This document shows, piece after piece, positions 1-64,000 of a stretch of 64,000 nucleotides of DNA. Origin of the DNA: Candidatus Gastranaerophilales bacterium (GTDB lineage Bacteria > Cyanobacteriota > Vampirovibrionia > Gastranaerophilales > Gastranaerophilaceae); NCBI GenBank assembly GCA_944322785.1, contig CALUPW010000001.1, positions 1-64,000 of the forward strand, in the 5' to 3' direction. Position numbers and translations under genes: made by a program. Below the pieces are notes generated by a model. It made no database searches. It had not been told where the DNA came from and saw only the letters and a program-made list of their open reading frames with translations. Position 1 is the stretch's first letter; every line of letters starts with the position of its first letter.

Positions 1-73
1 GTCTAATCGCTCTAGTGCTTACACTTTTGAGTTCTGCTAATTCTTTAATTGTAATATATTTTTCTTCATTCAT
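1..73 (-). CDS. Partial HTH-type protein, N-terminus only
   Basis: Reading leftward from an ATG at 73, the frame stays open to the window edge and encodes about 24 residues: MNEEKYITIKELAELKSVST followed by RAIR. The pattern 'ITIKELAELKSVSTRAIR' looks like the first two helices of a helix-turn-helix, as found at the N-terminus of transposases and phage or plasmid regulators. The rest lies outside the window, so the family cannot be named. An alternative ATG lies 4 bases to the left in another frame. Confidence 0.4.
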   Translation of the reverse strand, partial: MNEEKYITIKELAELKSVSTRAIR

Positions 74-244
74 TGTATAAACATCTATCACTCTAAACTT
101 GGAAGAATGGAAGTGTTTCAAATAAACATTTGCCCCTTTTGTATCATTAAGACACACTCTAAACCCTTGCAGGACTTGAACTATCTAAAAACAGAGTTAA
201 AATAGGTGTACGCAAAATGATTTAATTGTAAGGAAATTACCCCT

Positions 245-511
245 ATGAAAAGAGAACTAATAGAAAAAATAAAAATACTTGAACAAAAAATGTCCAAATC
301 TCCAAACAATGGAGGTAGTAGATTTTTGTATAAGCGAGAGAAAATGATAAGATTTCAACTTTTAATAAGGAACTTACCTCAAAAGCAACTGGCAAAACAT
401 TTGAAAATAACTGAAAGCTATCTTTCAAAATTAATCACCGGGGAAAGATACAGCCAAGATTTTGAAATTTTTATTACTAAATATCTTGAAATAAATTATT
501 GTTTTATGTAA
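245..511 (+). CDS. Small XRE-like helix-turn-helix protein
   Basis: This 88-residue basic protein has a charged N-terminal helix (about residues 1-25) and then a compact helix-turn-helix: 'KQLAKHLKITESYLSKLITG' at about residues 47-66, a typical XRE/Cro recognition-helix pattern. It would bind DNA as a small regulator. It sits convergent to the repeat-protein gene ending at 521, nine bases away, and upstream of the BREX operon in the same direction. It is not an obvious BrxR, which is larger and has a WYL domain. A role in controlling BREX is possible from position only. The start is the first ATG in frame, without a strong Shine-Dalgarno sequence. Confidence 0.55.
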   Translation: MKRELIEKIKILEQKMSKSPNNGGSRFLYKREKMIRFQLLIRNLPQKQLAKHLKITESYLSKLITGERYSQDFEIFITKYLEINYCFM

Positions 512-520
512 TTCTAATTT

Positions 521-931
521 TTATCTGTAACTTCCGACTTTTCTGCCGTATTTGTCGTATTCGGTAATTTTACCTGATGAGTCTTTTTTGAATGATCCTA
601 CTTTTTGTCCGTATTTATCATATTTTGTAGTTACACCATTAGAATTTGTTTTGTAGCTACCAGTTTTTTGTCCATACTTATCATAGGAATTATACCCTGA
701 AGAGGTCTTTTTATAACTTCCAGTCTTTTGACCATATTTGTCATACTTGTTGTATCCATTGGTTGTCTTTTTGTATGAGCCAGTTTTAGAACCGTATCTG
801 TCATAAGAATTGTAGCCTGAAGTTGTTTGCCTGTAAGAACCTGTCTTTTGACCATACCTATCATAGGAAGTAACTGCAAAAGCAACATTTGCAAAGAATA
901 ACATCAACAATAAAACTAAAAACTTTTTCAT
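521..931 (-). CDS. Secreted tandem-repeat protein (YDKYGQKTGSY repeats)
   Basis: A 136-residue protein with a clear signal peptide (MKKFLVLLLMLFFANVAFA, cleavage after AFA). It is followed by six imperfect 20-21-residue repeats with core 'YDKYGQKTGSYK' separated by Ser/Thr/Gly/Asn-rich spacers ('KTSSGYN'). Nothing else is present, so it is probably an exported structural or surface protein. A longer frame begins at 949, but ATG 931 is preceded at good spacing by GGAG and starts the signal peptide exactly, so it is preferred. No catalytic motif is visible. The repeated DNA (about 63-nt units) is coding and is not a CRISPR. Confidence 0.75.
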   Translation of the reverse strand: MKKFLVLLLMLFFANVAFAVTSYDRYGQKTGSYRQTTSGYNSYDRYGSKTGSYKKTTNGYNKYDKYGQKTGSYKKTSSGYNSYDKYGQKTGSYKTNSNGVTTKYDKYGQKVGSFKKDSSGKITEYDKYGRKVGSYR

Positions 932-970
932 ATATAACTCCATTATCAATTTAACGAAACCATACCGAAT

Positions 971-1015
971 ATTGTTCAGATATTATTTGTAGTATAACAT
1001 AAAACTTTGAACAAT
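971..1015. promoter_or_regulatory. Inverted repeat ATTGTTCA...TGAACAAT between divergent genes
   Basis: Two 8-bp arms (971-978 and 1008-1015) are perfect inverted copies. They lie in the 158-bp gap between the divergent repeat-protein gene and brxA. The position suits an operator controlling one or both promoters; the small HTH product of 245-511 would be a natural candidate ligand. This is inference from symmetry only. A TATACT hexamer also directly abuts the brxA ATG at 1084-1089. Confidence 0.35.
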
Positions 1016-1089
1016 TTACTTGTTATTTGATTTATTAAGTAATACGCTAAAAATGTTAAAAACAGGCATGTTTGTAGTAAGATTATACT

Positions 1090-1710
1090 ATGGTTAAACG
1101 AGATGTTTGTAATTCTGTTTCTAAAGAATATAGTGCTAGGATGACTGGAAATCAATTTCTTTATCCAGAGTTTAAGGTTGCAGTTAAATTATTACAAGAA
1201 GGCTTAAGCAAAAAAGAAGCAACCGATAAAATTATCAATGAGAATTTATTTGAATATCGTTCTTTTAAGGCTATAAACAAACATATTGGTGCTGTATGGG
1301 AAAGAGCAAACTATTTAGATGACTATTTGATTGAATTGCTATTAACTGAACCTAATGAAATAGGAAGACTTATTAATTTTTATGCAATTTTAAAATATGA
1401 TAGATTATTTCTTGAATTTATGGAAGAAGTCTTAATAGATAAAGTGTTTTCAAGACAAATGGAAGTTTCTAAATCTGATATATCCAACTATTTTTCGATT
1501 AAAGCAGAACAGAGTGAAGCTGTAGCTAACTTTAAAGAAACAACATTAAAAAGGCTTAGATTAGCGTATTTTGAGGTGCTAAGTGGAGCTGGATATATAG
1601 GAACAAATAGAGATAATGCAGAATTAACAATTCCTCTTGGTATATACCAGATTACTAATCATTTAGAAGAAATTGGTGATAAAAGATATGCAAAAGCAAT
1701 GTTAGGATAA
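1090..1710 (+). CDS. brxA: BREX protein BrxA (DUF1819 family)
   Basis: A 206-residue protein that opens the BREX operon. The segment 'YSARMTGNQFLYPEFKVAVK' near residues 14-33 matches the N-terminal pattern of BrxA, a small DNA-binding helical protein of BREX phage defence. Family length is about 200 residues, so it looks complete. It is followed after 3 bases by brxB and is the first gene of a run of co-directional genes to 15585. BREX marks host DNA by N6-adenine methylation and blocks replication of unmarked phage; BrxA is needed in some systems. The assignment rests on this motif plus the unmistakable order of downstream genes. Confidence 0.88.
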   Translation: MVKRDVCNSVSKEYSARMTGNQFLYPEFKVAVKLLQEGLSKKEATDKIINENLFEYRSFKAINKHIGAVWERANYLDDYLIELLLTEPNEIGRLINFYAILKYDRLFLEFMEEVLIDKVFSRQMEVSKSDISNYFSIKAEQSEAVANFKETTLKRLRLAYFEVLSGAGYIGTNRDNAELTIPLGIYQITNHLEEIGDKRYAKAMLG

Positions 1711-1713
1711 GTA

Positions 1714-2313
1714 ATGGAACTTAGAGCAAGACTGGATAAAATTAAAGCAATAATTGAACAGGATTCATTTTTCAATCAACAATCGTTGGGTGGAGAGTTA
1801 AATTTTCATATCTTTGATTATGAACCATCAGATGAACTAATTGTAAGAAGATATATCAAGGATTTTGTAAGCAGTTATTCTTATGCCAATTCAAAGATTA
1901 AACCTATAGAATTTGATTTATTTGAGATGTTATTAAAAATCCTAACTGATAAAACTGCTGGTAGTAAAACTTATCTTGATTTAGCAATAGAAACTGAAGA
2001 AAGACAAGGAACAGAAAGTCTTATTAATACTCTTAGAGGGGTTATTAATATAGAAGAATTTGTAAATATGATAAAAAAAGAGCTAGGAGATAGTAATCTT
2101 GTTATTTTATCTGGTGTAGGAAAGGTATATCCTTTGGTAAGGTCGCATAATGTCTTAAATAATCTTCATGCAGTTTTAGATAAGATTCCAGTTATTATGT
2201 TCTATCCTGGTACATATGACCAAAAAGAATTAAGGCTATTTAAAGGTTCAAACTTTGATGGCTTAAAAGATGATAATTATTACAGAGCATTTAGGCTTGT
2301 TGCAAATGAGTAA
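1714..2313 (+). CDS. brxB: BREX protein BrxB (DUF1788 family)
   Basis: 199 residues, the usual BrxB length. Features seen are an N-terminal helical part ('FLFEML'-like segment 'FDLFEMLLKILTDK') and the central 'NLVILSGVGKVYPLVRSHNV' followed by 'PVIMFYPGTYDQKELRLF', characteristic of DUF1788/BrxB. It is a core component of type 1 BREX with no assigned enzymatic activity. It lies 3 bases after brxA and is followed by brxC, whose true start is 10 bases past this stop. Translational coupling through the operon is likely. Confidence 0.9.
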   Translation: MELRARLDKIKAIIEQDSFFNQQSLGGELNFHIFDYEPSDELIVRRYIKDFVSSYSYANSKIKPIEFDLFEMLLKILTDKTAGSKTYLDLAIETEERQGTESLINTLRGVINIEEFVNMIKKELGDSNLVILSGVGKVYPLVRSHNVLNNLHAVLDKIPVIMFYPGTYDQKELRLFKGSNFDGLKDDNYYRAFRLVANE

Positions 2314-2323
2314 AGGTGTAGTT

Positions 2324-5300
2324 ATGAAGCTAAGAGAATTATTTGAGAAAGATATTAATAGGAACATTAATGGTGTTGTTAAAGTTGAGCAAGTTGATGA
2401 CGAAGCTATTATTTATCAAGAATTGGACGAATTTGTCGTTACAAAAGAACTTTCTAAGCATTTTAGCACTTTTTATAGTAATTATAAAAACTCATTTGAA
2501 GAAAGAACTGATAAAATCGGAGTATGGATTTCTGGTTTCTTTGGTTCTGGTAAATCTCACTTTTTAAAGATGCTATCATATCTACTTGCCAACAAAGAAG
2601 TAAAAGGTAAAAAAACAATAGAATTTTTTGAAGGGAAATCTAATATAGATGATTGGACTTTTGCTGATATGAAATTAGCTACATCTGTTCCTACAGAAAC
2701 TATTTTGTTCAACATTGATTCTAAAAGCTCAAAAGATACAAAACAAAGAAAAGATGGTATTGTTGAAGTCTTTTTAAAGGTCTTTAACGAATCTCAGGGT
2801 TACTCTGCAAACTACCCTAAACTTGCAGATATTGAAAGATACCTTGATAAAAATGGAAAATATGAAGAATTCAAACAAATTATAACCTCAGAAAGTGGTG
2901 TATCTTGGGAAGAAGCATCTAATGCAGTTGGATTCTTTAAAGACTTCTTTATAAAGGCTTATGTTCAAGTTACAGGGACAACAGAACAAAGTACACAAGA
3001 CTTATTTAAAGATGTTGTTGAGGATTCAGGGATTACACCTGAAGGGTTTGCAAAGCTAATAAAAGAATATCTTGAAAGTAAAGGTAGTAAGAATCGAATT
3101 ATTTTCTTAGTCGATGAAATTGGACAATTTATAAGCGATAATACAAACCTTATGCTTAGTTTACAGACAGTTGTTGAAAACTTGGGTACTATGTGTAATG
3201 GAAGAGCTTGGGTAATGGTAACATCTCAAGAAGCAATAGATTCTATAACAAAAGAACGTTTCAGAGACCAAGATTTCTCAAAAATCCAAGGCAGATTTGA
3301 TACAAAATTAAGTTTATCTGGTTCAAACACTGATGAAGTTATCAAACGAAGATTATTAGAAAAGAGAACAGATGCAAGAACTCTTCTTTCTAATTACTAC
3401 AACGAACAAGAAAAGATTTTGGCAAATTTAATAACATTTTCAAGCCAAACTTCTGGCATGAAAATGTATGAGAACTCAGATGATTTTGTTGATTGTTATC
3501 CATTTGTCCCATATCAATTCAAGTTGTTACAAAGTGTATTTACAGAGTTAAGAAACTTTTCTCATGCCGGGGCTCACTTAGCTTCGGGGGAGCGTTCTAT
3601 GCTTAATGCATTCCACACAGCATTAAAAGAGTATGGGGACAAAGAGATTACAGAATTAGTTCCATTTAATGTTTTTTATTCTACGATTCAAACCTTTATA
3701 GATACAGATATTGTCAGAATAATTGCACAAGCAAAAGAGGGTAATCCAGATATAGAAGATTTTGATATTGAAGTCTTAACTGTTTTATTCTTGATTAAAT
3801 ACATTAAAGAAGTTCCTTGTGATGTAGAAAATATTGCAACATTAATGATATCAAATATTAATGAAAGCAAAAATGCACTAAAATCCAAAATAGAAGGAGC
3901 TTTAACAAGATTAAAACAAGCTACATTAATACAACAAAATGGAGAAGAATATTCATTCTTAACAAACGAAGAACAAGATGTTACAAGAGGTATAAAAAAC
4001 ACTCAGATTGATTCTAGCGATGTATTAAATGAAGTCTATAGAAATATATATGAAGAAATTTATACTAAAAAGTCAATAACTCCATATCCTCAAGGGCAGT
4101 CTTATTATTTTGTAAGAAAAGTTGATGATGTAGTAAGAGGAAGCCAAGCAGAAGATATAGAAGTTAAATTTATCACTTCTATGAACTCTGATTATAAATT
4201 CAGCGAATCTGAACTAAAAATGAAGTTCCTTGCAGGAAATACATTATTTATCAAATTGAATGAAAACGGTTACCTACAAGAACTTGAAACTATCTTAAAA
4301 ACAGATAAGTATATCAAGCAAAAAAGCAGTGTAAAACAGTCTGAAATGCAGGATATGATATTAAAAAACAGAGGTGCTGAATTAATAGAACGCAAGAAAA
4401 GGGTGAAAACTTTATTAGAACAAGCTATTCTTGAATCTACTTTCTACACAAACGGTCAGATTATGGAAGTTAGTGCAACAAGTGCTGCTGCAAAGATTGA
4501 AAATGCTTTGAAACAAATTGTAGAAAATACATATACGAATCTTCATTTTATCCAAGAAAGAGTTAGGGATGAAAAAGAAATCCATGCAAAACTCATTGCT
4601 CCTCAAGGTAAATTGGATGAAAGAAACAAAAAAGCTCTTGATGATGTTTTAGCATTTATTCAACTAAATAACTCGATGAGTTGCACTGTTACAATGCAAG
4701 GATTAAAACAACAATATACAAGAAAACCTTTTGGTTGGTCTATAAATGATATTGCAGGTGTTGTAGCAGATTTAGCTGTTAAAGGAGATATTTCTATTCT
4801 CTATAATGGTGTTCAATGCAATTATCAGGATTATAATACAGTAAAATATTTGACAAATGACAGAGAAATTCAAAGCACTGTAATCAAATTGAAAGAAAAA
4901 ATAGATAGTGCAAAAATCCAGCAAGTAATAGCAATAGCACAAGAACTATTTGAAAAACAAGACTTTGTAGATGATGGAGAAAAACTTGCAAATTTAATAA
5001 GAGAAAATCTTCAAAATATGATTGGAGATTTACAAGAGCTTAATGGAAGACATAATAACCCAAAATATCCTAAAAAGACTGTTATTGAACTTGGTCTTTC
5101 TACATTAAAAGAGCTTAAGAATGAGCCAGATGTAAACGGATTATTTGATTTATTGATAAAGCAAAAGGATAATTTATTAACTTGGAAACAAGAATATAAA
5201 CTCCTAAAATCATTCTTTAATACTCAAGTTGGTATTTTTGATGAATCATTGAAAATATATGACAGAGTAAAAAGAAATGAAGTTTATTTAACAACTTTTG

Positions 5301-5887
5301 AATCAGAAGAGGTTGCTAAATTAAATGAACTAATTTCTAAACTTGAATCGATAATAGATTCTCCTGAACCATATTCTATGATTAAAGACCTTCCTGTCTT
5401 AAATTCGGATATAACTTCTATTGTTAATAATGTATTAGAAGATTATAAACAGGCATTAGGAGAAGTTATAAGTGATTTAGCTTATTATTTAGCAGAAGAA
5501 GCATCCAAACAGGGGCTTGAATGTGAAAGATATAGCAACTTATTCAAGATTAATGTTACTGATTTGTATGAAAGAGCAACTGATTTTGGAGTGTTAAAGG
5601 CTATTGAAGAAAAAGCAAAATTATATTATGAAAAACTTTTGAAACAAATTTCAGAAGATAGCATTGCGAAAAAGAATTTAGAATTACACCAACAAACAGG
5701 TACAGAAGAACATCCATACTCTGAACCAATGATTCAGAAAGAATTAGTATTCGTAAATCCTACAAATGTTGTTCAGAGTATGCAAATTCTTGAGACTGAA
5801 GAAGATGTTGATAACTATATCAACAAACTGTCAGAAGAGTTGAAAAACAGAATCAGGAACAATAAACGTATTAAACTTCAAGGCTAG
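2324..5887 (+). CDS. brxC: BREX P-loop ATPase BrxC
   Basis: A 1187-residue P-loop protein, full length for BrxC (about 1,200). The Walker A 'GFFGSGKSHF' is at about residues 69-78 and a Walker B-like 'IIFLVDEIGQF' at about 258-268. The C-terminal half is long and helical. An open frame extends back to 2270 inside brxB, but ATG 2324 gives the family's normal N-terminus (MKLRELFEKDINRNINGVV) and follows AAAGGTG, so it is chosen. BrxC (PglY-related) is the large ATPase of type 1 BREX, working with PglX and PglZ in modification and exclusion. An 88-bp spacer separates it from pglX. Confidence 0.93.
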   Translation: MKLRELFEKDINRNINGVVKVEQVDDEAIIYQELDEFVVTKELSKHFSTFYSNYKNSFEERTDKIGVWISGFFGSGKSHFLKMLSYLLANKEVKGKKTIEFFEGKSNIDDWTFADMKLATSVPTETILFNIDSKSSKDTKQRKDGIVEVFLKVFNESQGYSANYPKLADIERYLDKNGKYEEFKQIITSESGVSWEEASNAVGFFKDFFIKAYVQVTGTTEQSTQDLFKDVVEDSGITPEGFAKLIKEYLESKGSKNRIIFLVDEIGQFISDNTNLMLSLQTVVENLGTMCNGRAWVMVTSQEAIDSITKERFRDQDFSKIQGRFDTKLSLSGSNTDEVIKRRLLEKRTDARTLLSNYYNEQEKILANLITFSSQTSGMKMYENSDDFVDCYPFVPYQFKLLQSVFTELRNFSHAGAHLASGERSMLNAFHTALKEYGDKEITELVPFNVFYSTIQTFIDTDIVRIIAQAKEGNPDIEDFDIEVLTVLFLIKYIKEVPCDVENIATLMISNINESKNALKSKIEGALTRLKQATLIQQNGEEYSFLTNEEQDVTRGIKNTQIDSSDVLNEVYRNIYEEIYTKKSITPYPQGQSYYFVRKVDDVVRGSQAEDIEVKFITSMNSDYKFSESELKMKFLAGNTLFIKLNENGYLQELETILKTDKYIKQKSSVKQSEMQDMILKNRGAELIERKKRVKTLLEQAILESTFYTNGQIMEVSATSAAAKIENALKQIVENTYTNLHFIQERVRDEKEIHAKLIAPQGKLDERNKKALDDVLAFIQLNNSMSCTVTMQGLKQQYTRKPFGWSINDIAGVVADLAVKGDISILYNGVQCNYQDYNTVKYLTNDREIQSTVIKLKEKIDSAKIQQVIAIAQELFEKQDFVDDGEKLANLIRENLQNMIGDLQELNGRHNNPKYPKKTVIELGLSTLKELKNEPDVNGLFDLLIKQKDNLLTWKQEYKLLKSFFNTQVGIFDESLKIYDRVKRNEVYLTTFESEEVAKLNELISKLESIIDSPEPYSMIKDLPVLNSDITSIVNNVLEDYKQALGEVISDLAYYLAEEASKQGLECERYSNLFKINVTDLYERATDFGVLKAIEEKAKLYYEKLLKQISEDSIAKKNLELHQQTGTEEHPYSEPMIQKELVFVNPTNVVQSMQILETEEDVDNYINKLSEELKNRIRNNKRIKLQG

Positions 5888-5975
5888 GGGTAAATGGTGT
5901 AAATAGGAGTAACCATTATAGGATAAACTTAATCCCTAAAATATTGGAACTTTTCAAACTATAAAGGAAGTATTG

Positions 5976-8900
5976 ATGACAGAACTAATAGAAAACGAAA
6001 TAACATTAGATAAATCAGCACTAAAAGACTTTGCGATAAAAGCAAGAAGAAAACTTAAAGAAAGAGTTGAGCTTCAAGCAAAATTGATGGGATTTTATGA
6101 AGATAATAGAGCTGTCAATTATGAGTTTGAAGATGACAGACAAGTGAAAATAAATGGAGAGTTCTTTAGCAAAAAACAAGTTGAGACCTTACAACGAGAG
6201 ATTAAGTCAAAAGGTTATGAAAACTTGATTGATGAAGTTGCTTATACTTGGTTCAACAGATTCATAGCTCTATATTATATGGAAGTTAATGGCTATAGCG
6301 AAAATAATTTTAATATTATTTCCAATATAGATAACCTTAACCAATTTGCAGTATCTGTATCCTCACAGTTGAATGATGAAGAAAAACAAACTGTTATATC
6401 AGCTGTTCAAAATAATAATCAGGATACAATTTTTAAGACATTACTAATTCATCAATGTAATGTGATGAACAAAAAACTTCCATTCTTGTTTGAGCAAATC
6501 CAAGACTATACAGAACTATTATTCCCTCAAGGGATGAATAGTGCTGATTCTGTAATAAAAGAAATGCTATCTCTTGATAAATCCAACTGGCAAGTTGTAG
6601 AAATTATCGGCTGGCTTTATCAGTATTATAATCAAGCAGAAAAAGACAGAGTAATTCAAGCAAAGAAAAGATATAAAGCAAATGAAATTCCTTATGCTAC
6701 ACAATTATTTACACCCAAATGGATTGTAAAATATATGACTCAAAATTCTTTGGGTAGATTATGGCAAGAAGCTCACTCAACTTCAAAATTAAAAGATTCA
6801 ATGGAATTTTATCTTGAACCAAGACATCTTACGGATGAAGATAAAAAAGAACTAGAATCACATATAATGAAAGGTATTTTACCTGAACAAATAAAAGTTT
6901 TCGACCCTGCTTGTGGTTCTGGACACATTTTGGTTTACGCTTATAGTCTATTGTACTTGATGTATAAGGAATCAGGCTATATTGAGAGCGATATTCCAAG
7001 CCTAATATTAAAAAACAATTTATTTGGTCTTGATATATGTAATCGAGCTGTTCAATTAGCTCAATTTGCAGTCATGATGAGAGCATATCAAGACGATAAA
7101 AATATATTAAATAAGATAACATCTATAAATGTTATGTCAATTCAAGAAACTAACTGGATTGACGAAAGAGTAAAAGAAGCATTAATGAAAGATGTTGCTA
7201 ATCAATTATTGGCTCAACAACAAATAAACAACCTCATTGAAACCTTCAAAGATGCTAAAATATATGGCTCAATTATTAAAGTTAAAGACTTTGATTTTGA
7301 TTTCTGGGAACAACGTTTGATAGATATTCAGTCCTTGAATATGGGCTTGCTGTATTCAGATGTTGTTGAAGAATTGAAAACTAAATTGCCTCAATTAATC
7401 AAACAAGCTCGTATAATGCAACAACAATATGAATGTGTAATTACAAACCCTCCATATATGGGCAATAAGTATATGGAACCAAGATTAGCAGAATTCATAC
7501 AAAAAGAATATAAAGATGTAAAATCTGATTTATTTTCAGCTTTCATGGAATATATTCCAAGAAAAACAAATAAAAATGGACAAATTGGTTTAGTTACTCC
7601 GTTTGTTTGGATGTTTATAAAATCTTATGAAGAATTAAGAAATCAAATTATAAACAATAGCACTTTAAGTTCCATTATTCAACTAGAATATAACGCTTTT
7701 GAAGCAGCTTGTGTGCCAGTTACGACCTTTACATTAAGAAATTATAGGGTTTCTTATCCTGCTGAATGTATCAAATTGTCAGATTTTACAGGTGCAGAAA
7801 ATCAGCCAATTAAAACTTTAGAAGCTATATCTAATCCAGATGTTAGTTACAGATATACAACATATTCAAAGAATTTCCACTCAATACCGGGGTCTCCGAT
7901 TGCATACTGGGCTAGCGATAGAGTTAGAGAAATATTTAAAAACGAAGAACCTCTTGGTAAAATAGCTGAACCAAGACAAGGTATGGCGACAAGTGATAAT
8001 GAACGGTTTTTACGATTATGGAATGAAGTAAATATTTATAAAATTGGTTTTGGCTTTAAAAATAGAGAACTTGCCAAAGATAGCAAATTAAAATGGTTTC
8101 CATACAATAAAGGTGGAGAATACAGAAAATGGTTTAGATGTAATGATTATGTGGTCAATTGGTATAATGATGGTCAAGAAATAAAAGAATATAGAGAGTA
8201 TAAAAATTCCGTACTTTCATCTAATATGGGAGTAGCTGGTTTACCATTTATATTTAAAGAAAATATTAGCTGGTCAAAAATTACTTCTGGAGGAATCTCT
8301 TTGCGTTATATCCCCACAGGTTTTTTATTTGATGTTTCTGGGTGTTGTATTTTTATTAATGAAAATATTAAGTATATATTAGGGCTAATGAATTCTAATA
8401 TAATTAATCATTTAATACAAATGCTATCACCCACTGTAAATTATGAAGCTGGACAAATCGCATCTCTACCAATTATCTTTCCAAAAGATGAAAATATCAA
8501 AAAACAAATAGATTCAATAGTTGATGAAAACATACAAATATCAAAAGACGATTGGGATAGTTTTGAAACATCTTGGGATTTTGAACAACATCCATTGTTG
8601 AGATTCTCTAATAGAAATAAAGGTCTTGTTGACTACAAAAATATTCATAAAGTTGAACCTATTACAGCAGGAGATAAAGTTCAAGATTGTTTCAACAAAT
8701 GGAAAGAATATAAACAAGAACAATTTAACAAGCTAAAAGCTAATGAAGAAGAATTGAACAGATTGTTTATTGAAATTTATGGACTTCAAGATGAAATGAC
8801 TCCAGAGGTCGATGATAAAGATATTACAGTCGCTTTAGCAGATGAATTAAGGGATATAAAATCACTTCTATCTTATGCTGTTGGTTGTATGTTCGGTAGA

Positions 8901-9554
8901 TATTCTCTTGATGAAAAAGGATTAATATATGCTGGTGGAGAGTTTGACAAGAGCAGATATCAGGATTTAGAAGTTGATGAAGATGGTATTTTACCGATTC
9001 TTTCTGATACTTGGTTTGATGATGATATTATAGAAGAGTTCAAAAGGTTCTTGAAAAAAGCATTTGGCGAATTATATTTCAATGAGAATATGCAATATAT
9101 AGCAGATGTTTTAGGTCGCAAAGGTTCTGAAAGTGCAGAAGATAGAATTAGAACATATTTCTTGAAAGATTTCTACAAAGACCATTTGCAAATCTACAAA
9201 AAACGTCCTATTTACTGGATGTTTACAAGTGGAAAAGAAAAAGCTTTCAACGCTCTAATATACCTGCACAGGTATGATAAAACAACATTATCAAGAATAA
9301 GAAAAGATTATTTGCACGAGTTCCAAAACAAATTGGATAATGCAATACAAAGAGCAGAAAACGAAGGAAATGTTAAATTAACATCACTATATTCAAAATA
9401 TCAAACAGAATGCCTTGAATTTGATAGAAAGATTAAAGATTTAGCTGATGAGCAGATAGAACTAGACCTTGATGACGGTGTAAAAGTCAATTATGCAAAA
9501 TTCCAAGGACTACTCGAAGCAGAAAAAGATGTTGTAGGAAAGGATAAGAAATAG
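5976..9554 (+). CDS. pglX: BREX-1 adenine-specific DNA methyltransferase PglX
   Basis: A 1192-residue N6-adenine methyltransferase. SAM-binding motif I 'FDPACGSGH' lies at about residues 308-316 and catalytic motif IV 'NPPYMGNKYME' at about 489-499, the order of gamma-class enzymes. A C-terminal target-recognition region with 'TSGGISLRY' follows, then a long helical tail. Size matches BREX-1 PglX. It methylates one strand of an asymmetric BREX site to mark self DNA. ATG 5976 is preferred over TTG 5973 because AAGGAAG lies at proper spacing. No frameshift or homopolymer phase-variation tract is visible, so it appears intact and always on. Confidence 0.94.
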   Translation: MTELIENEITLDKSALKDFAIKARRKLKERVELQAKLMGFYEDNRAVNYEFEDDRQVKINGEFFSKKQVETLQREIKSKGYENLIDEVAYTWFNRFIALYYMEVNGYSENNFNIISNIDNLNQFAVSVSSQLNDEEKQTVISAVQNNNQDTIFKTLLIHQCNVMNKKLPFLFEQIQDYTELLFPQGMNSADSVIKEMLSLDKSNWQVVEIIGWLYQYYNQAEKDRVIQAKKRYKANEIPYATQLFTPKWIVKYMTQNSLGRLWQEAHSTSKLKDSMEFYLEPRHLTDEDKKELESHIMKGILPEQIKVFDPACGSGHILVYAYSLLYLMYKESGYIESDIPSLILKNNLFGLDICNRAVQLAQFAVMMRAYQDDKNILNKITSINVMSIQETNWIDERVKEALMKDVANQLLAQQQINNLIETFKDAKIYGSIIKVKDFDFDFWEQRLIDIQSLNMGLLYSDVVEELKTKLPQLIKQARIMQQQYECVITNPPYMGNKYMEPRLAEFIQKEYKDVKSDLFSAFMEYIPRKTNKNGQIGLVTPFVWMFIKSYEELRNQIINNSTLSSIIQLEYNAFEAACVPVTTFTLRNYRVSYPAECIKLSDFTGAENQPIKTLEAISNPDVSYRYTTYSKNFHSIPGSPIAYWASDRVREIFKNEEPLGKIAEPRQGMATSDNERFLRLWNEVNIYKIGFGFKNRELAKDSKLKWFPYNKGGEYRKWFRCNDYVVNWYNDGQEIKEYREYKNSVLSSNMGVAGLPFIFKENISWSKITSGGISLRYIPTGFLFDVSGCCIFINENIKYILGLMNSNIINHLIQMLSPTVNYEAGQIASLPIIFPKDENIKKQIDSIVDENIQISKDDWDSFETSWDFEQHPLLRFSNRNKGLVDYKNIHKVEPITAGDKVQDCFNKWKEYKQEQFNKLKANEEELNRLFIEIYGLQDEMTPEVDDKDITVALADELRDIKSLLSYAVGCMFGRYSLDEKGLIYAGGEFDKSRYQDLEVDEDGILPILSDTWFDDDIIEEFKRFLKKAFGELYFNENMQYIADVLGRKGSESAEDRIRTYFLKDFYKDHLQIYKKRPIYWMFTSGKEKAFNALIYLHRYDKTTLSRIRKDYLHEFQNKLDNAIQRAENEGNVKLTSLYSKYQTECLEFDRKIKDLADEQIELDLDDGVKVNYAKFQGLLEAEKDVVGKDKK

Positions 9555-9559
9555 GGTAA

Positions 9560-10327
9560 ATGGAAAAAGCAAAAAAGATACTTGATTGGATTTGGCTAAT
9601 AGTGAAAATTATCTTTGCGATAGCATTAGTTATCGTTGGGATTAAACTTATACTATGGCTAGTATTTCCATTATTTTCATTATGGTTTATTCCGTCTCCA
9701 TTTAGTTCATTTGACTGGAATCCTTTAACAACATTACTTGGAGCGATTATAACTGGTGGTATAACTTGGTATGCTGTTTATAAAACGTCAGAGCTTGATA
9801 AAAAAGCAAGAATATATGAATTCAGATACAAGAGCTATATTGAGCATTTGAACCTGTTAAACCAAGGAATACTCCCAATATACAGACTTACTTATTATTT
9901 TGAAAAAGATAAAGAAGAATGTTTAATTTCTAAAGCTATTACGGATGATAATCTTAATAAAGAATTTGAAATAAGGAGCTTTCTTAAAATCTATGAGTAT
10001 TTGTGTCAAATAAACAAAAACTTCAAAGCGAAAACGATTGAATTTAGAGAGCAAATAGATTCATTTCAAGCTGTATATAAGTTCCTACAAGATAACATAT
10101 GCGAACATCGTTGGTATCTTCAGCATAAACAAGACCCCAACATGGAGAAATACAAAAAAGACTTTGTTTTTGAATTAAAAGATGAAAAACTGATATATAG
10201 AGTTGATGAATTTTTGAATTATTACAAACAAAAAACTCAAGTGGATTACGATGTTGATAAAATGAAAAAAGCATTAAAAGACTTGAAAGAAATTATTACA
10301 AGTGAATTTAAGTTGGATAAAGAATAA
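9560..10327 (+). CDS. Membrane protein inserted between pglX and pglZ, unknown function
   Basis: A 255-residue protein with two N-terminal membrane segments: about residues 8-45 (a long hydrophobic run broken by prolines, 'LVFPLFSLWFIPSPF') and about 52-70 ('TTLLGAIITGGITWYAVY'). A charged, probably cytoplasmic helical domain of about 185 residues follows. It begins 5 bases after pglX, and its stop overlaps the pglZ start by one base, so it is certainly co-translated with BREX. It is not one of the six core type 1 genes. I do not recognise the family. It may be a membrane-bound accessory effector or an unrelated passenger; tight coupling favours a BREX-linked role. Confidence 0.8.
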   Translation: MEKAKKILDWIWLIVKIIFAIALVIVGIKLILWLVFPLFSLWFIPSPFSSFDWNPLTTLLGAIITGGITWYAVYKTSELDKKARIYEFRYKSYIEHLNLLNQGILPIYRLTYYFEKDKEECLISKAITDDNLNKEFEIRSFLKIYEYLCQINKNFKAKTIEFREQIDSFQAVYKFLQDNICEHRWYLQHKQDPNMEKYKKDFVFELKDEKLIYRVDEFLNYYKQKTQVDYDVDKMKKALKDLKEIITSEFKLDKE

Positions 10328-12837
10328 TGGAAACAGATAAATTACAAGAATTAATATTGAAACATTTTAACAAGCAAGAAAGACAAATTGTATTCTGGTA
10401 TGATGAAACTGGAGAAAATGAAGAAAAACTGGATTCATTATCTCTTCCTAATATTAAAATACACAAGCTCACAAAGAATAATAATCTTTTGACAAAAAAA
10501 TTGCTTGAAAAAGATGATACGACATCCAATTATCTTATTTATGCACCTTTTGAGATGCCTCCTATTGAAGATAACTGGTTTATTGATACACAACTATATT
10601 CACAAGTTCTATCTGTTGATGAGGTGGATAGTTTATGCTCCGAATTTGAAGTCTATGATATAGCAATTAAAAACCTCTTCAAAAACCATATAAAATTCTT
10701 TAATAATAAAAAAAGAATAAATAGTTTCAAATCTTTATTACCATCTAATAAGTCGGTAGAAAATTTCTACTTAGCAATGTTTGGAACTCTTGTCGAGTGC
10801 AAAATATTTGATAAGTACAAAATTATTCAAACCTTTATTATAAAAGAAATTGTTGATAAAAATGCTCCATCTAAAGAATTTGCTAAGTATGGATTGGAAG
10901 ATAAGTTTTGGGAATTAATAGAAAAAGAATTTGGCTACTTGGGAGAACGAGAAGCAAAATATCTATTAGCAGGAATTGTCTTTAAAAAACTGCAACAACA
11001 ACTCAGAGGTTCAAGTTTCCCTGATACTTATAAAAAATATATTAGTAAGAATATGAAAGAAGCTGAATGCAATTCATTCTTAGAAAGTTGGTTTCGTGAT
11101 ACAGAGCTTACGCCTTATTATAAAGAATTGATAGAAGAGTTTGAAAGAGAAGATTTCAAAATCGATGAGAATATTACAGACTGGTCTGATATATTACAAA
11201 GCGAACCTGAATTCCAAACTCTTAGAGCATATGATAGATTCCTTGTTAATTATTTGATTGCTCAATTTGATTCGTTAAAAGATGAAGATAAAATACTTAT
11301 TGAAAAAAGAAAAAGAACACTATTCTATAATGAGTATGAAAATGTTTATAATGCTCTTTTCTGGGCTTTGGAATTAAGTTTGTTAGTGAAAAATACTCAG
11401 ATTCCAGAGCAGAAAATTGAAACATTTATTAAAAGCTATGCTCAAAGTTATTACAAAATAGATAAAGCATATAGAAAATTCTATTACTATTGTGGATTAT
11501 TGAACGATAGAAAACTTGACTCTGTTAATGATAAAGTTGAGAAATTGTATGTAAACAAATATCTTGATGATATTAATTTGAAATTCTCTAACCAAGTAAA
11601 AGAAATTGCCCCTAACTGGACTTTTTCAAACCTTCCTATGCAAAAAGATTTCTATTACAATGAAGTACGTTCTTCTAAAAACAAACTTGTTGTTATAATT
11701 TCTGATGCATTGCGATATGAAATTGCAGAAGAATTAAGCGAGGCAATTAGAAGTAACTATTCAATTAAAGCCGATGTTAAACTGGATTGTATGGTCGCTT
11801 CAATCCCTTCTTATACAAGATTGGGGATGGCTTCATTGCTTCCTCATAAAGAAGTTTCTATGAATAATAAAGCTGAAATTGTTGTAGATGGAGTAGTTGC
11901 AAAGGATTCTGCATCAAGAGAAAAAATATTGCAAGCACATAATCCAAACTCAAAAGTTTTGAATTTAAGTGATTTAGAAGATATGTCAAGAGATGATTTA
12001 AGAACTCTATTTAGTGGATTAGAGATTGCTTATATTTATCATGATGACATTGATAAAGCTGGTGAACATAATGAAAAAGATGTGTTTAATGCTGCTGAAA
12101 AAACTGTAAAAATACTTTCAGAAAAAATTAAGTTTTTGTTCAATAATTCTTTGTGTAGCAATGTAATTATTACCGCAGACCACGGTTTCTTATATCAATA
12201 TAGCGATTTAGAAGAACATCAAAAGATTACAATAGGCACTATTGATTCTATTGAGTGTAAAAAAAGGTATATTATTGGAACTTCTCCAGTAGAAAAGCAG
12301 GGTATCGTTGATTTTGATATGAATTATATATTCAAAAATTCCGATTTAAAATTGTCGTTGCCATGCAATATTAATAGATTTAAAACTTCTGGAGCTGGCA
12401 TAAATTACGTTCATGGAGGAGCTAGTCCTCAAGAAATAGTATTACCTCTTTTGAGAGTTAAGCAAAACCGTAAACAAGAAATTAAGAAAGTAGAACTTTC
12501 ACTAGAAAACTCTTCTCGAAAGATTACCAATAATAAGTTCACATTATCATTCTTGCAAAAAGAAAGCATTTCTGAGCTTGTTAAACCAAGAGTATTCAGT
12601 GTTTCTTTATGGGATGAAGAAAATAATATGCAAGTATCTAATGAACTTATTATAGATGCAAATATTAGTTCTGATAAAATGGAAGATAGAATATTCAAAA
12701 AAGTATTAGAACTAAAAAGTTTTGATGCAGATAAAAACAAAGATTATTACTTGATTATAAAAGATGTAGATGAGGTTGGTGAACCATATGCAAAAATCCC
12801 ATTTACAATAAATTTAATGTTCCAGTCAGATTTTTAA
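10327..12837 (+). CDS. pglZ: BREX-1 phosphatase-like protein PglZ (type A)
   Basis: An 836-residue protein. The central alkaline-phosphatase-superfamily core shows metal-binding motifs 'VVIISDALRYEIAEEL' (about residues 454-469) and 'NVIITADHGFLYQ' (about 611-623), plus 'VHGGASPQEIVLPL' near 697, all typical of PglZ. The N-terminal 400 residues are helical and charged. PglZ is the hallmark gene of all BREX systems; a metal-dependent phosphatase or nuclease role is discussed for the family. The start overlaps the stop of the preceding membrane-protein gene (TAATG). brxL follows after 12 bases with its own AGGTGA Shine-Dalgarno. Confidence 0.94.
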   Translation: METDKLQELILKHFNKQERQIVFWYDETGENEEKLDSLSLPNIKIHKLTKNNNLLTKKLLEKDDTTSNYLIYAPFEMPPIEDNWFIDTQLYSQVLSVDEVDSLCSEFEVYDIAIKNLFKNHIKFFNNKKRINSFKSLLPSNKSVENFYLAMFGTLVECKIFDKYKIIQTFIIKEIVDKNAPSKEFAKYGLEDKFWELIEKEFGYLGEREAKYLLAGIVFKKLQQQLRGSSFPDTYKKYISKNMKEAECNSFLESWFRDTELTPYYKELIEEFEREDFKIDENITDWSDILQSEPEFQTLRAYDRFLVNYLIAQFDSLKDEDKILIEKRKRTLFYNEYENVYNALFWALELSLLVKNTQIPEQKIETFIKSYAQSYYKIDKAYRKFYYYCGLLNDRKLDSVNDKVEKLYVNKYLDDINLKFSNQVKEIAPNWTFSNLPMQKDFYYNEVRSSKNKLVVIISDALRYEIAEELSEAIRSNYSIKADVKLDCMVASIPSYTRLGMASLLPHKEVSMNNKAEIVVDGVVAKDSASREKILQAHNPNSKVLNLSDLEDMSRDDLRTLFSGLEIAYIYHDDIDKAGEHNEKDVFNAAEKTVKILSEKIKFLFNNSLCSNVIITADHGFLYQYSDLEEHQKITIGTIDSIECKKRYIIGTSPVEKQGIVDFDMNYIFKNSDLKLSLPCNINRFKTSGAGINYVHGGASPQEIVLPLLRVKQNRKQEIKKVELSLENSSRKITNNKFTLSFLQKESISELVKPRVFSVSLWDEENNMQVSNELIIDANISSDKMEDRIFKKVLELKSFDADKNKDYYLIIKDVDEVGEPYAKIPFTINLMFQSDF

Positions 12838-12849
12838 GGCAGGTGAAAA

Positions 12850-14898
12850 ATGAACAATTTAGATAAGAAAATTACAGAAACATTTGAAGGTTGTGTTGTA
12901 AGGAAAGACTTAGTAAAAGAAGTTAAAGGGAATGCTATTGTTCCTTCATACGTCTTAGAATATTTACTTGGACAATATTGTGCATCAAGTGATGAAGATG
13001 TAATTAAATCAGGAATTGAATCAGTAAAAGAAATTCTAGCAAAACACTATGTTAATAGAAACGAAGCAGAATATATTAAATCTACTATTAAAGAAAAAGG
13101 ACACTACAAAGTAATTGATAAGGTAAGTGTTCAATTTAATGAAAAAACAGATTCTTATATTGCTACATTTTCAAATCTAGGAATAACAGGGATTAATGTC
13201 CCATCTGAAATAGCTTATAAAAAGTATCCAAGATTATTGGTTTCAGGAATTTGGTGTCTAGCAGACCTTGAATATCAATATACTGAAGATAAAAAGGCTT
13301 GCCCTTGGTTGTTGCAGAACATCAAACCTATTCAACTTGCACAGTTTGATTTTGAAGATTTTAAAGCAAAAAGAGCAATGTTTTCTACTGATGAATGGAT
13401 TGATTTACTTATGCAAAGTATAGGTTTTAATCCAGAAATGCTTAGCAGAAGAAAGAAATTACTACAGCTTGTCAGACTTATTCCATACTGTGAAAGAAAT
13501 TATAATTTTATAGAACTTGGACCTAAAGGAACTGGTAAAAGTCATATCTATACAGAATTTTCACCTCATGGTACTTTAATTTCTGGAGGAGAAGTCTCTG
13601 CTGCAAAATTATTTGTGAATAATTCAAGAAAACATGATATTGGTTTAGTTGGGTACTGGGATAATATTGCATTTGATGAGTTTGCAGGTAGCTCAAAGAA
13701 AGTTGATAAAGCTCTTGTTGATATAATGAAAGGTTATATGGCTAACAAGTCATTCTCTAGAGGCGTTGAAACACTAACGGCAGAAGCATCAATGACATTT
13801 ATTGGTAATACAAAGCACAATGTTCCTTATATGTTAAAACATTCTAATTTGTTTGAAGAATTACCTCCTCAATATTTAGATTCAGCATTTCTTGATAGAA
13901 TTCATTTCTATTTACCGGGATGGGAAGTTGATGTTACTAGACCAGAATTATTTACAACAAACTATGGTTTTGTTGTCGATTATTATTCTGAAGCTTTAAA
14001 ATGTCTAAGAAATTACGATTTTTCTAATGAGTACAAGAATGAGTTTACTCTTGGCAATATCTCAGAACGTGATAGAGCTGGTGTTATGAAGACCTTCTCT
14101 GGTCTTATGAAGATTATTTATCCTGATAAAAAGGCTTCATGCCAAGAAATAGAAGAGTTATTAAAATTTGCAATGGAAGGAAGAAAAAGAGTCAAAGACC
14201 AGATTTTAAGAATAGACTCGACTCTTCCACAAGTAGATTTTTCATATACAAGTAATTCTGGAGTCGAAGTTAAAGTAAAAACAACTGAAGAAATTCAATA
14301 TAAAGGATTATATAATGGAGAAATGGAAGACTCCGAAGACGAAGTTATGATAAGTTCTCCAGAAGTTGTTGAAGTAATAAATGATAGTTCTAAAGAAACT
14401 GCAACTAATGAAGAAGAAATTAAAGAACATCATTTTGTAATTGAAGAAAATCAAATTGGGGTTACGTTTGAAAAGCTGTTTGGAAGATTATTTAAAGGGG
14501 TAAAAAATATTGTTATTACTGACCCTTATATAAGAAATTTCTACCAAACTGTAAACTTAATGGAATTATTAGAAGTTGTAGATAAAGCGAAATCTGAAAC
14601 AGATATTGTTACTGTTGAATTAATAACTTCTGCTGATGAATTTAATGAACAAATACAGCGTGAAAACTTAAATACCATAAGAGAATCTTGCTTACAAATG
14701 GGTATTGAATTTAGTTATCAATTCGATTCAAGTATTCATGCAAGAAGTATTGTTACTGATACTGGATGGAAAGTTTTATTAGATAGAGGACTTGATATAT
14801 TCCAAAATTGTGAAAGAAAAGATGCATTTCAATTCACAACAAGATTACAAAAGTACAGACCTTGTAAAAAATTTGAGATAACATATTTGAGAACATAA
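12850..14898 (+). CDS. brxL: BREX Lon-like AAA ATPase BrxL with C-terminal MIT_C-like domain
   Basis: 682 residues. An N-terminal DNA-binding-like region (about 1-200) precedes an AAA ATPase with Walker A 'LGPKGTGKSHIY' (about 222-233), Walker B-like 'DNIAFDEFAG' (about 274-283) and 'AFLDRIHFYLPGWE' near 350. After about residue 450 there is an acidic linker, then about 150 residues that do not look like a Lon peptidase: no Ser-Lys dyad motif is seen. Instead the pattern DPYIRN, ELITSAD, SSIHARSI, GW-LLDRGLDIFQ, YRPCKKFEITYL parallels the MIT_C (phospholipase D-like) domain known from eukaryotic MITD1. BrxL acts in phage exclusion. It ends the BREX core; the next gene starts 6 bases later. 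Confidence 0.92.
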   Translation: MNNLDKKITETFEGCVVRKDLVKEVKGNAIVPSYVLEYLLGQYCASSDEDVIKSGIESVKEILAKHYVNRNEAEYIKSTIKEKGHYKVIDKVSVQFNEKTDSYIATFSNLGITGINVPSEIAYKKYPRLLVSGIWCLADLEYQYTEDKKACPWLLQNIKPIQLAQFDFEDFKAKRAMFSTDEWIDLLMQSIGFNPEMLSRRKKLLQLVRLIPYCERNYNFIELGPKGTGKSHIYTEFSPHGTLISGGEVSAAKLFVNNSRKHDIGLVGYWDNIAFDEFAGSSKKVDKALVDIMKGYMANKSFSRGVETLTAEASMTFIGNTKHNVPYMLKHSNLFEELPPQYLDSAFLDRIHFYLPGWEVDVTRPELFTTNYGFVVDYYSEALKCLRNYDFSNEYKNEFTLGNISERDRAGVMKTFSGLMKIIYPDKKASCQEIEELLKFAMEGRKRVKDQILRIDSTLPQVDFSYTSNSGVEVKVKTTEEIQYKGLYNGEMEDSEDEVMISSPEVVEVINDSSKETATNEEEIKEHHFVIEENQIGVTFEKLFGRLFKGVKNIVITDPYIRNFYQTVNLMELLEVVDKAKSETDIVTVELITSADEFNEQIQRENLNTIRESCLQMGIEFSYQFDSSIHARSIVTDTGWKVLLDRGLDIFQNCERKDAFQFTTRLQKYRPCKKFEITYLRT

Positions 14899-14904
14899 AT
14901 ATTT

Positions 14905-15585
14905 ATGGATACAAAAGAAGCATCAAAAAAATTTCAGAATGGGAATTGGCAAGATAACGCTATTTTGTCTAATGGATATTATAGTTGGGATATGATGGCG
15001 GACGGTTATTTTAATGCTGCTAATATCTTAGTGGGAAGTACCATTTGCCCTGAGTTTATCAATGAGAAATATTTGTGTTGTAAAAATAAAGAAATTGGAG
15101 AACCTTTATTTTCAACATGTAAAAACACCTTTATTTTTCCCATATTTTTCTTATATAGACATTATATTGAATTATCAATAAAAAAAGCTTACATAAGAAT
15201 CAAGAAATGTAAGCTTGAAAATTCTAAAATTAAAGCTGAACATTCTCTAAGAATTTTGTTTAAAAATTTAAAAGACAATTATATGAATATGTATAATAGC
15301 AATACGTATCAAATGTATAAAAATTTAGAATTTAAACAATTACGACGTAAGTTTCAGGAAATAGAACAGATTATACTTGAGTTCGATGCTATAGATAGTA
15401 CATCTTTTAATTTTAGATATCCTATAGATAATAATGGTTGTCTTATCTTTAACAACAATGAAATAATTAATATAGAGAATCTAGCCGAAAAGATGCAGAA
15501 AATTAGAGTTTTCTTTCAATACCTAGATATTGCTTTAGATGAAATTGAAGAAGTAAAAAATATTATACTAGATTATATTGAATAA
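14905..15585 (+). CDS. Unknown protein trailing the BREX operon (possibly HEPN-like)
   Basis: 226 residues, starting 6 bases after brxL and so probably the last gene of the operon. It is mostly helical with a Cys-rich early part. The segment 'FLYRHYIELSIKKAYIRI' (about residues 77-94), followed by 'AEHSLRILFKNL' (about 111-122) and 'FNFRYPIDNNG', recalls helical HEPN-type hypothetical proteins often found beside defence genes. A canonical RxxxxH HEPN RNase motif is not visible, so the family call is weak. It could be a BREX accessory factor or an independent small defence gene. Confidence 0.65.
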   Translation: MDTKEASKKFQNGNWQDNAILSNGYYSWDMMADGYFNAANILVGSTICPEFINEKYLCCKNKEIGEPLFSTCKNTFIFPIFFLYRHYIELSIKKAYIRIKKCKLENSKIKAEHSLRILFKNLKDNYMNMYNSNTYQMYKNLEFKQLRRKFQEIEQIILEFDAIDSTSFNFRYPIDNNGCLIFNNNEIINIENLAEKMQKIRVFFQYLDIALDEIEEVKNIILDYIE

Positions 15586-15684
15586 ACAGATAAATTATTT
15601 AAATATAGTTAATAATATATTATATCTAAACTTGATGTTATCTAACTTTTGAGTGATTAATACGACACCTAAAAAGGAGGTCGT

Positions 15685-15909
15685 ATGAGTAAAAATAAGA
15701 AATATAGGATTAAACAAAAAGATTTTAGGAAGTTAGAAAAATTAGCTGAGCGGATTTACAATACAGTTACTGTTATTGATTATTTTTGCAGGACGCAACA
15801 AGAGATTGAAGAGCTATATAATCTTACTCCAGTCGTCGAAAATTTAAGACGAGATTCTGATATTGTAAACGCTTATTTTATAAATTATCCTGACAACAAG
15901 AATTTTTAA
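15685..15909 (+). CDS. Small orphan protein, 74 residues
   Basis: A short basic-to-acidic helical protein with an excellent Shine-Dalgarno (AAAAAGGAGG ending 6 bases before ATG). That is the main reason to accept it. No domain is recognised. It is the first of four small co-directional genes between brxL and the retron and lies just left of an inverted repeat at 15912-15936. Such small genes are typical of phage or plasmid cargo. Confidence 0.6.
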   Translation: MSKNKKYRIKQKDFRKLEKLAERIYNTVTVIDYFCRTQQEIEELYNLTPVVENLRRDSDIVNAYFINYPDNKNF

Positions 15910-15911
15910 AT

Positions 15912-15956
15912 GGTATTTAACTCTTGTTTAAATACCGTTCAAAAAGTGTTCAAAAA
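15912..15956. repeat. Inverted repeat plus tandem GTTCAAAAA motif, left edge of small-gene patch
   Basis: GGTATTTAA (15912-15920) and TTAAATACC (15928-15936) form a 9-bp perfect stem with a 7-base loop. It is followed by two direct GTTCAAAAA copies (15937-15945, 15948-15956). The same two elements, TTTAAATACCGTT and GTTCAAAAAT, recur in opposite orientation at 16756-16803. There is no T-tract of the kind expected of a simple terminator. Confidence 0.6.
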
Positions 15957-16047
15957 TGGATTGTGTCTGAATGATACATTTTGAAAGAGTTTGCTTGATA
16001 TTTTACTCATTAAGAGTGATGAATGTCATTGCTGATAAGAGGTAACA

Positions 16048-16263
16048 ATGATTGAATTAGGCAAAAAATACAAGCTTAAAAAGATTAAGGGTTTTAAGAG
16101 CTCTGATAATGAGTATTACAAAATAATCGGTTTCTACAACTTCGACACTGTAATTTGTGAAAACACTTGCGAAGAAAGATTTGTGTTTATGAAAGAGTTT
16201 TTAATAGACCCACAAAAGCCTGATGATATCTATTCAGATTTAATACTTGAAAGGAATAAATAA
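16048..16263 (+). CDS. Small orphan protein, 71 residues
   Basis: Starts with an ATG after AAGAGGTAAC. The sequence alternates Lys/Asp/Glu with aromatics ('YKIIGFYNFDTVIC'), suggesting a small beta-rich fold such as an SH3-like barrel, but no family is recognised. The stop overlaps the start of the next small gene by one base (TAATG), so the two are translationally coupled. Likely mobile-element cargo. Confidence 0.6.
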   Translation: MIELGKKYKLKKIKGFKSSDNEYYKIIGFYNFDTVICENTCEERFVFMKEFLIDPQKPDDIYSDLILERNK

Positions 16264-16472
16264 TGACAGAAAAAGATTATCACTTATACGGAACAAAGGT
16301 TTTAAACTTAAAGACTCAAGAAATCGGCTTACTGATTTGTATTTGGAAAAATAAGTTTGCCGATGCTGAGGTAGATTACGCTACTTGCGTAGATAAACAA
16401 GGCAAAAGGTACAATATAGAGCTTGATAGTATAAGAGGGTTTGAAGATGATTTTTGCAAAACGAACAGCTGA
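16263..16472 (+). CDS. Small orphan protein, 69 residues
   Basis: Coupled to the preceding gene (stop/start overlap, AAAGGAA upstream). 'GTKVLNLKTQEIGLLICIWK' and 'ATCVDKQGKRYNIELDSI' suggest a short beta-barrel with a Kx-like turn. This resembles small phage-type proteins that carry a 'G-V-x-N-x-x-T-x-x-x-G' opening, but no named family can be supported. Confidence 0.6.
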   Translation: MTEKDYHLYGTKVLNLKTQEIGLLICIWKNKFADAEVDYATCVDKQGKRYNIELDSIRGFEDDFCKTNS

Positions 16473-16520
16473 ACCTATGGTGAAAATTGTGAGCCTGTAT
16501 CTGAAATGGAGCGTAGCGAA

Positions 16521-16754
16521 ATGAAAGTGAAAAATAAGCTTACAAGAGAAACTTTAGAAATAACTTATCCTGAATTTAGAAAAAAGTTTGCAAAAGAAAT
16601 CCGAACTGCTTTTGAAAGTTATCGCAGAACACAATTAAATAAATATTCTTACAATTTTAAAGATGATAACTCAATGGAATACAATTTCTACTTCCAATTA
16701 CAATGGAACTTTAATCACTTTGGAAATTCGAATTGGTATATTGAAAATATGTAA
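16521..16754 (+). CDS. Small orphan protein, 77 residues
   Basis: A frame opens at ATG 16506, but ATG 16521 has GGAGCG eight bases upstream and begins 'MKVKNKLTRETLEITYPEFR', which reads as a natural N-terminus. The body is basic and aromatic ('YNFYFQLQWNFNHFGNSNWY'). Function unknown. Last of the four small genes before the right-hand inverted repeat. Confidence 0.55.
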   Translation: MKVKNKLTRETLEITYPEFRKKFAKEIRTAFESYRRTQLNKYSYNFKDDNSMEYNFYFQLQWNFNHFGNSNWYIENM

Positions 16755-16779
16755 TTTTTGAACATTTATTAAACAGTTG

Positions 16780-16805
16780 TTAAACGGTATTTAAATACCG
16801 TTTAA
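16780..16805. repeat. 26-bp perfect palindrome, right edge of small-gene patch
   Basis: The sequence centred on TATTTAAATA with outer arms TTAAACGG/CCGTTTAA is fully self-complementary over 26 bp with no loop. Together with the upstream GTTAAACAG and GAACATTTATT it mirrors, in reverse orientation, the elements at 15912-15956. It could be an operator, a fold-back terminator or an end of a small mobile unit. Confidence 0.6.
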
Positions 16806-16958
16806 ATTAAAATTTTATTAATCACAACTTCTTTTTAAATGATGAAGCGAAAGAGTCAAAGGCAGTATTTTTAATCAATAAATTTGTAGAAAACGCTAAA
16901 TCTTTTGAAACTTTCGAGATAGTTAAAATTATTGATTGTATAATTTAAGAAAAGTTAC

Positions 16959-17531
16959 TTAAATATTTTCTAATTGAGAACTTAGAACATTTTTCATGAT
17001 TCCACAAAGAAAAATTATCCCGTTTTTTTCATTTATAATGTCTTTTAAATAAATCTTGTTATCTTTGTATTCTTGTGGAAAATTTATATCAACATATATT
17101 ATTTTCTTCTTATTAGGTATCCACATTCTATATTTTACTTCCGATTTTCCTACATATTTCTTTAAGAACTTATTTATAAAGCCATCTTCTTTAGACCACG
17201 TTATAAGTTCATAGTCTACCCACACTTCATTCCAAGATTTAAAAACAGGGAAATGAGCAAATATATTGCGAATAAATTTAAATAATTCACTAGATATTTC
17301 TGCTTCCATTGGTGGTCTTTCCTCTTTTATATATTTTATAAAATGATTTATTGGCTCGTATGTTAATAATTCTGAATAAATATTAACAATATTGATTATA
17401 TAGAAAAAACGTGTTTCTTCTGAAATATTAAAAAAATCATCATTCATAATCACTTCATAAATGTCAAAAAATCTTGCATATGCAAGATTTAAAAATTTTA
17501 ATTCTGCTTTGTTTGGTTTTATTTCATTCAT
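16959..17531 (-). CDS. HEPN-like protein next to retron
   Basis: A 190-residue all-helical protein whose mid-section carries 'RNIFAH' (R88-H93), an exact RxxxxH motif of the HEPN superfamily (many members are RNases in toxin and phage-defence systems), within 'LFKFIRNIFAHFPVFKSW'. A frame from TTG 17558 exists, but ATG 17531 (MNEIKPNKAELKF) is preferred. It has no strong Shine-Dalgarno and a TATAAT box ends a few bases upstream, hinting at a near-leaderless mRNA. It is transcribed divergently from the retron effector gene across a 92-bp gap containing an inverted repeat. It could be a stand-alone toxin or an extra part of the retron locus. Confidence 0.65.
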   Translation of the reverse strand: MNEIKPNKAELKFLNLAYARFFDIYEVIMNDDFFNISEETRFFYIINIVNIYSELLTYEPINHFIKYIKEERPPMEAEISSELFKFIRNIFAHFPVFKSWNEVWVDYELITWSKEDGFINKFLKKYVGKSEVKYRMWIPNKKKIIYVDINFPQEYKDNKIYLKDIINEKNGIIFLCGIMKNVLSSQLENI

Positions 17532-17579
17532 AAGAAAATTATAACCAAAAAAGAGCAAAAAAATACAAACAAAATTTTG

Positions 17580-17620
17580 CTAATTTTACCATAAAAGCCT
17601 TATGTTTATAGTAAAATTAG
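17580..17620. promoter_or_regulatory. Divergent operator candidate between HEPN gene and retron
   Basis: CTAATTTTAC (17580-17589) and GTAAAATTAG (17611-17620) are perfect 10-bp inverted arms, the right one ending 3 bases before the ATG at 17624. A TTGCTA (17578-17583) and TATGTT (17601-17606) with 17-bp spacing could be the retron promoter, overlapped by the arms. The winged-helix part of the adjacent effector protein is an attractive but unproven binder. Confidence 0.4.
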
Positions 17621-17623
17621 TCT

Positions 17624-18985
17624 ATGCAAATTTGTTTAAAAAAACTTAGTTATGAAAATATTGAATCTTCAAAAGAAATACAAAAATGGCTTAGCCAATT
17701 TAAAGAAGATGAAAAAAAGATTTTATATGATCTACTTTTACATCTTGTATTTATATCAAGAGACACCTTTTCTGAATGGTGCAATAATAAAATAGGGCAA
17801 CTATTAAAAGAATACCCGAAAGAAAAATTTGCATTATATTGTGTAAGAGACCTTGAAGCCAATTTTTATTGGGATGATGCTTCTGGTGAAATTGCTTTAA
17901 GAACTGTTAAATATCAAGGAAGCGAAGATTTTGTATGTTCAATTGTTGGTAATTTTGCAAAATTACACAGCAATTGCTACGAACATGCAAGTATTTCAAC
18001 TTTAAAAAAACATAAAATCCATAAAATTATTTTTATTGATGATTCTATTGGTAGCGGAAGAAAAGTATCGACATTTTTAAAAAAGGTCTTTAATAATAAA
18101 ACTTTTTTAAGCTGGTGGAATTATAATTTAATAAAGATATATATTATTTCTTTTGCGAGGACAAAAAAAGCAGAAGAATATATCATTAAATCTCTTCCCG
18201 GAATAGAACATTATACAAGAAAATACCCTAAAAGTAACAAAATATGTTTCATTAGCCGTATTGTTTATAGAAAAGATGATTTAGAAAAAAGATGGGGAAA
18301 AAATTATGTTGAAATTAAAAATCTTTGCGGAAAACAAACAGGTATAAAAAACAATAAGTATGGATTTGGGAAAGTAATGTCAAACATTGTTTTTTATCAT
18401 AGTATTCCAAACAATATTCCCGGAATTCTTTTCCTTTCAACAGAAAACAAAGAAGCTTTATTTGATAGTTCCAGAGTTTTTCCTAAATGGTTAATTGATT
18501 TGTTAGCAAAGACAAGTACTTCAAATAAAATTACAGATAAGAAACTTATGAATGAATTTCTTATGCATATTAAACGAGGAATACGAAAAAAATCAAGTAT
18601 TGCTTTAGCCATGGATTGCGACGTAATGATTGTAGATACATTAATAAATCAGGCAATAATATTAAACTTAATTGACAATAATTTTATTATTACCAAAGCG
18701 GGAATGGATTTTTTGAAGAAAAATAAATTTTGTAATAAAATAGAATATAATAAAAGTTTGTATATACCTAAAAAATGGTGTATTAATCAAGCTTCTGCTC
18801 AGCCGTTCGCTAATAATATGCGAACAGATTCAGATAATATTAATTATAATTTATCTGATGGGGGATTCGGATTGAATTCTCTGGAAAGAACTGACGAAAT
18901 AACGGCAAAGCCGTCCTCTATCATTGAACCTATCTATCCATCGGGGTCTCGGGTGCGCTTCAATGATAAAGGTCATGAAGACTAA
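17624..18985 (+). CDS. Retron accessory protein: phosphoribosyltransferase fold plus winged helix
   Basis: 453 residues. The motif 'KIIFIDDSIGSGRKVSTFL' (about 134-152) is the PRPP-binding loop signature of type I phosphoribosyltransferases (hydrophobic strand, two acidic residues, then a G-S-G turn). The region about 310-375 ('SIALAMDCDVMIVDTLINQA' then 'ILNLIDNNFIITKAGMDFL') reads as a winged helix-turn-helix. PRTase-like proteins are recorded as effectors of one class of retron, recalled as type III. The last 66 codons (from 18786) are embedded in the retron RNA and encode a low-complexity tail, so the real C-terminus is set by the ncRNA rather than by a domain. Its stop lies 12 bases before the RT gene. 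Confidence 0.75.
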   Translation: MQICLKKLSYENIESSKEIQKWLSQFKEDEKKILYDLLLHLVFISRDTFSEWCNNKIGQLLKEYPKEKFALYCVRDLEANFYWDDASGEIALRTVKYQGSEDFVCSIVGNFAKLHSNCYEHASISTLKKHKIHKIIFIDDSIGSGRKVSTFLKKVFNNKTFLSWWNYNLIKIYIISFARTKKAEEYIIKSLPGIEHYTRKYPKSNKICFISRIVYRKDDLEKRWGKNYVEIKNLCGKQTGIKNNKYGFGKVMSNIVFYHSIPNNIPGILFLSTENKEALFDSSRVFPKWLIDLLAKTSTSNKITDKKLMNEFLMHIKRGIRKKSSIALAMDCDVMIVDTLINQAIILNLIDNNFIITKAGMDFLKKNKFCNKIEYNKSLYIPKKWCINQASAQPFANNMRTDSDNINYNLSDGGFGLNSLERTDEITAKPSSIIEPIYPSGSRVRFNDKGHED

Positions 18986-19009
18986 AGGAGTAGTGAGTGG
19001 AAGCTTGGT
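18786..19009 (+). ncRNA. Retron msr-msd RNA overlapping both flanking genes
   Basis: The a1 arm (18786-18801) and a2 arm (18994-19009) pair over 16 contiguous positions: 13 Watson-Crick and 3 G-U. Immediately after a1 comes G18802 in the context CAGCC, the expected branching guanosine. The msr hairpins are GTTCGC/GCGAAC (18805-18810 with 18820-18825) and TCAGATAA/TTATCTGA (18830-18837 with 18851-18858). The msd hairpin has TATCATTGAA/TTCAATGATA (18919-18928 with 18959-18968, perfect), extended by CCT/AGG past one C-A mismatch. A small ACGGC-AAA-GCCGT hairpin (18902-18914) precedes it. The order a1, G, msr, msd, a2, RT is canonical. It lies wholly within the effector 3' end and RT start. Confidence 0.85.
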
Positions 19010-20130
19010 CAATACATCACTTAATAAAAGAAGCTAATAGACAAGGTAATCTTAGCAAAGAAAGTATTATAGATTTACAGTGCTATGCCCAAAATTTGAT
19101 TAAAAATGACGTTCCTGTTATTTTTACATTAATGCATTTAGCATTTATTACAAATCTTAATTATGATTTTCTGTATGGAACAGTATCAAGACGTTTTGAT
19201 AAATCAAATTATAGAATGTTTTCCATAAGGAAACGGAATGGAAAACATAGGTTTATTCATGCTGCAATAAAAAATTTGCATATATTACATAATTACATAA
19301 ATAAAGAAATTTTAAAAAATATTCCAATTCATCCCTGTGCCTATGCTTTTAATAGAAATGGAGGAATATTAAAATGTGCACAGAAGCATTGTGGTTGTGA
19401 GTGGTTATTACAATTTGATTTAAAAGATTTTTTCTTTAGTATTACAGAAAGTAATGTATACAATGTTTTTAAATCTATAGGCTATAAAGATATTTTGGCA
19501 TTTGAACTAGCTAGAATTTGTACAACTACAAGATTACCGCGTTCGTATAATATGCCTCGAAATAAAAATGCCTATAATTATAAACAATATAAATATGATT
19601 TGATTGGGGTATTACCCCAAGGAGCTGCCACGAGTCCCGCATTAAGTAATCTGGTAGCAAAAAATCTGGATGAAGAGTTACAAGAGTATGCGAAAAATCT
19701 TGGTTTTGTATACACAAGATATGCTGACGATTTAACCTTTTCTACAGTGAGTTTACCAAATAATTTATCTATAGATACAATAAGGAAGCAAATTATTAAA
19801 ATTATTAGAAAAAATCATTTCATAGAAAATAAAGAGAAAAGTAGAATTGCTGGCCCCGGAGCAAAAAAATTAGTATTAGGTCTTTTAGTAGATGGAAAAC
19901 AACCTCGAATATCGAAAGAAGGATTTAAAAGGATTGAGGGATTACTATATATTATTAAAAAGTTTGGATTGCAATCTGTTGCAAAGGAGAGAGGATTTTA
20001 TTCTACATATGGTTTAATGAACCATTTGATAGGACTTATGGCATACTTAAAAGATGTTGATATTGCTAAATATAACAAAATTGAACCTTTATTTTCTGAA
20101 ATAAAAAGTAGATATGGTGAATTATTTTAA
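18997..20130 (+). CDS. Retron reverse transcriptase
   Basis: A 377-residue RT. Seen are palm motif 'LLQFDLKDFFFSI' (first catalytic Asp 141), 'LPQGAATSPALSN' (206-218) and the catalytic box 'YTRYADDLTFS' (YADD 242-245). The region usually containing the retron VTG signature reads 'LVLGLLVDG' (292-300), with Leu in place of Thr. Size and organisation match retron RTs with no extra fused domain. The only plausible start is GTG 18997, which lies inside the a2 arm of the msr-msd RNA, so RNA folding could modulate RT translation. The enzyme would prime from the 2'-OH of G18802 to make msDNA, whose integrity guards the PRTase effector. Confidence 0.92.
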   Translation: MEAWSIHHLIKEANRQGNLSKESIIDLQCYAQNLIKNDVPVIFTLMHLAFITNLNYDFLYGTVSRRFDKSNYRMFSIRKRNGKHRFIHAAIKNLHILHNYINKEILKNIPIHPCAYAFNRNGGILKCAQKHCGCEWLLQFDLKDFFFSITESNVYNVFKSIGYKDILAFELARICTTTRLPRSYNMPRNKNAYNYKQYKYDLIGVLPQGAATSPALSNLVAKNLDEELQEYAKNLGFVYTRYADDLTFSTVSLPNNLSIDTIRKQIIKIIRKNHFIENKEKSRIAGPGAKKLVLGLLVDGKQPRISKEGFKRIEGLLYIIKKFGLQSVAKERGFYSTYGLMNHLIGLMAYLKDVDIAKYNKIEPLFSEIKSRYGELF

Positions 20131-20155
20131 AAAAATATAACTATCTTCCGACTAA

Positions 20156-20254
20156 AATGTCAAACTCGCGATACTTTTTCTCAAAATCCTTGATACACAA
20201 CACTCGCGATACTTTATCTCAAAATTCCTGATACAAAACAGAGAATTTGACATT
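20156..20254. repeat. Two 38-bp direct repeats inside a 9-bp inverted repeat
   Basis: ACTCGCGATACTTTTTCTCA... (20164-20201) is repeated immediately at 20202-20239, identical at 34 of 38 positions by eye. The pair is enclosed by AATGTCAAA (20156-20164) and TTTGACATT (20246-20254). It lies between the retron RT gene and the 3' end of tRNA-Ala, the usual landing zone of integrating elements, so it may be an attachment or excision site, or a dispersed repeat. Confidence 0.6.
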
Positions 20255-20278
20255 AAAAACGAGGCTATCATAAGCCTC
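20255..20278 (-). terminator. Terminator of tRNA-Ala
   Basis: On the minus strand GAGGCT-TATGAT-AGCCTC is followed by GTTTTT, 10 bases after the tRNA's CCA end. This is a standard intrinsic terminator layout. Confidence 0.7.
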
Positions 20279-20288
20279 TGAATTTTAA

Positions 20289-20364
20289 TGGTGGAGGTTA
20301 GGAGATTCGAACTCCTGACCCTCTGCGTGCAAAGCAGATGCTCTACCAGCTGAGCTAAACCCCC
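20289..20364 (-). tRNA. tRNA-Ala (anticodon TGC)
   Basis: On the minus strand a 76-nt cloverleaf starts GGGGGTT and ends AACCTCC-A-CCA, with the CCA encoded. The acceptor pairs well with one G-U. The D-arm is GCTC...GAGC, the anticodon loop CTTTGCACG gives anticodon TGC with stem CTGC/GCAG, and the T-arm is GGAGTTCGAATCTCC. Its 3' end faces the defence island, consistent with the gene acting as an integration target. Confidence 0.97.
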
Positions 20365-20512
20365 AAAAGGTTTTATTTTATTGTCACAATATTTATTCTA
20401 CATGCTGATTTTTTTTTGTAAAGTATTTTTTTTATTTTTTAGCAAAAAAAAATTTTTTATGTTTTTATATTAATATAATTTATTATTATGTATCTTAACA
20501 TAAGGAGTTTAT

Positions 20513-21802
20513 ATGATTAGCAAAGTAGGTTTAGAAAATATTCATCATGTAGGTTTTCAAGGCAACACAAACATTCTCGACAAATTCAGAGAAACATTAA
20601 AAACCGAATCCGCAAACAACAATGTAAATCTCAGCGGAAACGAAGCGCTTGCAAATTACAACAAACCGATTATCAAAAATGACAGTAATACATTAAAACC
20701 GGCTGAAAATATAGAATCTTTCATTATTAAAGATTTTACAGAACCCATTAAGCTTAAAGGGGACGAAATTAACACTCTCGGAGGAGAAAGAATTTTTAAT
20801 GACGAAGGAAAGCTTGAAGCAATAATTGTTAAAGGCGACAAAACCTCAAAAGAATATATTGTTGATACTGATGCAAACAAGATTACGGAAATTATTGAGC
20901 GTGATAATGAAACCGGTTTTGCAAACCGGATTGATTATTTCGGTATAAAATACAACGAAAATTCAAGCGGAACAGTTCAAGAATTTATTCCGCACACAAA
21001 TAAGCTGAAAAAGGAAAGTAATTTTAACGAAGAAAAGCTAAACTTTGTAAAAATATTTAACGATGATAAAAACATTGAAAATTATTTTGAAAGTGACGGT
21101 AAATTAAGCTGGATCAATGTAAAAGATAACAAAACTGGTTTAACTACTCATTATGTTGTTAATGATGCAAAACAAATCAAATATGCTGACATTGAAGATG
21201 AAAATTACAACTCTTTAAAAGAAATTTCATACGACAAAGGAAAAATCAGAGAAGTTATTGAAAACAAATATAAACCGATTAAAAACATCTACGGAATTAC
21301 ACCTGACAATATACCTCTAAAACCTGCTGTATTTGTTGAAGCACCGGAGATTTCGAAATTAAACGGTGAAAAGAAATTCAATTCCGATGGCACTCTTAAG
21401 CATGTAACAACAACTGACGGAAATAAAAAAACAGAATATATTATAAGTTATGACGGAAAAAGAGTAAAAGAAATAAAAGAATTTAACAACGAACAAAAAA
21501 CAAAAGAAATTTACTTTAATGAAGCCGGAAATACAAATATAAAAGAATATAAAGACGGCAAAATTTATAAAACAACATTTTATACTAAATCAAAACAACC
21601 GGATTGTGTGATGGAATATACACCTGATGAAAAAGTTTCAAAAATTGTTGACTATTATAAAGACGGAACTTCTATAAGAAAATACATGGAAGAAGGTAAC
21701 CCCCAATACGGTTATATAAATATGTGTTTTGATAAAGACAAACAATTGACCGCTGTTGTAATTAAAAATACTGAAACAACAACAACAAAATATGATGATT
21801 AA
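20513..21802 (+). CDS. Orphan protein with MORN/YD-like short repeats
   Basis: 429 residues, hydrophilic, Lys/Asn/Glu-rich, with no signal peptide. The N-terminus 'MISKVGLENIHHVGFQGN' matches the short opening segment with an F-x-G motif seen on several orphan proteins in this window. The body consists of about six degenerate units of the type 'GERIFNDEGKLEAIIVKGD', 'KKFNSDGTLKHVTTTDG' and 'KTKEIYFNEAGNTNIKEYKDG', i.e. F/Y-N-x-x-G-x-L/I strands, resembling MORN or YD-type beta repeats. Shine-Dalgarno AAGGAG precedes the ATG. Function unknown. It is monocistronic and ends with the terminator at 21835. Confidence 0.75.
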   Translation: MISKVGLENIHHVGFQGNTNILDKFRETLKTESANNNVNLSGNEALANYNKPIIKNDSNTLKPAENIESFIIKDFTEPIKLKGDEINTLGGERIFNDEGKLEAIIVKGDKTSKEYIVDTDANKITEIIERDNETGFANRIDYFGIKYNENSSGTVQEFIPHTNKLKKESNFNEEKLNFVKIFNDDKNIENYFESDGKLSWINVKDNKTGLTTHYVVNDAKQIKYADIEDENYNSLKEISYDKGKIREVIENKYKPIKNIYGITPDNIPLKPAVFVEAPEISKLNGEKKFNSDGTLKHVTTTDGNKKTEYIISYDGKRVKEIKEFNNEQKTKEIYFNEAGNTNIKEYKDGKIYKTTFYTKSKQPDCVMEYTPDEKVSKIVDYYKDGTSIRKYMEEGNPQYGYINMCFDKDKQLTAVVIKNTETTTTKYDD

Positions 21803-21834
21803 CGTTTAGAAATTTGTTAAATAATTCAAAAAAG

Positions 21835-21877
21835 TCCTTCGCTTTACAGACAAACATAAATCAGCGGAGGATTTTTT
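21835..21877 (+). terminator. Intrinsic terminator
   Basis: TCCTTCGCT (21835-21843) pairs with AGCGGAGGA (21863-21871), with one T-G wobble, followed by TTTTTT. It ends the 20513 transcript. Confidence 0.7.
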
Positions 21878-21942
21878 GCAGCAAAAAAAATAATCAAATG
21901 CGTATGTGATAACTTATGTTTTTATTGTAATATTATTAAATC

Positions 21943-22722
21943 ATGAAACTCGGAATAACATTTTTAATAATTTTCCTAACATTAGGAATCTGGGGATTTC
22001 TGGTTGAACCATACCTCATGACTGTCAAAAAAATTAAAATCAAAGACGAAAGTTTAAAAGGTCTGAAAATCGTTTTTGCCACTGATTTTCACTACAAACC
22101 CTATGAAAAATTCCGGCTTGTGCGTGATGTAAAAAAGATTAACAAACAAAATGCAGATATAATTTTACTGGGCGGCGATTTTCTAAACGGACATGAGAAA
22201 GGAAAATCCATGGATAGCAAACTTATCGCCTCAGAATTCGGAAAACTAAAATCAAAATACGGAGTTTATGCAATCTTTGGAAACCACGACGTCTGGCAGG
22301 ATGCAGCTGGCGTTTATGAAAACTTTACGAAAAATAATATTACAATACTAAAAAATACCTCTAAAAAAGCAGGTGAAGTTTATATCGCAGGAGTCGAAGA
22401 TATTCAAACTCAAAATCCGGATATTAAAAAAGCTCTTAAAAATACAAAAACCCCGACAATCCTTTTAACCCATTCACCCGATATTATTTATAAAGTTCCA
22501 AAATCAGTAAACCTTACACTTGCCGGTCATCTTCACGGCGGTCAGGTTCGTATTCCTTTTCATGGTGCAGTTGTTGCGCCTTCTATATACGGAACAAAAT
22601 TTGCATACGGAATGTATAATGTCGATAACCGCAAACTTTTTGTTTCAAAAGGTATCGGAACAAGCGTAATACCTGTTCGATTCTTCTGTCTGCCGGAAAT
22701 AGTTGTGATTGAATTTATTTAA
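21943..22722 (+). CDS. Membrane-anchored metallophosphoesterase (YkuE/YaeI type)
   Basis: 259 residues. One N-terminal membrane helix (about 2-22, 'LGITFLIIFLTLGIWGFLV') is followed by a calcineurin-type phosphoesterase with metal motifs in order: 'FATDFHY' (D-x-H), 'LLGGDFLNG' (GD), 'FGNHDVW' (GNHD), 'LLTHSPD' and 'LAGHLHGGQ' (GHxH). This arrangement matches the YkuE/YaeI group, linked to UDP-diacylglucosamine or phospholipid hydrolysis at the membrane, though the substrate here is not known. Its last 8 bases overlap the end of the convergent emrB-like gene. Confidence 0.88.
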   Translation: MKLGITFLIIFLTLGIWGFLVEPYLMTVKKIKIKDESLKGLKIVFATDFHYKPYEKFRLVRDVKKINKQNADIILLGGDFLNGHEKGKSMDSKLIASEFGKLKSKYGVYAIFGNHDVWQDAAGVYENFTKNNITILKNTSKKAGEVYIAGVEDIQTQNPDIKKALKNTKTPTILLTHSPDIIYKVPKSVNLTLAGHLHGGQVRIPFHGAVVAPSIYGTKFAYGMYNVDNRKLFVSKGIGTSVIPVRFFCLPEIVVIEFI

Positions 22723-24298
22723 CTTTGTCAACCTCAACCGGAACCTCAGCCTTTTTAGGTTTCTTCATCAAAATCATCAACGGAATTACAATCAAACAAA
22801 GCACACCGAAAATTCTAAAGGAATCAATAAATGCCCATAATGTTGATTGTTTTACGAGTTGTCCGTAAATAGAATACTGCGACATGTAATTTACAACAGT
22901 ATTTTCGGTGTATGCTGCAAGTGCGCCTGCAGTTGCCTGAACTCTTTCAACAAAAACAGGATTTAAATCATGCAGTTTTCCGACAAGCATATACTGGTGA
23001 ACCTGTGCAAATCTGGTCAGCATCGTTGCAACAAGAGAAGTTCCGATTGCACTTCCGATATTTTTCAAAAGATTTTGAATACCCGTTGCATTTGTCATCT
23101 GCTCGTTTTTCAACGTATCAACAGACAAGTTCATAATCGGCACCATTGCAAGCCCCATCCCGAGTCCCATAAAAAAGTTTGGAATTGCAATATTCATATT
23201 TGAAATCTGCAAATTTAATGCACCGAACGCAAGACTCGCACCGCCGATTAAAGAAAGCCCCAGAACAACCATCAACCGGTTATCCATTCTGTTGGTCAGA
23301 GTTGCTGTTAAAAGCATAGCCGTCATGCTTCCGAACCCTCTGGGCATCATAGTTGCACCGCTTAAAAAAGCCGTATATCCCATCATGCTCTGCAAAAACT
23401 GGGGAAGAATTGCAAGAGATGCGTACAATACCGCCTGAATTACAACCTGAATTATTGTTCCTGCCGAGAAATTACGGTCTTTAAAAACAGATAAATCCAC
23501 AAGTGACTCTTTATTTGTAAGCTGCGAATGGAAAAACAGAATACATGCAATCATTGAAATTCCGAAAGTCCATCTTATCCAAACCGCCGCAAACCAGTCA
23601 TCATTGTTTCCTTTATCAAGAACCGTTTGCAGTGTAACAAGCCAGATTGTCAAATATATAAATCCTTTAACGTCAATTTTAACATTTTTTTGCTTTTTGG
23701 CATACGGCGGATCCTCAAGAAGTTTGTGGCACAAAAGCGCTGCCGCACAGCCAAACGGGACGTTTATATAAAAAATCCACGGCCATGTCCAGTTGTCAGT
23801 AATCCATCCGCCCAGAACAGGTCCGATAATCGGTGCAAGAATTATCCCCATCCCGAAAATCGACATTGCAAGTCCCCGTTTTTCTTTTTCAAAACTTTCA
23901 ATCATAATAGCCTGTGAAATCGGAAGTATTCCTCCTCCGCCAAAACCTTGAAGAATACGGGCAAAAATCATAAATTCAATATTTTTCGCCATTCCGCAAA
24001 GCATTGATGCTATTGTAAACAGCATTATGCTTATTATAAAAAAGTTTTTCCGCCCGAAAACTTTACTGAAAAAGTCAACGGCAGGAATTACAATCCCCGC
24101 TGCAATCAAATAACTTGTCAAAATCCACATGGATTCATCTCTTGTAGCCGAAAAACTCCCGGCCATATGGGGCAGGGCAACGTTTCCGATTGTTCCGTCA
24201 AGAACATATATAAAAACCGCCAGCATTACCGGAATTACCATAATCCACGGGTTAACCGACGGTTTCCATTCTTCTTTTATCTGTTGTTCATTCTGCAT
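22715..24298 (-). CDS. DHA2-family MFS drug exporter (EmrB-like), second copy
   Basis: 527 residues with about 14 membrane segments. The DHA2/EmrB signatures are 'FIYVLDGTIGNVALPHMAGS' (motif D1-like, 28-47), 'RILQGFGGGGILP', 'GMGIILAPIIGPVLGGWITD' (motif C of antiporters) and 'NWTWPWIFYINVPFG'. It would export hydrophobic drugs by proton antiport with the adjacent membrane-fusion protein. It starts 3 bases after the first emrB-like gene and is similar to it throughout, so it is a tandem duplicate; the pair may form a heterodimer or differ in substrate. Confidence 0.9.
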   Translation of the reverse strand: MQNEQQIKEEWKPSVNPWIMVIPVMLAVFIYVLDGTIGNVALPHMAGSFSATRDESMWILTSYLIAAGIVIPAVDFFSKVFGRKNFFIISIMLFTIASMLCGMAKNIEFMIFARILQGFGGGGILPISQAIMIESFEKEKRGLAMSIFGMGIILAPIIGPVLGGWITDNWTWPWIFYINVPFGCAAALLCHKLLEDPPYAKKQKNVKIDVKGFIYLTIWLVTLQTVLDKGNNDDWFAAVWIRWTFGISMIACILFFHSQLTNKESLVDLSVFKDRNFSAGTIIQVVIQAVLYASLAILPQFLQSMMGYTAFLSGATMMPRGFGSMTAMLLTATLTNRMDNRLMVVLGLSLIGGASLAFGALNLQISNMNIAIPNFFMGLGMGLAMVPIMNLSVDTLKNEQMTNATGIQNLLKNIGSAIGTSLVATMLTRFAQVHQYMLVGKLHDLNPVFVERVQATAGALAAYTENTVVNYMSQYSIYGQLVKQSTLWAFIDSFRIFGVLCLIVIPLMILMKKPKKAEVPVEVDKVK

Positions 24299-24301
24299 GT
24301 T

Positions 24302-25873
24302 TTACTGACTCTCTGCTTTCTTTTCTCCTTTCAATAAAAACATAAACGGAATCAAAATAAAACATGCTATTGCAAAAACTTTAAATGTCGTCATATATGC
24401 ACACAGTGTTGACTGCTGAATTAACTGATTGTAAAGCATTTTTGCAGCCATATATGTTGAATTCAGCATATCTCCTGCCTGATGAATAAATGAACCTGCA
24501 TATGTACTTAATCTTTCGGCAAATTGCGGATTTAAATCATGCATATTTTTAACAAGCCCGTTCTGGTGTACCTGAGAAAACCTGGAAATCATCGTTGCAA
24601 CAAGAGAAGTTCCGATGGCACCTCCGATTGTTTTTAAAAGATTTTGAAAACCAGATGCGTTTGTCATCTGTTCATTTCGCAAGGTTATACATGAAAGCGT
24701 CGTAATCGGCATCATCGTAAATACAAGTCCGAGTCCGAACACAAAGTTTGGAAGAACAATATTCATCATGCTGATATCGAGATTTAATTCGCTTAAAATC
24801 CATCCGCCGAGTCCCATACAGAAAAGACCTATAATTCCGTAAGTTTTATAGGTGAGCCGCCCGCCCAAACCGCCGAATATTGCAAGCGCAAGAAAAGCTC
24901 CCATCCCGCGGGGCATAATGGCAAGACCGCTTGTAAAAGCATCATAACCGAGCATATTTTGTAAAAGCTGCGGTAAAATTGCAAGGGATGCAAGAAGAAC
25001 CCCGTTTAACAAAATCAGCATCACGGTTCCGCAGAAAAAGTTTGAATCTTTTAGAACATCAAGTTTTATGAGCGGATATTTACCTTTAACCTGCCACACA
25101 AAAAACAATATTGCACCCAGTACGGCAACAGCAGTCAGCCAGCAAATCCATGTTGCATTAAACCAGTCCGCATCATTACCTTTGTCGAACACAATTTGCA
25201 AAGGAACAAGCCACACACAAAGCCATAAAAAGCCCCATTTATTCAGGTTAACATTTTTTTGTCTTTTTGCATACGGCGGATCTTCAAGGAATTTTTTGGC
25301 AAGAGCAATACACAAAAAACCGAACGGAACATTGATAAAGAATATATACGGCCATGACCAGTTTTCAGTAATCCATCCGCCCAGAACAGGTCCCAAAATA
25401 GGTGCAACAACAACAACCAGTCCGAAAACAGCCATTGCTTTGTTTCTCGCCTCACCCTTAAAACTTTCCATAGTAATTGCCTGCGCCATAGGCATTAGAC
25501 ATCCGCCGCCAAACCCCTGCATGGCACGGGCAATTACTATCATTCCGATAGAATTTGAAACCCCGCACAAAAACGAGGCTATTGTAAATATAAAAACCCC
25601 TACCATAAAAAAGTTTTTGCGCCCGAGAAGCTGACAAAAATAATCTATCATAGGGATTGCAATACTGCTTGCCATCAAATAACTTGTTAAAACCCAGATT
25701 GATTCCTGATTGCTGACCGAATATGAACCTGCAATATGCGGCAGGGCAACGTTTGCAACAGTTTCATCCAATGCATACATAAATGTTGCAAGCATTACAG
25801 GCATTATTATAAGCCATGGATTTGTTTTGGGTACCCATTCTTCCTGCATTACTTCTGTTTTTGTATCTGACAT
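24302..25873 (-). CDS. emrB: DHA2-family MFS drug exporter (EmrB-like), first copy
   Basis: 523 residues, 14-TM DHA2 transporter. 'FMYALDETVANVALPHIAGS', 'AMQGFGGGCLMPMAQAI' and 'VAPILGPVLGGWITENWSWP' are the family motifs. It is the closest partner of the upstream emrA-like gene, from which it is separated by about 105 bases containing a strong hairpin (25897-25943). With the EmrA-like adaptor and the divergent outer-membrane channel it would form a tripartite pump. Symbol is by family role. Confidence 0.9.
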   Translation of the reverse strand: MSDTKTEVMQEEWVPKTNPWLIIMPVMLATFMYALDETVANVALPHIAGSYSVSNQESIWVLTSYLMASSIAIPMIDYFCQLLGRKNFFMVGVFIFTIASFLCGVSNSIGMIVIARAMQGFGGGCLMPMAQAITMESFKGEARNKAMAVFGLVVVVAPILGPVLGGWITENWSWPYIFFINVPFGFLCIALAKKFLEDPPYAKRQKNVNLNKWGFLWLCVWLVPLQIVFDKGNDADWFNATWICWLTAVAVLGAILFFVWQVKGKYPLIKLDVLKDSNFFCGTVMLILLNGVLLASLAILPQLLQNMLGYDAFTSGLAIMPRGMGAFLALAIFGGLGGRLTYKTYGIIGLFCMGLGGWILSELNLDISMMNIVLPNFVFGLGLVFTMMPITTLSCITLRNEQMTNASGFQNLLKTIGGAIGTSLVATMISRFSQVHQNGLVKNMHDLNPQFAERLSTYAGSFIHQAGDMLNSTYMAAKMLYNQLIQQSTLCAYMTTFKVFAIACFILIPFMFLLKGEKKAESQ

Positions 25874-25896
25874 TTCTTTTTCTTTCCTGTTAAAAT

Positions 25897-25943
25897 GGTG
25901 AAGAGCACATTTTTAAATTAAAAATGTCCTTTTACTCTTCACC
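25897..25943 (-). promoter_or_regulatory. Strong intra-operon hairpin between emrA-like and emrB-like genes
   Basis: GGTGAAGAG (25897-25905) and CTCTTCACC (25935-25943) are perfect 9-bp arms, with a further inner pairing ACATTTTTAA/TTAAAAATGT. There is no T-run on the minus strand after the stem (ATTTTAACAGG), so it is better read as an RNA-processing or stability hairpin, or partial attenuator, than as a full terminator. Confidence 0.5.
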
Positions 25944-25978
25944 ACACTCTTTTCTTTTATTTTATAACTTTTAAACTA

Positions 25979-26986
25979 CTATCTTACACGTACTTTCGGT
26001 ATAACTGACATACCCGGTATTATATTATATTCCTCCGGATTAATCTTTTCATCAAATACGATTTTAACCGGTATTCTTTGAACAATTTTTACAAATGATC
26101 CGACTGCATTTTCAGGCGGGAATAAACTTGATTTTGCGCCTGACGCTCTTTGAATACTGTCAACTTTTCCTTTAAAAACCTTGTCGGGGTAAGTATCAAC
26201 TTTTATTGAAACTTCCTGACCGGGCTTCATATGACGGAGCTGGTTTTCTTTAAAGTTTGCAACAACCCACACATTATGCGGAACTATTGTAAATAAAGGT
26301 GCTCCGACATTTACATACATACCTTTTTCAACACGTCTGCTTGAAACTGTTCCTGATTGAGGCGCATAAATTTTTGTATATGATAAATCCAATGCGGCTT
26401 TATCCATTTTTGCTTTTGCCTCTTTTAAATCAGTATCTGCGACCTTGTCTTCACTTTTAGAAAGTAATGATTGTTCAGCCTGTGTTAAGTTTGCCTGTGC
26501 CGCATCGTATGCTGCCTGTGCATTGTCAAGAGTTTGTTTTGAAACAGCTCCTTTTTCATAAAGGTTTGTATATCTGTCCAAATCTTTTTTTGCTACATCT
26601 ATTTTTGTTTGAGCAGCCGTAAATATAGCTTTTGCATTCTCTTGATTTAAAAGAACCTTTTCATATCTTGCTTTCATTTCTTCATATTTAACTTTATAGT
26701 CTGCATCGTCTATTTTTGCAACGAGCATGCCCTCGGTTACGGGCTGGTTATCCGTTATGTAAACCTCCGTAATCTGACCGCTTACACGTGGTGCAACCTG
26801 AACGGTTGTTGTTTCAACATACGCATCATCCGTTGACTGGAAATTCAATGCATCATGGATAAAAATTCCGCAGCCTATTGCCATCAATACAATAAGCCCC
26901 ATTGCGATAAATCTTTTGCGGGGTTTGTGAACTTTTTTCTCCTCCGTTTGCTGTCCTTCTTCTTTAACAGTATTTTCTTCTTCCAT
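25979..26986 (-). CDS. emrA: HlyD/EmrA-type membrane-fusion protein
   Basis: 335 residues. A cytoplasmic charged N-terminus and one membrane helix ('RFIAMGLIVLMAIGCGIFIH', about 24-43) lead into a lipoyl half ('VAPRVSGQITEVYITDNQPV', about 66-85), a coiled-coil hairpin of about 100 residues and the second lipoyl half ('IYAPQSGTVSSRRVEKGMYV'). It then has the HlyD C-terminal barrel ending 'IIPGMSVIPKVRVR'. It is the periplasmic adaptor linking the EmrB-like pumps to the divergent outer-membrane channel. It lies 20 bases after the MarR gene in the same operon. Confidence 0.93.
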   Translation of the reverse strand: MEEENTVKEEGQQTEEKKVHKPRKRFIAMGLIVLMAIGCGIFIHDALNFQSTDDAYVETTTVQVAPRVSGQITEVYITDNQPVTEGMLVAKIDDADYKVKYEEMKARYEKVLLNQENAKAIFTAAQTKIDVAKKDLDRYTNLYEKGAVSKQTLDNAQAAYDAAQANLTQAEQSLLSKSEDKVADTDLKEAKAKMDKAALDLSYTKIYAPQSGTVSSRRVEKGMYVNVGAPLFTIVPHNVWVVANFKENQLRHMKPGQEVSIKVDTYPDKVFKGKVDSIQRASGAKSSLFPPENAVGSFVKIVQRIPVKIVFDEKINPEEYNIIPGMSVIPKVRVR

Positions 26987-27006
26987 TTTCTACCTCGTTT
27001 ATCATG

Positions 27007-27492
27007 TTATATCTGTATATCTACCAATTGTTTTAAATTTTCTCTGAATTTTCTTAAAACAGCTCTTACATGTTCAATTTCTTCATCCGAAATTATTAGT
27101 TTTTTATGCTTTTCATCTTCCATAATTTTATTAATTGCTATTTTAAGTTTCTCTGTTACATCATCATAAACTTCTTTTCCTTTTTCAGTAACACCCATTT
27201 TACGCACAAGCCTGTTGTTTTTCATATCAACAAATCTTGTTATATATCCTTTTTCCTCAAGTACATTTAAAATTTTGCCTGTATTTGCTCTGTCTTTCAA
27301 AATAATTTTTGCAAGATCCCTCTGGCAAATCCCTGCATTACAAAGAATTGTTTCTATTGTAACATACTCATCCTGACTTAACTTTGTATTAAGTTTTTTA
27401 AAAAATTCAACCGAAAACAATCGCAAGAACTTCGTTGTCAGTTCCAGATCATAATAAAATGTATCGGTGAATCTTTCGGTGTTTTTTACCAT
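27007..27492 (-). CDS. MarR-family transcriptional regulator
   Basis: 161 residues. The winged-helix core is 'ICQRDLAKIILKDRANTGKI' (recognition helix region, about 64-83), then 'NVLEEKGYITRFVDMKNNRL' and 'VTEKGKEVYDDV', the classical MarR wing and following helix. It is the first gene of the efflux operon and diverges from the outer-membrane channel gene. It probably represses both by binding the inverted repeat at 27521-27554, released by drug ligands, as for EmrR/MarR. The regulatory statement is inference from layout. Confidence 0.9.
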   Translation of the reverse strand: MVKNTERFTDTFYYDLELTTKFLRLFSVEFFKKLNTKLSQDEYVTIETILCNAGICQRDLAKIILKDRANTGKILNVLEEKGYITRFVDMKNNRLVRKMGVTEKGKEVYDDVTEKLKIAINKIMEDEKHKKLIISDEEIEHVRAVLRKFRENLKQLVDIQI

Positions 27493-27520
27493 TTATAACC
27501 TTGTTTATTATTTTAATATT

Positions 27521-27554
27521 TTGTTGTAAAAAATATATGTTGCATTTACAACAA
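27521..27554. promoter_or_regulatory. Probable MarR operator in divergent efflux promoter region
   Basis: TTGTTGTAAA (27521-27530) and TTTACAACAA (27545-27554) are perfect inverted 10-bp arms separated by 14 bp. They sit in the 122-bp gap between marR (minus) and the channel gene (plus). TATTAT follows the right arm at 27555. Confidence 0.55.
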
Positions 27555-27614
27555 TATTATGCTAACATATGATTATTGAAAAAGCAAGTATTATTTTTAT
27601 GAGGTAAAAAAGAG

Positions 27615-29018
27615 TTGAAAAAGGTAATATCAACAGCGATTATTTTGAGTTTAGCGGTTATACAGACAGCCCCGTGTTTTTCCATGGAGGAAACAAAAGC
27701 TTCTACCGCAACCCCGAAACAATTTAAAAGCATGGTCAAAAAAGATAAAAAGAAGGCTAATGACGATTACAAATACGAATATGTAAACCTTCCATGGTGG
27801 GACGTATTCGGAGATGACATTTTAAAAGGTTACATTGAAAAGGCAATTGTAAACAATTACGACTTAAAAATGGCAACTTTAAATGTTGAAGAATTTTATC
27901 AACAAACAAGAATTCAATTTGCAAACGAACTTCCGGGCGCATATGCAGGCGGAGGTCCGGGCTGGTTCAAAGCTCCCGGTTCTTCAAGCACCGATATCAA
28001 TTTCGGGCTTCCTTTTCTTGTAAACTATGAGGCTGATATATTTTTAAAGAATCATGACAAAACAAAATCTTCCAAAAAGCTTTACGAAAATTCAAAGTTT
28101 GATGAAAGGGCTGCTTATATATCAATTGCCGGCGCTGTCGGTTCTACTTATCTAAATATAGTAAACATGGACAAAGCAATTGAAATACAAACGGAAATTG
28201 TAGAATTAAGAAAGAAGATTTTTGAACTCACAAAACTAAGCAACGATGAAGGTTTAAGCTCAACTGCGGATGTTGTAAGAGCAAACAAATCTTATGTAAG
28301 AAGCGAAACTGATCTTGTTGAGCTTAACAAACAAAGGGATATTTTGATAAATCAGATGTACGTTCTGCTTGGAGAAAGTCCTGAAAGCGGAAAAGAACTG
28401 AAAAGAAAAACACTTGACGAGATTGTATATAATCACAAAATTCCGGATTATATTGAATCTGATGTAATCATGCAAAGACCTGATTATTTGAAGGCAGAAA
28501 ATTCTGTTGAAAAGGCAGGAATTGACGTTCGGGTTGCACGAAAGGAATTTTTACCCAGTATAAATCTGACAGGACTTGCTTTATTCACGGCAGGTGATTT
28601 AGGAAGTTTATTTACCACAAAAAATTCTTTATTAATGCTCGGCGGCGGATTTTTGCTTCCTTTGTTTACGGGCGGACAGAGAATTGCGAACTTAAGATTA
28701 AAGAAAGCAACTTATGAAAGAATATTACAAAACTACTACAAAACTAATTTGACAGCCATTCAGGAAGTTAATGATGCGCTTGTTAAGGTTAGAAAAGACA
28801 AAGAAAAAGTCGACCAGACTTTAAAACAGGCTAACCTTGAAAAAGCGGACTTCAAATTTTCCGAAATGAAATACAACGAAGGAACTATTTCCCTTCTTGA
28901 TTTAATTCAGCAAAAGGAAAACCTGCTCTATATAGACCAGCTTGTCGCTCAAAATAAAGTTGAATTTATGATTGACTATATCGGTCTTTATAAAGCAACA
29001 GGAAGTAAACTACAATAA
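27615..29018 (+). CDS. Outer-membrane efflux channel, NodT/TolC family
   Basis: 467 residues. A signal peptide (MKKVISTAIILSLAVIQTAP, cleavage near CFSM) is present; a Cys is near the end, but Pro precedes it, so a lipobox is doubtful. 'LPWWDVFGDDILKGYIEKAI' and the later 'SDVIMQRPDYLKAENSVEKA' and 'LFTGGQRIANL' are hallmarks of RND/NodT outer-membrane channels. The start is TTG 27615, with GAGG ten bases upstream and the signal peptide beginning there. It is divergent from the EmrAB-type operon and would complete the tripartite pump. Confidence 0.9.
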   Translation: MKKVISTAIILSLAVIQTAPCFSMEETKASTATPKQFKSMVKKDKKKANDDYKYEYVNLPWWDVFGDDILKGYIEKAIVNNYDLKMATLNVEEFYQQTRIQFANELPGAYAGGGPGWFKAPGSSSTDINFGLPFLVNYEADIFLKNHDKTKSSKKLYENSKFDERAAYISIAGAVGSTYLNIVNMDKAIEIQTEIVELRKKIFELTKLSNDEGLSSTADVVRANKSYVRSETDLVELNKQRDILINQMYVLLGESPESGKELKRKTLDEIVYNHKIPDYIESDVIMQRPDYLKAENSVEKAGIDVRVARKEFLPSINLTGLALFTAGDLGSLFTTKNSLLMLGGGFLLPLFTGGQRIANLRLKKATYERILQNYYKTNLTAIQEVNDALVKVRKDKEKVDQTLKQANLEKADFKFSEMKYNEGTISLLDLIQQKENLLYIDQLVAQNKVEFMIDYIGLYKATGSKLQ

Positions 29019-29053
29019 TCATCACCTCTTTACTTTTAATCGAAAAGTGAAGC

Positions 29054-29080
29054 GCCGGTAATTCCCGTTACCGGCTTTTT
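29054..29080 (+). terminator. Intrinsic terminator after efflux channel
   Basis: GCCGGTAA (29054-29061) and TTACCGGC (29068-29075) form an 8-bp stem with a 6-base loop followed by TTTTT. It ends the plus-strand transcript shortly before the convergent prmC stop. Confidence 0.85.
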
Positions 29081-29090
29081 ATTATTCTTT

Positions 29091-29927
29091 TTATAATAAC
29101 GCACCTGATATTACTCTGTCAATTCCAGCCAAATCTTTGATTATTTCTATACTTCCGAAGCCCTTGCTTTCCAAGATTTGTTTAACATCACAGGATTGCC
29201 CCATGCCGAGTTCAAATAAAAGATATCCGCCTTTGTTCAGAATTTTTACGGCACCTTCCGTTATTTTTTTATAAAAGTCCAGTCCTTTTTCATCTTTTGT
29301 AAACAAAGCTATTTCGGGGTCAAATTTAACTTCTGTCTGGATTGTTTCTTTTTGTGACGGCGGAATGTATGGCGGGTTTGAAACAATCATATCAAAGGTT
29401 TCACCCTGTTTTACGTTTGAAATAATATCCGATTTTCTAAAAATTGCTCTGTTATTAAGATTTAGTTTGGAGGCATTATCCAGTGCGGTATTCAGGGCGT
29501 CTGAAGATATATCAAGCCCGATTACCTGAGAATTTGTGTATTTTGCAATCATGCAGGCAATACAGCCGGAGCCGGTGCCCACATCAAGAATAGCTTTAAA
29601 GTTGTTTGTATTAATAATATCAATCGCATGCCGGACAAGAAGTTCGGTTTCATCACGGGGAATTAAAACGGACGGATTTACGATAAACTTTTCGCCCATA
29701 AAATCCGCAAGCCCTATTATATGCTGAACCGGCTGTTTTGTTTTTGCTCTCAATTCTGCTTTTTCTTTGACTATTTCAAGCTTTTCGGGCGAAAGTTTTT
29801 TCCCCATAACCAGATCCATATAGCCGTAATTTGCAAAATGTTCTATCAAAAGCCTTACTTCAACATTTGCTTCATTTTGTTCAATTCCGCTGTCTGTCAA
29901 AATTTTCACGATTTCATTAATTGCCAT
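29091..29927 (-). CDS. prmC: Release-factor glutamine methyltransferase PrmC (HemK)
   Basis: 278 residues, usual length. An N-terminal helical domain with 'ARTKQPVQHIIG'-like 'LRAKTKQPVQHIIGLADFMG' (about 56-75) contacts release factors. The SAM motif is 'ILDVGTGSGCIACMIA' (about 115-130) and the catalytic motif 'VSNPPYIPPS' (about 184-193), whose NPPY coordinates the glutamine amide. It methylates the GGQ glutamine of RF1 and RF2. Here it is the last gene of a minus-strand group starting with an orphan 56-aa gene and lies 4 bases after the second DUF3137 gene. Confidence 0.95.
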   Translation of the reverse strand: MAINEIVKILTDSGIEQNEANVEVRLLIEHFANYGYMDLVMGKKLSPEKLEIVKEKAELRAKTKQPVQHIIGLADFMGEKFIVNPSVLIPRDETELLVRHAIDIINTNNFKAILDVGTGSGCIACMIAKYTNSQVIGLDISSDALNTALDNASKLNLNNRAIFRKSDIISNVKQGETFDMIVSNPPYIPPSQKETIQTEVKFDPEIALFTKDEKGLDFYKKITEGAVKILNKGGYLLFELGMGQSCDVKQILESKGFGSIEIIKDLAGIDRVISGALL

Positions 29928-29931
29928 TTCT

Positions 29932-30876
29932 TTAAAGTCCTATATTCTGATTTAGTTTCAATTCATCTACTATTGCAAGGATTGAAACAAATTCGTTCAA
30001 CAATTCCGTAAACTGTTTGGTGTCATTTACGGGAGCTCCTAGACGCCCGAGTTTAAACAAATCTTTTTGCGTACTTATTGCAAGAATAAGTTTGCTATTT
30101 TTAAAAGATGCTTCCATTGAATTCCCGCCAAATGCGTTTTTTATATTCTTAAAGCGCTCCATAAAAGATGTCGTCAAAAGATATCTTGCTTCAACCTGAT
30201 CGTTTGAATCTACATAGTAAGATTTGCTGAATTCCGGATCTTCAAGCTTGACTTCTTCATATGCACGATTATTGAACAGGTAGTTGCGATTTCTTATTAC
30301 AGTATGTCCTTTAAAAGGCTTTTTAACATCTATTTCTACAAGCACACCTTTAAATACTATTTCTTTTTTTAATCTGTCTTTTGTGTCTTTTTTGTAGTAA
30401 TACAGCTCTGTTTCGTTAATATTTATTGTAAGACCTTTGTATGTCCCGTAAAAATTATCATCATTATCTTTGTGATCAAACCTTGAGAAGATTTTTGTGT
30501 CTTTTACAGTCTGCTTATCTATTAAACATCCTGTTGTCCAGACAAAATTGCCAAATGCTTTCATCAGATTTGGCATAATTGCGGATTTCAATTTGTTTTC
30601 AAAGTTTTTGGTCATCATACTATAGCAAAAAACACTAAACATTATAGGAACCATGAAAAGAAAATACACAGGCGGTCGTTGAAACCGTTCCCCTAAAATC
30701 CCCAAATAACTCAATCCTAAGATTACAAATAATATGAAAACAACAAGCATCAACAATTTAGCTTTACGCTTTATATTGATTCTTTCTGTTTCATACGGCG
30801 CAAGCATCGGTACCACAGATTTGTGGTAAACCTGCGCAAAATTTGATTTAAAATCCTGTATGCTGTTATATTCCAT
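29932..30876 (-). CDS. DUF3137-family membrane protein, copy 2
   Basis: 314 residues. Two membrane helices (about 37-60 and 68-88, 'LLMLVVFILFVILGLSYLGI' and 'VYFLFMVPIMFSVFCYSM') are followed by a soluble beta-rich domain ('VEIDVKKPFKGHTVIRNRNY', 'LEDPEFSKSYYVDSNDQVEA') typical of DUF3137 proteins. Function unknown. It is a tandem paralogue of the gene upstream, with near-identical N-terminus (FKSNFA-VYHKSVVPMLAP) and C-terminus (ELLNEFVSILAIVDELKLNQ). It begins 13 bases after copy 1, preceded by GGGAGT. Confidence 0.8.
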   Translation of the reverse strand: MEYNSIQDFKSNFAQVYHKSVVPMLAPYETERINIKRKAKLLMLVVFILFVILGLSYLGILGERFQRPPVYFLFMVPIMFSVFCYSMMTKNFENKLKSAIMPNLMKAFGNFVWTTGCLIDKQTVKDTKIFSRFDHKDNDDNFYGTYKGLTININETELYYYKKDTKDRLKKEIVFKGVLVEIDVKKPFKGHTVIRNRNYLFNNRAYEEVKLEDPEFSKSYYVDSNDQVEARYLLTTSFMERFKNIKNAFGGNSMEASFKNSKLILAISTQKDLFKLGRLGAPVNDTKQFTELLNEFVSILAIVDELKLNQNIGL

Positions 30877-30889
30877 TTTTTACTCCCGA

Positions 30890-31813
30890 TTATAATCCTA
30901 TATTCTGATTTAATTTCAATTCATCTACTATTGCAAGGATTGAAACAAACTCGTTCAACAATTCCGTAAACTGTTTGGTATCATTTATCGGTTTGTTTAT
31001 GTCCCCGAGCCTGAACAAATCTTTGTCTGTTGATATTGCTATCAATATTTTACTGTCCTTGATTGATGCCTGTATGCTTGAGGCTCTGAATGCTGTTTTT
31101 ATGTTTTTAAAACGTTCCATAAATGATGTTGTTAATATATAACGGGATTCAACCTGATCGCTGCCGTCAACATAATATTTTTTGCTGAACTCCGGATCTT
31201 CCAACTTTATTTCTTCATAAACCCGCCTGTTTGCAAAACATCTGTTTCGGATTATTGTGTGCCCCATAAAACGCTTTTTAAAATCTATCTGCGCAATTAC
31301 ACCTTTAAACTCCGTATGTTTTTCTGTTCTTCCTTCAGAATCCCGGGTTGTATATGTCAACTCTGTTTCATTAATGTTTATCGCAAGCCCTTTATATGTT
31401 CCGTAAAAACTGTCATCATCTTTCTTGTCTTCAAATCTGTCAAATATCGTTGACTCTTTTATTGTATATTTGTCTATTACATAAGATTTCGTCCAGATAA
31501 AATCTCCAAATGCCTTCATAACCACAGGCATTATCTTGGTCTTTAGTTTGTTTTCAAAATTTTTGCATAAAAATTTTGTTATAGAAAATGCAACAACACA
31601 ACAAAGAAGAATAACTCCTATTAGAATTTCCGGGGTTTCTCTGTTACATAAATAAAGAATTATTGCAGTTAAAGCCACAATTCCCCAGATTACATAATTT
31701 ATTATTTTTACTGAATTTTTTTCCTTTTCAAACGGCGCAAGCATCGGCACCACCGATTTGTGGTAAACATGTGCAAAATTTGATTTGAAATCCTGTACAC
31801 TGTTAAATTCCAT
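30890..31813 (-). CDS. DUF3137-family membrane protein, copy 1
   Basis: 307 residues from ATG 31813 (MEFNSVQDFKSNFAHVYHKS). The frame opens at 31831, but AGAAGGAGA sits directly before 31813 and the resulting N-terminus aligns with copy 2, so this start is chosen. Two membrane helices (about 38-58, 62-82) precede the beta-rich DUF3137 domain. It overlaps the end of the preceding orphan gene by 11 bases, showing co-translation. A fused or partner role in membrane maintenance is possible, but nothing in the sequence proves it. Confidence 0.8.
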   Translation of the reverse strand: MEFNSVQDFKSNFAHVYHKSVVPMLAPFEKEKNSVKIINYVIWGIVALTAIILYLCNRETPEILIGVILLCCVVAFSITKFLCKNFENKLKTKIMPVVMKAFGDFIWTKSYVIDKYTIKESTIFDRFEDKKDDDSFYGTYKGLAININETELTYTTRDSEGRTEKHTEFKGVIAQIDFKKRFMGHTIIRNRCFANRRVYEEIKLEDPEFSKKYYVDGSDQVESRYILTTSFMERFKNIKTAFRASSIQASIKDSKILIAISTDKDLFRLGDINKPINDTKQFTELLNEFVSILAIVDELKLNQNIGL

Positions 31814-32303
31814 ATAAGTTCTCCTTCTCATGCTCTTTGATTATTCTGTCAATCTCATCTCTTGCTTCCAGCTTTGATTTAAGCTCTTTTTTTTCAATAC
31901 TATACTTTTTACAAAGCCTTTCATAATAGTATAGCTGCTTTTTGGTCGGAAGTTCATGCCCCATTTTGACTTCCCGCAAAAAAGCCCGCTTTTTCTTTTC
32001 AAATTCCTTCTGCGCCTTTAATATCGGCTCCTGAGATTTTTTATAATCATAGTATTTGCGGCACTCATTCATAAACATTTGTGCATCATGCCGAAAGTTC
32101 TCATCCTCCAGATGTTCCGCAAGAAATTCAAAATGCGGATTGTTAATCTCCAAATAATACATTTCATCATCAATAAAATTATTGAAAAGCTGCTCTACAT
32201 CAATGTTTGGCGACTTTTTGACAAGAGCACGCAAAAAACTGCACAGCATTGATTTCTGTGTTTTCGTAAACTCTTGAAATACTTGATTTTTTACGTTATA
32301 CAT
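31803..32303 (-). CDS. Charged helical orphan protein
   Basis: 166 residues, highly charged, predicted helical with a coiled-coil stretch ('LKAQKEFEKKKRAFLREVKM', about 96-115) and a C-terminal motif 'LPTKKQLYYYERLCKKYSIE' (about 119-138). The latter resembles the short helical 'T-x-x-Q-x-x-Y-x-x-x-L' segment found in DnaB-loader-like or phage-type helical proteins. No family can be named with confidence. It is the second gene of the operon and starts 3 bases after the stop of the 56-aa gene. Confidence 0.65.
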   Translation of the reverse strand: MYNVKNQVFQEFTKTQKSMLCSFLRALVKKSPNIDVEQLFNNFIDDEMYYLEINNPHFEFLAEHLEDENFRHDAQMFMNECRKYYDYKKSQEPILKAQKEFEKKKRAFLREVKMGHELPTKKQLYYYERLCKKYSIEKKELKSKLEARDEIDRIIKEHEKENLYGI

Positions 32304-32306
32304 TCC

Positions 32307-32477
32307 CTACTTTTTGAACAAGTCTTTTACAGTAAAAGTTTCAGCCTTTTCAAAATGAAATTTCGCAAGCTTTTTTACAATCGGATTTGTCTGGTGTTTT
32401 GCTTTGTTTGTTTCTTTTTCCGGCACAACATCAGTTTTACCCTCATTTTTTATGACTGTAAACTCTCTTTTATCCAT
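32307..32477 (-). CDS. Short 56-residue orphan protein leading the minus operon
   Basis: ATG 32477 to TAG 32307 on the minus strand encodes 56 residues beginning MDKREFTVIKNEGKTDVVPE and ending with a helix FEKAETFTVKDLFKK. The frame is clean, lysine-rich and uses codons like its neighbours, and its stop is 3 bases before the next ORF's ATG, so coupling is likely. Function unknown. It lies directly beside the candidate replication origin. Confidence 0.6.
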   Translation of the reverse strand: MDKREFTVIKNEGKTDVVPEKETNKAKHQTNPIVKKLAKFHFEKAETFTVKDLFKK

Positions 32478-33144
32478 AAATAAATTATACCTCTTTATAT
32501 TTATATAAAAAAGTTTGTTAAGAATTAATTGCCAAACAAATATATAAAAATTATATATTGTTACAAAACTTTACATGTTGTTTTTTATTAATTGCATGCC
32601 CTATAATAAAAAACCCGGGAATTGTTTACATGCCCCGAGAAGCTTTATAATAAAGAGTTTTAACCGAAAAAGAAAGTCTCGTCAATTGACAAGACTTATA
32701 AATATACATTTACCCCACAATCTTTATATCATAAAACGAATATAAAGTCAAGCACTCCAAACAGTTAAAAATCAATTACCTTATCGGGTAATCCGTTGTA
32801 GAAAACCATGTAGATTTTTGTAGAAAACTCATGAGTTTTCTACAAACAACCCTGTATATAAAACATATTTAATTCTTTTCTACATTGGTATGTCAAATTT
32901 TCTACACTCTTTTCTACACTTCATGATTATAGATATGAGATAGTTTTGATAGGTTTTCTACAAATATTTCTCTCTTACTACTACTATTATTTATATATAT
33001 TTATTATATTTATATATAATAAGAGATTTTGAGTAGAAAACTTAAAACGTGAATTTTTGTTTTATTTTTTGAATTGAGTAAGTTTTTATATTCTGTTTAT
33101 TATATAATTTTATTATATTAGGGAGTTAAAAAAAGGAGTAAGGT
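32478..33144. other. Candidate chromosomal origin (oriC) region upstream of dnaN
   Basis: This 667-bp gene-free gap holds seven exact copies of the 9-mer TTTTCTACA: plus strand at 32836, 32876, 32898, 32910 and 32954; minus strand at 32797-32805 and 32819-32827. One near copy is at 33032-33040. The 9-mer differs at two positions from E. coli's DnaA box TTATCCACA and at one from TTTTCCACA. Two copies form the outer arms of a perfect 30-bp palindrome at 32817-32846. Twelve bases after the last plus-strand box is the triplet run TTA-CTA-CTA-CTA-TTA (32975-32989), like a DnaA-trio, then a nearly pure A/T tract to about 33020. With dnaN next door this is the layout of oriC. A further near-palindrome of 24 bp is at 32674-32697. 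Confidence 0.65.
32817..32846. repeat. 30-bp perfect palindrome built from two TTTTCTACA boxes
   Basis: The sequence is self-complementary over 30 bp around CTCATGAG. Its arms are the box in minus orientation (32819-32827) and in plus orientation (32836-32844). It would be a strong paired DnaA-binding site if the 9-mer is this lineage's DnaA box. Confidence 0.7.
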
Positions 33145-34266
33145 ATGAAATTTTATGTAAAAAAAGAAGATTTATATAACGGGATAAAAATTGTTGAAAG
33201 AGCAACCAGCATGAAAGCTTTGCAGCCGGTACTTTTAAATATATTAATAGAAACAGTTGATAACGGAACCATAAGACTGGTTGCAACAGATTTGGATATG
33301 ACGGTTGTTGCACTTGTTGATGCGCAGGTTGAAGAATCAGGCAGAATTACATTGCCTTCGAAGAAACTTAATGAAATAGTTTCCAAACTTGGTGACAAGC
33401 TTATAACTTTTGAAATGGCAGAAGGCGAAAGCACAGTAAATATTACATGTCAGAATTCAAAGTTTGATATTATCGGAATTTCAGCAAACGAATTTCCTCC
33501 GGAGGTTTATAATATTGAACTTAATGACGAAAACAGTTTTGAAATAGCAGTCAAACCTTTGACAAAAGCTGTGCGTCAGGCAGGTTTTGCAGCCGCAAGC
33601 TACGAAACGTCAAACCTTTTGTCCGGTATTGTGTGTGATATTTCAGGCGAAGTTCTGGAGATTGCATCAACTGACGGAAACCGTCTTGCACGTGTTCGTG
33701 AAAAAATTGAAAACAAAGACGGCAGAACAAGCCAGCTGATTATTCCTTCAAAGACATTAAATGAATTTATAAAAATGAGTTCATTTATTGAAGAAGATTC
33801 TGTTAAAATTTATACGGAACGCACAAAACTGATTATAAAAAGTGACAGAACAATGACAGTTTCAAGACTTCTTGAGGGTCAATTCCCAAAATACAATCAA
33901 CTTATACCGAATGAAAGCCCTAAAGAAGCACTGGTATCGGTTTCTGCTTTGATTTCTGCATTAGAGCGTGTGTCAATTATGGTTGATGATAAAACTAGCA
34001 TTGTAAAACTTGCGTTTTCAAACGGTAAATTAAAACTTACAGCAGACACGCCTGACAGCGGTAAATCGGAAGAAGAACTTGATATTGTTTATAACTGTGA
34101 AGATTTGGATATTGCATTCAACTACAAGTTTGTTCTGGAAGCTTTAAAAAATATGGATTGCGATAATGTAAAAATAGGCTTAAACACAAGTCTTTCAGCA
34201 ACAGTTTTAAGACCTGACTGCGAAGACGATTTTGTATGTTTGATTATGCCGGTTCAAATAAAATAA
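33145..34266 (+). CDS. dnaN: DNA polymerase III beta sliding clamp
   Basis: 373 residues, the normal clamp length, made of three similar domains. 'MKFYVKKEDLYNGIKIVERA' opens the protein; 'LVATDLDMTVVALV' (about 52-65), 'GNRLARVREKIE' (about 185-196, domain 2 H/R-L pattern), 'LLEGQFPKYNQLIPNE' and the C-terminal 'LIMPVQIK' are clamp signatures. It forms the DNA-encircling ring that tethers polymerase III. It is preceded by AAAAAAGGAG and by the candidate oriC. dnaA is not in the window, and dnaN leads a short group with two unrelated genes. Confidence 0.97.
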   Translation: MKFYVKKEDLYNGIKIVERATSMKALQPVLLNILIETVDNGTIRLVATDLDMTVVALVDAQVEESGRITLPSKKLNEIVSKLGDKLITFEMAEGESTVNITCQNSKFDIIGISANEFPPEVYNIELNDENSFEIAVKPLTKAVRQAGFAAASYETSNLLSGIVCDISGEVLEIASTDGNRLARVREKIENKDGRTSQLIIPSKTLNEFIKMSSFIEEDSVKIYTERTKLIIKSDRTMTVSRLLEGQFPKYNQLIPNESPKEALVSVSALISALERVSIMVDDKTSIVKLAFSNGKLKLTADTPDSGKSEEELDIVYNCEDLDIAFNYKFVLEALKNMDCDNVKIGLNTSLSATVLRPDCEDDFVCLIMPVQIK

Positions 34267-34274
34267 GGTGAATA

Positions 34275-34673
34275 ATGAAAGATAAAGCAATAGAATATTA
34301 TATGAACGGCGGCTGCTCTTGCAGTGAAAGTGTAATAAAAGCAGCAATAGATGAAGGTTTGTGTGACAAATCTTTGCTCGCTGCTGCATCGGCATTTTCA
34401 GGCGGCATGTCCTCAGGCTGCGTGTGTGGTGCAGTTGCGGCTGCCCAGATAATTTCCGGAATTCATTTCGGGCGGGAAAATCACTTCGGAAACGAAAATA
34501 CAGCCCGAGAAAAAGCAGCATTTATTGTTGATGAATTTAAGAAAAAACACAAAGTAACCTGCTGCCGTGTGCTTTCAAAAGGTTTGCAGGGGATTGAAAG
34601 AAAGCAGAATTGTTCAAAATATGTTGCGGATGCATGTGATATTGTTGAACAACTGCTGAAGGTGAAGGTTTAG
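34275..34673 (+). CDS. C_GCAxxG_C_C family putative redox protein
   Basis: 132 residues. Conserved cysteines and glycines are in the order of this family: 'GGCSCSESVIKAA' (about 13-25), 'FSGGMSSGCVCGAVAAAQII' (about 42-61) and late 'VTCCRVLSKGL' and 'KYVADACDIVEQLL'. The family is thought to bind a metal or be redox-active; its reaction is unknown. It lies 8 bases after dnaN (AAGGTG upstream) and 3 bases before nfo, so the three are one transcript. Confidence 0.85.
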   Translation: MKDKAIEYYMNGGCSCSESVIKAAIDEGLCDKSLLAAASAFSGGMSSGCVCGAVAAAQIISGIHFGRENHFGNENTAREKAAFIVDEFKKKHKVTCCRVLSKGLQGIERKQNCSKYVADACDIVEQLLKVKV

Positions 34674-34676
34674 ATA

Positions 34677-35513
34677 ATGTTTGACAAACTTAATTTTCTG
34701 ACAGCGGGAATGCCTTTAACAACGGGTAAAGGCGGATATTCAAGAGCGTTCAAGATATTAAAGGAAATGGAACTTGACGGCATGGAGCTTGAATTTGTTC
34801 ATGGTGTCAGAATGAATGATGATACACGAAGCCTTGTAAAAGAAGAACGAAAATCAAAAAATCTTATATTGACCTGTCATGCGCCGTTTTACGTAAATCT
34901 AAACGCAAGAGAAGAAGAAAAAGTTGATGCAAGTGTACAGCGGATTTTTGAAACAGCTGCGGCCGCACGTGATACAGGAGCTTTCAGTATAACTTTTCAT
35001 GCCGCATACTACCTCGGACAGGAAAAAGAACTTGTTTATAATCAGGTAAAAGCTCAAATTGCAAGACTTGTAAAATTAATGAAAAAAGAAAAATTTAAAG
35101 TCTGGATACGTCCTGAAACCACCGGCAAAGCTACTCAATGGGGAGATTTGGATGAGATAATCAACCTTTCAAAAGATTTTGAAAATATTGTGTTGCCCTG
35201 TATAGATTTTTCACATCTTCATGCACGTTACGGCGGAAAATACAATACATATGATGAATTTTCATATATTTTGGACAGTATTGCAAATAAAATAGGAAGA
35301 TATGCTCTGGACAATTTTCACGGTCATCTTGCGGGAATTGAATACACCCAAAAGGGAGAGCGTCAACATTTGAACTTGAAAGAGTCTGACATGAATTATA
35401 TTGATTTGTTAAAGGTTTTGAAAGAATTTGAAGTTAAAGGAGCACTTGTTTGCGAAAGTCCGAATATTGAAGAAGACGCAAAACTTTTAAAAGAAACTTA
35501 TTTATCATTGTAA
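34677..35513 (+). CDS. nfo: Endonuclease IV-type AP endonuclease (TIM barrel)
   Basis: 278 residues of xylose-isomerase-like TIM barrel. Zinc-ligand motifs occur in order: 'LTCHAPFYVNLNA' (H), 'ITFHAAYYLG' (H), 'IRPETTGKATQWGDLDEI' (E), 'PCIDFSHLHARYGG' (D and H), 'LDNFHGHLAGIEY' (HGH), 'ALVCESPNIEEDA' (E). This set matches Nfo, which cuts 5' to abasic sites in base-excision repair. The motif layout (CHAP, P-E-T-T-G) follows archaeal or thermophile-type short Nfo rather than E. coli Nfo. Confidence 0.88.
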   Translation: MFDKLNFLTAGMPLTTGKGGYSRAFKILKEMELDGMELEFVHGVRMNDDTRSLVKEERKSKNLILTCHAPFYVNLNAREEEKVDASVQRIFETAAAARDTGAFSITFHAAYYLGQEKELVYNQVKAQIARLVKLMKKEKFKVWIRPETTGKATQWGDLDEIINLSKDFENIVLPCIDFSHLHARYGGKYNTYDEFSYILDSIANKIGRYALDNFHGHLAGIEYTQKGERQHLNLKESDMNYIDLLKVLKEFEVKGALVCESPNIEEDAKLLKETYLSL

Positions 35514-35610
35514 TATTCGATTCAAAAATTTTATTCTCCTGTAAATGAAGGATTTAATTAAAGATTTTTATATTAAAAGCCGTTAAACTCAAAAAATCAG
35601 GAGACATTGT

Positions 35611-35976
35611 ATGTTTAATTCGGTTAACAATCCATTTAACAGAGCAATTTCATCATCTACATCCTCAGACAGCAACGGCAAAAGGCAAAAAGAAGATCCA
35701 AAAAAAGAATTAAAAAAATATCTGGAAGAAGAAGAACCGGACGAGGTAAGACTTGGCGGTATGCCAATATTGACAGAGGATGAAGTTAAATCAATGGTAA
35801 ATTCCTATATCAACAACCTTAAAACTGAGCATGCCGAACGAGAAAAGGTTGTTCAAAAGCTTGATAAATACCTTGAAAAATTTGATGTTCAAAAGTTTAT
35901 GAAACGAAATCCGAATATGACAAGTCCGGATTTTTATATGATTATGTACAACGAAACCGAAGGGTTGGTAAAATAG
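35611..35976 (+). CDS. Small acidic orphan, paralogue of 36095 gene
   Basis: 121 residues, hydrophilic, with a disordered N-terminal half (Ser/Lys/Glu-rich) and an ordered C-terminal helical half: 'MVNSYINNLKTEHAEREKVV', 'LDKYLEKFDVQKFMKRNP' and 'YNETEGLVK'. The C-terminal pattern Y-I-x-x-L ... Q/D-x-Y-L-x-x-F-D-V-x-K-F-x-K ... T/E-x-G-x-V-K is shared with the next gene, so they are duplicates. Shine-Dalgarno AGGAG precedes the ATG. No known family. Confidence 0.7.
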   Translation: MFNSVNNPFNRAISSSTSSDSNGKRQKEDPKKELKKYLEEEEPDEVRLGGMPILTEDEVKSMVNSYINNLKTEHAEREKVVQKLDKYLEKFDVQKFMKRNPNMTSPDFYMIMYNETEGLVK

Positions 35977-36094
35977 CAAAAGAGCAAAGAAAAAAAGCTT
36001 AAAAAACCTGTTTTACAATTCTTAATAAAGTATAAAGTTTTAAATGTAAGATACCGTTAACCGACATGTACTATTTTTAGAAAGGACGGTAAAC

Positions 36095-36481
36095 ATGGAA
36101 ATTTCAGGAGTATCAGCAAAGGCATACACATCAGCTGCCGCTGCTGTCGACGAAGATGAAGAATTAAAAGAAGCGGAAGAAGAAAAAGCTTCTCAAGAGG
36201 CATCAAAAACAGAAAAGCAGGAAGGTGATAAAGTAGAATTATCTTCAAAAGATGAATATTCAGAAACAGATGTTGAAGATAAAGTATCAAACTATATTCA
36301 AAACATTCTTGCTTCAGGCAACCTGACGGACGCATCAATAGCACAGCTGCAGCAATATTTGAGCACCTTTGACGTTGCAAAATTTATAAAGTCATACGGT
36401 CCGTTCAATTCAACTGCTGAAATTTCGGCAGCATTGTATGCGGTAACATCAGGAATGGTAAAACGTCAGGAAGAAGAATAA
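36095..36481 (+). CDS. Small acidic orphan, paralogue of 35611 gene
   Basis: 128 residues. The acidic, disordered N-terminus opens 'MEISGVSAKAYTSAAAAVDE', followed by the same folded C-terminal module as the upstream gene: 'VSNYIQNILASGNLTDASIA', 'LQQYLSTFDVAKFIKS' and 'YAVTSGMVK'. The start fits AGAAAGGACGG upstream. The two genes are separated by about 118 bases, so each may have its own promoter. It ends at a strong bidirectional terminator. Confidence 0.7.
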   Translation: MEISGVSAKAYTSAAAAVDEDEELKEAEEEKASQEASKTEKQEGDKVELSSKDEYSETDVEDKVSNYIQNILASGNLTDASIAQLQQYLSTFDVAKFIKSYGPFNSTAEISAALYAVTSGMVKRQEEE

Positions 36482-36489
36482 TTTAAACT

Positions 36490-36515
36490 AAAAAGCCCCG
36501 ATTTCGGGGCTTTTT
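36490..36515. terminator. Bidirectional terminator
   Basis: AAAAAGCCCCGA-TT-TCGGGGCTTTTT is a near-perfect 12-bp stem flanked by A and T runs. It serves the 36095 gene (plus) and der (minus), which converge here. Confidence 0.92.
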
Positions 36516-36533
36516 AAATACATGTAAATTAGT

Positions 36534-37865
36534 CTACTTCTGTTTTTCGCTGCGTTCTCTTACTGCAATTCTTACCGGCGTTCCGAAAAATCCGAAAGCT
36601 TCTCTCAGTTTGTTTTCAATATATCTTTTGTAATGATCCTTCAGCAAATCAGTATTGTTTGCAAAAATTACAAACGTCGGCGGACAAATGTTTGACTGTG
36701 TTGTGTATAAAATCTTTAAACGTTTTCCCTTTACTGTTGCCGGCGGATTGAGTGCGTAAAGCTCCTTCATAACTTTGTTCAAAAGTCCTGTTGAAACACG
36801 CTTTGTACACTGTTCATAAACTTCTTCCGCTTTTTCAAAAATCTGGTTTAATCTTTGTCTTGTAACAGCTGATATATAGATTTTCGGCGCAAATTCCAAA
36901 AACGGAATTTCGTTTGACAGCTTTTTGTCAAATTGATTTATCGTGTTAGACTTTTTATCTTCAATTAAATCCCATTTGTTTACTGCAATAATAATACCCT
37001 TGCCGGCTTCCAGTATTATTGACGCTATTTTTTTGTCCTGATCGGAAATCCCTTCTTTAGCATCAATTACAAGAAGTGCAACGTTGCAGTCTTTAATTGA
37101 ACGGATTGCACGGTCAACCGCAAACTTTTCAACTCCGTATTCCACTCTTGCTTTTTTACGGATTCCTGCAGTGTCAACAATTATAAAATCTTTTTCATTG
37201 TATGTAATTCTGCTGTCAATGCTGTCACGGGTAGTTCCGGAAATATCAGAAACAATTACACGGTTTTCGTTTAAAAGACTGTTTACAATAGAAGATTTTC
37301 CGGCATTCGGACGTCCGACAATTGCAATTTTTATCGTATCATCTTCTTCTTGTTCATCATCAATTTCAAAGCCTTCTGTTACAACATCAAGCAAATCACC
37401 GACCCCGCCGCTTCCGTGAAGTGCTGAAATTCCAATCGGATCTCCAAGTGCAAGAGAATAAAAATCGTTTATCATATAAAGAGATTCGGGATTGTCCAGT
37501 TTGTTAACCGCAACAATTACAGGCTTTCCTGATTGTCTTAAAATATTTGCAATGTCAAAATCAACAGGATTTACGCCTTCTTTTCCGTCAACAAGAAAAA
37601 TAATTTTATCGGCTTCATCACATGCAATTCTTGCCTGATCAAAAATCGAAATCATAATCTCATCTTCATCACCCGGAATTATTCCGCCCGTGTCTATTAC
37701 TGTGAAAGGTCTGTTCTGCCATTCGACATCAAAATAAATTCTGTCACGTGTAACTCCGGGCTGATCGTCAACTATCGAGTTTCTTGAACCAAGAATACGA
37801 TTTACGAAGGTGGATTTGCCTACATTGGGGCGTCCGACTATTGCAACTATTGGTTTTCTTTCCAT
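36534..37865 (-). CDS. der: Ribosome-assembly GTPase Der (EngA)
   Basis: 443 residues with the hallmark two consecutive GTPase domains. G1 motifs are 'GRPNVGKSTFVNRI' (about 10-23) and 'GRPNAGKSSIVNSL' (about 185-198); G3 motifs 'DTGGI' and 'DTAGIRKKARVEYGVEKFA'; G4 'NKLDNPE' and 'NKWDLIED'. A C-terminal KH-like domain ends 'GFFGTPVRIAVRERSEKQK'. Der is essential for 50S maturation. It is likely monocistronic; its promoter is within the 110-bp gap before it and its end shares the terminator at 36490. Confidence 0.97.
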   Translation of the reverse strand: MERKPIVAIVGRPNVGKSTFVNRILGSRNSIVDDQPGVTRDRIYFDVEWQNRPFTVIDTGGIIPGDEDEIMISIFDQARIACDEADKIIFLVDGKEGVNPVDFDIANILRQSGKPVIVAVNKLDNPESLYMINDFYSLALGDPIGISALHGSGGVGDLLDVVTEGFEIDDEQEEDDTIKIAIVGRPNAGKSSIVNSLLNENRVIVSDISGTTRDSIDSRITYNEKDFIIVDTAGIRKKARVEYGVEKFAVDRAIRSIKDCNVALLVIDAKEGISDQDKKIASIILEAGKGIIIAVNKWDLIEDKKSNTINQFDKKLSNEIPFLEFAPKIYISAVTRQRLNQIFEKAEEVYEQCTKRVSTGLLNKVMKELYALNPPATVKGKRLKILYTTQSNICPPTFVIFANNTDLLKDHYKRYIENKLREAFGFFGTPVRIAVRERSEKQK

Positions 37866-37949
37866 AAGACAATTGTAGCATAAACAAAAAACTAAATGTA
37901 AAGGTCAAAAAAGAGTCTGCAAAACAGGAAACACAGCTGAGATAATAAA

Positions 37950-37981
37950 ATAAAAAGAAAACAGGTGATTTTCACCACCTG
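37950..37981 (-). terminator. Terminator of the SLH-protein gene
   Basis: On the minus strand CAGGTG (37981-37976) and CACCTG (37967-37962) bracket an 8-base loop and are followed by TTTTCTTTTT. It lies about 33 bases after the SLH gene stop. Confidence 0.75.
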
Positions 37982-38013
37982 CTTTCTCCGGCAAACGAAT
38001 TATTACTGTCTGG

Positions 38014-40062
38014 CTATTCGGAACAGCCGAATGCAATAGTAACGTGTTCTCTCGGATTAACTGCGGATATTTTGTATCCACGGGGATCAACAAGGTAAGC
38101 AAATTCGTCGCCTGTTGTTTGGAACAAGCCCATAGTACCTGATAAAGCTGTTCTTGTTACGTCAATCGGAGCTTTAACGGTTTCCCAGAGTCCGTCGCCG
38201 AGGTTGCGGGCTGCAGCGCCGAATTGACCCTGAAATACGTGTCCTAACATATAACCTGCATCATTTGATACGTTTTCAACAGCGTTACCGAGGTTTGTAA
38301 CAACACCGCCGACTGTACGTCCGGTGATACCGACAAGAGAACCTGCCAATGTGAATGGTGCTTCTACAAGTCTTGCAACAGGGTTAACCTGTTTTGATTT
38401 GTTGACCTGTGCCTGCAAAATTTGTTTAGGCAGATTTGCTTTGCAATCGCCGTTTTTGATTGAGGTGAAAGATAATTTCAAAGCACCTTTGTCACATCCT
38501 GAAGGTCTGATTACTTCAACGACCTGACCTGTTACTGTTGAACCGCAAGGGTAAGTTACGCCGTTGATTGTAATATCTTCAAGAGTGTTGGCTCTAAAGT
38601 ATTGACCGACGTGAGAGGATTTTGCTGTCAGCTGGTCAATCATTTTAACTTTCAATGTCGGGATTTTAACGATTTCTTCCTGTTCAATGAAAGCGTTTTT
38701 ATTTACAGGACATGCAGGACAAACATTGTTGGCAGTTTTCGGGTTTGTATCATAACCTAAAGCCACACGAACCGTCTGCATCATAGATGCAATATCCGCA
38801 CGGGTTGCATCTTTGTTAGGCATAATCATGTTCGGATTAGGGCTGTCTTTTAAAGCACCGTTTTGAAGTGATTTTGCAATCGGAATTCTTGCCCAGTTAG
38901 GAACAGTGTTTCCGTCTGCGTATTTGCTTAAGATTTCATCAGCCTTACACTGGTCTATATCGCATGTCATACCTTTGGCAATTGTTGTTAAAGCTTCTGC
39001 TCTTGTTACAGGATGTTCCGGTTCAAACTTGCCGTTCGGATATCCTGCAAGCAAATTTTCATCAACAGCTTTTGCAATTGCGGCATTTGCCCAGTTGCTT
39101 GTCGGAACGTCTTTGAACTTACTTTCGGTTGACAATCCGCAGCTGTCAAGGTTGAAGCCTTTAACAAGCATTGTTGCAAATTCAGCACGGGAAATGTTTC
39201 TGTTCGGCTTGAACATTCCGTCCGGGTAGCCGACAACAACATCGTTAATCGCTAATTTGTCAATGTCGCAGGATGCCCAGTAGTTGTTCGGAACATCCGG
39301 AAACATACATGAATTTGTTGATGCCGGACTTGCGGCACCGGTTGTATAACCTTCATTTTTTATTTCATAGGGTACAAAACTTTTTCGGATAGCATCAATT
39401 GAGTTTGCTGTTTGCAAATCAATCGGACAATTGTTGCCGTCCATTACCCTTTCATCTCTTTCTATCGGAATTCCGTTGTGACGTGTCGGAGCTTCGTTAA
39501 GGCATGGCAACTGTGATGCTGCACCGGTAATTTGTCCGTCACTTGCAACTGTTGTGCCGCTGATGTTTGAAGATAATGTTCTTGGAGTTGCGGCTAAGGG
39601 AGTGTCTGTTGAAAAAATTGAGTTTGCAGGCTGACCTACATAGTTGTTTGTTCCGTAAACAGCATTAGGATATCCGTAAACCTGTTTCATGTCTTTTCTG
39701 TCAGGTTTACCTGTTCCCGGACAAACTGCACATGCAGGTTCCGGCGGATCATCACAGCTGATTTCATCAGGACATCCGCAGTCTGATTTTTTCTTTTCAC
39801 ACGGGTCGCAAGGATCGCACGGATCCGGTTTTTTACAATCGCAGTCCGGTAAAGCTTTTTTGCATTTTGGACATGGCGTTTTGGTTTCGCACGGGCATGC
39901 AGGGCCTGTTACTACAGGTAAAGCCTCCTCACACGGACACGCCGGCCCTGTTACGGTCGGCATCGGTTGTTCACACGGGCAGGCCGCCATTGCTTGAGTC
40001 AAGGAACACGTTGCTATTCCAACGGCAATTGCAGCTGCCACAGTAAGTTTTTTAATAGTCAT
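38014..40062 (-). CDS. Cys-rich SLH-domain envelope protein
   Basis: 682 residues. A signal peptide ('KKLTVAAAIAVGIATCSLTQ' then AMA) is followed by a Cys/Pro-rich stretch of about 90 residues with repeated 'CPCE...TGPACPCE' and 'CDPCDPCEKK'. Three SLH repeats follow (about 249-430: 'FPDVPNNYWASCDIDKL', 'FKDVPTSNWANAAIAKAV', 'YADGNTVPNWARIPIAKSL'). The C-terminal half has 'TLEDITINGVTYPCGSTVTG' and amphipathic segments ('VTRTALSGTMGLFQTTGDEF'). SLH domains bind cell-wall polymers; in cyanobacterial relatives they anchor outer-membrane proteins. A strong Shine-Dalgarno (AAGGAGGT) and structured leader suggest high expression. Export with many cysteines implies disulphides or metal binding. Confidence 0.85.
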   Translation of the reverse strand: MTIKKLTVAAAIAVGIATCSLTQAMAACPCEQPMPTVTGPACPCEEALPVVTGPACPCETKTPCPKCKKALPDCDCKKPDPCDPCDPCEKKKSDCGCPDEISCDDPPEPACAVCPGTGKPDRKDMKQVYGYPNAVYGTNNYVGQPANSIFSTDTPLAATPRTLSSNISGTTVASDGQITGAASQLPCLNEAPTRHNGIPIERDERVMDGNNCPIDLQTANSIDAIRKSFVPYEIKNEGYTTGAASPASTNSCMFPDVPNNYWASCDIDKLAINDVVVGYPDGMFKPNRNISRAEFATMLVKGFNLDSCGLSTESKFKDVPTSNWANAAIAKAVDENLLAGYPNGKFEPEHPVTRAEALTTIAKGMTCDIDQCKADEILSKYADGNTVPNWARIPIAKSLQNGALKDSPNPNMIMPNKDATRADIASMMQTVRVALGYDTNPKTANNVCPACPVNKNAFIEQEEIVKIPTLKVKMIDQLTAKSSHVGQYFRANTLEDITINGVTYPCGSTVTGQVVEVIRPSGCDKGALKLSFTSIKNGDCKANLPKQILQAQVNKSKQVNPVARLVEAPFTLAGSLVGITGRTVGGVVTNLGNAVENVSNDAGYMLGHVFQGQFGAAARNLGDGLWETVKAPIDVTRTALSGTMGLFQTTGDEFAYLVDPRGYKISAVNPREHVTIAFGCSE

Positions 40063-40363
40063 TTTTACCTCCTTGTGTTTATGGGGCTTTTACAATGAAA
40101 AACCCCGAAAGTTTTTTTAAAAAACAAACTTATACCTGATTATGTACGTTATTTCCCCTGGCTCACATTACCGCTTCCGGTAATTCATAAAGGTAATCTC
40201 TTTTTTATTAAAATTAATAACGCCGCAAATTTGTTGTATAAAATAAGGAGTATGTAGTGCAGCTGAGATAAATTATGCAGTTATAACAAAAAGATTCTTC
40301 GCCGCCGGCCGGAATGACGTAAAGACGAAGAATCTTTCAAAATAAATCCGATTATTTATATGT
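40063..40363. promoter_or_regulatory. Promoter/leader region of SLH gene and aas-fusion terminator
   Basis: Gene-free stretch. Near the SLH gene the minus strand has AAGGAGGT (Shine-Dalgarno) and a leader hairpin GGGGTTTTT...AAAAGCCCC (about 40082-40106). Further up, ATTACCG-CTTC-CGGTAAT at 40167-40184 is a 7-bp stem. The right part holds the terminator at 40290-40337. No small ORF with a Shine-Dalgarno is seen. Confidence 0.5.
40290..40337 (-). terminator. Large terminator with REP-like loop after the acyltransferase fusion
   Basis: AAAGATTCTTCG (40290-40301) and CGAAGAATCTTT (40326-40337) are perfect 12-bp arms. On the minus strand the stem is followed by TTTGTT, 27 bases after the fusion gene's stop. 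The loop contains CGTCATTCCGGCCGGCGG, which looks like dispersed REP-type sequence recruited as a terminator. Confidence 0.7.
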
Positions 40364-43300
40364 TTATAAACTTTCGTACCACTCTTTTAAATCTTTTCGT
40401 TTAACTTTTCGGGTAGAGGTTTTGGGAAGTTCTTCCCGATGAACTAAAACAACTGTAGGAGCTTTGTAAGGTGCAAGATTTGCCTCGGACAGTCTTTTGA
40501 CTTCCGTTTCTAAAATTTGTGTAATTTCTTCATCTGTTTTAGAAAGCATTTCATCACACGGTACGATTATTGCTCCGACTTCTTCTGTTCCTGCTTTGTT
40601 GCCCGACTTTATCGTTAAAGACATTACGCATACTTCTTTTATAAGCTCTGAGGTTTCCAGAACGGCTTCAACTTCCTCCGGAAATATTTTTTTGCCGCCT
40701 CCCAGTACAATCATATTTTTAATCCGTCCGGTAATTTTTATAAATCCCTGTTTGTCAATTTCACCGATATCGCCCGTATGGAACCAGCCGTCCTCATCAA
40801 TGACTTCTTTTGTCATATCGGGTTTGTTGTAATATCCCTGCATAACATTTGGGCCTGTGGCAAGAATTTCACCGTTATCCGCAATTTTTACCGTAACTGA
40901 CGGAAGCGGCTGACCTACTGTTCCTATTTTTGAATGTCCGTAGCGGTTGGTTGAAATTGTTGGTGAAGTTTCGGTTAAGCCATAACCCTGAAATACAGGA
41001 ACACCGATTCTTTCAAAAAATTCTGCAATACTGTCTTCCAATGGTGCACCGCCGCATATAAAACATTCGAGTTTCCCGCCCAGTCCGTTGATTACTGATT
41101 TAAACATAATACGGCGGATTTTGCGGGGCATAAATTTTGAAATTTTATATAACAAATTAAATGCATTACGTGCGGCTTCGGGTTGTTTTTTTATTTCTTT
41201 GTCAATGCTGTTTTTAAGCATTTTGGCAACCAGCGGAACAACTATCATGTTGGTAATCCCTTTTTCTTTCATAACAGTTGTAAGTTCTTTCGGATTGAGT
41301 GATTTTATATAAACGATTTTTGCTCCCATATAAAGCATTCCGAAAAATCCGCAGTCAAGTTCAAGTAAATGATTGAGAGGTAAAATTGACAAAAGCGTGT
41401 GGTCATGTGTAAGTTTAAACATGGCTTCAAAATCACGAAGCTGGGAGTAAATATTGCCGAAACTAATCATAACTCCTTTGGGGTTGCCCGTTGTACCGGA
41501 TGTATAAACAATCAATGCTGTTTCATCAAGAGAGCGTGGAATTCCCAAATCATTGTTAATGTCGCCTTCAAGTGTTGAAACGGATTTGATTTCAGGATGT
41601 TCTCTTGTTTCATCATCGAGTACAAAAATATATTCAAGTGAGGGAACATGATTTTTAACTTCAATGGCATGTTCAAGATAGTGGCTTGAGGTGAGTAAAA
41701 TTTTCGGATTACAGTCGTTTAAAATGTGAGTGTGTTCCGGAACAGTCAATTTTACATCCAGAGGAACCGTTATTGCGCCGGTCTGAATTGAGGCAAACAT
41801 GCCGATTGCAAACTCAGGACGGGATTCACAAATAATAGCAATTCTTTCCCCTTTTTTAATATTTATATTTTCAATAAGATAATTTGCGAATTTTTTAGCG
41901 TTTCTTGAAAGTTCAATATAGCTGAGTTCCTGATAGCCGGTTTTTGTTTTTAAAGAAAGTGCTTTAACCTGACCGTAAAGGTCGCTTTTTTCCTGCATCA
42001 AATCAAGGAAATTGGAATGAAGTTTATAGTTAATTTTGTAAAAAGCACGGCGTTCCAGAGATTTTTTCATAAAGTTTACACGGGTTTGCAGCTCATGTGC
42101 GATTTCTTTTTCATCACGCTCAAAATCAGTTACCGGCTGACCGAATTGAATTATTATCGTGTTAAACAGTTTTGGAAGTTTTCGTGTCTGTCCCCATGAT
42201 TCAAAACCGCCTTTGATTGCAAAAGGTACAATCGGTGTGTTTGTTGCTTTTGCCATCAAGCCGACGCCTCGGTTGAATTTGCAGAGATTTCCGTCCGTGG
42301 TAAACTTTCCTTCCGGAAAAATTATAACAGCTTCACCTGCATTCAATTTAGCTTTCGCAGCATCAATTGCCTCCAATCCTTTGCCGAATTTGAGAGGAAG
42401 AACATTGAAATATTTTAAAAAATGTCTGACGATAGGAGTTTTAAATGCAGCCGGCCCTGTTACAAACCACAATTGGCGGTGGGTTGCCATCTGAACAATA
42501 AAAGGGTCAAGGTGTCCTGTATGATTTCCGGCTAATATTACTTTTCCTTTGTGCGGAATATTCTCTGCACCTTCTACTTTGTATCTGAAAAGAAGGAGGA
42601 AAATATGCCCTAAGGTTGCTTTAAGAAGAAAATATCTGAAGGATTTGTCAACAATAAGGACAATTGCGGATAACACAAATGCTAAAACGGCAATACCTTT
42701 AAATACATCAAGCGGATTGATAAAGCCGATAATATTTGCAACAACGGCAGTTCCGATTAAAAAGCTCAATGTACTGAATGCGAGCATAATTCCGAAAACT
42801 TTACCACGCATATTATCCGGCGTAACTTTTTGTAAAATTGTATCAAGCATAACCAGAACAACAGCATCTGCCATACCGACAGGGATTAACCAGAACCATG
42901 CACCTTCAAGAGAATTACAAAGCGGTGCGGTAATTAATGCGATACACAAAATTATAAATCCGCAGGCAAACAGGTGCGGTGTTCTCATAATTCTTGCAAA
43001 ATAAATTGCCGCTATCATACCTGCGATTATGCCGATCCCGAGAATTGTTCGTAAATATGCAAGATCAAAAAGTGTAAGTCCGTAGTAATCCGTAATGAGA
43101 GCATTCAAACCGTTTGAAAATACGGCAACTATAAATTGAATACAAATTGCAAGTCCGATAAGATACAAAACTTTTTTATGATTTTTAAGATATGAAAAAA
43201 CATATTTAATATTATTTTTAGAATTGCAAAAAGATTTTTGCGGTATCGTAAATTTTATTAAAGCGATAAAAAATGCACTGATAAGATACATTGTTAAAAT

Positions 43301-43828
43301 TGTTCCGAAAGCTTTTATATTGCTGTAATTTGCAAGACTGTTTGCCCAGAATGCACCGAAAAGAAAGGCAGCTGCACCTGTGGGAGAAATTAATGCGTTT
43401 GCAAATTTTAACCGGCTGCAATTTACGATATTAGTAACGGCAGCCATTTTTGCGGGATAAAAGAAAGCGGAACCGATTCCGAGAATAAGAGCAAATATAC
43501 AGATTAAATCAGGGGTTAACTGCGGGATAAAATAAATTATAATACCGACAGTTATCGCTCTGAAAGCACAGCTTAAAGACATAATTAATTTTCTTGAAAA
43601 TCTGTCGCATAACATTCCTGCAAACGGGCTTAGTAAAAATTGCGGGATTAGAAAAAGAAAAAACATCAAAGCAATTGATTTTCCGCTGCTGCCCGACATT
43701 TGTATAAGCATATTCGCAAATAAAAATTGTATTATTGCATCGGCAGTATGAGAAAATATCTGTCCGACAAAAAGTTTGTCAAATTCAATATTTGCTAACG
43801 GTCCGAATTTTTTCTTAATCCACTCCAT
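40364..43828 (-). CDS. aas: LplT-PlsC-acyl ligase fusion (Aas-like lysophospholipid acylation protein)
   Basis: 1154 residues with three parts. (1) A 12-TM MFS transporter, about 1-400, with 'LSPFAGMLCDRFSRKLIMSL', like the lysophospholipid flippase LplT. (2) A PlsC acyltransferase, about 425-600, with 'AGNHTGHLDPF' (H-x4-D catalytic pair) and 'IIFPEGKF'. (3) An acyl-CoA/ACP synthetase, about 640-1154, with 'IVYTSGTTGNPKGVM', 'QGYGLTETSP', 'WFHTGDIGEID' and 'TGRIKNMIVLGGGKKIFPEE'. Together they would import lysophospholipid, activate a fatty acid and re-acylate the lipid. Separate genes lplT and aas do this in E. coli; the full fusion is known in some bacteria. The symbol is by function. Confidence 0.9.
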   Translation of the reverse strand: MEWIKKKFGPLANIEFDKLFVGQIFSHTADAIIQFLFANMLIQMSGSSGKSIALMFFLFLIPQFLLSPFAGMLCDRFSRKLIMSLSCAFRAITVGIIIYFIPQLTPDLICIFALILGIGSAFFYPAKMAAVTNIVNCSRLKFANALISPTGAAAFLFGAFWANSLANYSNIKAFGTILTMYLISAFFIALIKFTIPQKSFCNSKNNIKYVFSYLKNHKKVLYLIGLAICIQFIVAVFSNGLNALITDYYGLTLFDLAYLRTILGIGIIAGMIAAIYFARIMRTPHLFACGFIILCIALITAPLCNSLEGAWFWLIPVGMADAVVLVMLDTILQKVTPDNMRGKVFGIMLAFSTLSFLIGTAVVANIIGFINPLDVFKGIAVLAFVLSAIVLIVDKSFRYFLLKATLGHIFLLLFRYKVEGAENIPHKGKVILAGNHTGHLDPFIVQMATHRQLWFVTGPAAFKTPIVRHFLKYFNVLPLKFGKGLEAIDAAKAKLNAGEAVIIFPEGKFTTDGNLCKFNRGVGLMAKATNTPIVPFAIKGGFESWGQTRKLPKLFNTIIIQFGQPVTDFERDEKEIAHELQTRVNFMKKSLERRAFYKINYKLHSNFLDLMQEKSDLYGQVKALSLKTKTGYQELSYIELSRNAKKFANYLIENINIKKGERIAIICESRPEFAIGMFASIQTGAITVPLDVKLTVPEHTHILNDCNPKILLTSSHYLEHAIEVKNHVPSLEYIFVLDDETREHPEIKSVSTLEGDINNDLGIPRSLDETALIVYTSGTTGNPKGVMISFGNIYSQLRDFEAMFKLTHDHTLLSILPLNHLLELDCGFFGMLYMGAKIVYIKSLNPKELTTVMKEKGITNMIVVPLVAKMLKNSIDKEIKKQPEAARNAFNLLYKISKFMPRKIRRIMFKSVINGLGGKLECFICGGAPLEDSIAEFFERIGVPVFQGYGLTETSPTISTNRYGHSKIGTVGQPLPSVTVKIADNGEILATGPNVMQGYYNKPDMTKEVIDEDGWFHTGDIGEIDKQGFIKITGRIKNMIVLGGGKKIFPEEVEAVLETSELIKEVCVMSLTIKSGNKAGTEEVGAIIVPCDEMLSKTDEEITQILETEVKRLSEANLAPYKAPTVVLVHREELPKTSTRKVKRKDLKEWYESL

Positions 43829-44042
43829 TTTATCTCCCCTTTTTTGTTTTTTTTTTATTTAAAAATATATATTAATTTTATGATTTATGCTGATATTTGA
43901 CAAATTGTTACAGCAGAATTTTTAAAGGAAATAACTCGGGAATTTTAAAATTTTTCTAAATATTTGATAATCAAATTTGAATTATCTTTTTATGGAATGT
44001 TCGGGATTGAATATCCGTTTATAAAATAAAACGAGGTTAAAA

Positions 44043-44249
44043 ATGAAAATCAGTCCGGTAAATTATAAAATTTCTCCGAATTTTTGTGCAAAATCAAACC
44101 TTCAAAAATCTTTTTTAAAAAATTCAAAAGATTTTTTTGAAGCTTCTGCTGCCGTCGGATTTTGTAGTGTTCCGATGTTTATTTTACTTTATTTACAAAC
44201 TCTTTATGAAGATACTTTTAAAAAGCAGACGGCGGATAAAGATGTATAA
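44043..44249 (+). CDS. Small membrane orphan with MKIS-type N-terminus
   Basis: 68 residues. The N-terminus 'MKISPVNYKISPNFCAKSNL' belongs to the short opening segment seen on other orphans here. A hydrophobic helix follows at about 36-53 ('AAVGFCSVPMFILLYLQTLY'). ACGAGGT precedes the ATG. Function unknown; it may be a small inner-membrane protein. Confidence 0.6.
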   Translation: MKISPVNYKISPNFCAKSNLQKSFLKNSKDFFEASAAVGFCSVPMFILLYLQTLYEDTFKKQTADKDV

Positions 44250-44347
44250 TAACAGTTTGCCGGATTAATAAAGTATTTCACAATAATATTTTTTTGGGGT
44301 ATAATATATTTTGACTTTAAACTCTTAACAAAAAGAGGATATACATT

Positions 44348-45649
44348 TTGAAAAAGATATTATTAGTTTTACTAACATATATTTTGACCTCACAAACTGT
44401 ATTTGCAATCGAAAATATTCAAAAAATTGATATTAAACAGGCAATTGAAATTGCAAGACAAAACAATCTTGATATAAAAGCGTCAAAGATAGATGTTGAT
44501 ATGGCAAAAAATGATGTAAAACAGGCAAACAGACTTCAAAATCCTGATTTGGAGGTATTTTTGAATTTGGGCAAATCCGGCAAAGGTAATCCTCAAACGA
44601 TAGGCATGTCAGAAGTTGTTGAAATCGGCAAGCGCGGAGCACGAAAAAATCTCGCAAAAAGCAGTTTGTTGAAAACCGAAGCCGATTTAAGTTTTGAGGA
44701 ATTTTATCTCGGGATGGATGTTCGAAAAGCATACATCAATCTTGTTGCATCAAAAACTATTTTGAAAAATTTGGTGGTGCAGCAGAAATTATTTGAAGAA
44801 CTTGTTGCAATTGCAGAAAAAAAAGTTAAAACAGGAGAACTGCCAGAAATTGATTTAATTCAGGCAAGAATTGCATACAATCAGATGACAACAAGAGTAA
44901 ATTCCGCAAAAATGGCTGTAAAAAGCAAGATGATTGATTTTAATAAAGTTATAAACGCAAAAATAGGGGAGTATGACAGCATGGATGATTTTTTCCCTGA
45001 AACTAACGATTTTCTTGCAATGCTTACACCGAATCCTGATATGAAACTTCCGGATTTTGATTTGATAAAAGAAAATTCCTTAAAAAATCGTATTGACTTA
45101 AAGATTGCAAAGCAGGAAGTGGATATTGCAGAAAAAAATCTTTCAGTAATTGTCCGCAAAAGAATTCCTGATTTAGAACTTAAAGCGGGTTACGGTTATC
45201 AGCCGAAACATCTTTCTGATGACGGAACCTTCCGCCCCGGAGCTTATATAGGTGCAAATCTTGTTAATCTGCCGCTTCTGTACAATTATTCCCCAGAAAT
45301 CAAAAACGCACGACTAAAGGTTGTTCAGGCGGAACTTCAGTATGAATCTGCGGAAAATAAAGCGGTAAAAGATTTGCGGAATTTTTACGAACAGTTTTTG
45401 ACATCAAAAGAAAATCTCAATTTTTATAATGAAAAACTTGTAAAAGATTCAAAAGACATGATTGAGATTTCCAAAAAAGATTATGAAAACGGAAAAGCTA
45501 ATTTGACATCCTTGATTGTAATGGAACAATCGTATGAAGACATTCTGGAAGGTTATACAAATGCGGTTGCGGATTATTATAACAGCTGGGTTGAATTTTT
45601 GCGGGAAGTCAATACAGAAGATTTTGAAATAGATACCGAAACCATATAA
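44348..45649 (+). CDS. TolC-family outer-membrane protein
   Basis: 433 residues. Signal peptide 'MKKILLVLLTYILTSQTVFA' is followed by two similar halves of outer-membrane efflux repeats with long coiled coils: 'DIKQAIEIARQNNLDIKASK' (about 28-47), 'LPEIDLIQARIAYNQMTTRV' and 'KNRIDLKIAKQEVDIAEKNL'. This resembles CusC/CzcC-type channels, but no pump genes lie beside it. It is followed 9 bases later by gph, probably a shared transcript. Substrate unknown. Confidence 0.88.
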   Translation: MKKILLVLLTYILTSQTVFAIENIQKIDIKQAIEIARQNNLDIKASKIDVDMAKNDVKQANRLQNPDLEVFLNLGKSGKGNPQTIGMSEVVEIGKRGARKNLAKSSLLKTEADLSFEEFYLGMDVRKAYINLVASKTILKNLVVQQKLFEELVAIAEKKVKTGELPEIDLIQARIAYNQMTTRVNSAKMAVKSKMIDFNKVINAKIGEYDSMDDFFPETNDFLAMLTPNPDMKLPDFDLIKENSLKNRIDLKIAKQEVDIAEKNLSVIVRKRIPDLELKAGYGYQPKHLSDDGTFRPGAYIGANLVNLPLLYNYSPEIKNARLKVVQAELQYESAENKAVKDLRNFYEQFLTSKENLNFYNEKLVKDSKDMIEISKKDYENGKANLTSLIVMEQSYEDILEGYTNAVADYYNSWVEFLREVNTEDFEIDTETI

Positions 45650-45658
45650 AGAGGGAAT

Positions 45659-46303
45659 ATGACAAAGGGTGCAATTTTTGATTTGGACGGAACACTTTTA
45701 TACACACTTGAGGATTTAAAAGACAGTGTGAATTATGCACTTTCACAATTCGGATATAAAATGCGTACTCTTGATGAAATAAGAAATTTTGTCGGAAACG
45801 GCGTCGGACTTCTGATTGAGCGTTCAATTCCTGACGGAGCTGACAATCCGGATTTCAGTGAATGTTTAAGGTGTTTTAAAGAGCATTACGAAAAAAATAT
45901 GTATAACAAAACAAAATTGTTTGCCGGAATTGATGAAATGCTTACCTCTCTAAAATCGCACGGTTATAAAATCGGAGTTGTTTCCAACAAATTTGATTTA
46001 GCGGTCAAAGAACTTTGTAAAAAATATTTCGCTGAAAAAATAGAGATAGCCATAGGCGAATCAAACGGCGTTCGTAAAAAACCTGCGCCTGACAGTGTTT
46101 TAAAGGTTATGAAAATTTTGGGCTGTACACCTGAAAAAACTTATTATATCGGAGATTCCGAAGTTGATATTGAAACCGCAAAAAATGCCGGCTTAAAATG
46201 TATAAGTGTAAGCTGGGGATATAAAGACAGAGATTTTTTAAAAAAACACGGCGCAAAAATTATCGTTGACAAACCGCAGGAAATTTTGGATATTTTAAAA
46301 TAA
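45659..46303 (+). CDS. gph: HAD phosphatase, phosphoglycolate phosphatase type
   Basis: 214 residues, HAD superfamily. Motif I 'IFDLDGTLLYTLEDL' (nucleophile D8, D10), a helical cap with 'GNGVGLLIERSIP', motif II 'IGVVSNKFD', motif III Lys in 'NGVRKKPAPDSVL', and motif IV 'YYIGDSEVDIETAKNAGL'. This pattern fits phosphoglycolate phosphatase, which clears 2-phosphoglycolate from DNA repair; related PpaX-like pyrophosphatases look similar, so the substrate is not certain. AGAGGGAAT precedes the ATG. Confidence 0.85.
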   Translation: MTKGAIFDLDGTLLYTLEDLKDSVNYALSQFGYKMRTLDEIRNFVGNGVGLLIERSIPDGADNPDFSECLRCFKEHYEKNMYNKTKLFAGIDEMLTSLKSHGYKIGVVSNKFDLAVKELCKKYFAEKIEIAIGESNGVRKKPAPDSVLKVMKILGCTPEKTYYIGDSEVDIETAKNAGLKCISVSWGYKDRDFLKKHGAKIIVDKPQEILDILK

Positions 46304-46332
46304 AAAATGACTCTTTTAATCGAGTCATTTTT
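46304..46332 (+). terminator. Intrinsic terminator after gph
   Basis: AAAATGACTC (46304-46313) and GAGTCATTTT (46322-46331) form a 10-bp stem with an 8-base loop and a T-run. It probably works for both convergent genes. Confidence 0.85.
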
Positions 46333-46358
46333 ATGAGCTTTATTTTATAAAACCGTAG

Positions 46359-46931
46359 TTATTTTAGTTTTTGAAGCAAAAATAAAATATTTTCGCCAAG
46401 ATTTTTCATATTTTCCATTGCTTCCGTATCGTCTGCAACTTCACCCTTGTTTCTGCCAAAGCCCAGATTCCAGTAAGTAGATCCCGGAATAATCATTTCA
46501 GACATCAGCATCATATGATGAAGGCTTGCCTGAATATGCGTTCCGCCGCCACGTCTTTGGGCAACAACAGCTGCACCGATTTTGTGTTTAAAAAGTTTTC
46601 CGTTTGCAAGTGCAATCACACCTGCTCTGTCAATCAAAGCTTTCAATTCAGCCGTCATATCAGAAAAATATGAAGGCGTTCCGAAAATAATCGCATCAGC
46701 TTCAAATAAATCTTCAAGCAAATCGTTTAAAATGTCATCTGAGAATGCACATTTTCTGTTTAATAATTTTTGACATGCCCAGCAACCGCGGCATCCGTGA
46801 ATGTTTTGTCCGCCAACCTGAATTAATTTAGTTTCAACTCCGGCGGCCTTTAATGGTTCAAGAACAGCATTCAGCATAATTTCCGTGTTGCCGCCTTTTC
46901 TCGGGCTTCCGTTGATTGCAACAACTTTCAT
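46359..46931 (-). CDS. NADPH-dependent FMN reductase / flavodoxin-fold iron-sulphur flavoprotein
   Basis: 190 residues. The phosphate-binding loop 'INGSPRKGGNTEIMLNAV' (about 5-22), cysteine cluster 'GCRGCWACQKLLNRKC' (about 48-63), 'IIFGTPSYFSDMTAELKALI' and 'GGGTHIQASLH' identify the NADPH-dependent FMN reductase family, close to iron-sulphur flavoproteins. It transfers electrons via FMN; partners are unknown. It is the last of three minus-strand genes, 19 bases after the GNAT gene. Confidence 0.88.
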   Translation of the reverse strand: MKVVAINGSPRKGGNTEIMLNAVLEPLKAAGVETKLIQVGGQNIHGCRGCWACQKLLNRKCAFSDDILNDLLEDLFEADAIIFGTPSYFSDMTAELKALIDRAGVIALANGKLFKHKIGAAVVAQRRGGGTHIQASLHHMMLMSEMIIPGSTYWNLGFGRNKGEVADDTEAMENMKNLGENILFLLQKLK

Positions 46932-46950
46932 ATAATTTTACCTCACCATT

Positions 46951-47442
46951 TTAAAGAGTATATTCCATTACATAATCATCCATCTCATAACCGTTGCCTA
47001 TACGGGTTACAACCGGATGTAACGTTTTAAATCCCCATTTTTCATATATAAGAAATGATTTAAAATTTTGTTTTGCTACGTTAAGCTGAATTTTACCCAA
47101 ATTGTTTTCTTTTGCAATTTCTTTTATTTTTTCAAAAGCAATTTTACCAAATCCTTTGCCACGATAATCCTTTATCAAATACAACTTTGACAAATATAAA
47201 TAATCATGTTCCGGTGCAATTCCGAAATAACCTATTCTTTTGCCGTCTTCCTCAATAAAATAATACGTATGGTTGTCATGTTCAATTTGCTCTGTTAAAG
47301 CCATCTCTGATTGAAATTTATTAACCATATAATAAATTTGCCCGAGTGTTAATATTGAATGCCAGTATTCAAACCATATATCCTTGGCAAATGCTGCTAA
47401 ATCTTTAATATCCTTTTTTTCTACTTTTATAAAATCAGTCAT
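46951..47442 (-). CDS. GNAT-family N-acetyltransferase
   Basis: 163 residues from ATG 47442 (MTDFIKVEKKDIKDLAAFAK). The frame opens at 47460, but AGAGGAAAG just before 47442 supports this start. Acetyl-CoA loop 'LYLIKDYRGKGFGKIAFEKI' (R/Q-x-x-G-x-G/A) is at about 88-107. Further GNAT features are 'RIGYFGIAPEHDYLYLSKLY' and 'NFKSFLIYEKWGFKTL'. The acetylated substrate is unknown. It starts 9 bases after the thioesterase gene's stop. Confidence 0.88.
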   Translation of the reverse strand: MTDFIKVEKKDIKDLAAFAKDIWFEYWHSILTLGQIYYMVNKFQSEMALTEQIEHDNHTYYFIEEDGKRIGYFGIAPEHDYLYLSKLYLIKDYRGKGFGKIAFEKIKEIAKENNLGKIQLNVAKQNFKSFLIYEKWGFKTLHPVVTRIGNGYEMDDYVMEYTL

Positions 47443-47450
47443 CTTTCCTC

Positions 47451-48179
47451 TTATTTCCATTCTGCATTAATTAAACATAAATCTTCACCGGTTTCGGCAT
47501 TTTTAAGCAAATGTTTTGTAAAAGTATCGTTTTCAAACTCTATTTGCGAAATTACACGGCTGCCGTATTTGATTTCTTTTTTAAATGTCATATCAAGCTC
47601 TTTTAAATGTCGCTCGCTCCGAAAATTAAAACTCAACGGCTCAAATGCCCATATAATATAATTTGCGTTATTTACATGTCTGTTAACGTCAATGTCATCA
47701 TACCTTATTTCAAATATTTTTTCAATATCAATTTTTTCCGGCATTTTAATCTTCTTATATTCCAAATCATTTGCACGCTTTTGAAAAGGCGGCATTCCGG
47801 AATTGTTTTCCAGAGCCTCCCCTATATTTGCAAGTTTTCCGCTTGTCAAATCCACAAGCGACCATGTGCTTGCTATTCTTGCCAGACATTTTTTGCTGTT
47901 GTGTATCTCAAAATCACGAAATGCAAAAATTTTGTTATATCCCCTCGGTTCTGTTTTTATCGTCAAATTGTACTCCCCGAGAGGGTATTCGTCAAATTCC
48001 ATATGATATTTTAAAAGAAACCATGCAAGATTCTTTTTTATTATGTATGAATATCCGAAACCTAAATTTTCAGCATTCTGACTTGCCATGTCCTGTAAAA
48101 AGTTTAAAAGAGCGGACGGTTTCAAAGCAAGTTTATAGTCCATTTCAGAATATTTTATATTGACTTTTTCTTCATACAT
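47451..48179 (-). CDS. Acyl-ACP thioesterase
   Basis: 242 residues, double hot-dog. The first half has 'YSEMDYKLALKPSALLNFLQ' and 'NLAWFLLKYHMEFDEYPLGE'. The second half carries 'RYDDIDVNRHVNNANYIIWA' (about 171-190), matching the D-x-N-x-H-x-N-N-x-x-Y motif of FatA/FatB-like bacterial thioesterases. It releases fatty acids from ACP at the end of chain synthesis. It is the first gene of the three-gene minus group; the free fatty acids it produces could be reused by the nearby Aas-like fusion, which is inference. Confidence 0.9.
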   Translation of the reverse strand: MYEEKVNIKYSEMDYKLALKPSALLNFLQDMASQNAENLGFGYSYIIKKNLAWFLLKYHMEFDEYPLGEYNLTIKTEPRGYNKIFAFRDFEIHNSKKCLARIASTWSLVDLTSGKLANIGEALENNSGMPPFQKRANDLEYKKIKMPEKIDIEKIFEIRYDDIDVNRHVNNANYIIWAFEPLSFNFRSERHLKELDMTFKKEIKYGSRVISQIEFENDTFTKHLLKNAETGEDLCLINAEWK

Positions 48180-48301
48180 AAATGAATTTTATCATAAATT
48201 ATCTTTTGCGGCTTTAACGTAAAAAAAGTTAATGAAATGAATATTTGTTTTGATTAGAAAACGTATTTTTGATAAAATTTACCTGAATAAAAGGAGCTTT
48301 T

Positions 48302-51238
48302 ATGTTTTTTTATGCGGATTTACACATTCATTCAAAATATTCCAGAGCAACAAGCAAAGACTGTAATCTTGAACAATTGGCCGTCTGGGCACAGAAAAAA
48401 GGTTTAAGTGTAATTTCAACCGGTGACTTTACACATCCGGCTTGGTTTGCCGAAATAAATGAAAAACTTATTGAAGACGGCTGCGGTGCATACCGGCTAA
48501 AGCCCGAAATTGAAAAAGAAATTTTTAAAATTTCAACCCCCGTACGTTTTTTGCTGTCTGTTGAGATTTCGACAATATATAAAAAGGGCGATAAAACACG
48601 CAAAGTTCACCATTGTGTTTTTGTGCCCGATATGAAAGCAGCCGCAAAATTCAGAGAAAATTTGGGTGCAATAGGAAATATAAATTCTGACGGCCGTCCG
48701 ATTTTGGGTTTGGATTCAAGAAGTCTGCTTGAAACAACGCTTGAATCCGGTGAAGGTTCGTTTATAATACCTGCTCATATCTGGACACCGTGGTTTTCAG
48801 TTCTCGGTTCAAAATCCGGTTTTGACTCGATTGAGGAATGTTATGAAGATTTAGCGGATAATATTTTTGCAGTTGAAACCGGACTTTCATCAGACCCTGA
48901 AATGAACTGGAAAGTTTCTAAACTTGACAAATACAGACTTGTTTCAAATTCTGATGCCCATTCACCAGCCAAACTTGCAAGGGAAGCGACAGTGTTTGAC
49001 ACTGCTCCTGATTATTTCAGCATAATGAACGCATTAAAAACAGGAAAAGGTTATGTCGGAACAGTTGAATTTTTTCCTGAGGAAGGAAAATATCATGAAG
49101 ACGGACACCGCAAATGCGGCGTTTGTCTTTCTCCCGTCGAAACCGAAAAATTGAACGGGATTTGCCCTGTTTGCGGAAAACCTTTGACAATCGGTGTTTT
49201 AAACAGGGTCTGCGAACTTGCGGACAGAGATTTTGCAGATAATTATAAACCCGAAACCGGCGGGGATGTTTACAGTCTTGTTCCTCTGCCCGAGATAATT
49301 TCCGAAATAAAAAATGTCGGGGTCGGAAGCAAATCCGTTGTTATGGAATATGAAAGATTGATAAAAAAATTCGGTTCGGAACTTTCAATTCTTCGAGAAG
49401 TTCCTGTTGATGAACTATCAAAGGATTCACCACTTTTAGGCGAAGGTATTTCAAGACTTCGTGCCGGAAAAGTTATAAAACATGCCGGCTATGATGGCGA
49501 GTACGGTGTAATAAGACTTTTTGAAGAAAGCGAAGCCGTAAAAAAAAATTTTATGAATCTTAAACTTGATATTGAAATTCCGGCTGCTGCAAAAACGGAT
49601 GAATGTGCTGCACAGTCTGAGAGCGTTCCGCTTACGGAAAAAACTCATCATACAGAAACTTTATCTGAAAACAGTTTATGTACAAATCAGATTAAAAAAG
49701 AGCTTGATGAATTTCAGAAAGCCGCTGTAGAAAATACGAACAATCAGCTCTTGATAGTAGCAGGCCCCGGATCCGGCAAAACAACGGTTTTGACAAACAG
49801 AATAGCATATTTGATTAAAGAAAAAGGTGTTTTGCCTGAAAATTGTCTTGCAATTACATTCACCCGACGTGCAGCAGGCGAAATGCGTGAAAGATTGGAA
49901 AAACTTCTTTCTGCAAAATCTGAATTTATAAATATTCACACCTTTCACTCACTTTGTCTTGCGATTTTAAAAGAAAATTATGATGCGGCAGGCTTAAGTG
50001 AGGATTTTAAAGTTATAAGCCCGCAGGAAAAGAAACTCTTTAATGAAAATGAATTGACGGATGATATGCTTGAGTTTGACGATTTGATTACAAAAACCGT
50101 TCAGCTGTTCACGGATTATCCGCAAATTCTTAAAAAATATCAAAATCAATTTAAATATCTGTCGGTTGACGAATATCAGGATATTGACGAAAATCAGTAT
50201 AAATTAATAAGATTTCTCGCACCTGAAAATGCAAATATCTGCGCAATTGGCGACCCTAATCAGGCAATTTACGGCTTCCGTGGCGGCAGTGCAGAGTTTT
50301 TTAAAAATTTTAAAAATGATTACACAAATGTTCAAATAATTAATTTGAAAAATAATTACCGCTCGGCAGAAAGTATTGTAAATGCTTCAAATCAAATGCT
50401 TGAAACTTATAATATAATTTCCCGCTGCGAAAAACCGCCTGAAAAAATAACAATTCATACGGCTCCCACGGATAAAGCCGAAGCGGAATTTATTGTAAGT
50501 ACAATCGAAAATTTAATCGGCGGACACAGTTTCTTTTCTATAGATTCTGACCGTTCAAGCGGCGAGAGGGAAGATTATTCATTCTCGGATTTCGCAATTC
50601 TTTACCGTACCTCCTCTCAGCTTAAGCCGTTAATTGAGGCGCTTGAAAGATCCGGCATGCCCTATGTAAAATTGTCGGATGATTTGCTTTGTGACAGAAA
50701 ACCTGTTATAAATCTTTTGAAAAAACTTAATGATTTTGAGCCACTCGTTAGTCAGATTGAAACGCTTGAAAATGAATTTAAATGTGAAATTGAAGATTAT
50801 ATTTTAAAATATTTAAAAGATATTGCAGGCGGTTGTGAAAACAAAAAAGATTTTATTCATCAGATATCGCTTGTCAAAGAATCGGATACTCTTGATTTAC
50901 GGGCTGACAGAATTTCGCTTATGACATTGCATGCATCAAAGGGGCTTGAATTTAACTGCGTTTTTGTTGCAGGGCTTGAAAACGGTATAATTCCGCTTTA
51001 TCGTGCGGAAACTCCGGAGGAAATTGAGGAGGAGCGGCGTTTGCTATATGTCGGAATGACAAGAGCAAAAGAAAGACTCTTTTTAAGCAGGGCAGTTAAG
51101 CGTAATGTTTTTGGCATGACAAAATGTCTTGAAGTTTCGCCGTTTCTTACAAAAATTGAGCAGGACCTGATAAATTTTTCAAAATATGAAAAAGAACTTA
51201 AAGAAAAAGATGAGGCAAATCAATTAAGTTTGTTTTAA
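48302..51238 (+). CDS. EndoQ-like PHP nuclease fused to UvrD-type helicase
   Basis: 978 residues. The N-terminal part (about 1-390) is a PHP domain with 'ADLHIHSKYSRATSKDCNLE', 'ISTGDFTHPAWF', 'VSNSDAHSPAKLAREATVFD' and a four-Cys zinc knuckle ('KCGVCLSPVE...ICPVCGKPL'), matching endonuclease Q, which cuts 5' to deaminated bases. The C-terminal part (about 455-978) is a superfamily 1 helicase: 'LIVAGPGSGKTTVLTNRIAY', 'YLSVDEYQDIDENQYK', 'GDPNQAIYGFRGG', 'LMTLHASKGLEFNCVFVAG' and 'YVGMTRAKERLFLSRA'. Incision and unwinding would be coupled in one repair protein. It ends with 'NQLSLF', a plausible clamp-binding motif (QxxLxF). Confidence 0.93.
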   Translation: MFFYADLHIHSKYSRATSKDCNLEQLAVWAQKKGLSVISTGDFTHPAWFAEINEKLIEDGCGAYRLKPEIEKEIFKISTPVRFLLSVEISTIYKKGDKTRKVHHCVFVPDMKAAAKFRENLGAIGNINSDGRPILGLDSRSLLETTLESGEGSFIIPAHIWTPWFSVLGSKSGFDSIEECYEDLADNIFAVETGLSSDPEMNWKVSKLDKYRLVSNSDAHSPAKLAREATVFDTAPDYFSIMNALKTGKGYVGTVEFFPEEGKYHEDGHRKCGVCLSPVETEKLNGICPVCGKPLTIGVLNRVCELADRDFADNYKPETGGDVYSLVPLPEIISEIKNVGVGSKSVVMEYERLIKKFGSELSILREVPVDELSKDSPLLGEGISRLRAGKVIKHAGYDGEYGVIRLFEESEAVKKNFMNLKLDIEIPAAAKTDECAAQSESVPLTEKTHHTETLSENSLCTNQIKKELDEFQKAAVENTNNQLLIVAGPGSGKTTVLTNRIAYLIKEKGVLPENCLAITFTRRAAGEMRERLEKLLSAKSEFINIHTFHSLCLAILKENYDAAGLSEDFKVISPQEKKLFNENELTDDMLEFDDLITKTVQLFTDYPQILKKYQNQFKYLSVDEYQDIDENQYKLIRFLAPENANICAIGDPNQAIYGFRGGSAEFFKNFKNDYTNVQIINLKNNYRSAESIVNASNQMLETYNIISRCEKPPEKITIHTAPTDKAEAEFIVSTIENLIGGHSFFSIDSDRSSGEREDYSFSDFAILYRTSSQLKPLIEALERSGMPYVKLSDDLLCDRKPVINLLKKLNDFEPLVSQIETLENEFKCEIEDYILKYLKDIAGGCENKKDFIHQISLVKESDTLDLRADRISLMTLHASKGLEFNCVFVAGLENGIIPLYRAETPEEIEEERRLLYVGMTRAKERLFLSRAVKRNVFGMTKCLEVSPFLTKIEQDLINFSKYEKELKEKDEANQLSLF

Positions 51239-51320
51239 AAATTTCATAGCGCATCACATTGTGTAAGCTGAAGCGGATTAAATTTTTGACAAAAATTTTT
51301 GTATAATTAAAATAATCATT

Positions 51321-51854
51321 ATGAAAAAAAGTTTGATTATATTTTTATTATTTTTGTTAACGATTCAATCTGCAAACGCAGGCATGTTATTAACGGGAGA
51401 AGTTCAATATACAACCGAGTCAGCAAGAGAGGAACTTATCCAATCAAAACCGGCAAAACCTGATGATAAATTCGTTTCTGTATTTTTGCGGGATGAAAAT
51501 TATAATGAAAACATGACGGCACTTTTAAAAGGAAACGTTGAACTTAAAGACAGAACGCTTGCTATTTTTTCGGACAATTCGTATGCTGTTATGTATCATA
51601 GTGATAAACTGCATGTATTTTATTATTCACCATCGGGTGAACTTACGCATACCGAGGTAAAAGACGGAATAAATTACCCTTACAAATCTTACAAATACGA
51701 TATATCCGGAAAACTTGTTAATATGGGGCTGAGGGTTTCAAAAGCCGAAACTTATATATTTTCGCCCGACGGCAGACTGATTGCACACTGGGTGAAACAA
51801 TACGGTTATGATGAAAACGGAAACGTTATCATGACTCGAAAATATTTTGAATAA
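51321..51854 (+). CDS. Secreted orphan protein
   Basis: 177 residues. Signal peptide 'MKKSLIIFLLFLLTIQSANA' is followed by a beta-rich domain of short strands: 'RTLAIFSDNSYAVMYHSDKL', 'HVFYYSPSGELTHTEVKDG', 'YKYDISGKLVNMGLRV' and 'ETYIFSPDGRLIAHWV'. These are F/Y-x-x-x-G-x-L turns, as in other repeat orphans of this genome. No enzyme motif is seen. No strong Shine-Dalgarno precedes the ATG. Probably periplasmic. Confidence 0.75.
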   Translation: MKKSLIIFLLFLLTIQSANAGMLLTGEVQYTTESAREELIQSKPAKPDDKFVSVFLRDENYNENMTALLKGNVELKDRTLAIFSDNSYAVMYHSDKLHVFYYSPSGELTHTEVKDGINYPYKSYKYDISGKLVNMGLRVSKAETYIFSPDGRLIAHWVKQYGYDENGNVIMTRKYFE

Positions 51855-51948
51855 CTGTTGTTGGTGTGAAATATTTTTTAATAAAATACTTGAAAAATTT
51901 TTCACTTTTTTACAAAATATAAATGCCCCGAATAAAAGGAAATTAATT

Positions 51949-52707
51949 ATGCCTTTAACAGTTTTGAATGCGCAGCTAGGACGCAGCAAAAAATTTCTGA
52001 AAAAAATAGTTCCGGCAAACGCAATTAAAGAAAAAGTGAAAGAAACCGGATTAAAAAAAGTTATACCTGCAACAATGATTGTTGCGGAATCGTTTGGTTC
52101 GTTTTCCCCACATGCGCAGAATGTCAATAAGGCTTTGATGGCATATAACGGAATTTTTGAAACAAAAAATATCACAAATTTTATGCCCTTTATGCCGAAA
52201 GCTAAAGATGAAAATATTTTTCCGCCATTAGGTTCGTTTAATTTTTTACCGAGAAATCATTTTAAACGAGATTCGGAATGTTTGCGTGAACCTTACAATG
52301 GTACTGCGGAATTGCTGGATTACTTTATTGAATCTCTTATTCCTGCCCGTAAAGGGACAAAAAATTATAATCCTTTTTATGGCAAAGCAGAAAGTTTTAT
52401 TAAAATAGGACAAAAATATAATATAAATCCTACTGTTCTTGTCGCAATCGGTATGCAGGAATCTGCAAGAGGAACTTCTTTTGCCGCAATCCGTAAAAAT
52501 AATATCGGCGGCATAATGATTAAAAACGGTCATGCACGATTTAATACAGTTGAAGATTGTATTGAAACAATGGCAAAAATTATAAACAACAGACTAAACG
52601 AAAACTGCACAACTATCGAAACTATCGGTAAGTCAGGAAGATACTGTGATAAAAAAGCAGCTGATTTGTGGATTAAAAATGTTTTGTTCTTTTTGAACCG
52701 AATGTAA
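51949..52707 (+). CDS. Glucosaminidase/lysozyme-like peptidoglycan hydrolase
   Basis: 252 residues from ATG 51949. The frame runs back to 51847, but AAAGGAAAT lies at good spacing before 51949, which gives MPLTVLNAQLGRSKKFLKKI. The C-terminal half has the glucosaminidase/lysozyme-like core: 'KAESFIKIGQKYNINPTVLV' (about 145-164), 'AIGMQESARGTSFAAIRKNN' (catalytic Glu candidate in MQES) and 'NIGGIMIKNGHARFNTVEDC'. No clear signal peptide is present, so export or association with phage or spore-like lysis is unclear. It would cut glycan strands of the wall. Confidence 0.8.
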   Translation: MPLTVLNAQLGRSKKFLKKIVPANAIKEKVKETGLKKVIPATMIVAESFGSFSPHAQNVNKALMAYNGIFETKNITNFMPFMPKAKDENIFPPLGSFNFLPRNHFKRDSECLREPYNGTAELLDYFIESLIPARKGTKNYNPFYGKAESFIKIGQKYNINPTVLVAIGMQESARGTSFAAIRKNNIGGIMIKNGHARFNTVEDCIETMAKIINNRLNENCTTIETIGKSGRYCDKKAADLWIKNVLFFLNRM

Positions 52708-52787
52708 TTGATATTTGCTGCAATTTAACGGTCTTGTATATTACAGCTGATATCTGCTGCCGGCTTAGCGTACAGACGGATTGATAA

Positions 52788-54152
52788 TTAATTGAATAAT
52801 TTAAACTCGTAATTGCCAACGCCGCCTATGTCTAAAAGTTTTAGATTTTGTGTTATTGCCTGTATCTCTCCGGCTTTTTCTTTAAGATGGTCGGGATATG
52901 ACTGGTGAAAACTTTCACTCGCTTTTATTAAGCCGTTTGAATGTTCTGTCAGATATTTTAAAAATTCTGCCGGATTCTCTACATAGTCTGTAAGGTAGGC
53001 TGGGTGTGCAAATGCCATGAAAATATTGTTTTCGTCTTTAAAAGCTTCTATTATTTCTTCAAAAGTATTTTCACTTGATGCGACAATTTTATCATTTTCA
53101 AAATGCGGGGCATATTTCTTAAAAATTTCTTCAAACTTAGGATTTTCACCTATATTTCCCGGTACTTTTTTTGCATCATGAAGTTGTCCCAAAGAAGCTC
53201 CGATATTCTCTTTCATTATCCTGAGATACAATTTATCCGGATTTTCCCCGCTACTTTTTGCAAGTTGTGTAATTGCCTGTTTTGTTTGGATGTAATGGTT
53301 GACACGCCAGTGAATATTTGCGACGTTTCCGAAATGTTCAAAATCATAAAATCTTTGGAATTCTCTGAAAGAAAAATTCGCCTCGGGATATATATTCCGT
53401 GCATCTTCAATAAAATTGTTTGTCATCAGTATTCTTTTATTTTTAATGTTTGTTATGAAGTTATTTATTTTTTTTGAATAAGGATTTATTCCGTAAACCA
53501 GAAGCTCGGACATTTCACATGGATTTCCTGATTTTGTGGCTTTGTGAGCAAAACTGACGCCTACTGCCGGCACAAAACGAAGATTTTTGTAACGATCTGG
53601 GTTTTCGGCAATAATTTCAAGCGCCTCTTTAACACTATCCAGTGAGTCCTGATCTGTGAAGGCAAAGATAAATTTCTGTTTGGTTTTTTCATTGAGCTTA
53701 TCTGCATAGTCTGCAGCATCATCAAGAAGATTTTTGACCAGTCCTTTGCCGTCAGAGTAGGCTGTATGACTGTGGAGGTCAATTCTGAAAACTCCGTTAG
53801 ACAAATTAGAAACATCGTAATTTTTATTTTTCATTGTCGGAAGCAGTCTTAAAAGTTCATCTCCTCCCATAACAGAAGCCAGACTGTGCGGAGATGCTTT
53901 TATACTTGCATGCGCCTCCAGTGATTTTGCAAGAGTTCTGGCATATTTTGTAACGTTCATGTTTCTTGCAATATATATGACACCCAGCCCGGCGGCAATT
54001 ATGCTTGCGCTGTATGCAGCTGTTTTTTTGAAGTCCGGACGGTTTTTTGCATATTCATATTCGTATATATATTTGTCATCGTTATTTTCGTTTGTTGTTT
54101 TTTGCCTGAAATGAATTTTGTTGTCCGTAAATTTTACTGCAGAAATTTTCAT
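52788..54152 (-). CDS. Membrane-attached PHP-domain phosphoesterase-like protein
   Basis: 454 residues from ATG 54152 (MKISAVKFTDNKIHFRQKTT); an in-frame GTG at 54158 is less likely. An N-terminal MKIS-type segment precedes one hydrophobic helix at about 46-64 ('AAYSASIIAAGLGVIYIARN'). A PHP-like metal domain follows: 'FRIDLHSHTAYSDGKGL' (about 123-139), 'FIFAFTDQDSLDSVKEAL', 'LRFVPAVGVSFAHKA' and late 'IFMAFAHPAYLTDYV'. These H/D motifs fit a metal phosphoesterase, though 'TDQD' and 'GVSF' replace the commoner TDHD and GVE. The substrate is unknown. Confidence 0.78.
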   Translation of the reverse strand: MKISAVKFTDNKIHFRQKTTNENNDDKYIYEYEYAKNRPDFKKTAAYSASIIAAGLGVIYIARNMNVTKYARTLAKSLEAHASIKASPHSLASVMGGDELLRLLPTMKNKNYDVSNLSNGVFRIDLHSHTAYSDGKGLVKNLLDDAADYADKLNEKTKQKFIFAFTDQDSLDSVKEALEIIAENPDRYKNLRFVPAVGVSFAHKATKSGNPCEMSELLVYGINPYSKKINNFITNIKNKRILMTNNFIEDARNIYPEANFSFREFQRFYDFEHFGNVANIHWRVNHYIQTKQAITQLAKSSGENPDKLYLRIMKENIGASLGQLHDAKKVPGNIGENPKFEEIFKKYAPHFENDKIVASSENTFEEIIEAFKDENNIFMAFAHPAYLTDYVENPAEFLKYLTEHSNGLIKASESFHQSYPDHLKEKAGEIQAITQNLKLLDIGGVGNYEFKLFN

Positions 54153-54595
54153 AATCACCCTAAGCCTTTTACTATAATTATAATAACACGCACATATTTT
54201 TTTTTGCTATTCCCTGAGACGTTACTTAATATTTGTTAAGATTTGAAAACGAAAATAATAATTATTATTAAAATACAAAATTTAAAAAATGTAAATTAGT
54301 TTACATAAGTTTATGTTTTTAATTTTTCGAATAATAAATTTTCAGTATCAAAAATTTCATAAATTTGCATAAAAAAAAACACGTATCAAATAAGAAAAAT
54401 ATTTAAAATATTAATTTTTTTTAACTATTTTTCTTTTAAAAAATTTAATGATAAATTTGTGAGTATAAATCTAAAAAAGTCATGAAATTTTAATAAAAAT
54501 TTTACAAAAAATTTAAAAAAACCATTAAACGGATGATGTTGTAAAAAAAAAGATAATTTATATTTAAATTACTTACTTAACAAGGAGGCTTATTA
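54153..54595. other. AT-rich intergenic stretch
   Basis: 443 bases of very A/T-rich sequence between divergent genes (PHP protein, minus; 54596 gene, plus). The right end has ACAAGGAGGCT, a strong Shine-Dalgarno for 54596, and TTTAAATT-type promoter material. I see no ORF with a start signal, no RNA gene and no long inverted repeat. Confidence 0.5.
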
Positions 54596-55144
54596 ATGAA
54601 AAAAGATTACGAACAAATTCTCAGCAGCTATAACGGTGGCGATTTAGACCTTTCAGGCTGCACAATCAAACATTTGGAACTAGGAAACATTGAAGGTAAC
54701 TTAAACCTTTCAAAATGCGTTATTGACAAATTAACAATCGGCTGGGTAAGCCATGAGATAAATATGTCAGGCGCAGAAATCAAAAATTTTGCAACTCCGA
54801 TTGATGCTGACCGTGTAAACATGGCAGGTGCAAAAGTTAAAAAATTGCCGGAACACATTTACACAGGCTGGTTGAACATGGAAAAATCAACTGTTGAAAA
54901 ATTAAATACAGACATCAGAACAAACGTATTTAATATTTCCGGCACAAAAATCGAACAGTTGCCGAAAAATTTCCGTGTTCACACACTTGTTGTTGATTCA
55001 AAGGTTGCTAAAAATCTTTCATTAACAACATTAAATCAATGTGAAGAACTTGTAATTGACGGACGCAGATATTTTGAACAAAGCGATGCAAACTACAATT
55101 TCTGCAGCATGACTTCAGACGTTCAAGAATGTGCATGTGTATAG
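54596..55144 (+). CDS. Bactofilin/pentapeptide-like solenoid orphan
   Basis: 182 residues with no signal peptide. Regular short strands of about 20 residues repeat: 'GDLDLSGCTIKHLELGNIEG', 'NLNLSKCVIDKLTIGWV', 'EINMSGAEIKNFATPIDA', 'RVNMAGAKVKKLPEHIYTG', 'WLNMEKSTVEKLNTDI' and 'VFNISGTKIEQLPKNFRV'. The pattern N/D-L/M-S-x-x-x-I/V-x-x-L suggests a right-handed beta-helix or LRR-like solenoid. Four cysteines lie in the last 30 residues. It has a strong Shine-Dalgarno and its own terminator, so it is probably well expressed. Function unknown. Confidence 0.75.
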   Translation: MKKDYEQILSSYNGGDLDLSGCTIKHLELGNIEGNLNLSKCVIDKLTIGWVSHEINMSGAEIKNFATPIDADRVNMAGAKVKKLPEHIYTGWLNMEKSTVEKLNTDIRTNVFNISGTKIEQLPKNFRVHTLVVDSKVAKNLSLTTLNQCEELVIDGRRYFEQSDANYNFCSMTSDVQECACV

Positions 55145-55176
55145 TTTGAGAATTTACATTGATATTTATAAATTTG

Positions 55177-55210
55177 AAAAGGTTTTGTGAATTTCACAAA
55201 ACCTTTTTTA
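55177..55210. terminator. Bidirectional terminator
   Basis: AAAAGGTTTTGTGA (55177-55190) and TCACAAAACCTTTT (55194-55207) are perfect 14-bp arms with a 3-base loop and flanking A/T runs. It lies between the convergent 54596 and 55254 genes. Confidence 0.92.
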
Positions 55211-55253
55211 TATTGAAGAATTTAATTATTTTTGAATATTAAAAAATAAAAAA

Positions 55254-56123
55254 TTATTTTGCAAAATTCCAGAAATATCTTTTTAATTTATCGGCAACGC
55301 CGGAATTTTTAATGCCTTTTTTAACTGAAATCATTTCAAATTTTTCAGGCTGTGTTGCACGTTTGTATTTTACATCAGGCATACCGAAAAGCATTGCATA
55401 ACCTACTTTGTAACCTTCGGGTATTTCAAGATGTTCGCAGAGTTCGGGGAACATTTTTATAACAGAATATGCAATTCCGCACCAGCATGTTCCGATACCA
55501 AGACTTTGCGCATAAAGTTCAAAATACGAAAGGGCAATAACCGGATCAATGTCTGCACATGGTGCATCAACCGGAGAGGAAACAACAACCATGTGCGGTG
55601 CTCCTCGAAAGATTATGTCATGACCTTTTAGGAAGGCATTTTTGTATCTTTCAAACTTTCCGGCAAGGTGTTTTAGAGCAGGATTGGTAAGAACTCTGAG
55701 CATTTTACCGTTTGTATAGCTTCTGAAATCATCCATAACTTCGATATCTTCAATGAACGAAAAATGAAGTCTGTGATTGTTTACACCTGTCGGTGTCCAG
55801 TTAAGCATGTTTTTCAATTTTTCCATCAAATCTCTGTCAACATTTTCATATTTATAGTGTCTATAGCTTCTTCTTGTTTTAATGAGATTTAAAACTTTGG
55901 AAGCCTCAGGCAGATTGTCCGGCAAATCTGACTCCTCCGGATTTTTGCCGCAAATTGACAGTGCGCCTGTCGGACAAATTGCAAGACAGTGCTGGCATTT
56001 TATACATTTTGTTGCATCAAAGACGGGAATTTGATTTTCGTCAAATTTTAAGGCATGTCCCATGCAGTCGTTAATACATTTGCCGCAGTGGACACATTTT
56101 TCATTGTTTACTTTAAATTCCAT
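55254..56123 (-). CDS. Ferredoxin-nitroreductase fusion
   Basis: 289 residues. An N-terminal 2[4Fe-4S] ferredoxin has 'CVHCGKCINDCMGHALKF' (about 10-27) and 'CIKCQHCLAICPTGALSI' (about 40-57). A nitroreductase domain follows, starting 'IKTRRSYRHYKYENVDRDLM', with 'MLNWTPTGVNNHRLHFSFIE' (FMN contact) and 'YAQSLGIGTCWCGIAYSV'. Such fusions are common in anaerobes, where ferredoxin feeds electrons to flavin for reduction of nitro or other substrates. The start has GGAGGT upstream. Monocistronic. Confidence 0.92.
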   Translation of the reverse strand: MEFKVNNEKCVHCGKCINDCMGHALKFDENQIPVFDATKCIKCQHCLAICPTGALSICGKNPEESDLPDNLPEASKVLNLIKTRRSYRHYKYENVDRDLMEKLKNMLNWTPTGVNNHRLHFSFIEDIEVMDDFRSYTNGKMLRVLTNPALKHLAGKFERYKNAFLKGHDIIFRGAPHMVVVSSPVDAPCADIDPVIALSYFELYAQSLGIGTCWCGIAYSVIKMFPELCEHLEIPEGYKVGYAMLFGMPDVKYKRATQPEKFEMISVKKGIKNSGVADKLKRYFWNFAK

Positions 56124-56168
56124 ATTACCTCCATTAAATTTTCAGTTATATTGACGGATACAATCAAT

Positions 56169-57380
56169 TTATAGCAGGAATTGAGTTCCTACAAGAATTT
56201 TGTGAGAATCGGGACGGTGCTGATTCTGGCAGAAGATATAATTTAAGATTACTTTTACTGCCTGTCCTTTTATAAAATAATTGATACCTGTTGTATATTC
56301 CCTGCTTTTGTTATGAGCGATATCGGTATTGGGGTCGAATTCATCGTAGCGGAAAAGAACCTGAACTTTCGGTGTAATTTTATAGGCAACTGTTGTATAA
56401 AATCCTGCAGCTTTATTTGTGGTAAGTCCTGTCAAACCGTTTGAACCGTTTGAATGAGCCCATTCAAATCTTGTTGTAAATTTTTTGTATTCATAACCTG
56501 CATAGGCCCCAGCGACAAAGAAATCTGAATGCCTTTTGCCTGCTGTGATGCCGCCTCCTGTAACCAGTTTTCCGTATTTGCCGTCAGTTTTTGCAAGCGG
56601 TTTAAAGTTTACCCAGCCGTCAAATTCTACGCCGGGAAAAAATGATGAAAAGAAAGTATCAGAACTTAATGCTCCCAAATCGTAATCTATAAAATCATAA
56701 TTTCCTACAACACGCAGCCCAAACTTGCGGACTGTTCCGAAGTTGCGTGAAATTTGCGAGCGGTTGATAAATGGAAGTGTATATGGACTTTGTGAACCTT
56801 CATAACCTACAGCAGGGCGGGTATTGCCGAGAATTATTCTGTGATGCGGAATTCTGTTTGTTGCAATATAGGCATCCTGTATGAAATTCTGCATAAATGG
56901 ACGCTGGCTCTGGGGTGTCGGATTTAGCATAATCCGGAAGTCTTCTTCGCCGCTTTTTAAAACTCCGTCAAGGTTTACATTTATTACTCCTATTTTGTAT
57001 AAGAAATCATCGTCGTCACTTTCATTAAATTCATACCTGCCGTGGCTTTGAAAGGCAACCCACGGGTGAAAACTTTTTAAAGGTCCTCTTTCAAAATGCA
57101 TTGTCGTAATTTCGTTTGATAATGGAATTGCAACGTCCGTTCTTTCAATTTCAATGTTGTAAACTTCTTTTAATTTTTCGGCAAGTGTTTTTTCATGAGG
57201 TAATTGAATTATGTCTTCATCCTCCGGATTTTCTTGCGAAGGTTCAATAAAATTCAATTGTGTTTCAAGAAAAATTTCTTCTCCGGTATCTGCGGCTTCA
57301 CCTTTTACTTCCTCATCCTCCGCAAATACAGGCATTGATATTAACATTAACAAAAAAATTATTGAGATTATCTTTTTCAC
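56169..57380 (-). CDS. Outer-membrane beta-barrel porin
   Basis: 403 residues. Signal peptide 'MKKIISIIFLLMLISMPVFA' is followed by an acidic stretch ('EDEEVKGEAADTGEEIFLET') and then alternating amphipathic strands ending in a C-terminal aromatic-rich strand '...SHKILVGTQFLL', the typical terminal beta-signal. It looks like a phosphate-selective-porin (OprO/P-like) or general porin: 'GSNGLTGLTTNKAAGFYTTV' and 'VQVLFRYDEFDPNTDIAH' are typical barrel strands. The pore's substrate is not visible. No neighbouring transport gene. Confidence 0.82.
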   Translation of the reverse strand: MKKIISIIFLLMLISMPVFAEDEEVKGEAADTGEEIFLETQLNFIEPSQENPEDEDIIQLPHEKTLAEKLKEVYNIEIERTDVAIPLSNEITTMHFERGPLKSFHPWVAFQSHGRYEFNESDDDDFLYKIGVINVNLDGVLKSGEEDFRIMLNPTPQSQRPFMQNFIQDAYIATNRIPHHRIILGNTRPAVGYEGSQSPYTLPFINRSQISRNFGTVRKFGLRVVGNYDFIDYDLGALSSDTFFSSFFPGVEFDGWVNFKPLAKTDGKYGKLVTGGGITAGKRHSDFFVAGAYAGYEYKKFTTRFEWAHSNGSNGLTGLTTNKAAGFYTTVAYKITPKVQVLFRYDEFDPNTDIAHNKSREYTTGINYFIKGQAVKVILNYIFCQNQHRPDSHKILVGTQFLL

Positions 57381-57505
57381 TTGTTGTAACTACTCTTTAT
57401 CGACTTAGATTTATTAAAATAATAATACAAAAAACAAAGGATTTCATAAAAAATCTCTTGTCACCTGAAAATTTTCACGTGATAATATATTTCGGGTAAA
57501 ATATT

Positions 57506-58195
57506 ATGACAACGAATTTTGATTTTTTAAAAAGCACTGATAAAAATCTTTTTGATATAATTTCGGAAGCCGAAAAACTTTATCGGGACGAATATTTTGA
57601 GCAATGCATGACACAGACAAGAAGATTTGGTGAAAATATATGCAAGGATGTTCTCGGCAGCAGGCGGACTACAGAGGAAACTTTTGATGACATGCTTGCA
57701 ACCTTAAAAGACAAATCAAAAGGTAATCCTCAGGAAAAAGAATTTCTTGATGATTTGTATTTTTTAAAACGCAGCGGCAACAAATCCGTCCATGCCGGCA
57801 CTGTTAAAAAAGACGGAATGGCTGCGCTTGAGTGTCTTCAAAGAGCGTTTGAAGTCGCAATAAGTTATTCTGTTTTTAAAAACGGGCCGTCTGACAAAAT
57901 TATGCGGCTTCAATATGACACGGAACTCCTTGTAACGGGTAATAAGAATAAATCTCTGGCTGAGCGGTACAATGAAGAAAAGAAACGCTCTAAAAATCCA
58001 AAAAATGATTTAAAAACCGTTGAAAAACCCTCTAAAAAATCCAAAAAGCAAAAATCATTTGAAAAGGGCAAAAAACATTCTAAAAAATCTTCTAAAATAC
58101 AAAAAATTTCTCTTTTTTGGCTTGTTATGGTTGTTGCATTTACGATTTCATTAACAACAATCGGTTTTTTAATGCTGACGTTTATCAGACCTTGA
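57506..58195 (+). CDS. HEPN/DUF4145-like protein with C-terminal membrane anchor
   Basis: 229 residues. The N-terminal 120 residues are helical with 'FDIISEAEKLYRDEYFEQCM' and 'TRRFGENICKDVL', then 'LDDLYFLKRSGNKSVHAGTV', which is the DUF4145/HEPN-like pattern in which R-x-x-G-N-x-x-x-H marks the family. A Lys/Ser-rich linker (about 155-200) leads to one membrane helix at the C-terminus ('LFWLVMVVAFTISLTTIGFL'). It might be a tail-anchored sensor or toxin-like protein. Function unknown; a defence role is not shown. Confidence 0.7.
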   Translation: MTTNFDFLKSTDKNLFDIISEAEKLYRDEYFEQCMTQTRRFGENICKDVLGSRRTTEETFDDMLATLKDKSKGNPQEKEFLDDLYFLKRSGNKSVHAGTVKKDGMAALECLQRAFEVAISYSVFKNGPSDKIMRLQYDTELLVTGNKNKSLAERYNEEKKRSKNPKNDLKTVEKPSKKSKKQKSFEKGKKHSKKSSKIQKISLFWLVMVVAFTISLTTIGFLMLTFIRP

Positions 58196-58198
58196 TTG

Positions 58199-59983
58199 TT
58201 ACTGATTATTTTTTTCAAAAAATTCAGTGATTTTCTGTTGAATTTCAAAAAGAATTTTGTTGAAATTTTCCAGATTATTTTCCGCATTTTTTAATGCGTT
58301 GTCAAATTGAACTTTGCACTCTTTTATCAGTTTTTTGTAATCATCCGATTTGGAATTTTTCGGCATTTTTTTAACAGGTGTTTTGACTGTTTTATTTTTG
58401 GGGGAACTTTTAGTTTCCGGCTTTATTTTTTCATTAACAATTTTTTCATTTTGATTGTGAATATATTGTTTGAAATTTTCCATTTCAACTGCTGTTTTTT
58501 TAATACAATCATCAATTCCTGTTTGTTCCAGTTCTATGTCGTTATAGTATTTCAAAACCGGCGGAATCATCTGCGGATATTTCGGATTGAAATTTTTAAC
58601 TACATTATCATGATTTATCAGAAAATATTTACTTGTTCCGTCTTTTAAAATGTGCAGACGAATCAGATGGTTTCCTTTGCCGGAATTCATTTTTAAAACG
58701 GATATTATTTCGTTATCTTCGGTTTTAAATACAAAGCCTCTTTGTCCGCCTGCGGCATGCCATTTGGGATATGAAGTTTTTAGATTTGAACGTACAGCGG
58801 GAGAAAGTTTGGAAAATTGTTCGCACAAATCATCATAAATCGTATTTATATTTGTAAGATTATCAAATGTTTTGCCTTGAATTTTTCCGACAACGGGTGT
58901 CATTTTTCTTTCAAGGATTTTTTGCTTTAAAAATGTATTAAAATCGTTTAGTTTTTCTTCATATAACTCCAGATATTTTTCAAGAGCAGGGTGTATTTTA
59001 TTAACTGATTTTTCATCATAAAAATTGAGTTTCGGCGGAATAATGTTAAAATGTTCAATATTAAAATTTGAAACAATTCGTTTTTTATTATCAAATAAAA
59101 ATCCATCAACGATTTCACCATCCGAATTGTAAATCAAAAGGCGTGTAAGGGTGCCATGTTCAGGGTGTTCAAGTTTTTTGTAAACAATTTGATTTTTATT
59201 ATCTCCTATGTTTGTCAAAATATGCGTCGGCTGTTTTGCCTGAAGTGTGTAATCACCGTATTCGCTTCTAAGTTTAATAGATAGTTTGTGCGGTAAACTT
59301 TTTATAAGGTTATCGGTTTCATTGTACAAACGTTCAATGTTTTCAAATTGTTTAAGGGTTTTACCGCCGAGGGTAAATATTTCCGGTTTTAAAAATTGAC
59401 CGCTCATTCTGTTTAAGAGTTTACGAAGTTTAAGCATCTGGAAATCTAAATTGTCTATAATATTTTCAAGTACAGATTCAGAAAAACCGTTTTTCAGATC
59501 TTCTTTTGTTAAATACTCTGTTTTTTCCGGAAATATATATGCATGATTAGGATGTTCGTCTTTTAAAGGTCTGTTGTAGTCTGCTATTGTAAAGGAATTT
59601 AAAAAGATTTTGTTATCGGGGTAATCTTTTCCTTTTTTAACGACTATTTTTAAAATGTCCCGTGCGGTTTTGTTTTCCGGCACTCTTATGACGATTGAAG
59701 TTTTTGCCTCACCGCAGTCATGGAATGTTAATGAGCGTCCGAATTCAATATTGCCGAATTCTTTTTCAATCTGTTTGATACCTTCATCCGTTTTTCTGGA
59801 AAGCGCCGTCAAAATTTCCTCATACGCTCCCGCAACTGAGGCAATACTTTCTGCAAGGCGATGGTTGAGAAAAATCGGGCTTCCTTTAAAGGTTATATTA
59901 TCTTTTTTCTCATTGATTTGATCTGGTTTATAGGAGTGAAACTTGTTGTTTGTATTAAATATGTTTATGGATGAGATAATCAT
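58199..59983 (-). CDS. Large orphan protein with FKG-type N-terminus
   Basis: 594 residues. It opens 'MIISSINIFNTNNKFHSYKP' and then 'DNITFKGSPIFLN', the lineage-style ITFKG segment. The body has two similar halves: 'LKQFENIERLYNETDNLIKS' near residue 207 with 'IKLRSEYGDYTLQAKQPTHI', and 'FDNLTNINTIYDDLCEQFSK' near 374 with 'RSNLKTSYPKWHAAGGQRGF', each ending in an 'LIRLHILKDGTSKYFLINHD'-like segment. A basic Lys/Pro linker (about 520-545) and a coiled coil end the protein. No signal peptide and no family is recognised. Its stop is 3 bases past the convergent 57506 gene's stop. Confidence 0.75.
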   Translation of the reverse strand: MIISSINIFNTNNKFHSYKPDQINEKKDNITFKGSPIFLNHRLAESIASVAGAYEEILTALSRKTDEGIKQIEKEFGNIEFGRSLTFHDCGEAKTSIVIRVPENKTARDILKIVVKKGKDYPDNKIFLNSFTIADYNRPLKDEHPNHAYIFPEKTEYLTKEDLKNGFSESVLENIIDNLDFQMLKLRKLLNRMSGQFLKPEIFTLGGKTLKQFENIERLYNETDNLIKSLPHKLSIKLRSEYGDYTLQAKQPTHILTNIGDNKNQIVYKKLEHPEHGTLTRLLIYNSDGEIVDGFLFDNKKRIVSNFNIEHFNIIPPKLNFYDEKSVNKIHPALEKYLELYEEKLNDFNTFLKQKILERKMTPVVGKIQGKTFDNLTNINTIYDDLCEQFSKLSPAVRSNLKTSYPKWHAAGGQRGFVFKTEDNEIISVLKMNSGKGNHLIRLHILKDGTSKYFLINHDNVVKNFNPKYPQMIPPVLKYYNDIELEQTGIDDCIKKTAVEMENFKQYIHNQNEKIVNEKIKPETKSSPKNKTVKTPVKKMPKNSKSDDYKKLIKECKVQFDNALKNAENNLENFNKILFEIQQKITEFFEKNNQ

Positions 59984-60163
59984 ATGCGATATAAAACTGG
60001 TGAAATTTTTTTTTGCTATTAATTTTATTAAAAAGGATATATTATTAAAAATTCTTGATATTCGGGCATTTCAGGTATATAATAAATCTTTACATAAACT
60101 TTTAAAAAGATATTTTTATGATATTTTAATTTTGAATGTTCAGAGTAAGGAGACGAGTATTTA

Positions 60164-60979
60164 ATGAAGGTATTGATATTGGCAGGCGGGCTTGGTACCA
60201 GATTGGGTGAAGAAACCGTTACTAAACCCAAACCGATGGTTGAAATCGGCGGCTATCCGATATTGTGGCATATAATGAAGATTTATTCTCATTACGGATT
60301 TAACGATTTTATTATTTTGACAGGTTACAAATCCCATATAATCAAAGATTATTTTGTACATTATTATCAAAGATACTCAGATTTGACAATAGATATGCGC
60401 TATAACACGGTGGAACTTCACAAAATGCGCACAGAACCATGGAAAGTAACAATGCTTTATACGGGACAGGCTGCGATGACAGGAGCAAGAATTAAAAAAG
60501 CGCAAAATTATGTCGGTAATGAACCTTTTTTACTTACCTACGGCGACGGTGTTGCGGATGTAAATATTGAAGAACTTGTTAAATTCCACAAATCATCAGG
60601 TAAAATTATGACGATGACCTCTGTTCAGCCTTCAGGGAGATTCGGTGCGTTAAATATTGCATCGGACGGCACAATTACATCTTTTAAAGAAAAACCCAAA
60701 GGCGACGGGGCATGGATTAACGGCGGATTTTTTGTCTGCGAACCCGAGGTTTTTAATTATATTGAAGAAGGAAATGACAACGAAATTTTTGAACGCCGTC
60801 CGCTTGAAACAATTGCAAATCACGGCGGACTGGTTGCCTATAAGCACTATGGTTTCTGGCGTCCGATGGATACGCTAAGGGATAAAATTGAACTTGATGA
60901 GATGTGGAAATCAGGTGATGCCCCGTGGAAAGTTTGGGAAAAACAAAATGCTTATGTTAGTCTTTCAGGAAAGGTTTAA
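60164..60979 (+). CDS. rfbF: Glucose-1-phosphate cytidylyltransferase
   Basis: 271 residues. Nucleotidyltransferase signature 'LILAGGLGTRLGEETVTKPK' (about 4-23) with 'PMVEIGGYPILWHIMKIYSH'; 'FLLTYGDGVADVN' binds metal, and 'GRFGALNI...GDGAWINGGFFVCEPEV' is characteristic of RfbF. It makes CDP-glucose from CTP and glucose-1-phosphate, the entry step to CDP-linked 3,6-dideoxyhexoses of O-antigen-like polysaccharides. AGTAAGGAGACG precedes the ATG. It starts the sugar operon with the next gene 4 bases away. Confidence 0.96.
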   Translation: MKVLILAGGLGTRLGEETVTKPKPMVEIGGYPILWHIMKIYSHYGFNDFIILTGYKSHIIKDYFVHYYQRYSDLTIDMRYNTVELHKMRTEPWKVTMLYTGQAAMTGARIKKAQNYVGNEPFLLTYGDGVADVNIEELVKFHKSSGKIMTMTSVQPSGRFGALNIASDGTITSFKEKPKGDGAWINGGFFVCEPEVFNYIEEGNDNEIFERRPLETIANHGGLVAYKHYGFWRPMDTLRDKIELDEMWKSGDAPWKVWEKQNAYVSLSGKV

Positions 60980-60983
60980 TTGA

Positions 60984-61892
60984 ATGTCAAAAAGAGTTCT
61001 TATTACAGGTGCTTCTGGTTTTATCGGAAAACAACTTGTAAAAGATTTAGTTTTAAACGGATACGATGTCGTCGGTATTAATTTTCAAAATCAAGTCGAT
61101 TTCCGTCATAACAATTTGAAAATTGTGACACTTGATTTGCTGGACTTTGCTGCGGTCAAAGATTTTATTCAATCAAACAGGTTTGAAAATTTAATCCATC
61201 TGGCATGGTACGGCGATAAAAAATGCCATTCTCACAACATAAACATTGAATGGGTGGGGGCTTCTCTTAATCTTTTAAAGTATTTTAAAGAAAACAGCGG
61301 GAAAAAAATTCTTTTTGCCGGAAGTATTTCAGAATACGACTTTGAGTACGGATATTTTAAAGAGGATTTAACTCCGCTTGATAACAAATCTCTTTACGGG
61401 CAGTCAAAAGCTGCTTTGTTTAATGTTGCCAGAACTTATTGCGGGCAAAACGAAATTGATTTTAAATGGGCAAGAATATTTAATTTATACGGTCAGTTTG
61501 AGCGTCCCGAAAGATTGATGCCTTATGTAATTACATCCATGCTGAAAGGGGAAGACGTTAAAGTTTCGCCTTGCACAAAATATCAGGATTATTTGTATTT
61601 GAAAGATGTTTCAAAAGCTATAGTCAAGTTTTTTGAAAGCGATGTCCAAGGAGCTGTTAACATTTGTTCGGGTGAACCGGTTCAATTAAAAACAATTGTT
61701 GAAAAAATTAAGGAGTTAACGAATTTTTCAGGCAACATTTTATACGGTGCAATTCCTGCCGGTTTTGAAGATCCTGTTGTCGTTGGCAACTGTTTAAAAC
61801 TGAAAAACGAAGTCAAATGGACTCCCGAATATTCCCTTGATGACGGTTTGACAGAATGTGTTGAATGGTGGAGGGGACAGATTAATGTCTAA
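60984..61892 (+). CDS. NAD-dependent epimerase/dehydratase (sugar nucleotide), copy 1
   Basis: 302 residues, extended SDR. NAD-binding 'VLITGASGFIGKQLVKDL' (G-x-x-G-x-x-G) is at about 5-22 and the active-site 'LYGQSKAALFNVA' (YxxxK) at about 136-148. 'IHLAWYGDKKCHSHNINIEW' replaces the usual H-x-A-A motif with HLAW. It probably reduces or epimerises the CDP-4-keto-sugar made by RfbG, as abequose/paratose synthases or related reductases do; the exact product cannot be read. It overlaps the next gene's start. Confidence 0.87.
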   Translation: MSKRVLITGASGFIGKQLVKDLVLNGYDVVGINFQNQVDFRHNNLKIVTLDLLDFAAVKDFIQSNRFENLIHLAWYGDKKCHSHNINIEWVGASLNLLKYFKENSGKKILFAGSISEYDFEYGYFKEDLTPLDNKSLYGQSKAALFNVARTYCGQNEIDFKWARIFNLYGQFERPERLMPYVITSMLKGEDVKVSPCTKYQDYLYLKDVSKAIVKFFESDVQGAVNICSGEPVQLKTIVEKIKELTNFSGNILYGAIPAGFEDPVVVGNCLKLKNEVKWTPEYSLDDGLTECVEWWRGQINV

Positions 61893-62790
61893 AAAAGTAT
61901 TTGTCACAGGAGCAAAAGGACTTATCGGTAAAGAAACCTTAAAACCTTTACTGGATAAAGGGTATGAGGTTTTTGCACTCACGACGGGTGAAATCCCTTC
62001 TCACTATAGTGAAGTTACATGGATTCAGGGAAATTTATTTGATTTTGAAACAGTGAAAAAGATATTTGAAGAGATAAAACCGACTCATTTACTGCATCTT
62101 GCCTGGCAGACAACAGGCAAATTTAATGACAATATAAATTTTGATTTTTTATCAGCGTCATTAAATCTGCTGAAAACTTTTAAGGAAAACGGCGGTGAAA
62201 AAGTTGTTATTGCAGGAACTTACATTGAATATGCCGAAAGCGCAGAACTTTTAGATGAATATAAAAGCCCGCTTAATCCACAGCATATTTACGGAAAATG
62301 CAAAAACTATTTACGGGAGATAGCCGAACTGTACTGTAAATCTAACGGAATAAGCTTTGCGTGGGGAAGAATTTTTTCCGCCTTCGGTCTGGAAAGCGAT
62401 TTACGAAGACTGACAGGTGATGTTATGAACTCGCTTTTTAACGATAAAACAGTTGAAATCAGAAGCGGAAGTTTAATAAGAGATTATATTTATTCAAAAG
62501 ATGTTGCAAGTGCTTTTGTTGAGATTCTGGATTCTGATAAGCAGGGCATATTTAACATTTCAACAGGAATTGCAACCAGCATAAAAGACTATGTTTTAAC
62601 AATCGCAAAATTGATGAAAAAAGAAAATCTTGTGGTATTTAATGAACAGGCAAGTAACCAGTATAAATTTGTTGTCGGAAACAACTCAAGACTACGTGAT
62701 GAACTTGGCTGGAAACCAGAATACACGATAGAAACAGCACTTAACGAGATTATAATGTTTGGAAAGGAAAAATATAATGTCAAATTTTAA
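61885..62790 (+). CDS. NAD-dependent epimerase/dehydratase (sugar nucleotide), copy 2
   Basis: 301 residues from ATG 61885 (MSKKVFVTGAKGLIGKETLK), with GAGGGGAC upstream; an in-frame earlier ATG at 61858 is inside the preceding gene. The Rossmann motif 'VFVTGAKGLIGKETL' and active-site 'IYGKCKNYLREIAELYC' (YxxxK) are present, and 'LLHLAWQTTGKFNDNINFDF' matches copy 1's HLAW variant, so the two are paralogues. The pair may catalyse successive steps on a CDP-4-keto-sugar. It ends inside the start region of rfbG. Confidence 0.87.
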   Translation: MSKKVFVTGAKGLIGKETLKPLLDKGYEVFALTTGEIPSHYSEVTWIQGNLFDFETVKKIFEEIKPTHLLHLAWQTTGKFNDNINFDFLSASLNLLKTFKENGGEKVVIAGTYIEYAESAELLDEYKSPLNPQHIYGKCKNYLREIAELYCKSNGISFAWGRIFSAFGLESDLRRLTGDVMNSLFNDKTVEIRSGSLIRDYIYSKDVASAFVEILDSDKQGIFNISTGIATSIKDYVLTIAKLMKKENLVVFNEQASNQYKFVVGNNSRLRDELGWKPEYTIETALNEIIMFGKEKYNVKF

Positions 62791-63871
62791 TAATGTTTAT
62801 AACGGTAAAACTGTTCTGGTAACAGGTCATACTGGTTTTAAAGGAAGCTGGCTTTCCATCTGGCTTACGATGCTGGGTGCAAAAGTTGTCGGATATGCGC
62901 TGGAACCGTACAGTGAACGTGGCAACTACAGGGCTTCACATCTTGAAAAACATTTATTTGCAGATGTTAAAGGTGACGTCCGTGACAGTGAAAAGTTAGA
63001 AGAAACAATTGCAAAATATCAACCTGAAATTATTTTTCATCTGGCAGCGCAGGCGTTAGTCAGAACAGCTTATGCAAAGCCGAAATACACATACGAAACC
63101 AACGTTATGGGTTCATTAAATATTATGGAAGCTGTCAGAAAATTTGACTACATTAAAACAGTTGTAATGATTACATCGGACAAGTGCTACGAAAATGTAG
63201 AGCAAATCTGGGGTTACAAAGAAACCGACAGAATGGGCGGTTATGATCCGTATTCATCATCTAAAGGCTGTGCGGAATTAATGATTTCATCTTACAGAAA
63301 TTCCTACTTTAATCCGAAAGATTACGCAAAACATGGAAAAGCTGTAGCCTCTGTCCGTGCCGGCAATGTAATCGGCGGAGGAGACTGGTCAGATAATCGT
63401 CTAATCCCTGATTGTATAAGATTTATTGAAGAAGACAAAGATATTGAAATTAGAAGTCCTAAAGCAACACGCCCATGGGAACATGTGCTTGAGCCGTTGA
63501 GCGGATATTTGCGAGTAGGACAAAAATTGATGGAAGAACCGGTTAAATATTCCGAAGGTTTCAATTTCGGTCCTCCGATAGAGTGCAACAAGACTGTTTG
63601 GGAAGTTGTAGAATATCTGGTAAAATATTACGGCAAAGGCAAGGTAGTTGATGTATCAGGAAAAGAAATGGTGCATGAAAATACACTGTTGAGTCTTGAT
63701 GTCACAAAAGCATACAGAATGCTTCAATGGAAAGCTATGTTTAATTTAAAAGAGGCAATAGAATTTACGGTTGACTGGTACAAGGAAGCTCTGCACTCGG
63801 ACGACATGTTTGAATTCTGTAAAAAACAAATAAATGCACACATGAATAAAGGATATTTATGGGAACAGTAA
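62777..63871 (+). CDS. rfbG: CDP-glucose 4,6-dehydratase
   Basis: 364 residues from ATG 62777, which follows GGAAAGGAAAA; an upstream in-frame TTG at 62759 is rejected. 'KTVLVTGHTGFKGSWLSIWL' is diagnostic of RfbG (the HTGFKGSWL stretch). The active-site 'DPYSSSKGCAELMISSYR' (YxxxK) and 'AGNVIGGGDWSDNRLIPDCI' are also family-typical. It converts CDP-glucose to CDP-4-keto-6-deoxyglucose. The 14-base overlap with the preceding gene and the 13-base overlap with the next show tight coupling. Confidence 0.96.
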   Translation: MSNFNNVYNGKTVLVTGHTGFKGSWLSIWLTMLGAKVVGYALEPYSERGNYRASHLEKHLFADVKGDVRDSEKLEETIAKYQPEIIFHLAAQALVRTAYAKPKYTYETNVMGSLNIMEAVRKFDYIKTVVMITSDKCYENVEQIWGYKETDRMGGYDPYSSSKGCAELMISSYRNSYFNPKDYAKHGKAVASVRAGNVIGGGDWSDNRLIPDCIRFIEEDKDIEIRSPKATRPWEHVLEPLSGYLRVGQKLMEEPVKYSEGFNFGPPIECNKTVWEVVEYLVKYYGKGKVVDVSGKEMVHENTLLSLDVTKAYRMLQWKAMFNLKEAIEFTVDWYKEALHSDDMFEFCKKQINAHMNKGYLWEQ

Positions 63872-64000
63872 TTTTAGGAAGCGGAATAGCGGGTATTTCT
63901 GCAGGTTATCATCTGGAAAAGTCAGGAGAGCCTGCGGTTATTTATGAAAAAAATAATGATTGGGGCGGTCTTTGCGGAAATTTCACAATAAACGGTTTTC
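63859..64000 (+). CDS. Partial FAD/NAD-binding protein (protoporphyrinogen oxidase/UGM-like)
   Basis: An ATG at 63859, overlapping the rfbG stop, starts 'MGTVILGSGIAGISAGYHLE' followed by 'KSGEPAVIYEKNNDWGGLC' and 'GNFTINGF'. This is a GxGxxG Rossmann fold with the E-K and GG continuation typical of FAD-dependent NAD(P)-binding amine-oxidase or UDP-galactopyranose-mutase-like enzymes common in polysaccharide operons. Only the first 47 residues are in the window. Confidence 0.8.
   Translation, partial: MGTVILGSGIAGISAGYHLEKSGEPAVIYEKNNDWGGLCGNFTINGF

Follow-up and report, generated by a model that had tools for sequence, protein, structure and literature searches.

Does the intergenic gap in front of dnaN in this bacterium hold the origin of chromosome replication, and does its repeated 9-mer represent a DnaA box with an altered base? 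Few protein-DNA pairs of bacteria are as conserved as DnaA and its box. The stretch of DNA analyzed here (64,000 nt, referred to as the window) comes from the Gastranaerophilales, an order of the Melainabacteria, which are the non-photosynthetic sisters of the Cyanobacteria. A first-pass annotation of the sequence had read the gap as a candidate oriC whose box carries T at a position usually occupied by C. We find an origin of ordinary type, in which the unusual feature is a box altered throughout the class together with a matching change in the initiator. Handles of the G012, f15, g2 and L069 type are our internal labels for genomes, families, genera and DNA stretches, respectively.

A single cluster of predicted DnaA boxes upstream of dnaN

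The following features were mapped in the window:

32479–33144, no strand: intergenic region, almost certainly oriC; box cluster unique in the genome, GC-skew minimum at 32,921
32797–32805, minus: predicted DnaA box TTTTCTACA, exact match, position kept within the genus
32819–32827, minus: predicted DnaA box TTTTCTACA, exact match, in the palindrome
32836–32844, plus: predicted DnaA box TTTTCTACA, exact match, in the palindrome
32817–32846, no strand: perfect 30-bp palindrome with two head-to-head boxes inside; its 26-bp core also occurs in displaced modules of other genera
32853–32861, minus: possible weak box TTATATACA, a variant with T at position 6
32876–32884, plus: predicted DnaA box TTTTCTACA, exact match
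32898–32906, plus: predicted DnaA box TTTTCTACA, exact match
32910–32918, plus: predicted DnaA box TTTTCTACA, exact match
32954–32962, plus: last predicted DnaA box TTTTCTACA, exact match, beside the unwinding site; most relatives have spacer and trio after it
32975–32992, plus: DnaA-trio run TTACTACTACTATTATTT, 12 nt past the last box, kept with variants across families
32993–33023, no strand: AT-rich tract, likely the unwinding element (A+T is 90% over 32977–33025)
33145–34266, plus: dnaN, DNA polymerase III subunit beta (TIGR00663, 282.9 bits, cut-off 137.65)

The DnaN protein is up to 96% identical to Candidatus Gastranaerophilales MAG records. Directly 3' of dnaN lies a gene for a C-GCAxxG-C-C family protein (34275–34673, plus strand, TIGR01909).

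Within 166 bp upstream of dnaN the 9-mer TTTTCTACA occurs in seven exact copies, five of them on the plus strand and two on the minus strand. The window as a whole holds 12 copies against 1.6 expected from shuffled sequence, and the genome 50 copies in 1.95 Mb, with the group in front of dnaN as the sole cluster. At the background rate, the Poisson probability of seven boxes in 166 bp is about 2e-21, or about 3e-15 genome-wide; chance clustering is ruled out by this value together with the genome-wide uniqueness. Position 6 is T in 7/7 boxes where the canonical TTWTNCACA has C, and no canonical TTWTNCACA box is present within the gap. The first-pass annotation had described seven exact 9-mers in about 170 bp, a box pair in a 30-bp palindrome, a run of CTA triplets and an AT-rich tract immediately upstream of dnaN, and had considered such a density very unlikely by chance; all of this agrees with our mapping, as does its statement that T replaces C in the box.

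The next closest pair of TTTTCTACA copies lies on contig C5 at a distance of 90 bp (G000:C5:70583 and 70673). It is intergenic, ahead of a 376-aa ORF, and an Rfam search of this pair gave no match. A structured RNA at the origin region itself was also considered and was rejected since Rfam returned no match in 32000–34000.

Spacer, trio run and AT-rich tract

In the basal unwinding system (BUS) a box is followed by a spacer no longer than about 16 bp and by at least three trios (PMC8287927), with spacer lengths reported to peak at 10–13 bp (PMC8287927). The arrangement found here has a 12-nt spacer followed by CTA trios, and, as expected of an oriC, an AT-rich element adjoins the boxes at 32977–33025, as read from the sequence. 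The module shares with the BUS of Bacillus subtilis and others the succession of box, spacer (12–14 nt), CTA-type trios and AT-rich tract. It differs in that its box is not of the TTWTNCACA type, and its unwinding is predicted from sequence.

By analogy, DnaA would fill the seven TTTTCTACA boxes, and from the dnaN-proximal box, over the 12-nt spacer, it would be loaded onto the trio run in its single-stranded form. DnaA bound to the trios would stretch the opened strand and open the adjoining AT-rich tract.

Conservation and displacement of the module

The sequence upstream of dnaN was taken from about 50 genomes belonging to the order. When repeated 9-mers were ranked without prior selection, TTTTCTACA came first, and 33 genomes hold three or more copies of it. 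Most of the genus shares the position, the inverted triplet and the trio. In other families of the order the last box and the trio persist at a spacer of about 14 nt, and some of these families show tandem boxes at 11-bp spacing. The module of boxes, 12–14 nt spacer, CTA trio run and AT-rich tract is repeated across families of Gastranaerophilales. The boxes upstream of dnaN are kept across the order, and the same trio design is also found in other families of the class. No clear boxes were identified upstream of dnaN in families f11, f12 and f14.

Some genera (g2, g8) are without boxes at dnaN and carry the entire module 4–47 kb away: the distance is about 4–6 kb in five genomes (G014, G020, G141, G154 and G175), 37 kb in G184 and 47 kb in G181. 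The displaced modules (L353, L354, L352, L365, L356, L357 and L360) mostly come with a spacer and a trio variant. In several of them the trio run has the form TGATGATGAT.

The GC-skew minimum coincides with the boxes

Cumulative GC skew over 20–124 kb of the contig has its minimum at 32,921, within the cluster. The first 20 kb, with the BREX and retron genes, were excluded from this range by our choice; when they are included the minimum lies near the contig start, those 20 kb running counter to the trend. The BREX set looks complete (BrxA, BrxB, BrxC, PglX, PglZ and BrxL; 1090–14898, plus strand, padloc) and occupies a low-GC island at the end of the contig, counter to the local GC skew. It is followed by a type III-A retron pair of PRTase-like effector and reverse transcriptase (17624–20130, plus strand, padloc).

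The skew was also determined for relatives, of which G046 and G059 are better assembled. G046 belongs to a different family of the order and consists of three contigs; there the sign of the skew flips at dnaN, sampled stretches being negative to the left and positive to the right save one at 760 kb, and the minimum within 224–304 kb is at 262,798. The complete single contig of G059, from another family of the class, has its minimum within 1,700–1,780 kb at 1,737,688, about 0.2 kb off its third box, and the opposite switch falls between about 0.6 and 0.8 Mb. In G012 the skew is flat around dnaN and carries no information. Where dnaN is displaced, the minimum is found near the boxes: in G181 it lies at 94.1 kb, with the boxes at 95.6 kb and dnaN at 142 kb; in G184 at 71.2 kb, with the boxes at 70.85 kb and dnaN at 34.3 kb; and in G020 at 59.0 kb, closer to the boxes (53.8 kb) than to dnaN (48.4 kb). 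Since the minimum is at the boxes even in genomes with a displaced dnaN, it is the origin that the cluster marks, not a control element of dnaN. The gap in the window is almost certainly where copying of the chromosome starts.

An origin at dnaA was considered as well. The dnaA gene of this genome is on a different contig from dnaN (L069:8793–10190, minus strand) and its region is without a box cluster, so this candidate was rejected.

Position 6 of the box is altered throughout the class

Boxes were counted up to 500 bp upstream of dnaN in 85 genomes of the class and 17 of other Cyanobacteriota. The class has 212 TTWTCTACA (about 2 expected from shuffles) and 0 TTWTCCACA; the other Cyanobacteriota have 44 TTWTCCACA and 0 TTWTCTACA. 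Fewer boxes with A at position 6 (A6) are also present in the class, namely 51 of TTTTGAACA and 18 of TTWTCAACA. Four genomes (G018, G025, G030 and G031) have mostly TTTTGAACA in place of TTTTCTACA, some at 11-bp spacing, with Lys at DnaA residue 433. The boxes with T6 still have C at positions 5 and 8, and C6 is absent from families f8 and f9 even though most of their stretches read have about 46–53% G+C; the change is therefore not merely AT drift. T6 instead of C6 of the bacterial consensus TTWTNCACA is class-wide. No earlier description of the altered box or of Melainabacteria origins was found in the literature searched, which does not prove absence, and a search for TTTTCTACA returned only unrelated papers among the matches listed.

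DnaA residue 433 differs from the outgroup

For Asp433 of DnaA, high conservation in all classes has been reported. Residues 433–434 are highly conserved in surveyed Proteobacteria and Actinobacteria (PMC5043019), and the contact reported for D433 is with position 7 rather than 6 (PMC8235120). The DnaA of this genome is full-length with AAA+ and domain IV (TIGR00362, 479 bits over a cut-off of 343.9). We aligned domain IV with chains of 1J1V, 3PVP and 8BTG, using E. coli residue numbering. The E. coli sequence GGRDHTT aligns with NKKHTT, which places Lys instead of Asp at position 433, so that domain IV is indeed changed at a base-contacting residue. Asp433 was found in 15/15 outgroup DnaAs and in 0/68 of the class, which have 50 Lys, 7 Thr, 5 Arg, 3 Gly, 2 Gln and 1 Asn. 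Residue 433 is the sole column of domain IV that fully separates class and outgroup; the second-best column is variable, with a divergence of 0.67. In family f11 (L382, L383, L238) the recognition helix reads GRGNS compared to GRDHT, H434 being lost as well, and the region upstream of dnaN gave no box cluster.

Judged from the alignment, residue 433 at the start of the recognition helix is most likely the protein change that matches T6, and we infer that it sets the base at position 6. The carboxylate of Asp433 could act as hydrogen-bond acceptor for the neighbouring amino groups on C6 and A7, which would be consistent with position 6 as well as with position 7; Lys433 could instead donate a hydrogen bond to O4 of T6. 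The changes from Asp to Lys and from C to T probably represent one evolutionary event, and the genomes are therefore not independent evidence.

We also asked whether a code of one residue for one base exists, with pairings read at the trio-adjoining box; this box was chosen by a loose trio pattern, and the code was sought after seeing the data. Asp433 occurs with C6 (5/5 found). The trio-adjoining box of Lys433 genomes has T in 27/34, A in six and C in one (G086), the last probably a misassignment. All three genomes of family f15 combine Arg433 with the G6 box TTATTGACA; this family has six TTWTTGACA against 0.08 expected and also five A6 matches against 0.45 expected. Gln433 is paired with A6 in G059, where three TTATCAACA (0.01 expected) are joined by three more about 3 kb on. 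All six copies of TTATCAACA within 80 kb of G059 form two triplets about 3 kb apart, which flank the dnaN start (L395–L398, C1:1737347–1737475 and 1740422–1740467), making a two-part origin possible in this genome. G014 and G028 have Arg433 yet T6 boxes and some A6 boxes are used by Lys433 genomes, which weakens a strict code. The proposal that Asp reads C, Lys reads T with A tolerated, Gln reads A and Arg reads G, with a class-wide rewiring and further switches inside the class, is therefore put forward tentatively, as a conjecture that falls somewhat short of probable.

Alternative explanations

The 9-mers might be operators for dnaN transcription, bound by another regulator or by DnaA, with the origin elsewhere. 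DnaA regulates genes through its boxes in some bacteria, and here, as in most relatives, the cluster directly precedes dnaN. An operator would not account for the trio and AT-rich tract that belong to the module, and in G181 and G184 module and skew minimum are found together 37–47 kb from dnaN. This explanation was rejected on the latter ground and we regard it as very unlikely. Still more improbable, to a degree that makes it negligible, is an origin of the repeats as iterons or as the relic of a replication region from an integrated plasmid or phage: clustered copies of one 9-mer do look iteron-like, but the cluster is kept across families of the order, the trio design recurs in other families of the class and the skew minima are located at the repeats.

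A more serious alternative accepts the origin and its DnaA boxes and attributes position 6 to AT drift combined with a permissive DnaA, residue 433 not being a specificity determinant. In its favour, the order has AT-rich genomes, boxes of T6 and of A6 type occur in the class, residue 433 is variable among class members, T6 is kept in the Arg433 genomes G014 and G028, and there is only a single main event. Against drift, C is retained at positions 5 and 8, families of about 46–53% G+C are without C6 as well, G6 with Arg433 in f15 is not a product of AT drift, and 433 is the only fully discriminating column. We consider this explanation unlikely, while giving it far more weight than the other two.

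We hold with considerable confidence to the reading as a whole, that is, an oriC with seven DnaA-bound boxes, unwinding by box, spacer and trio, T6 throughout the class and residue 433 as the most likely matching change. The computational observations comprise the conserved cluster, the skew minima, the boxes separated from dnaN in some genomes and the exclusive association of residue 433 with position 6. All in-silico checks run on the oriC proposed in the first-pass annotation favoured it, namely the skew switch at the cluster in its own contig (20–124 kb) and at the site in G046 and G059, the lack of TTTTCTACA clustering at any other locus of the genome, conservation and the domain IV change. 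Our analysis goes further in that the box change is class-wide and tracks residue 433, and in that boxes and skew minimum remain together in genomes with a displaced dnaN.

Comparison with known origins

The oriC of Synechococcus elongatus, Anabaena and Cyanothece is also located beside dnaN with several 9-mers, and its box TTTTCCACA is one base apart from TTTTCTACA (PMC4674748). Those origins combine C6 with Asp433, whereas the one described here combines T6 with Lys433. Lineage-specific changes of box and recognition helix have likewise been described for Epsilonproteobacteria with TTCATTCACA-like boxes (PMC5043019); there T is fixed at position 5 while C6 and D433 are kept, and residues 435, 438 and 439 are suspected. 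Thermotoga maritima similarly has a divergent box, the 12-mer AAACCTACCACC, and divergent domain IV contacts (PMC7561715, PMC10225481), but its box is wholly different in length and sequence, in contrast to the one-base change inside a 9-mer seen here.

A class in which both sides have changed would show how an essential pair of initiator and origin can be rewired, and its natural variants of DnaA and box are ready material for a simple specificity-swap experiment. Origin-finding software looks for TTATCCACA or TTTTCCACA; the altered box would let it locate the origins of this lineage, which is common in the gut and mostly uncultured, and origins located in this way would improve growth-rate estimates from metagenomes.
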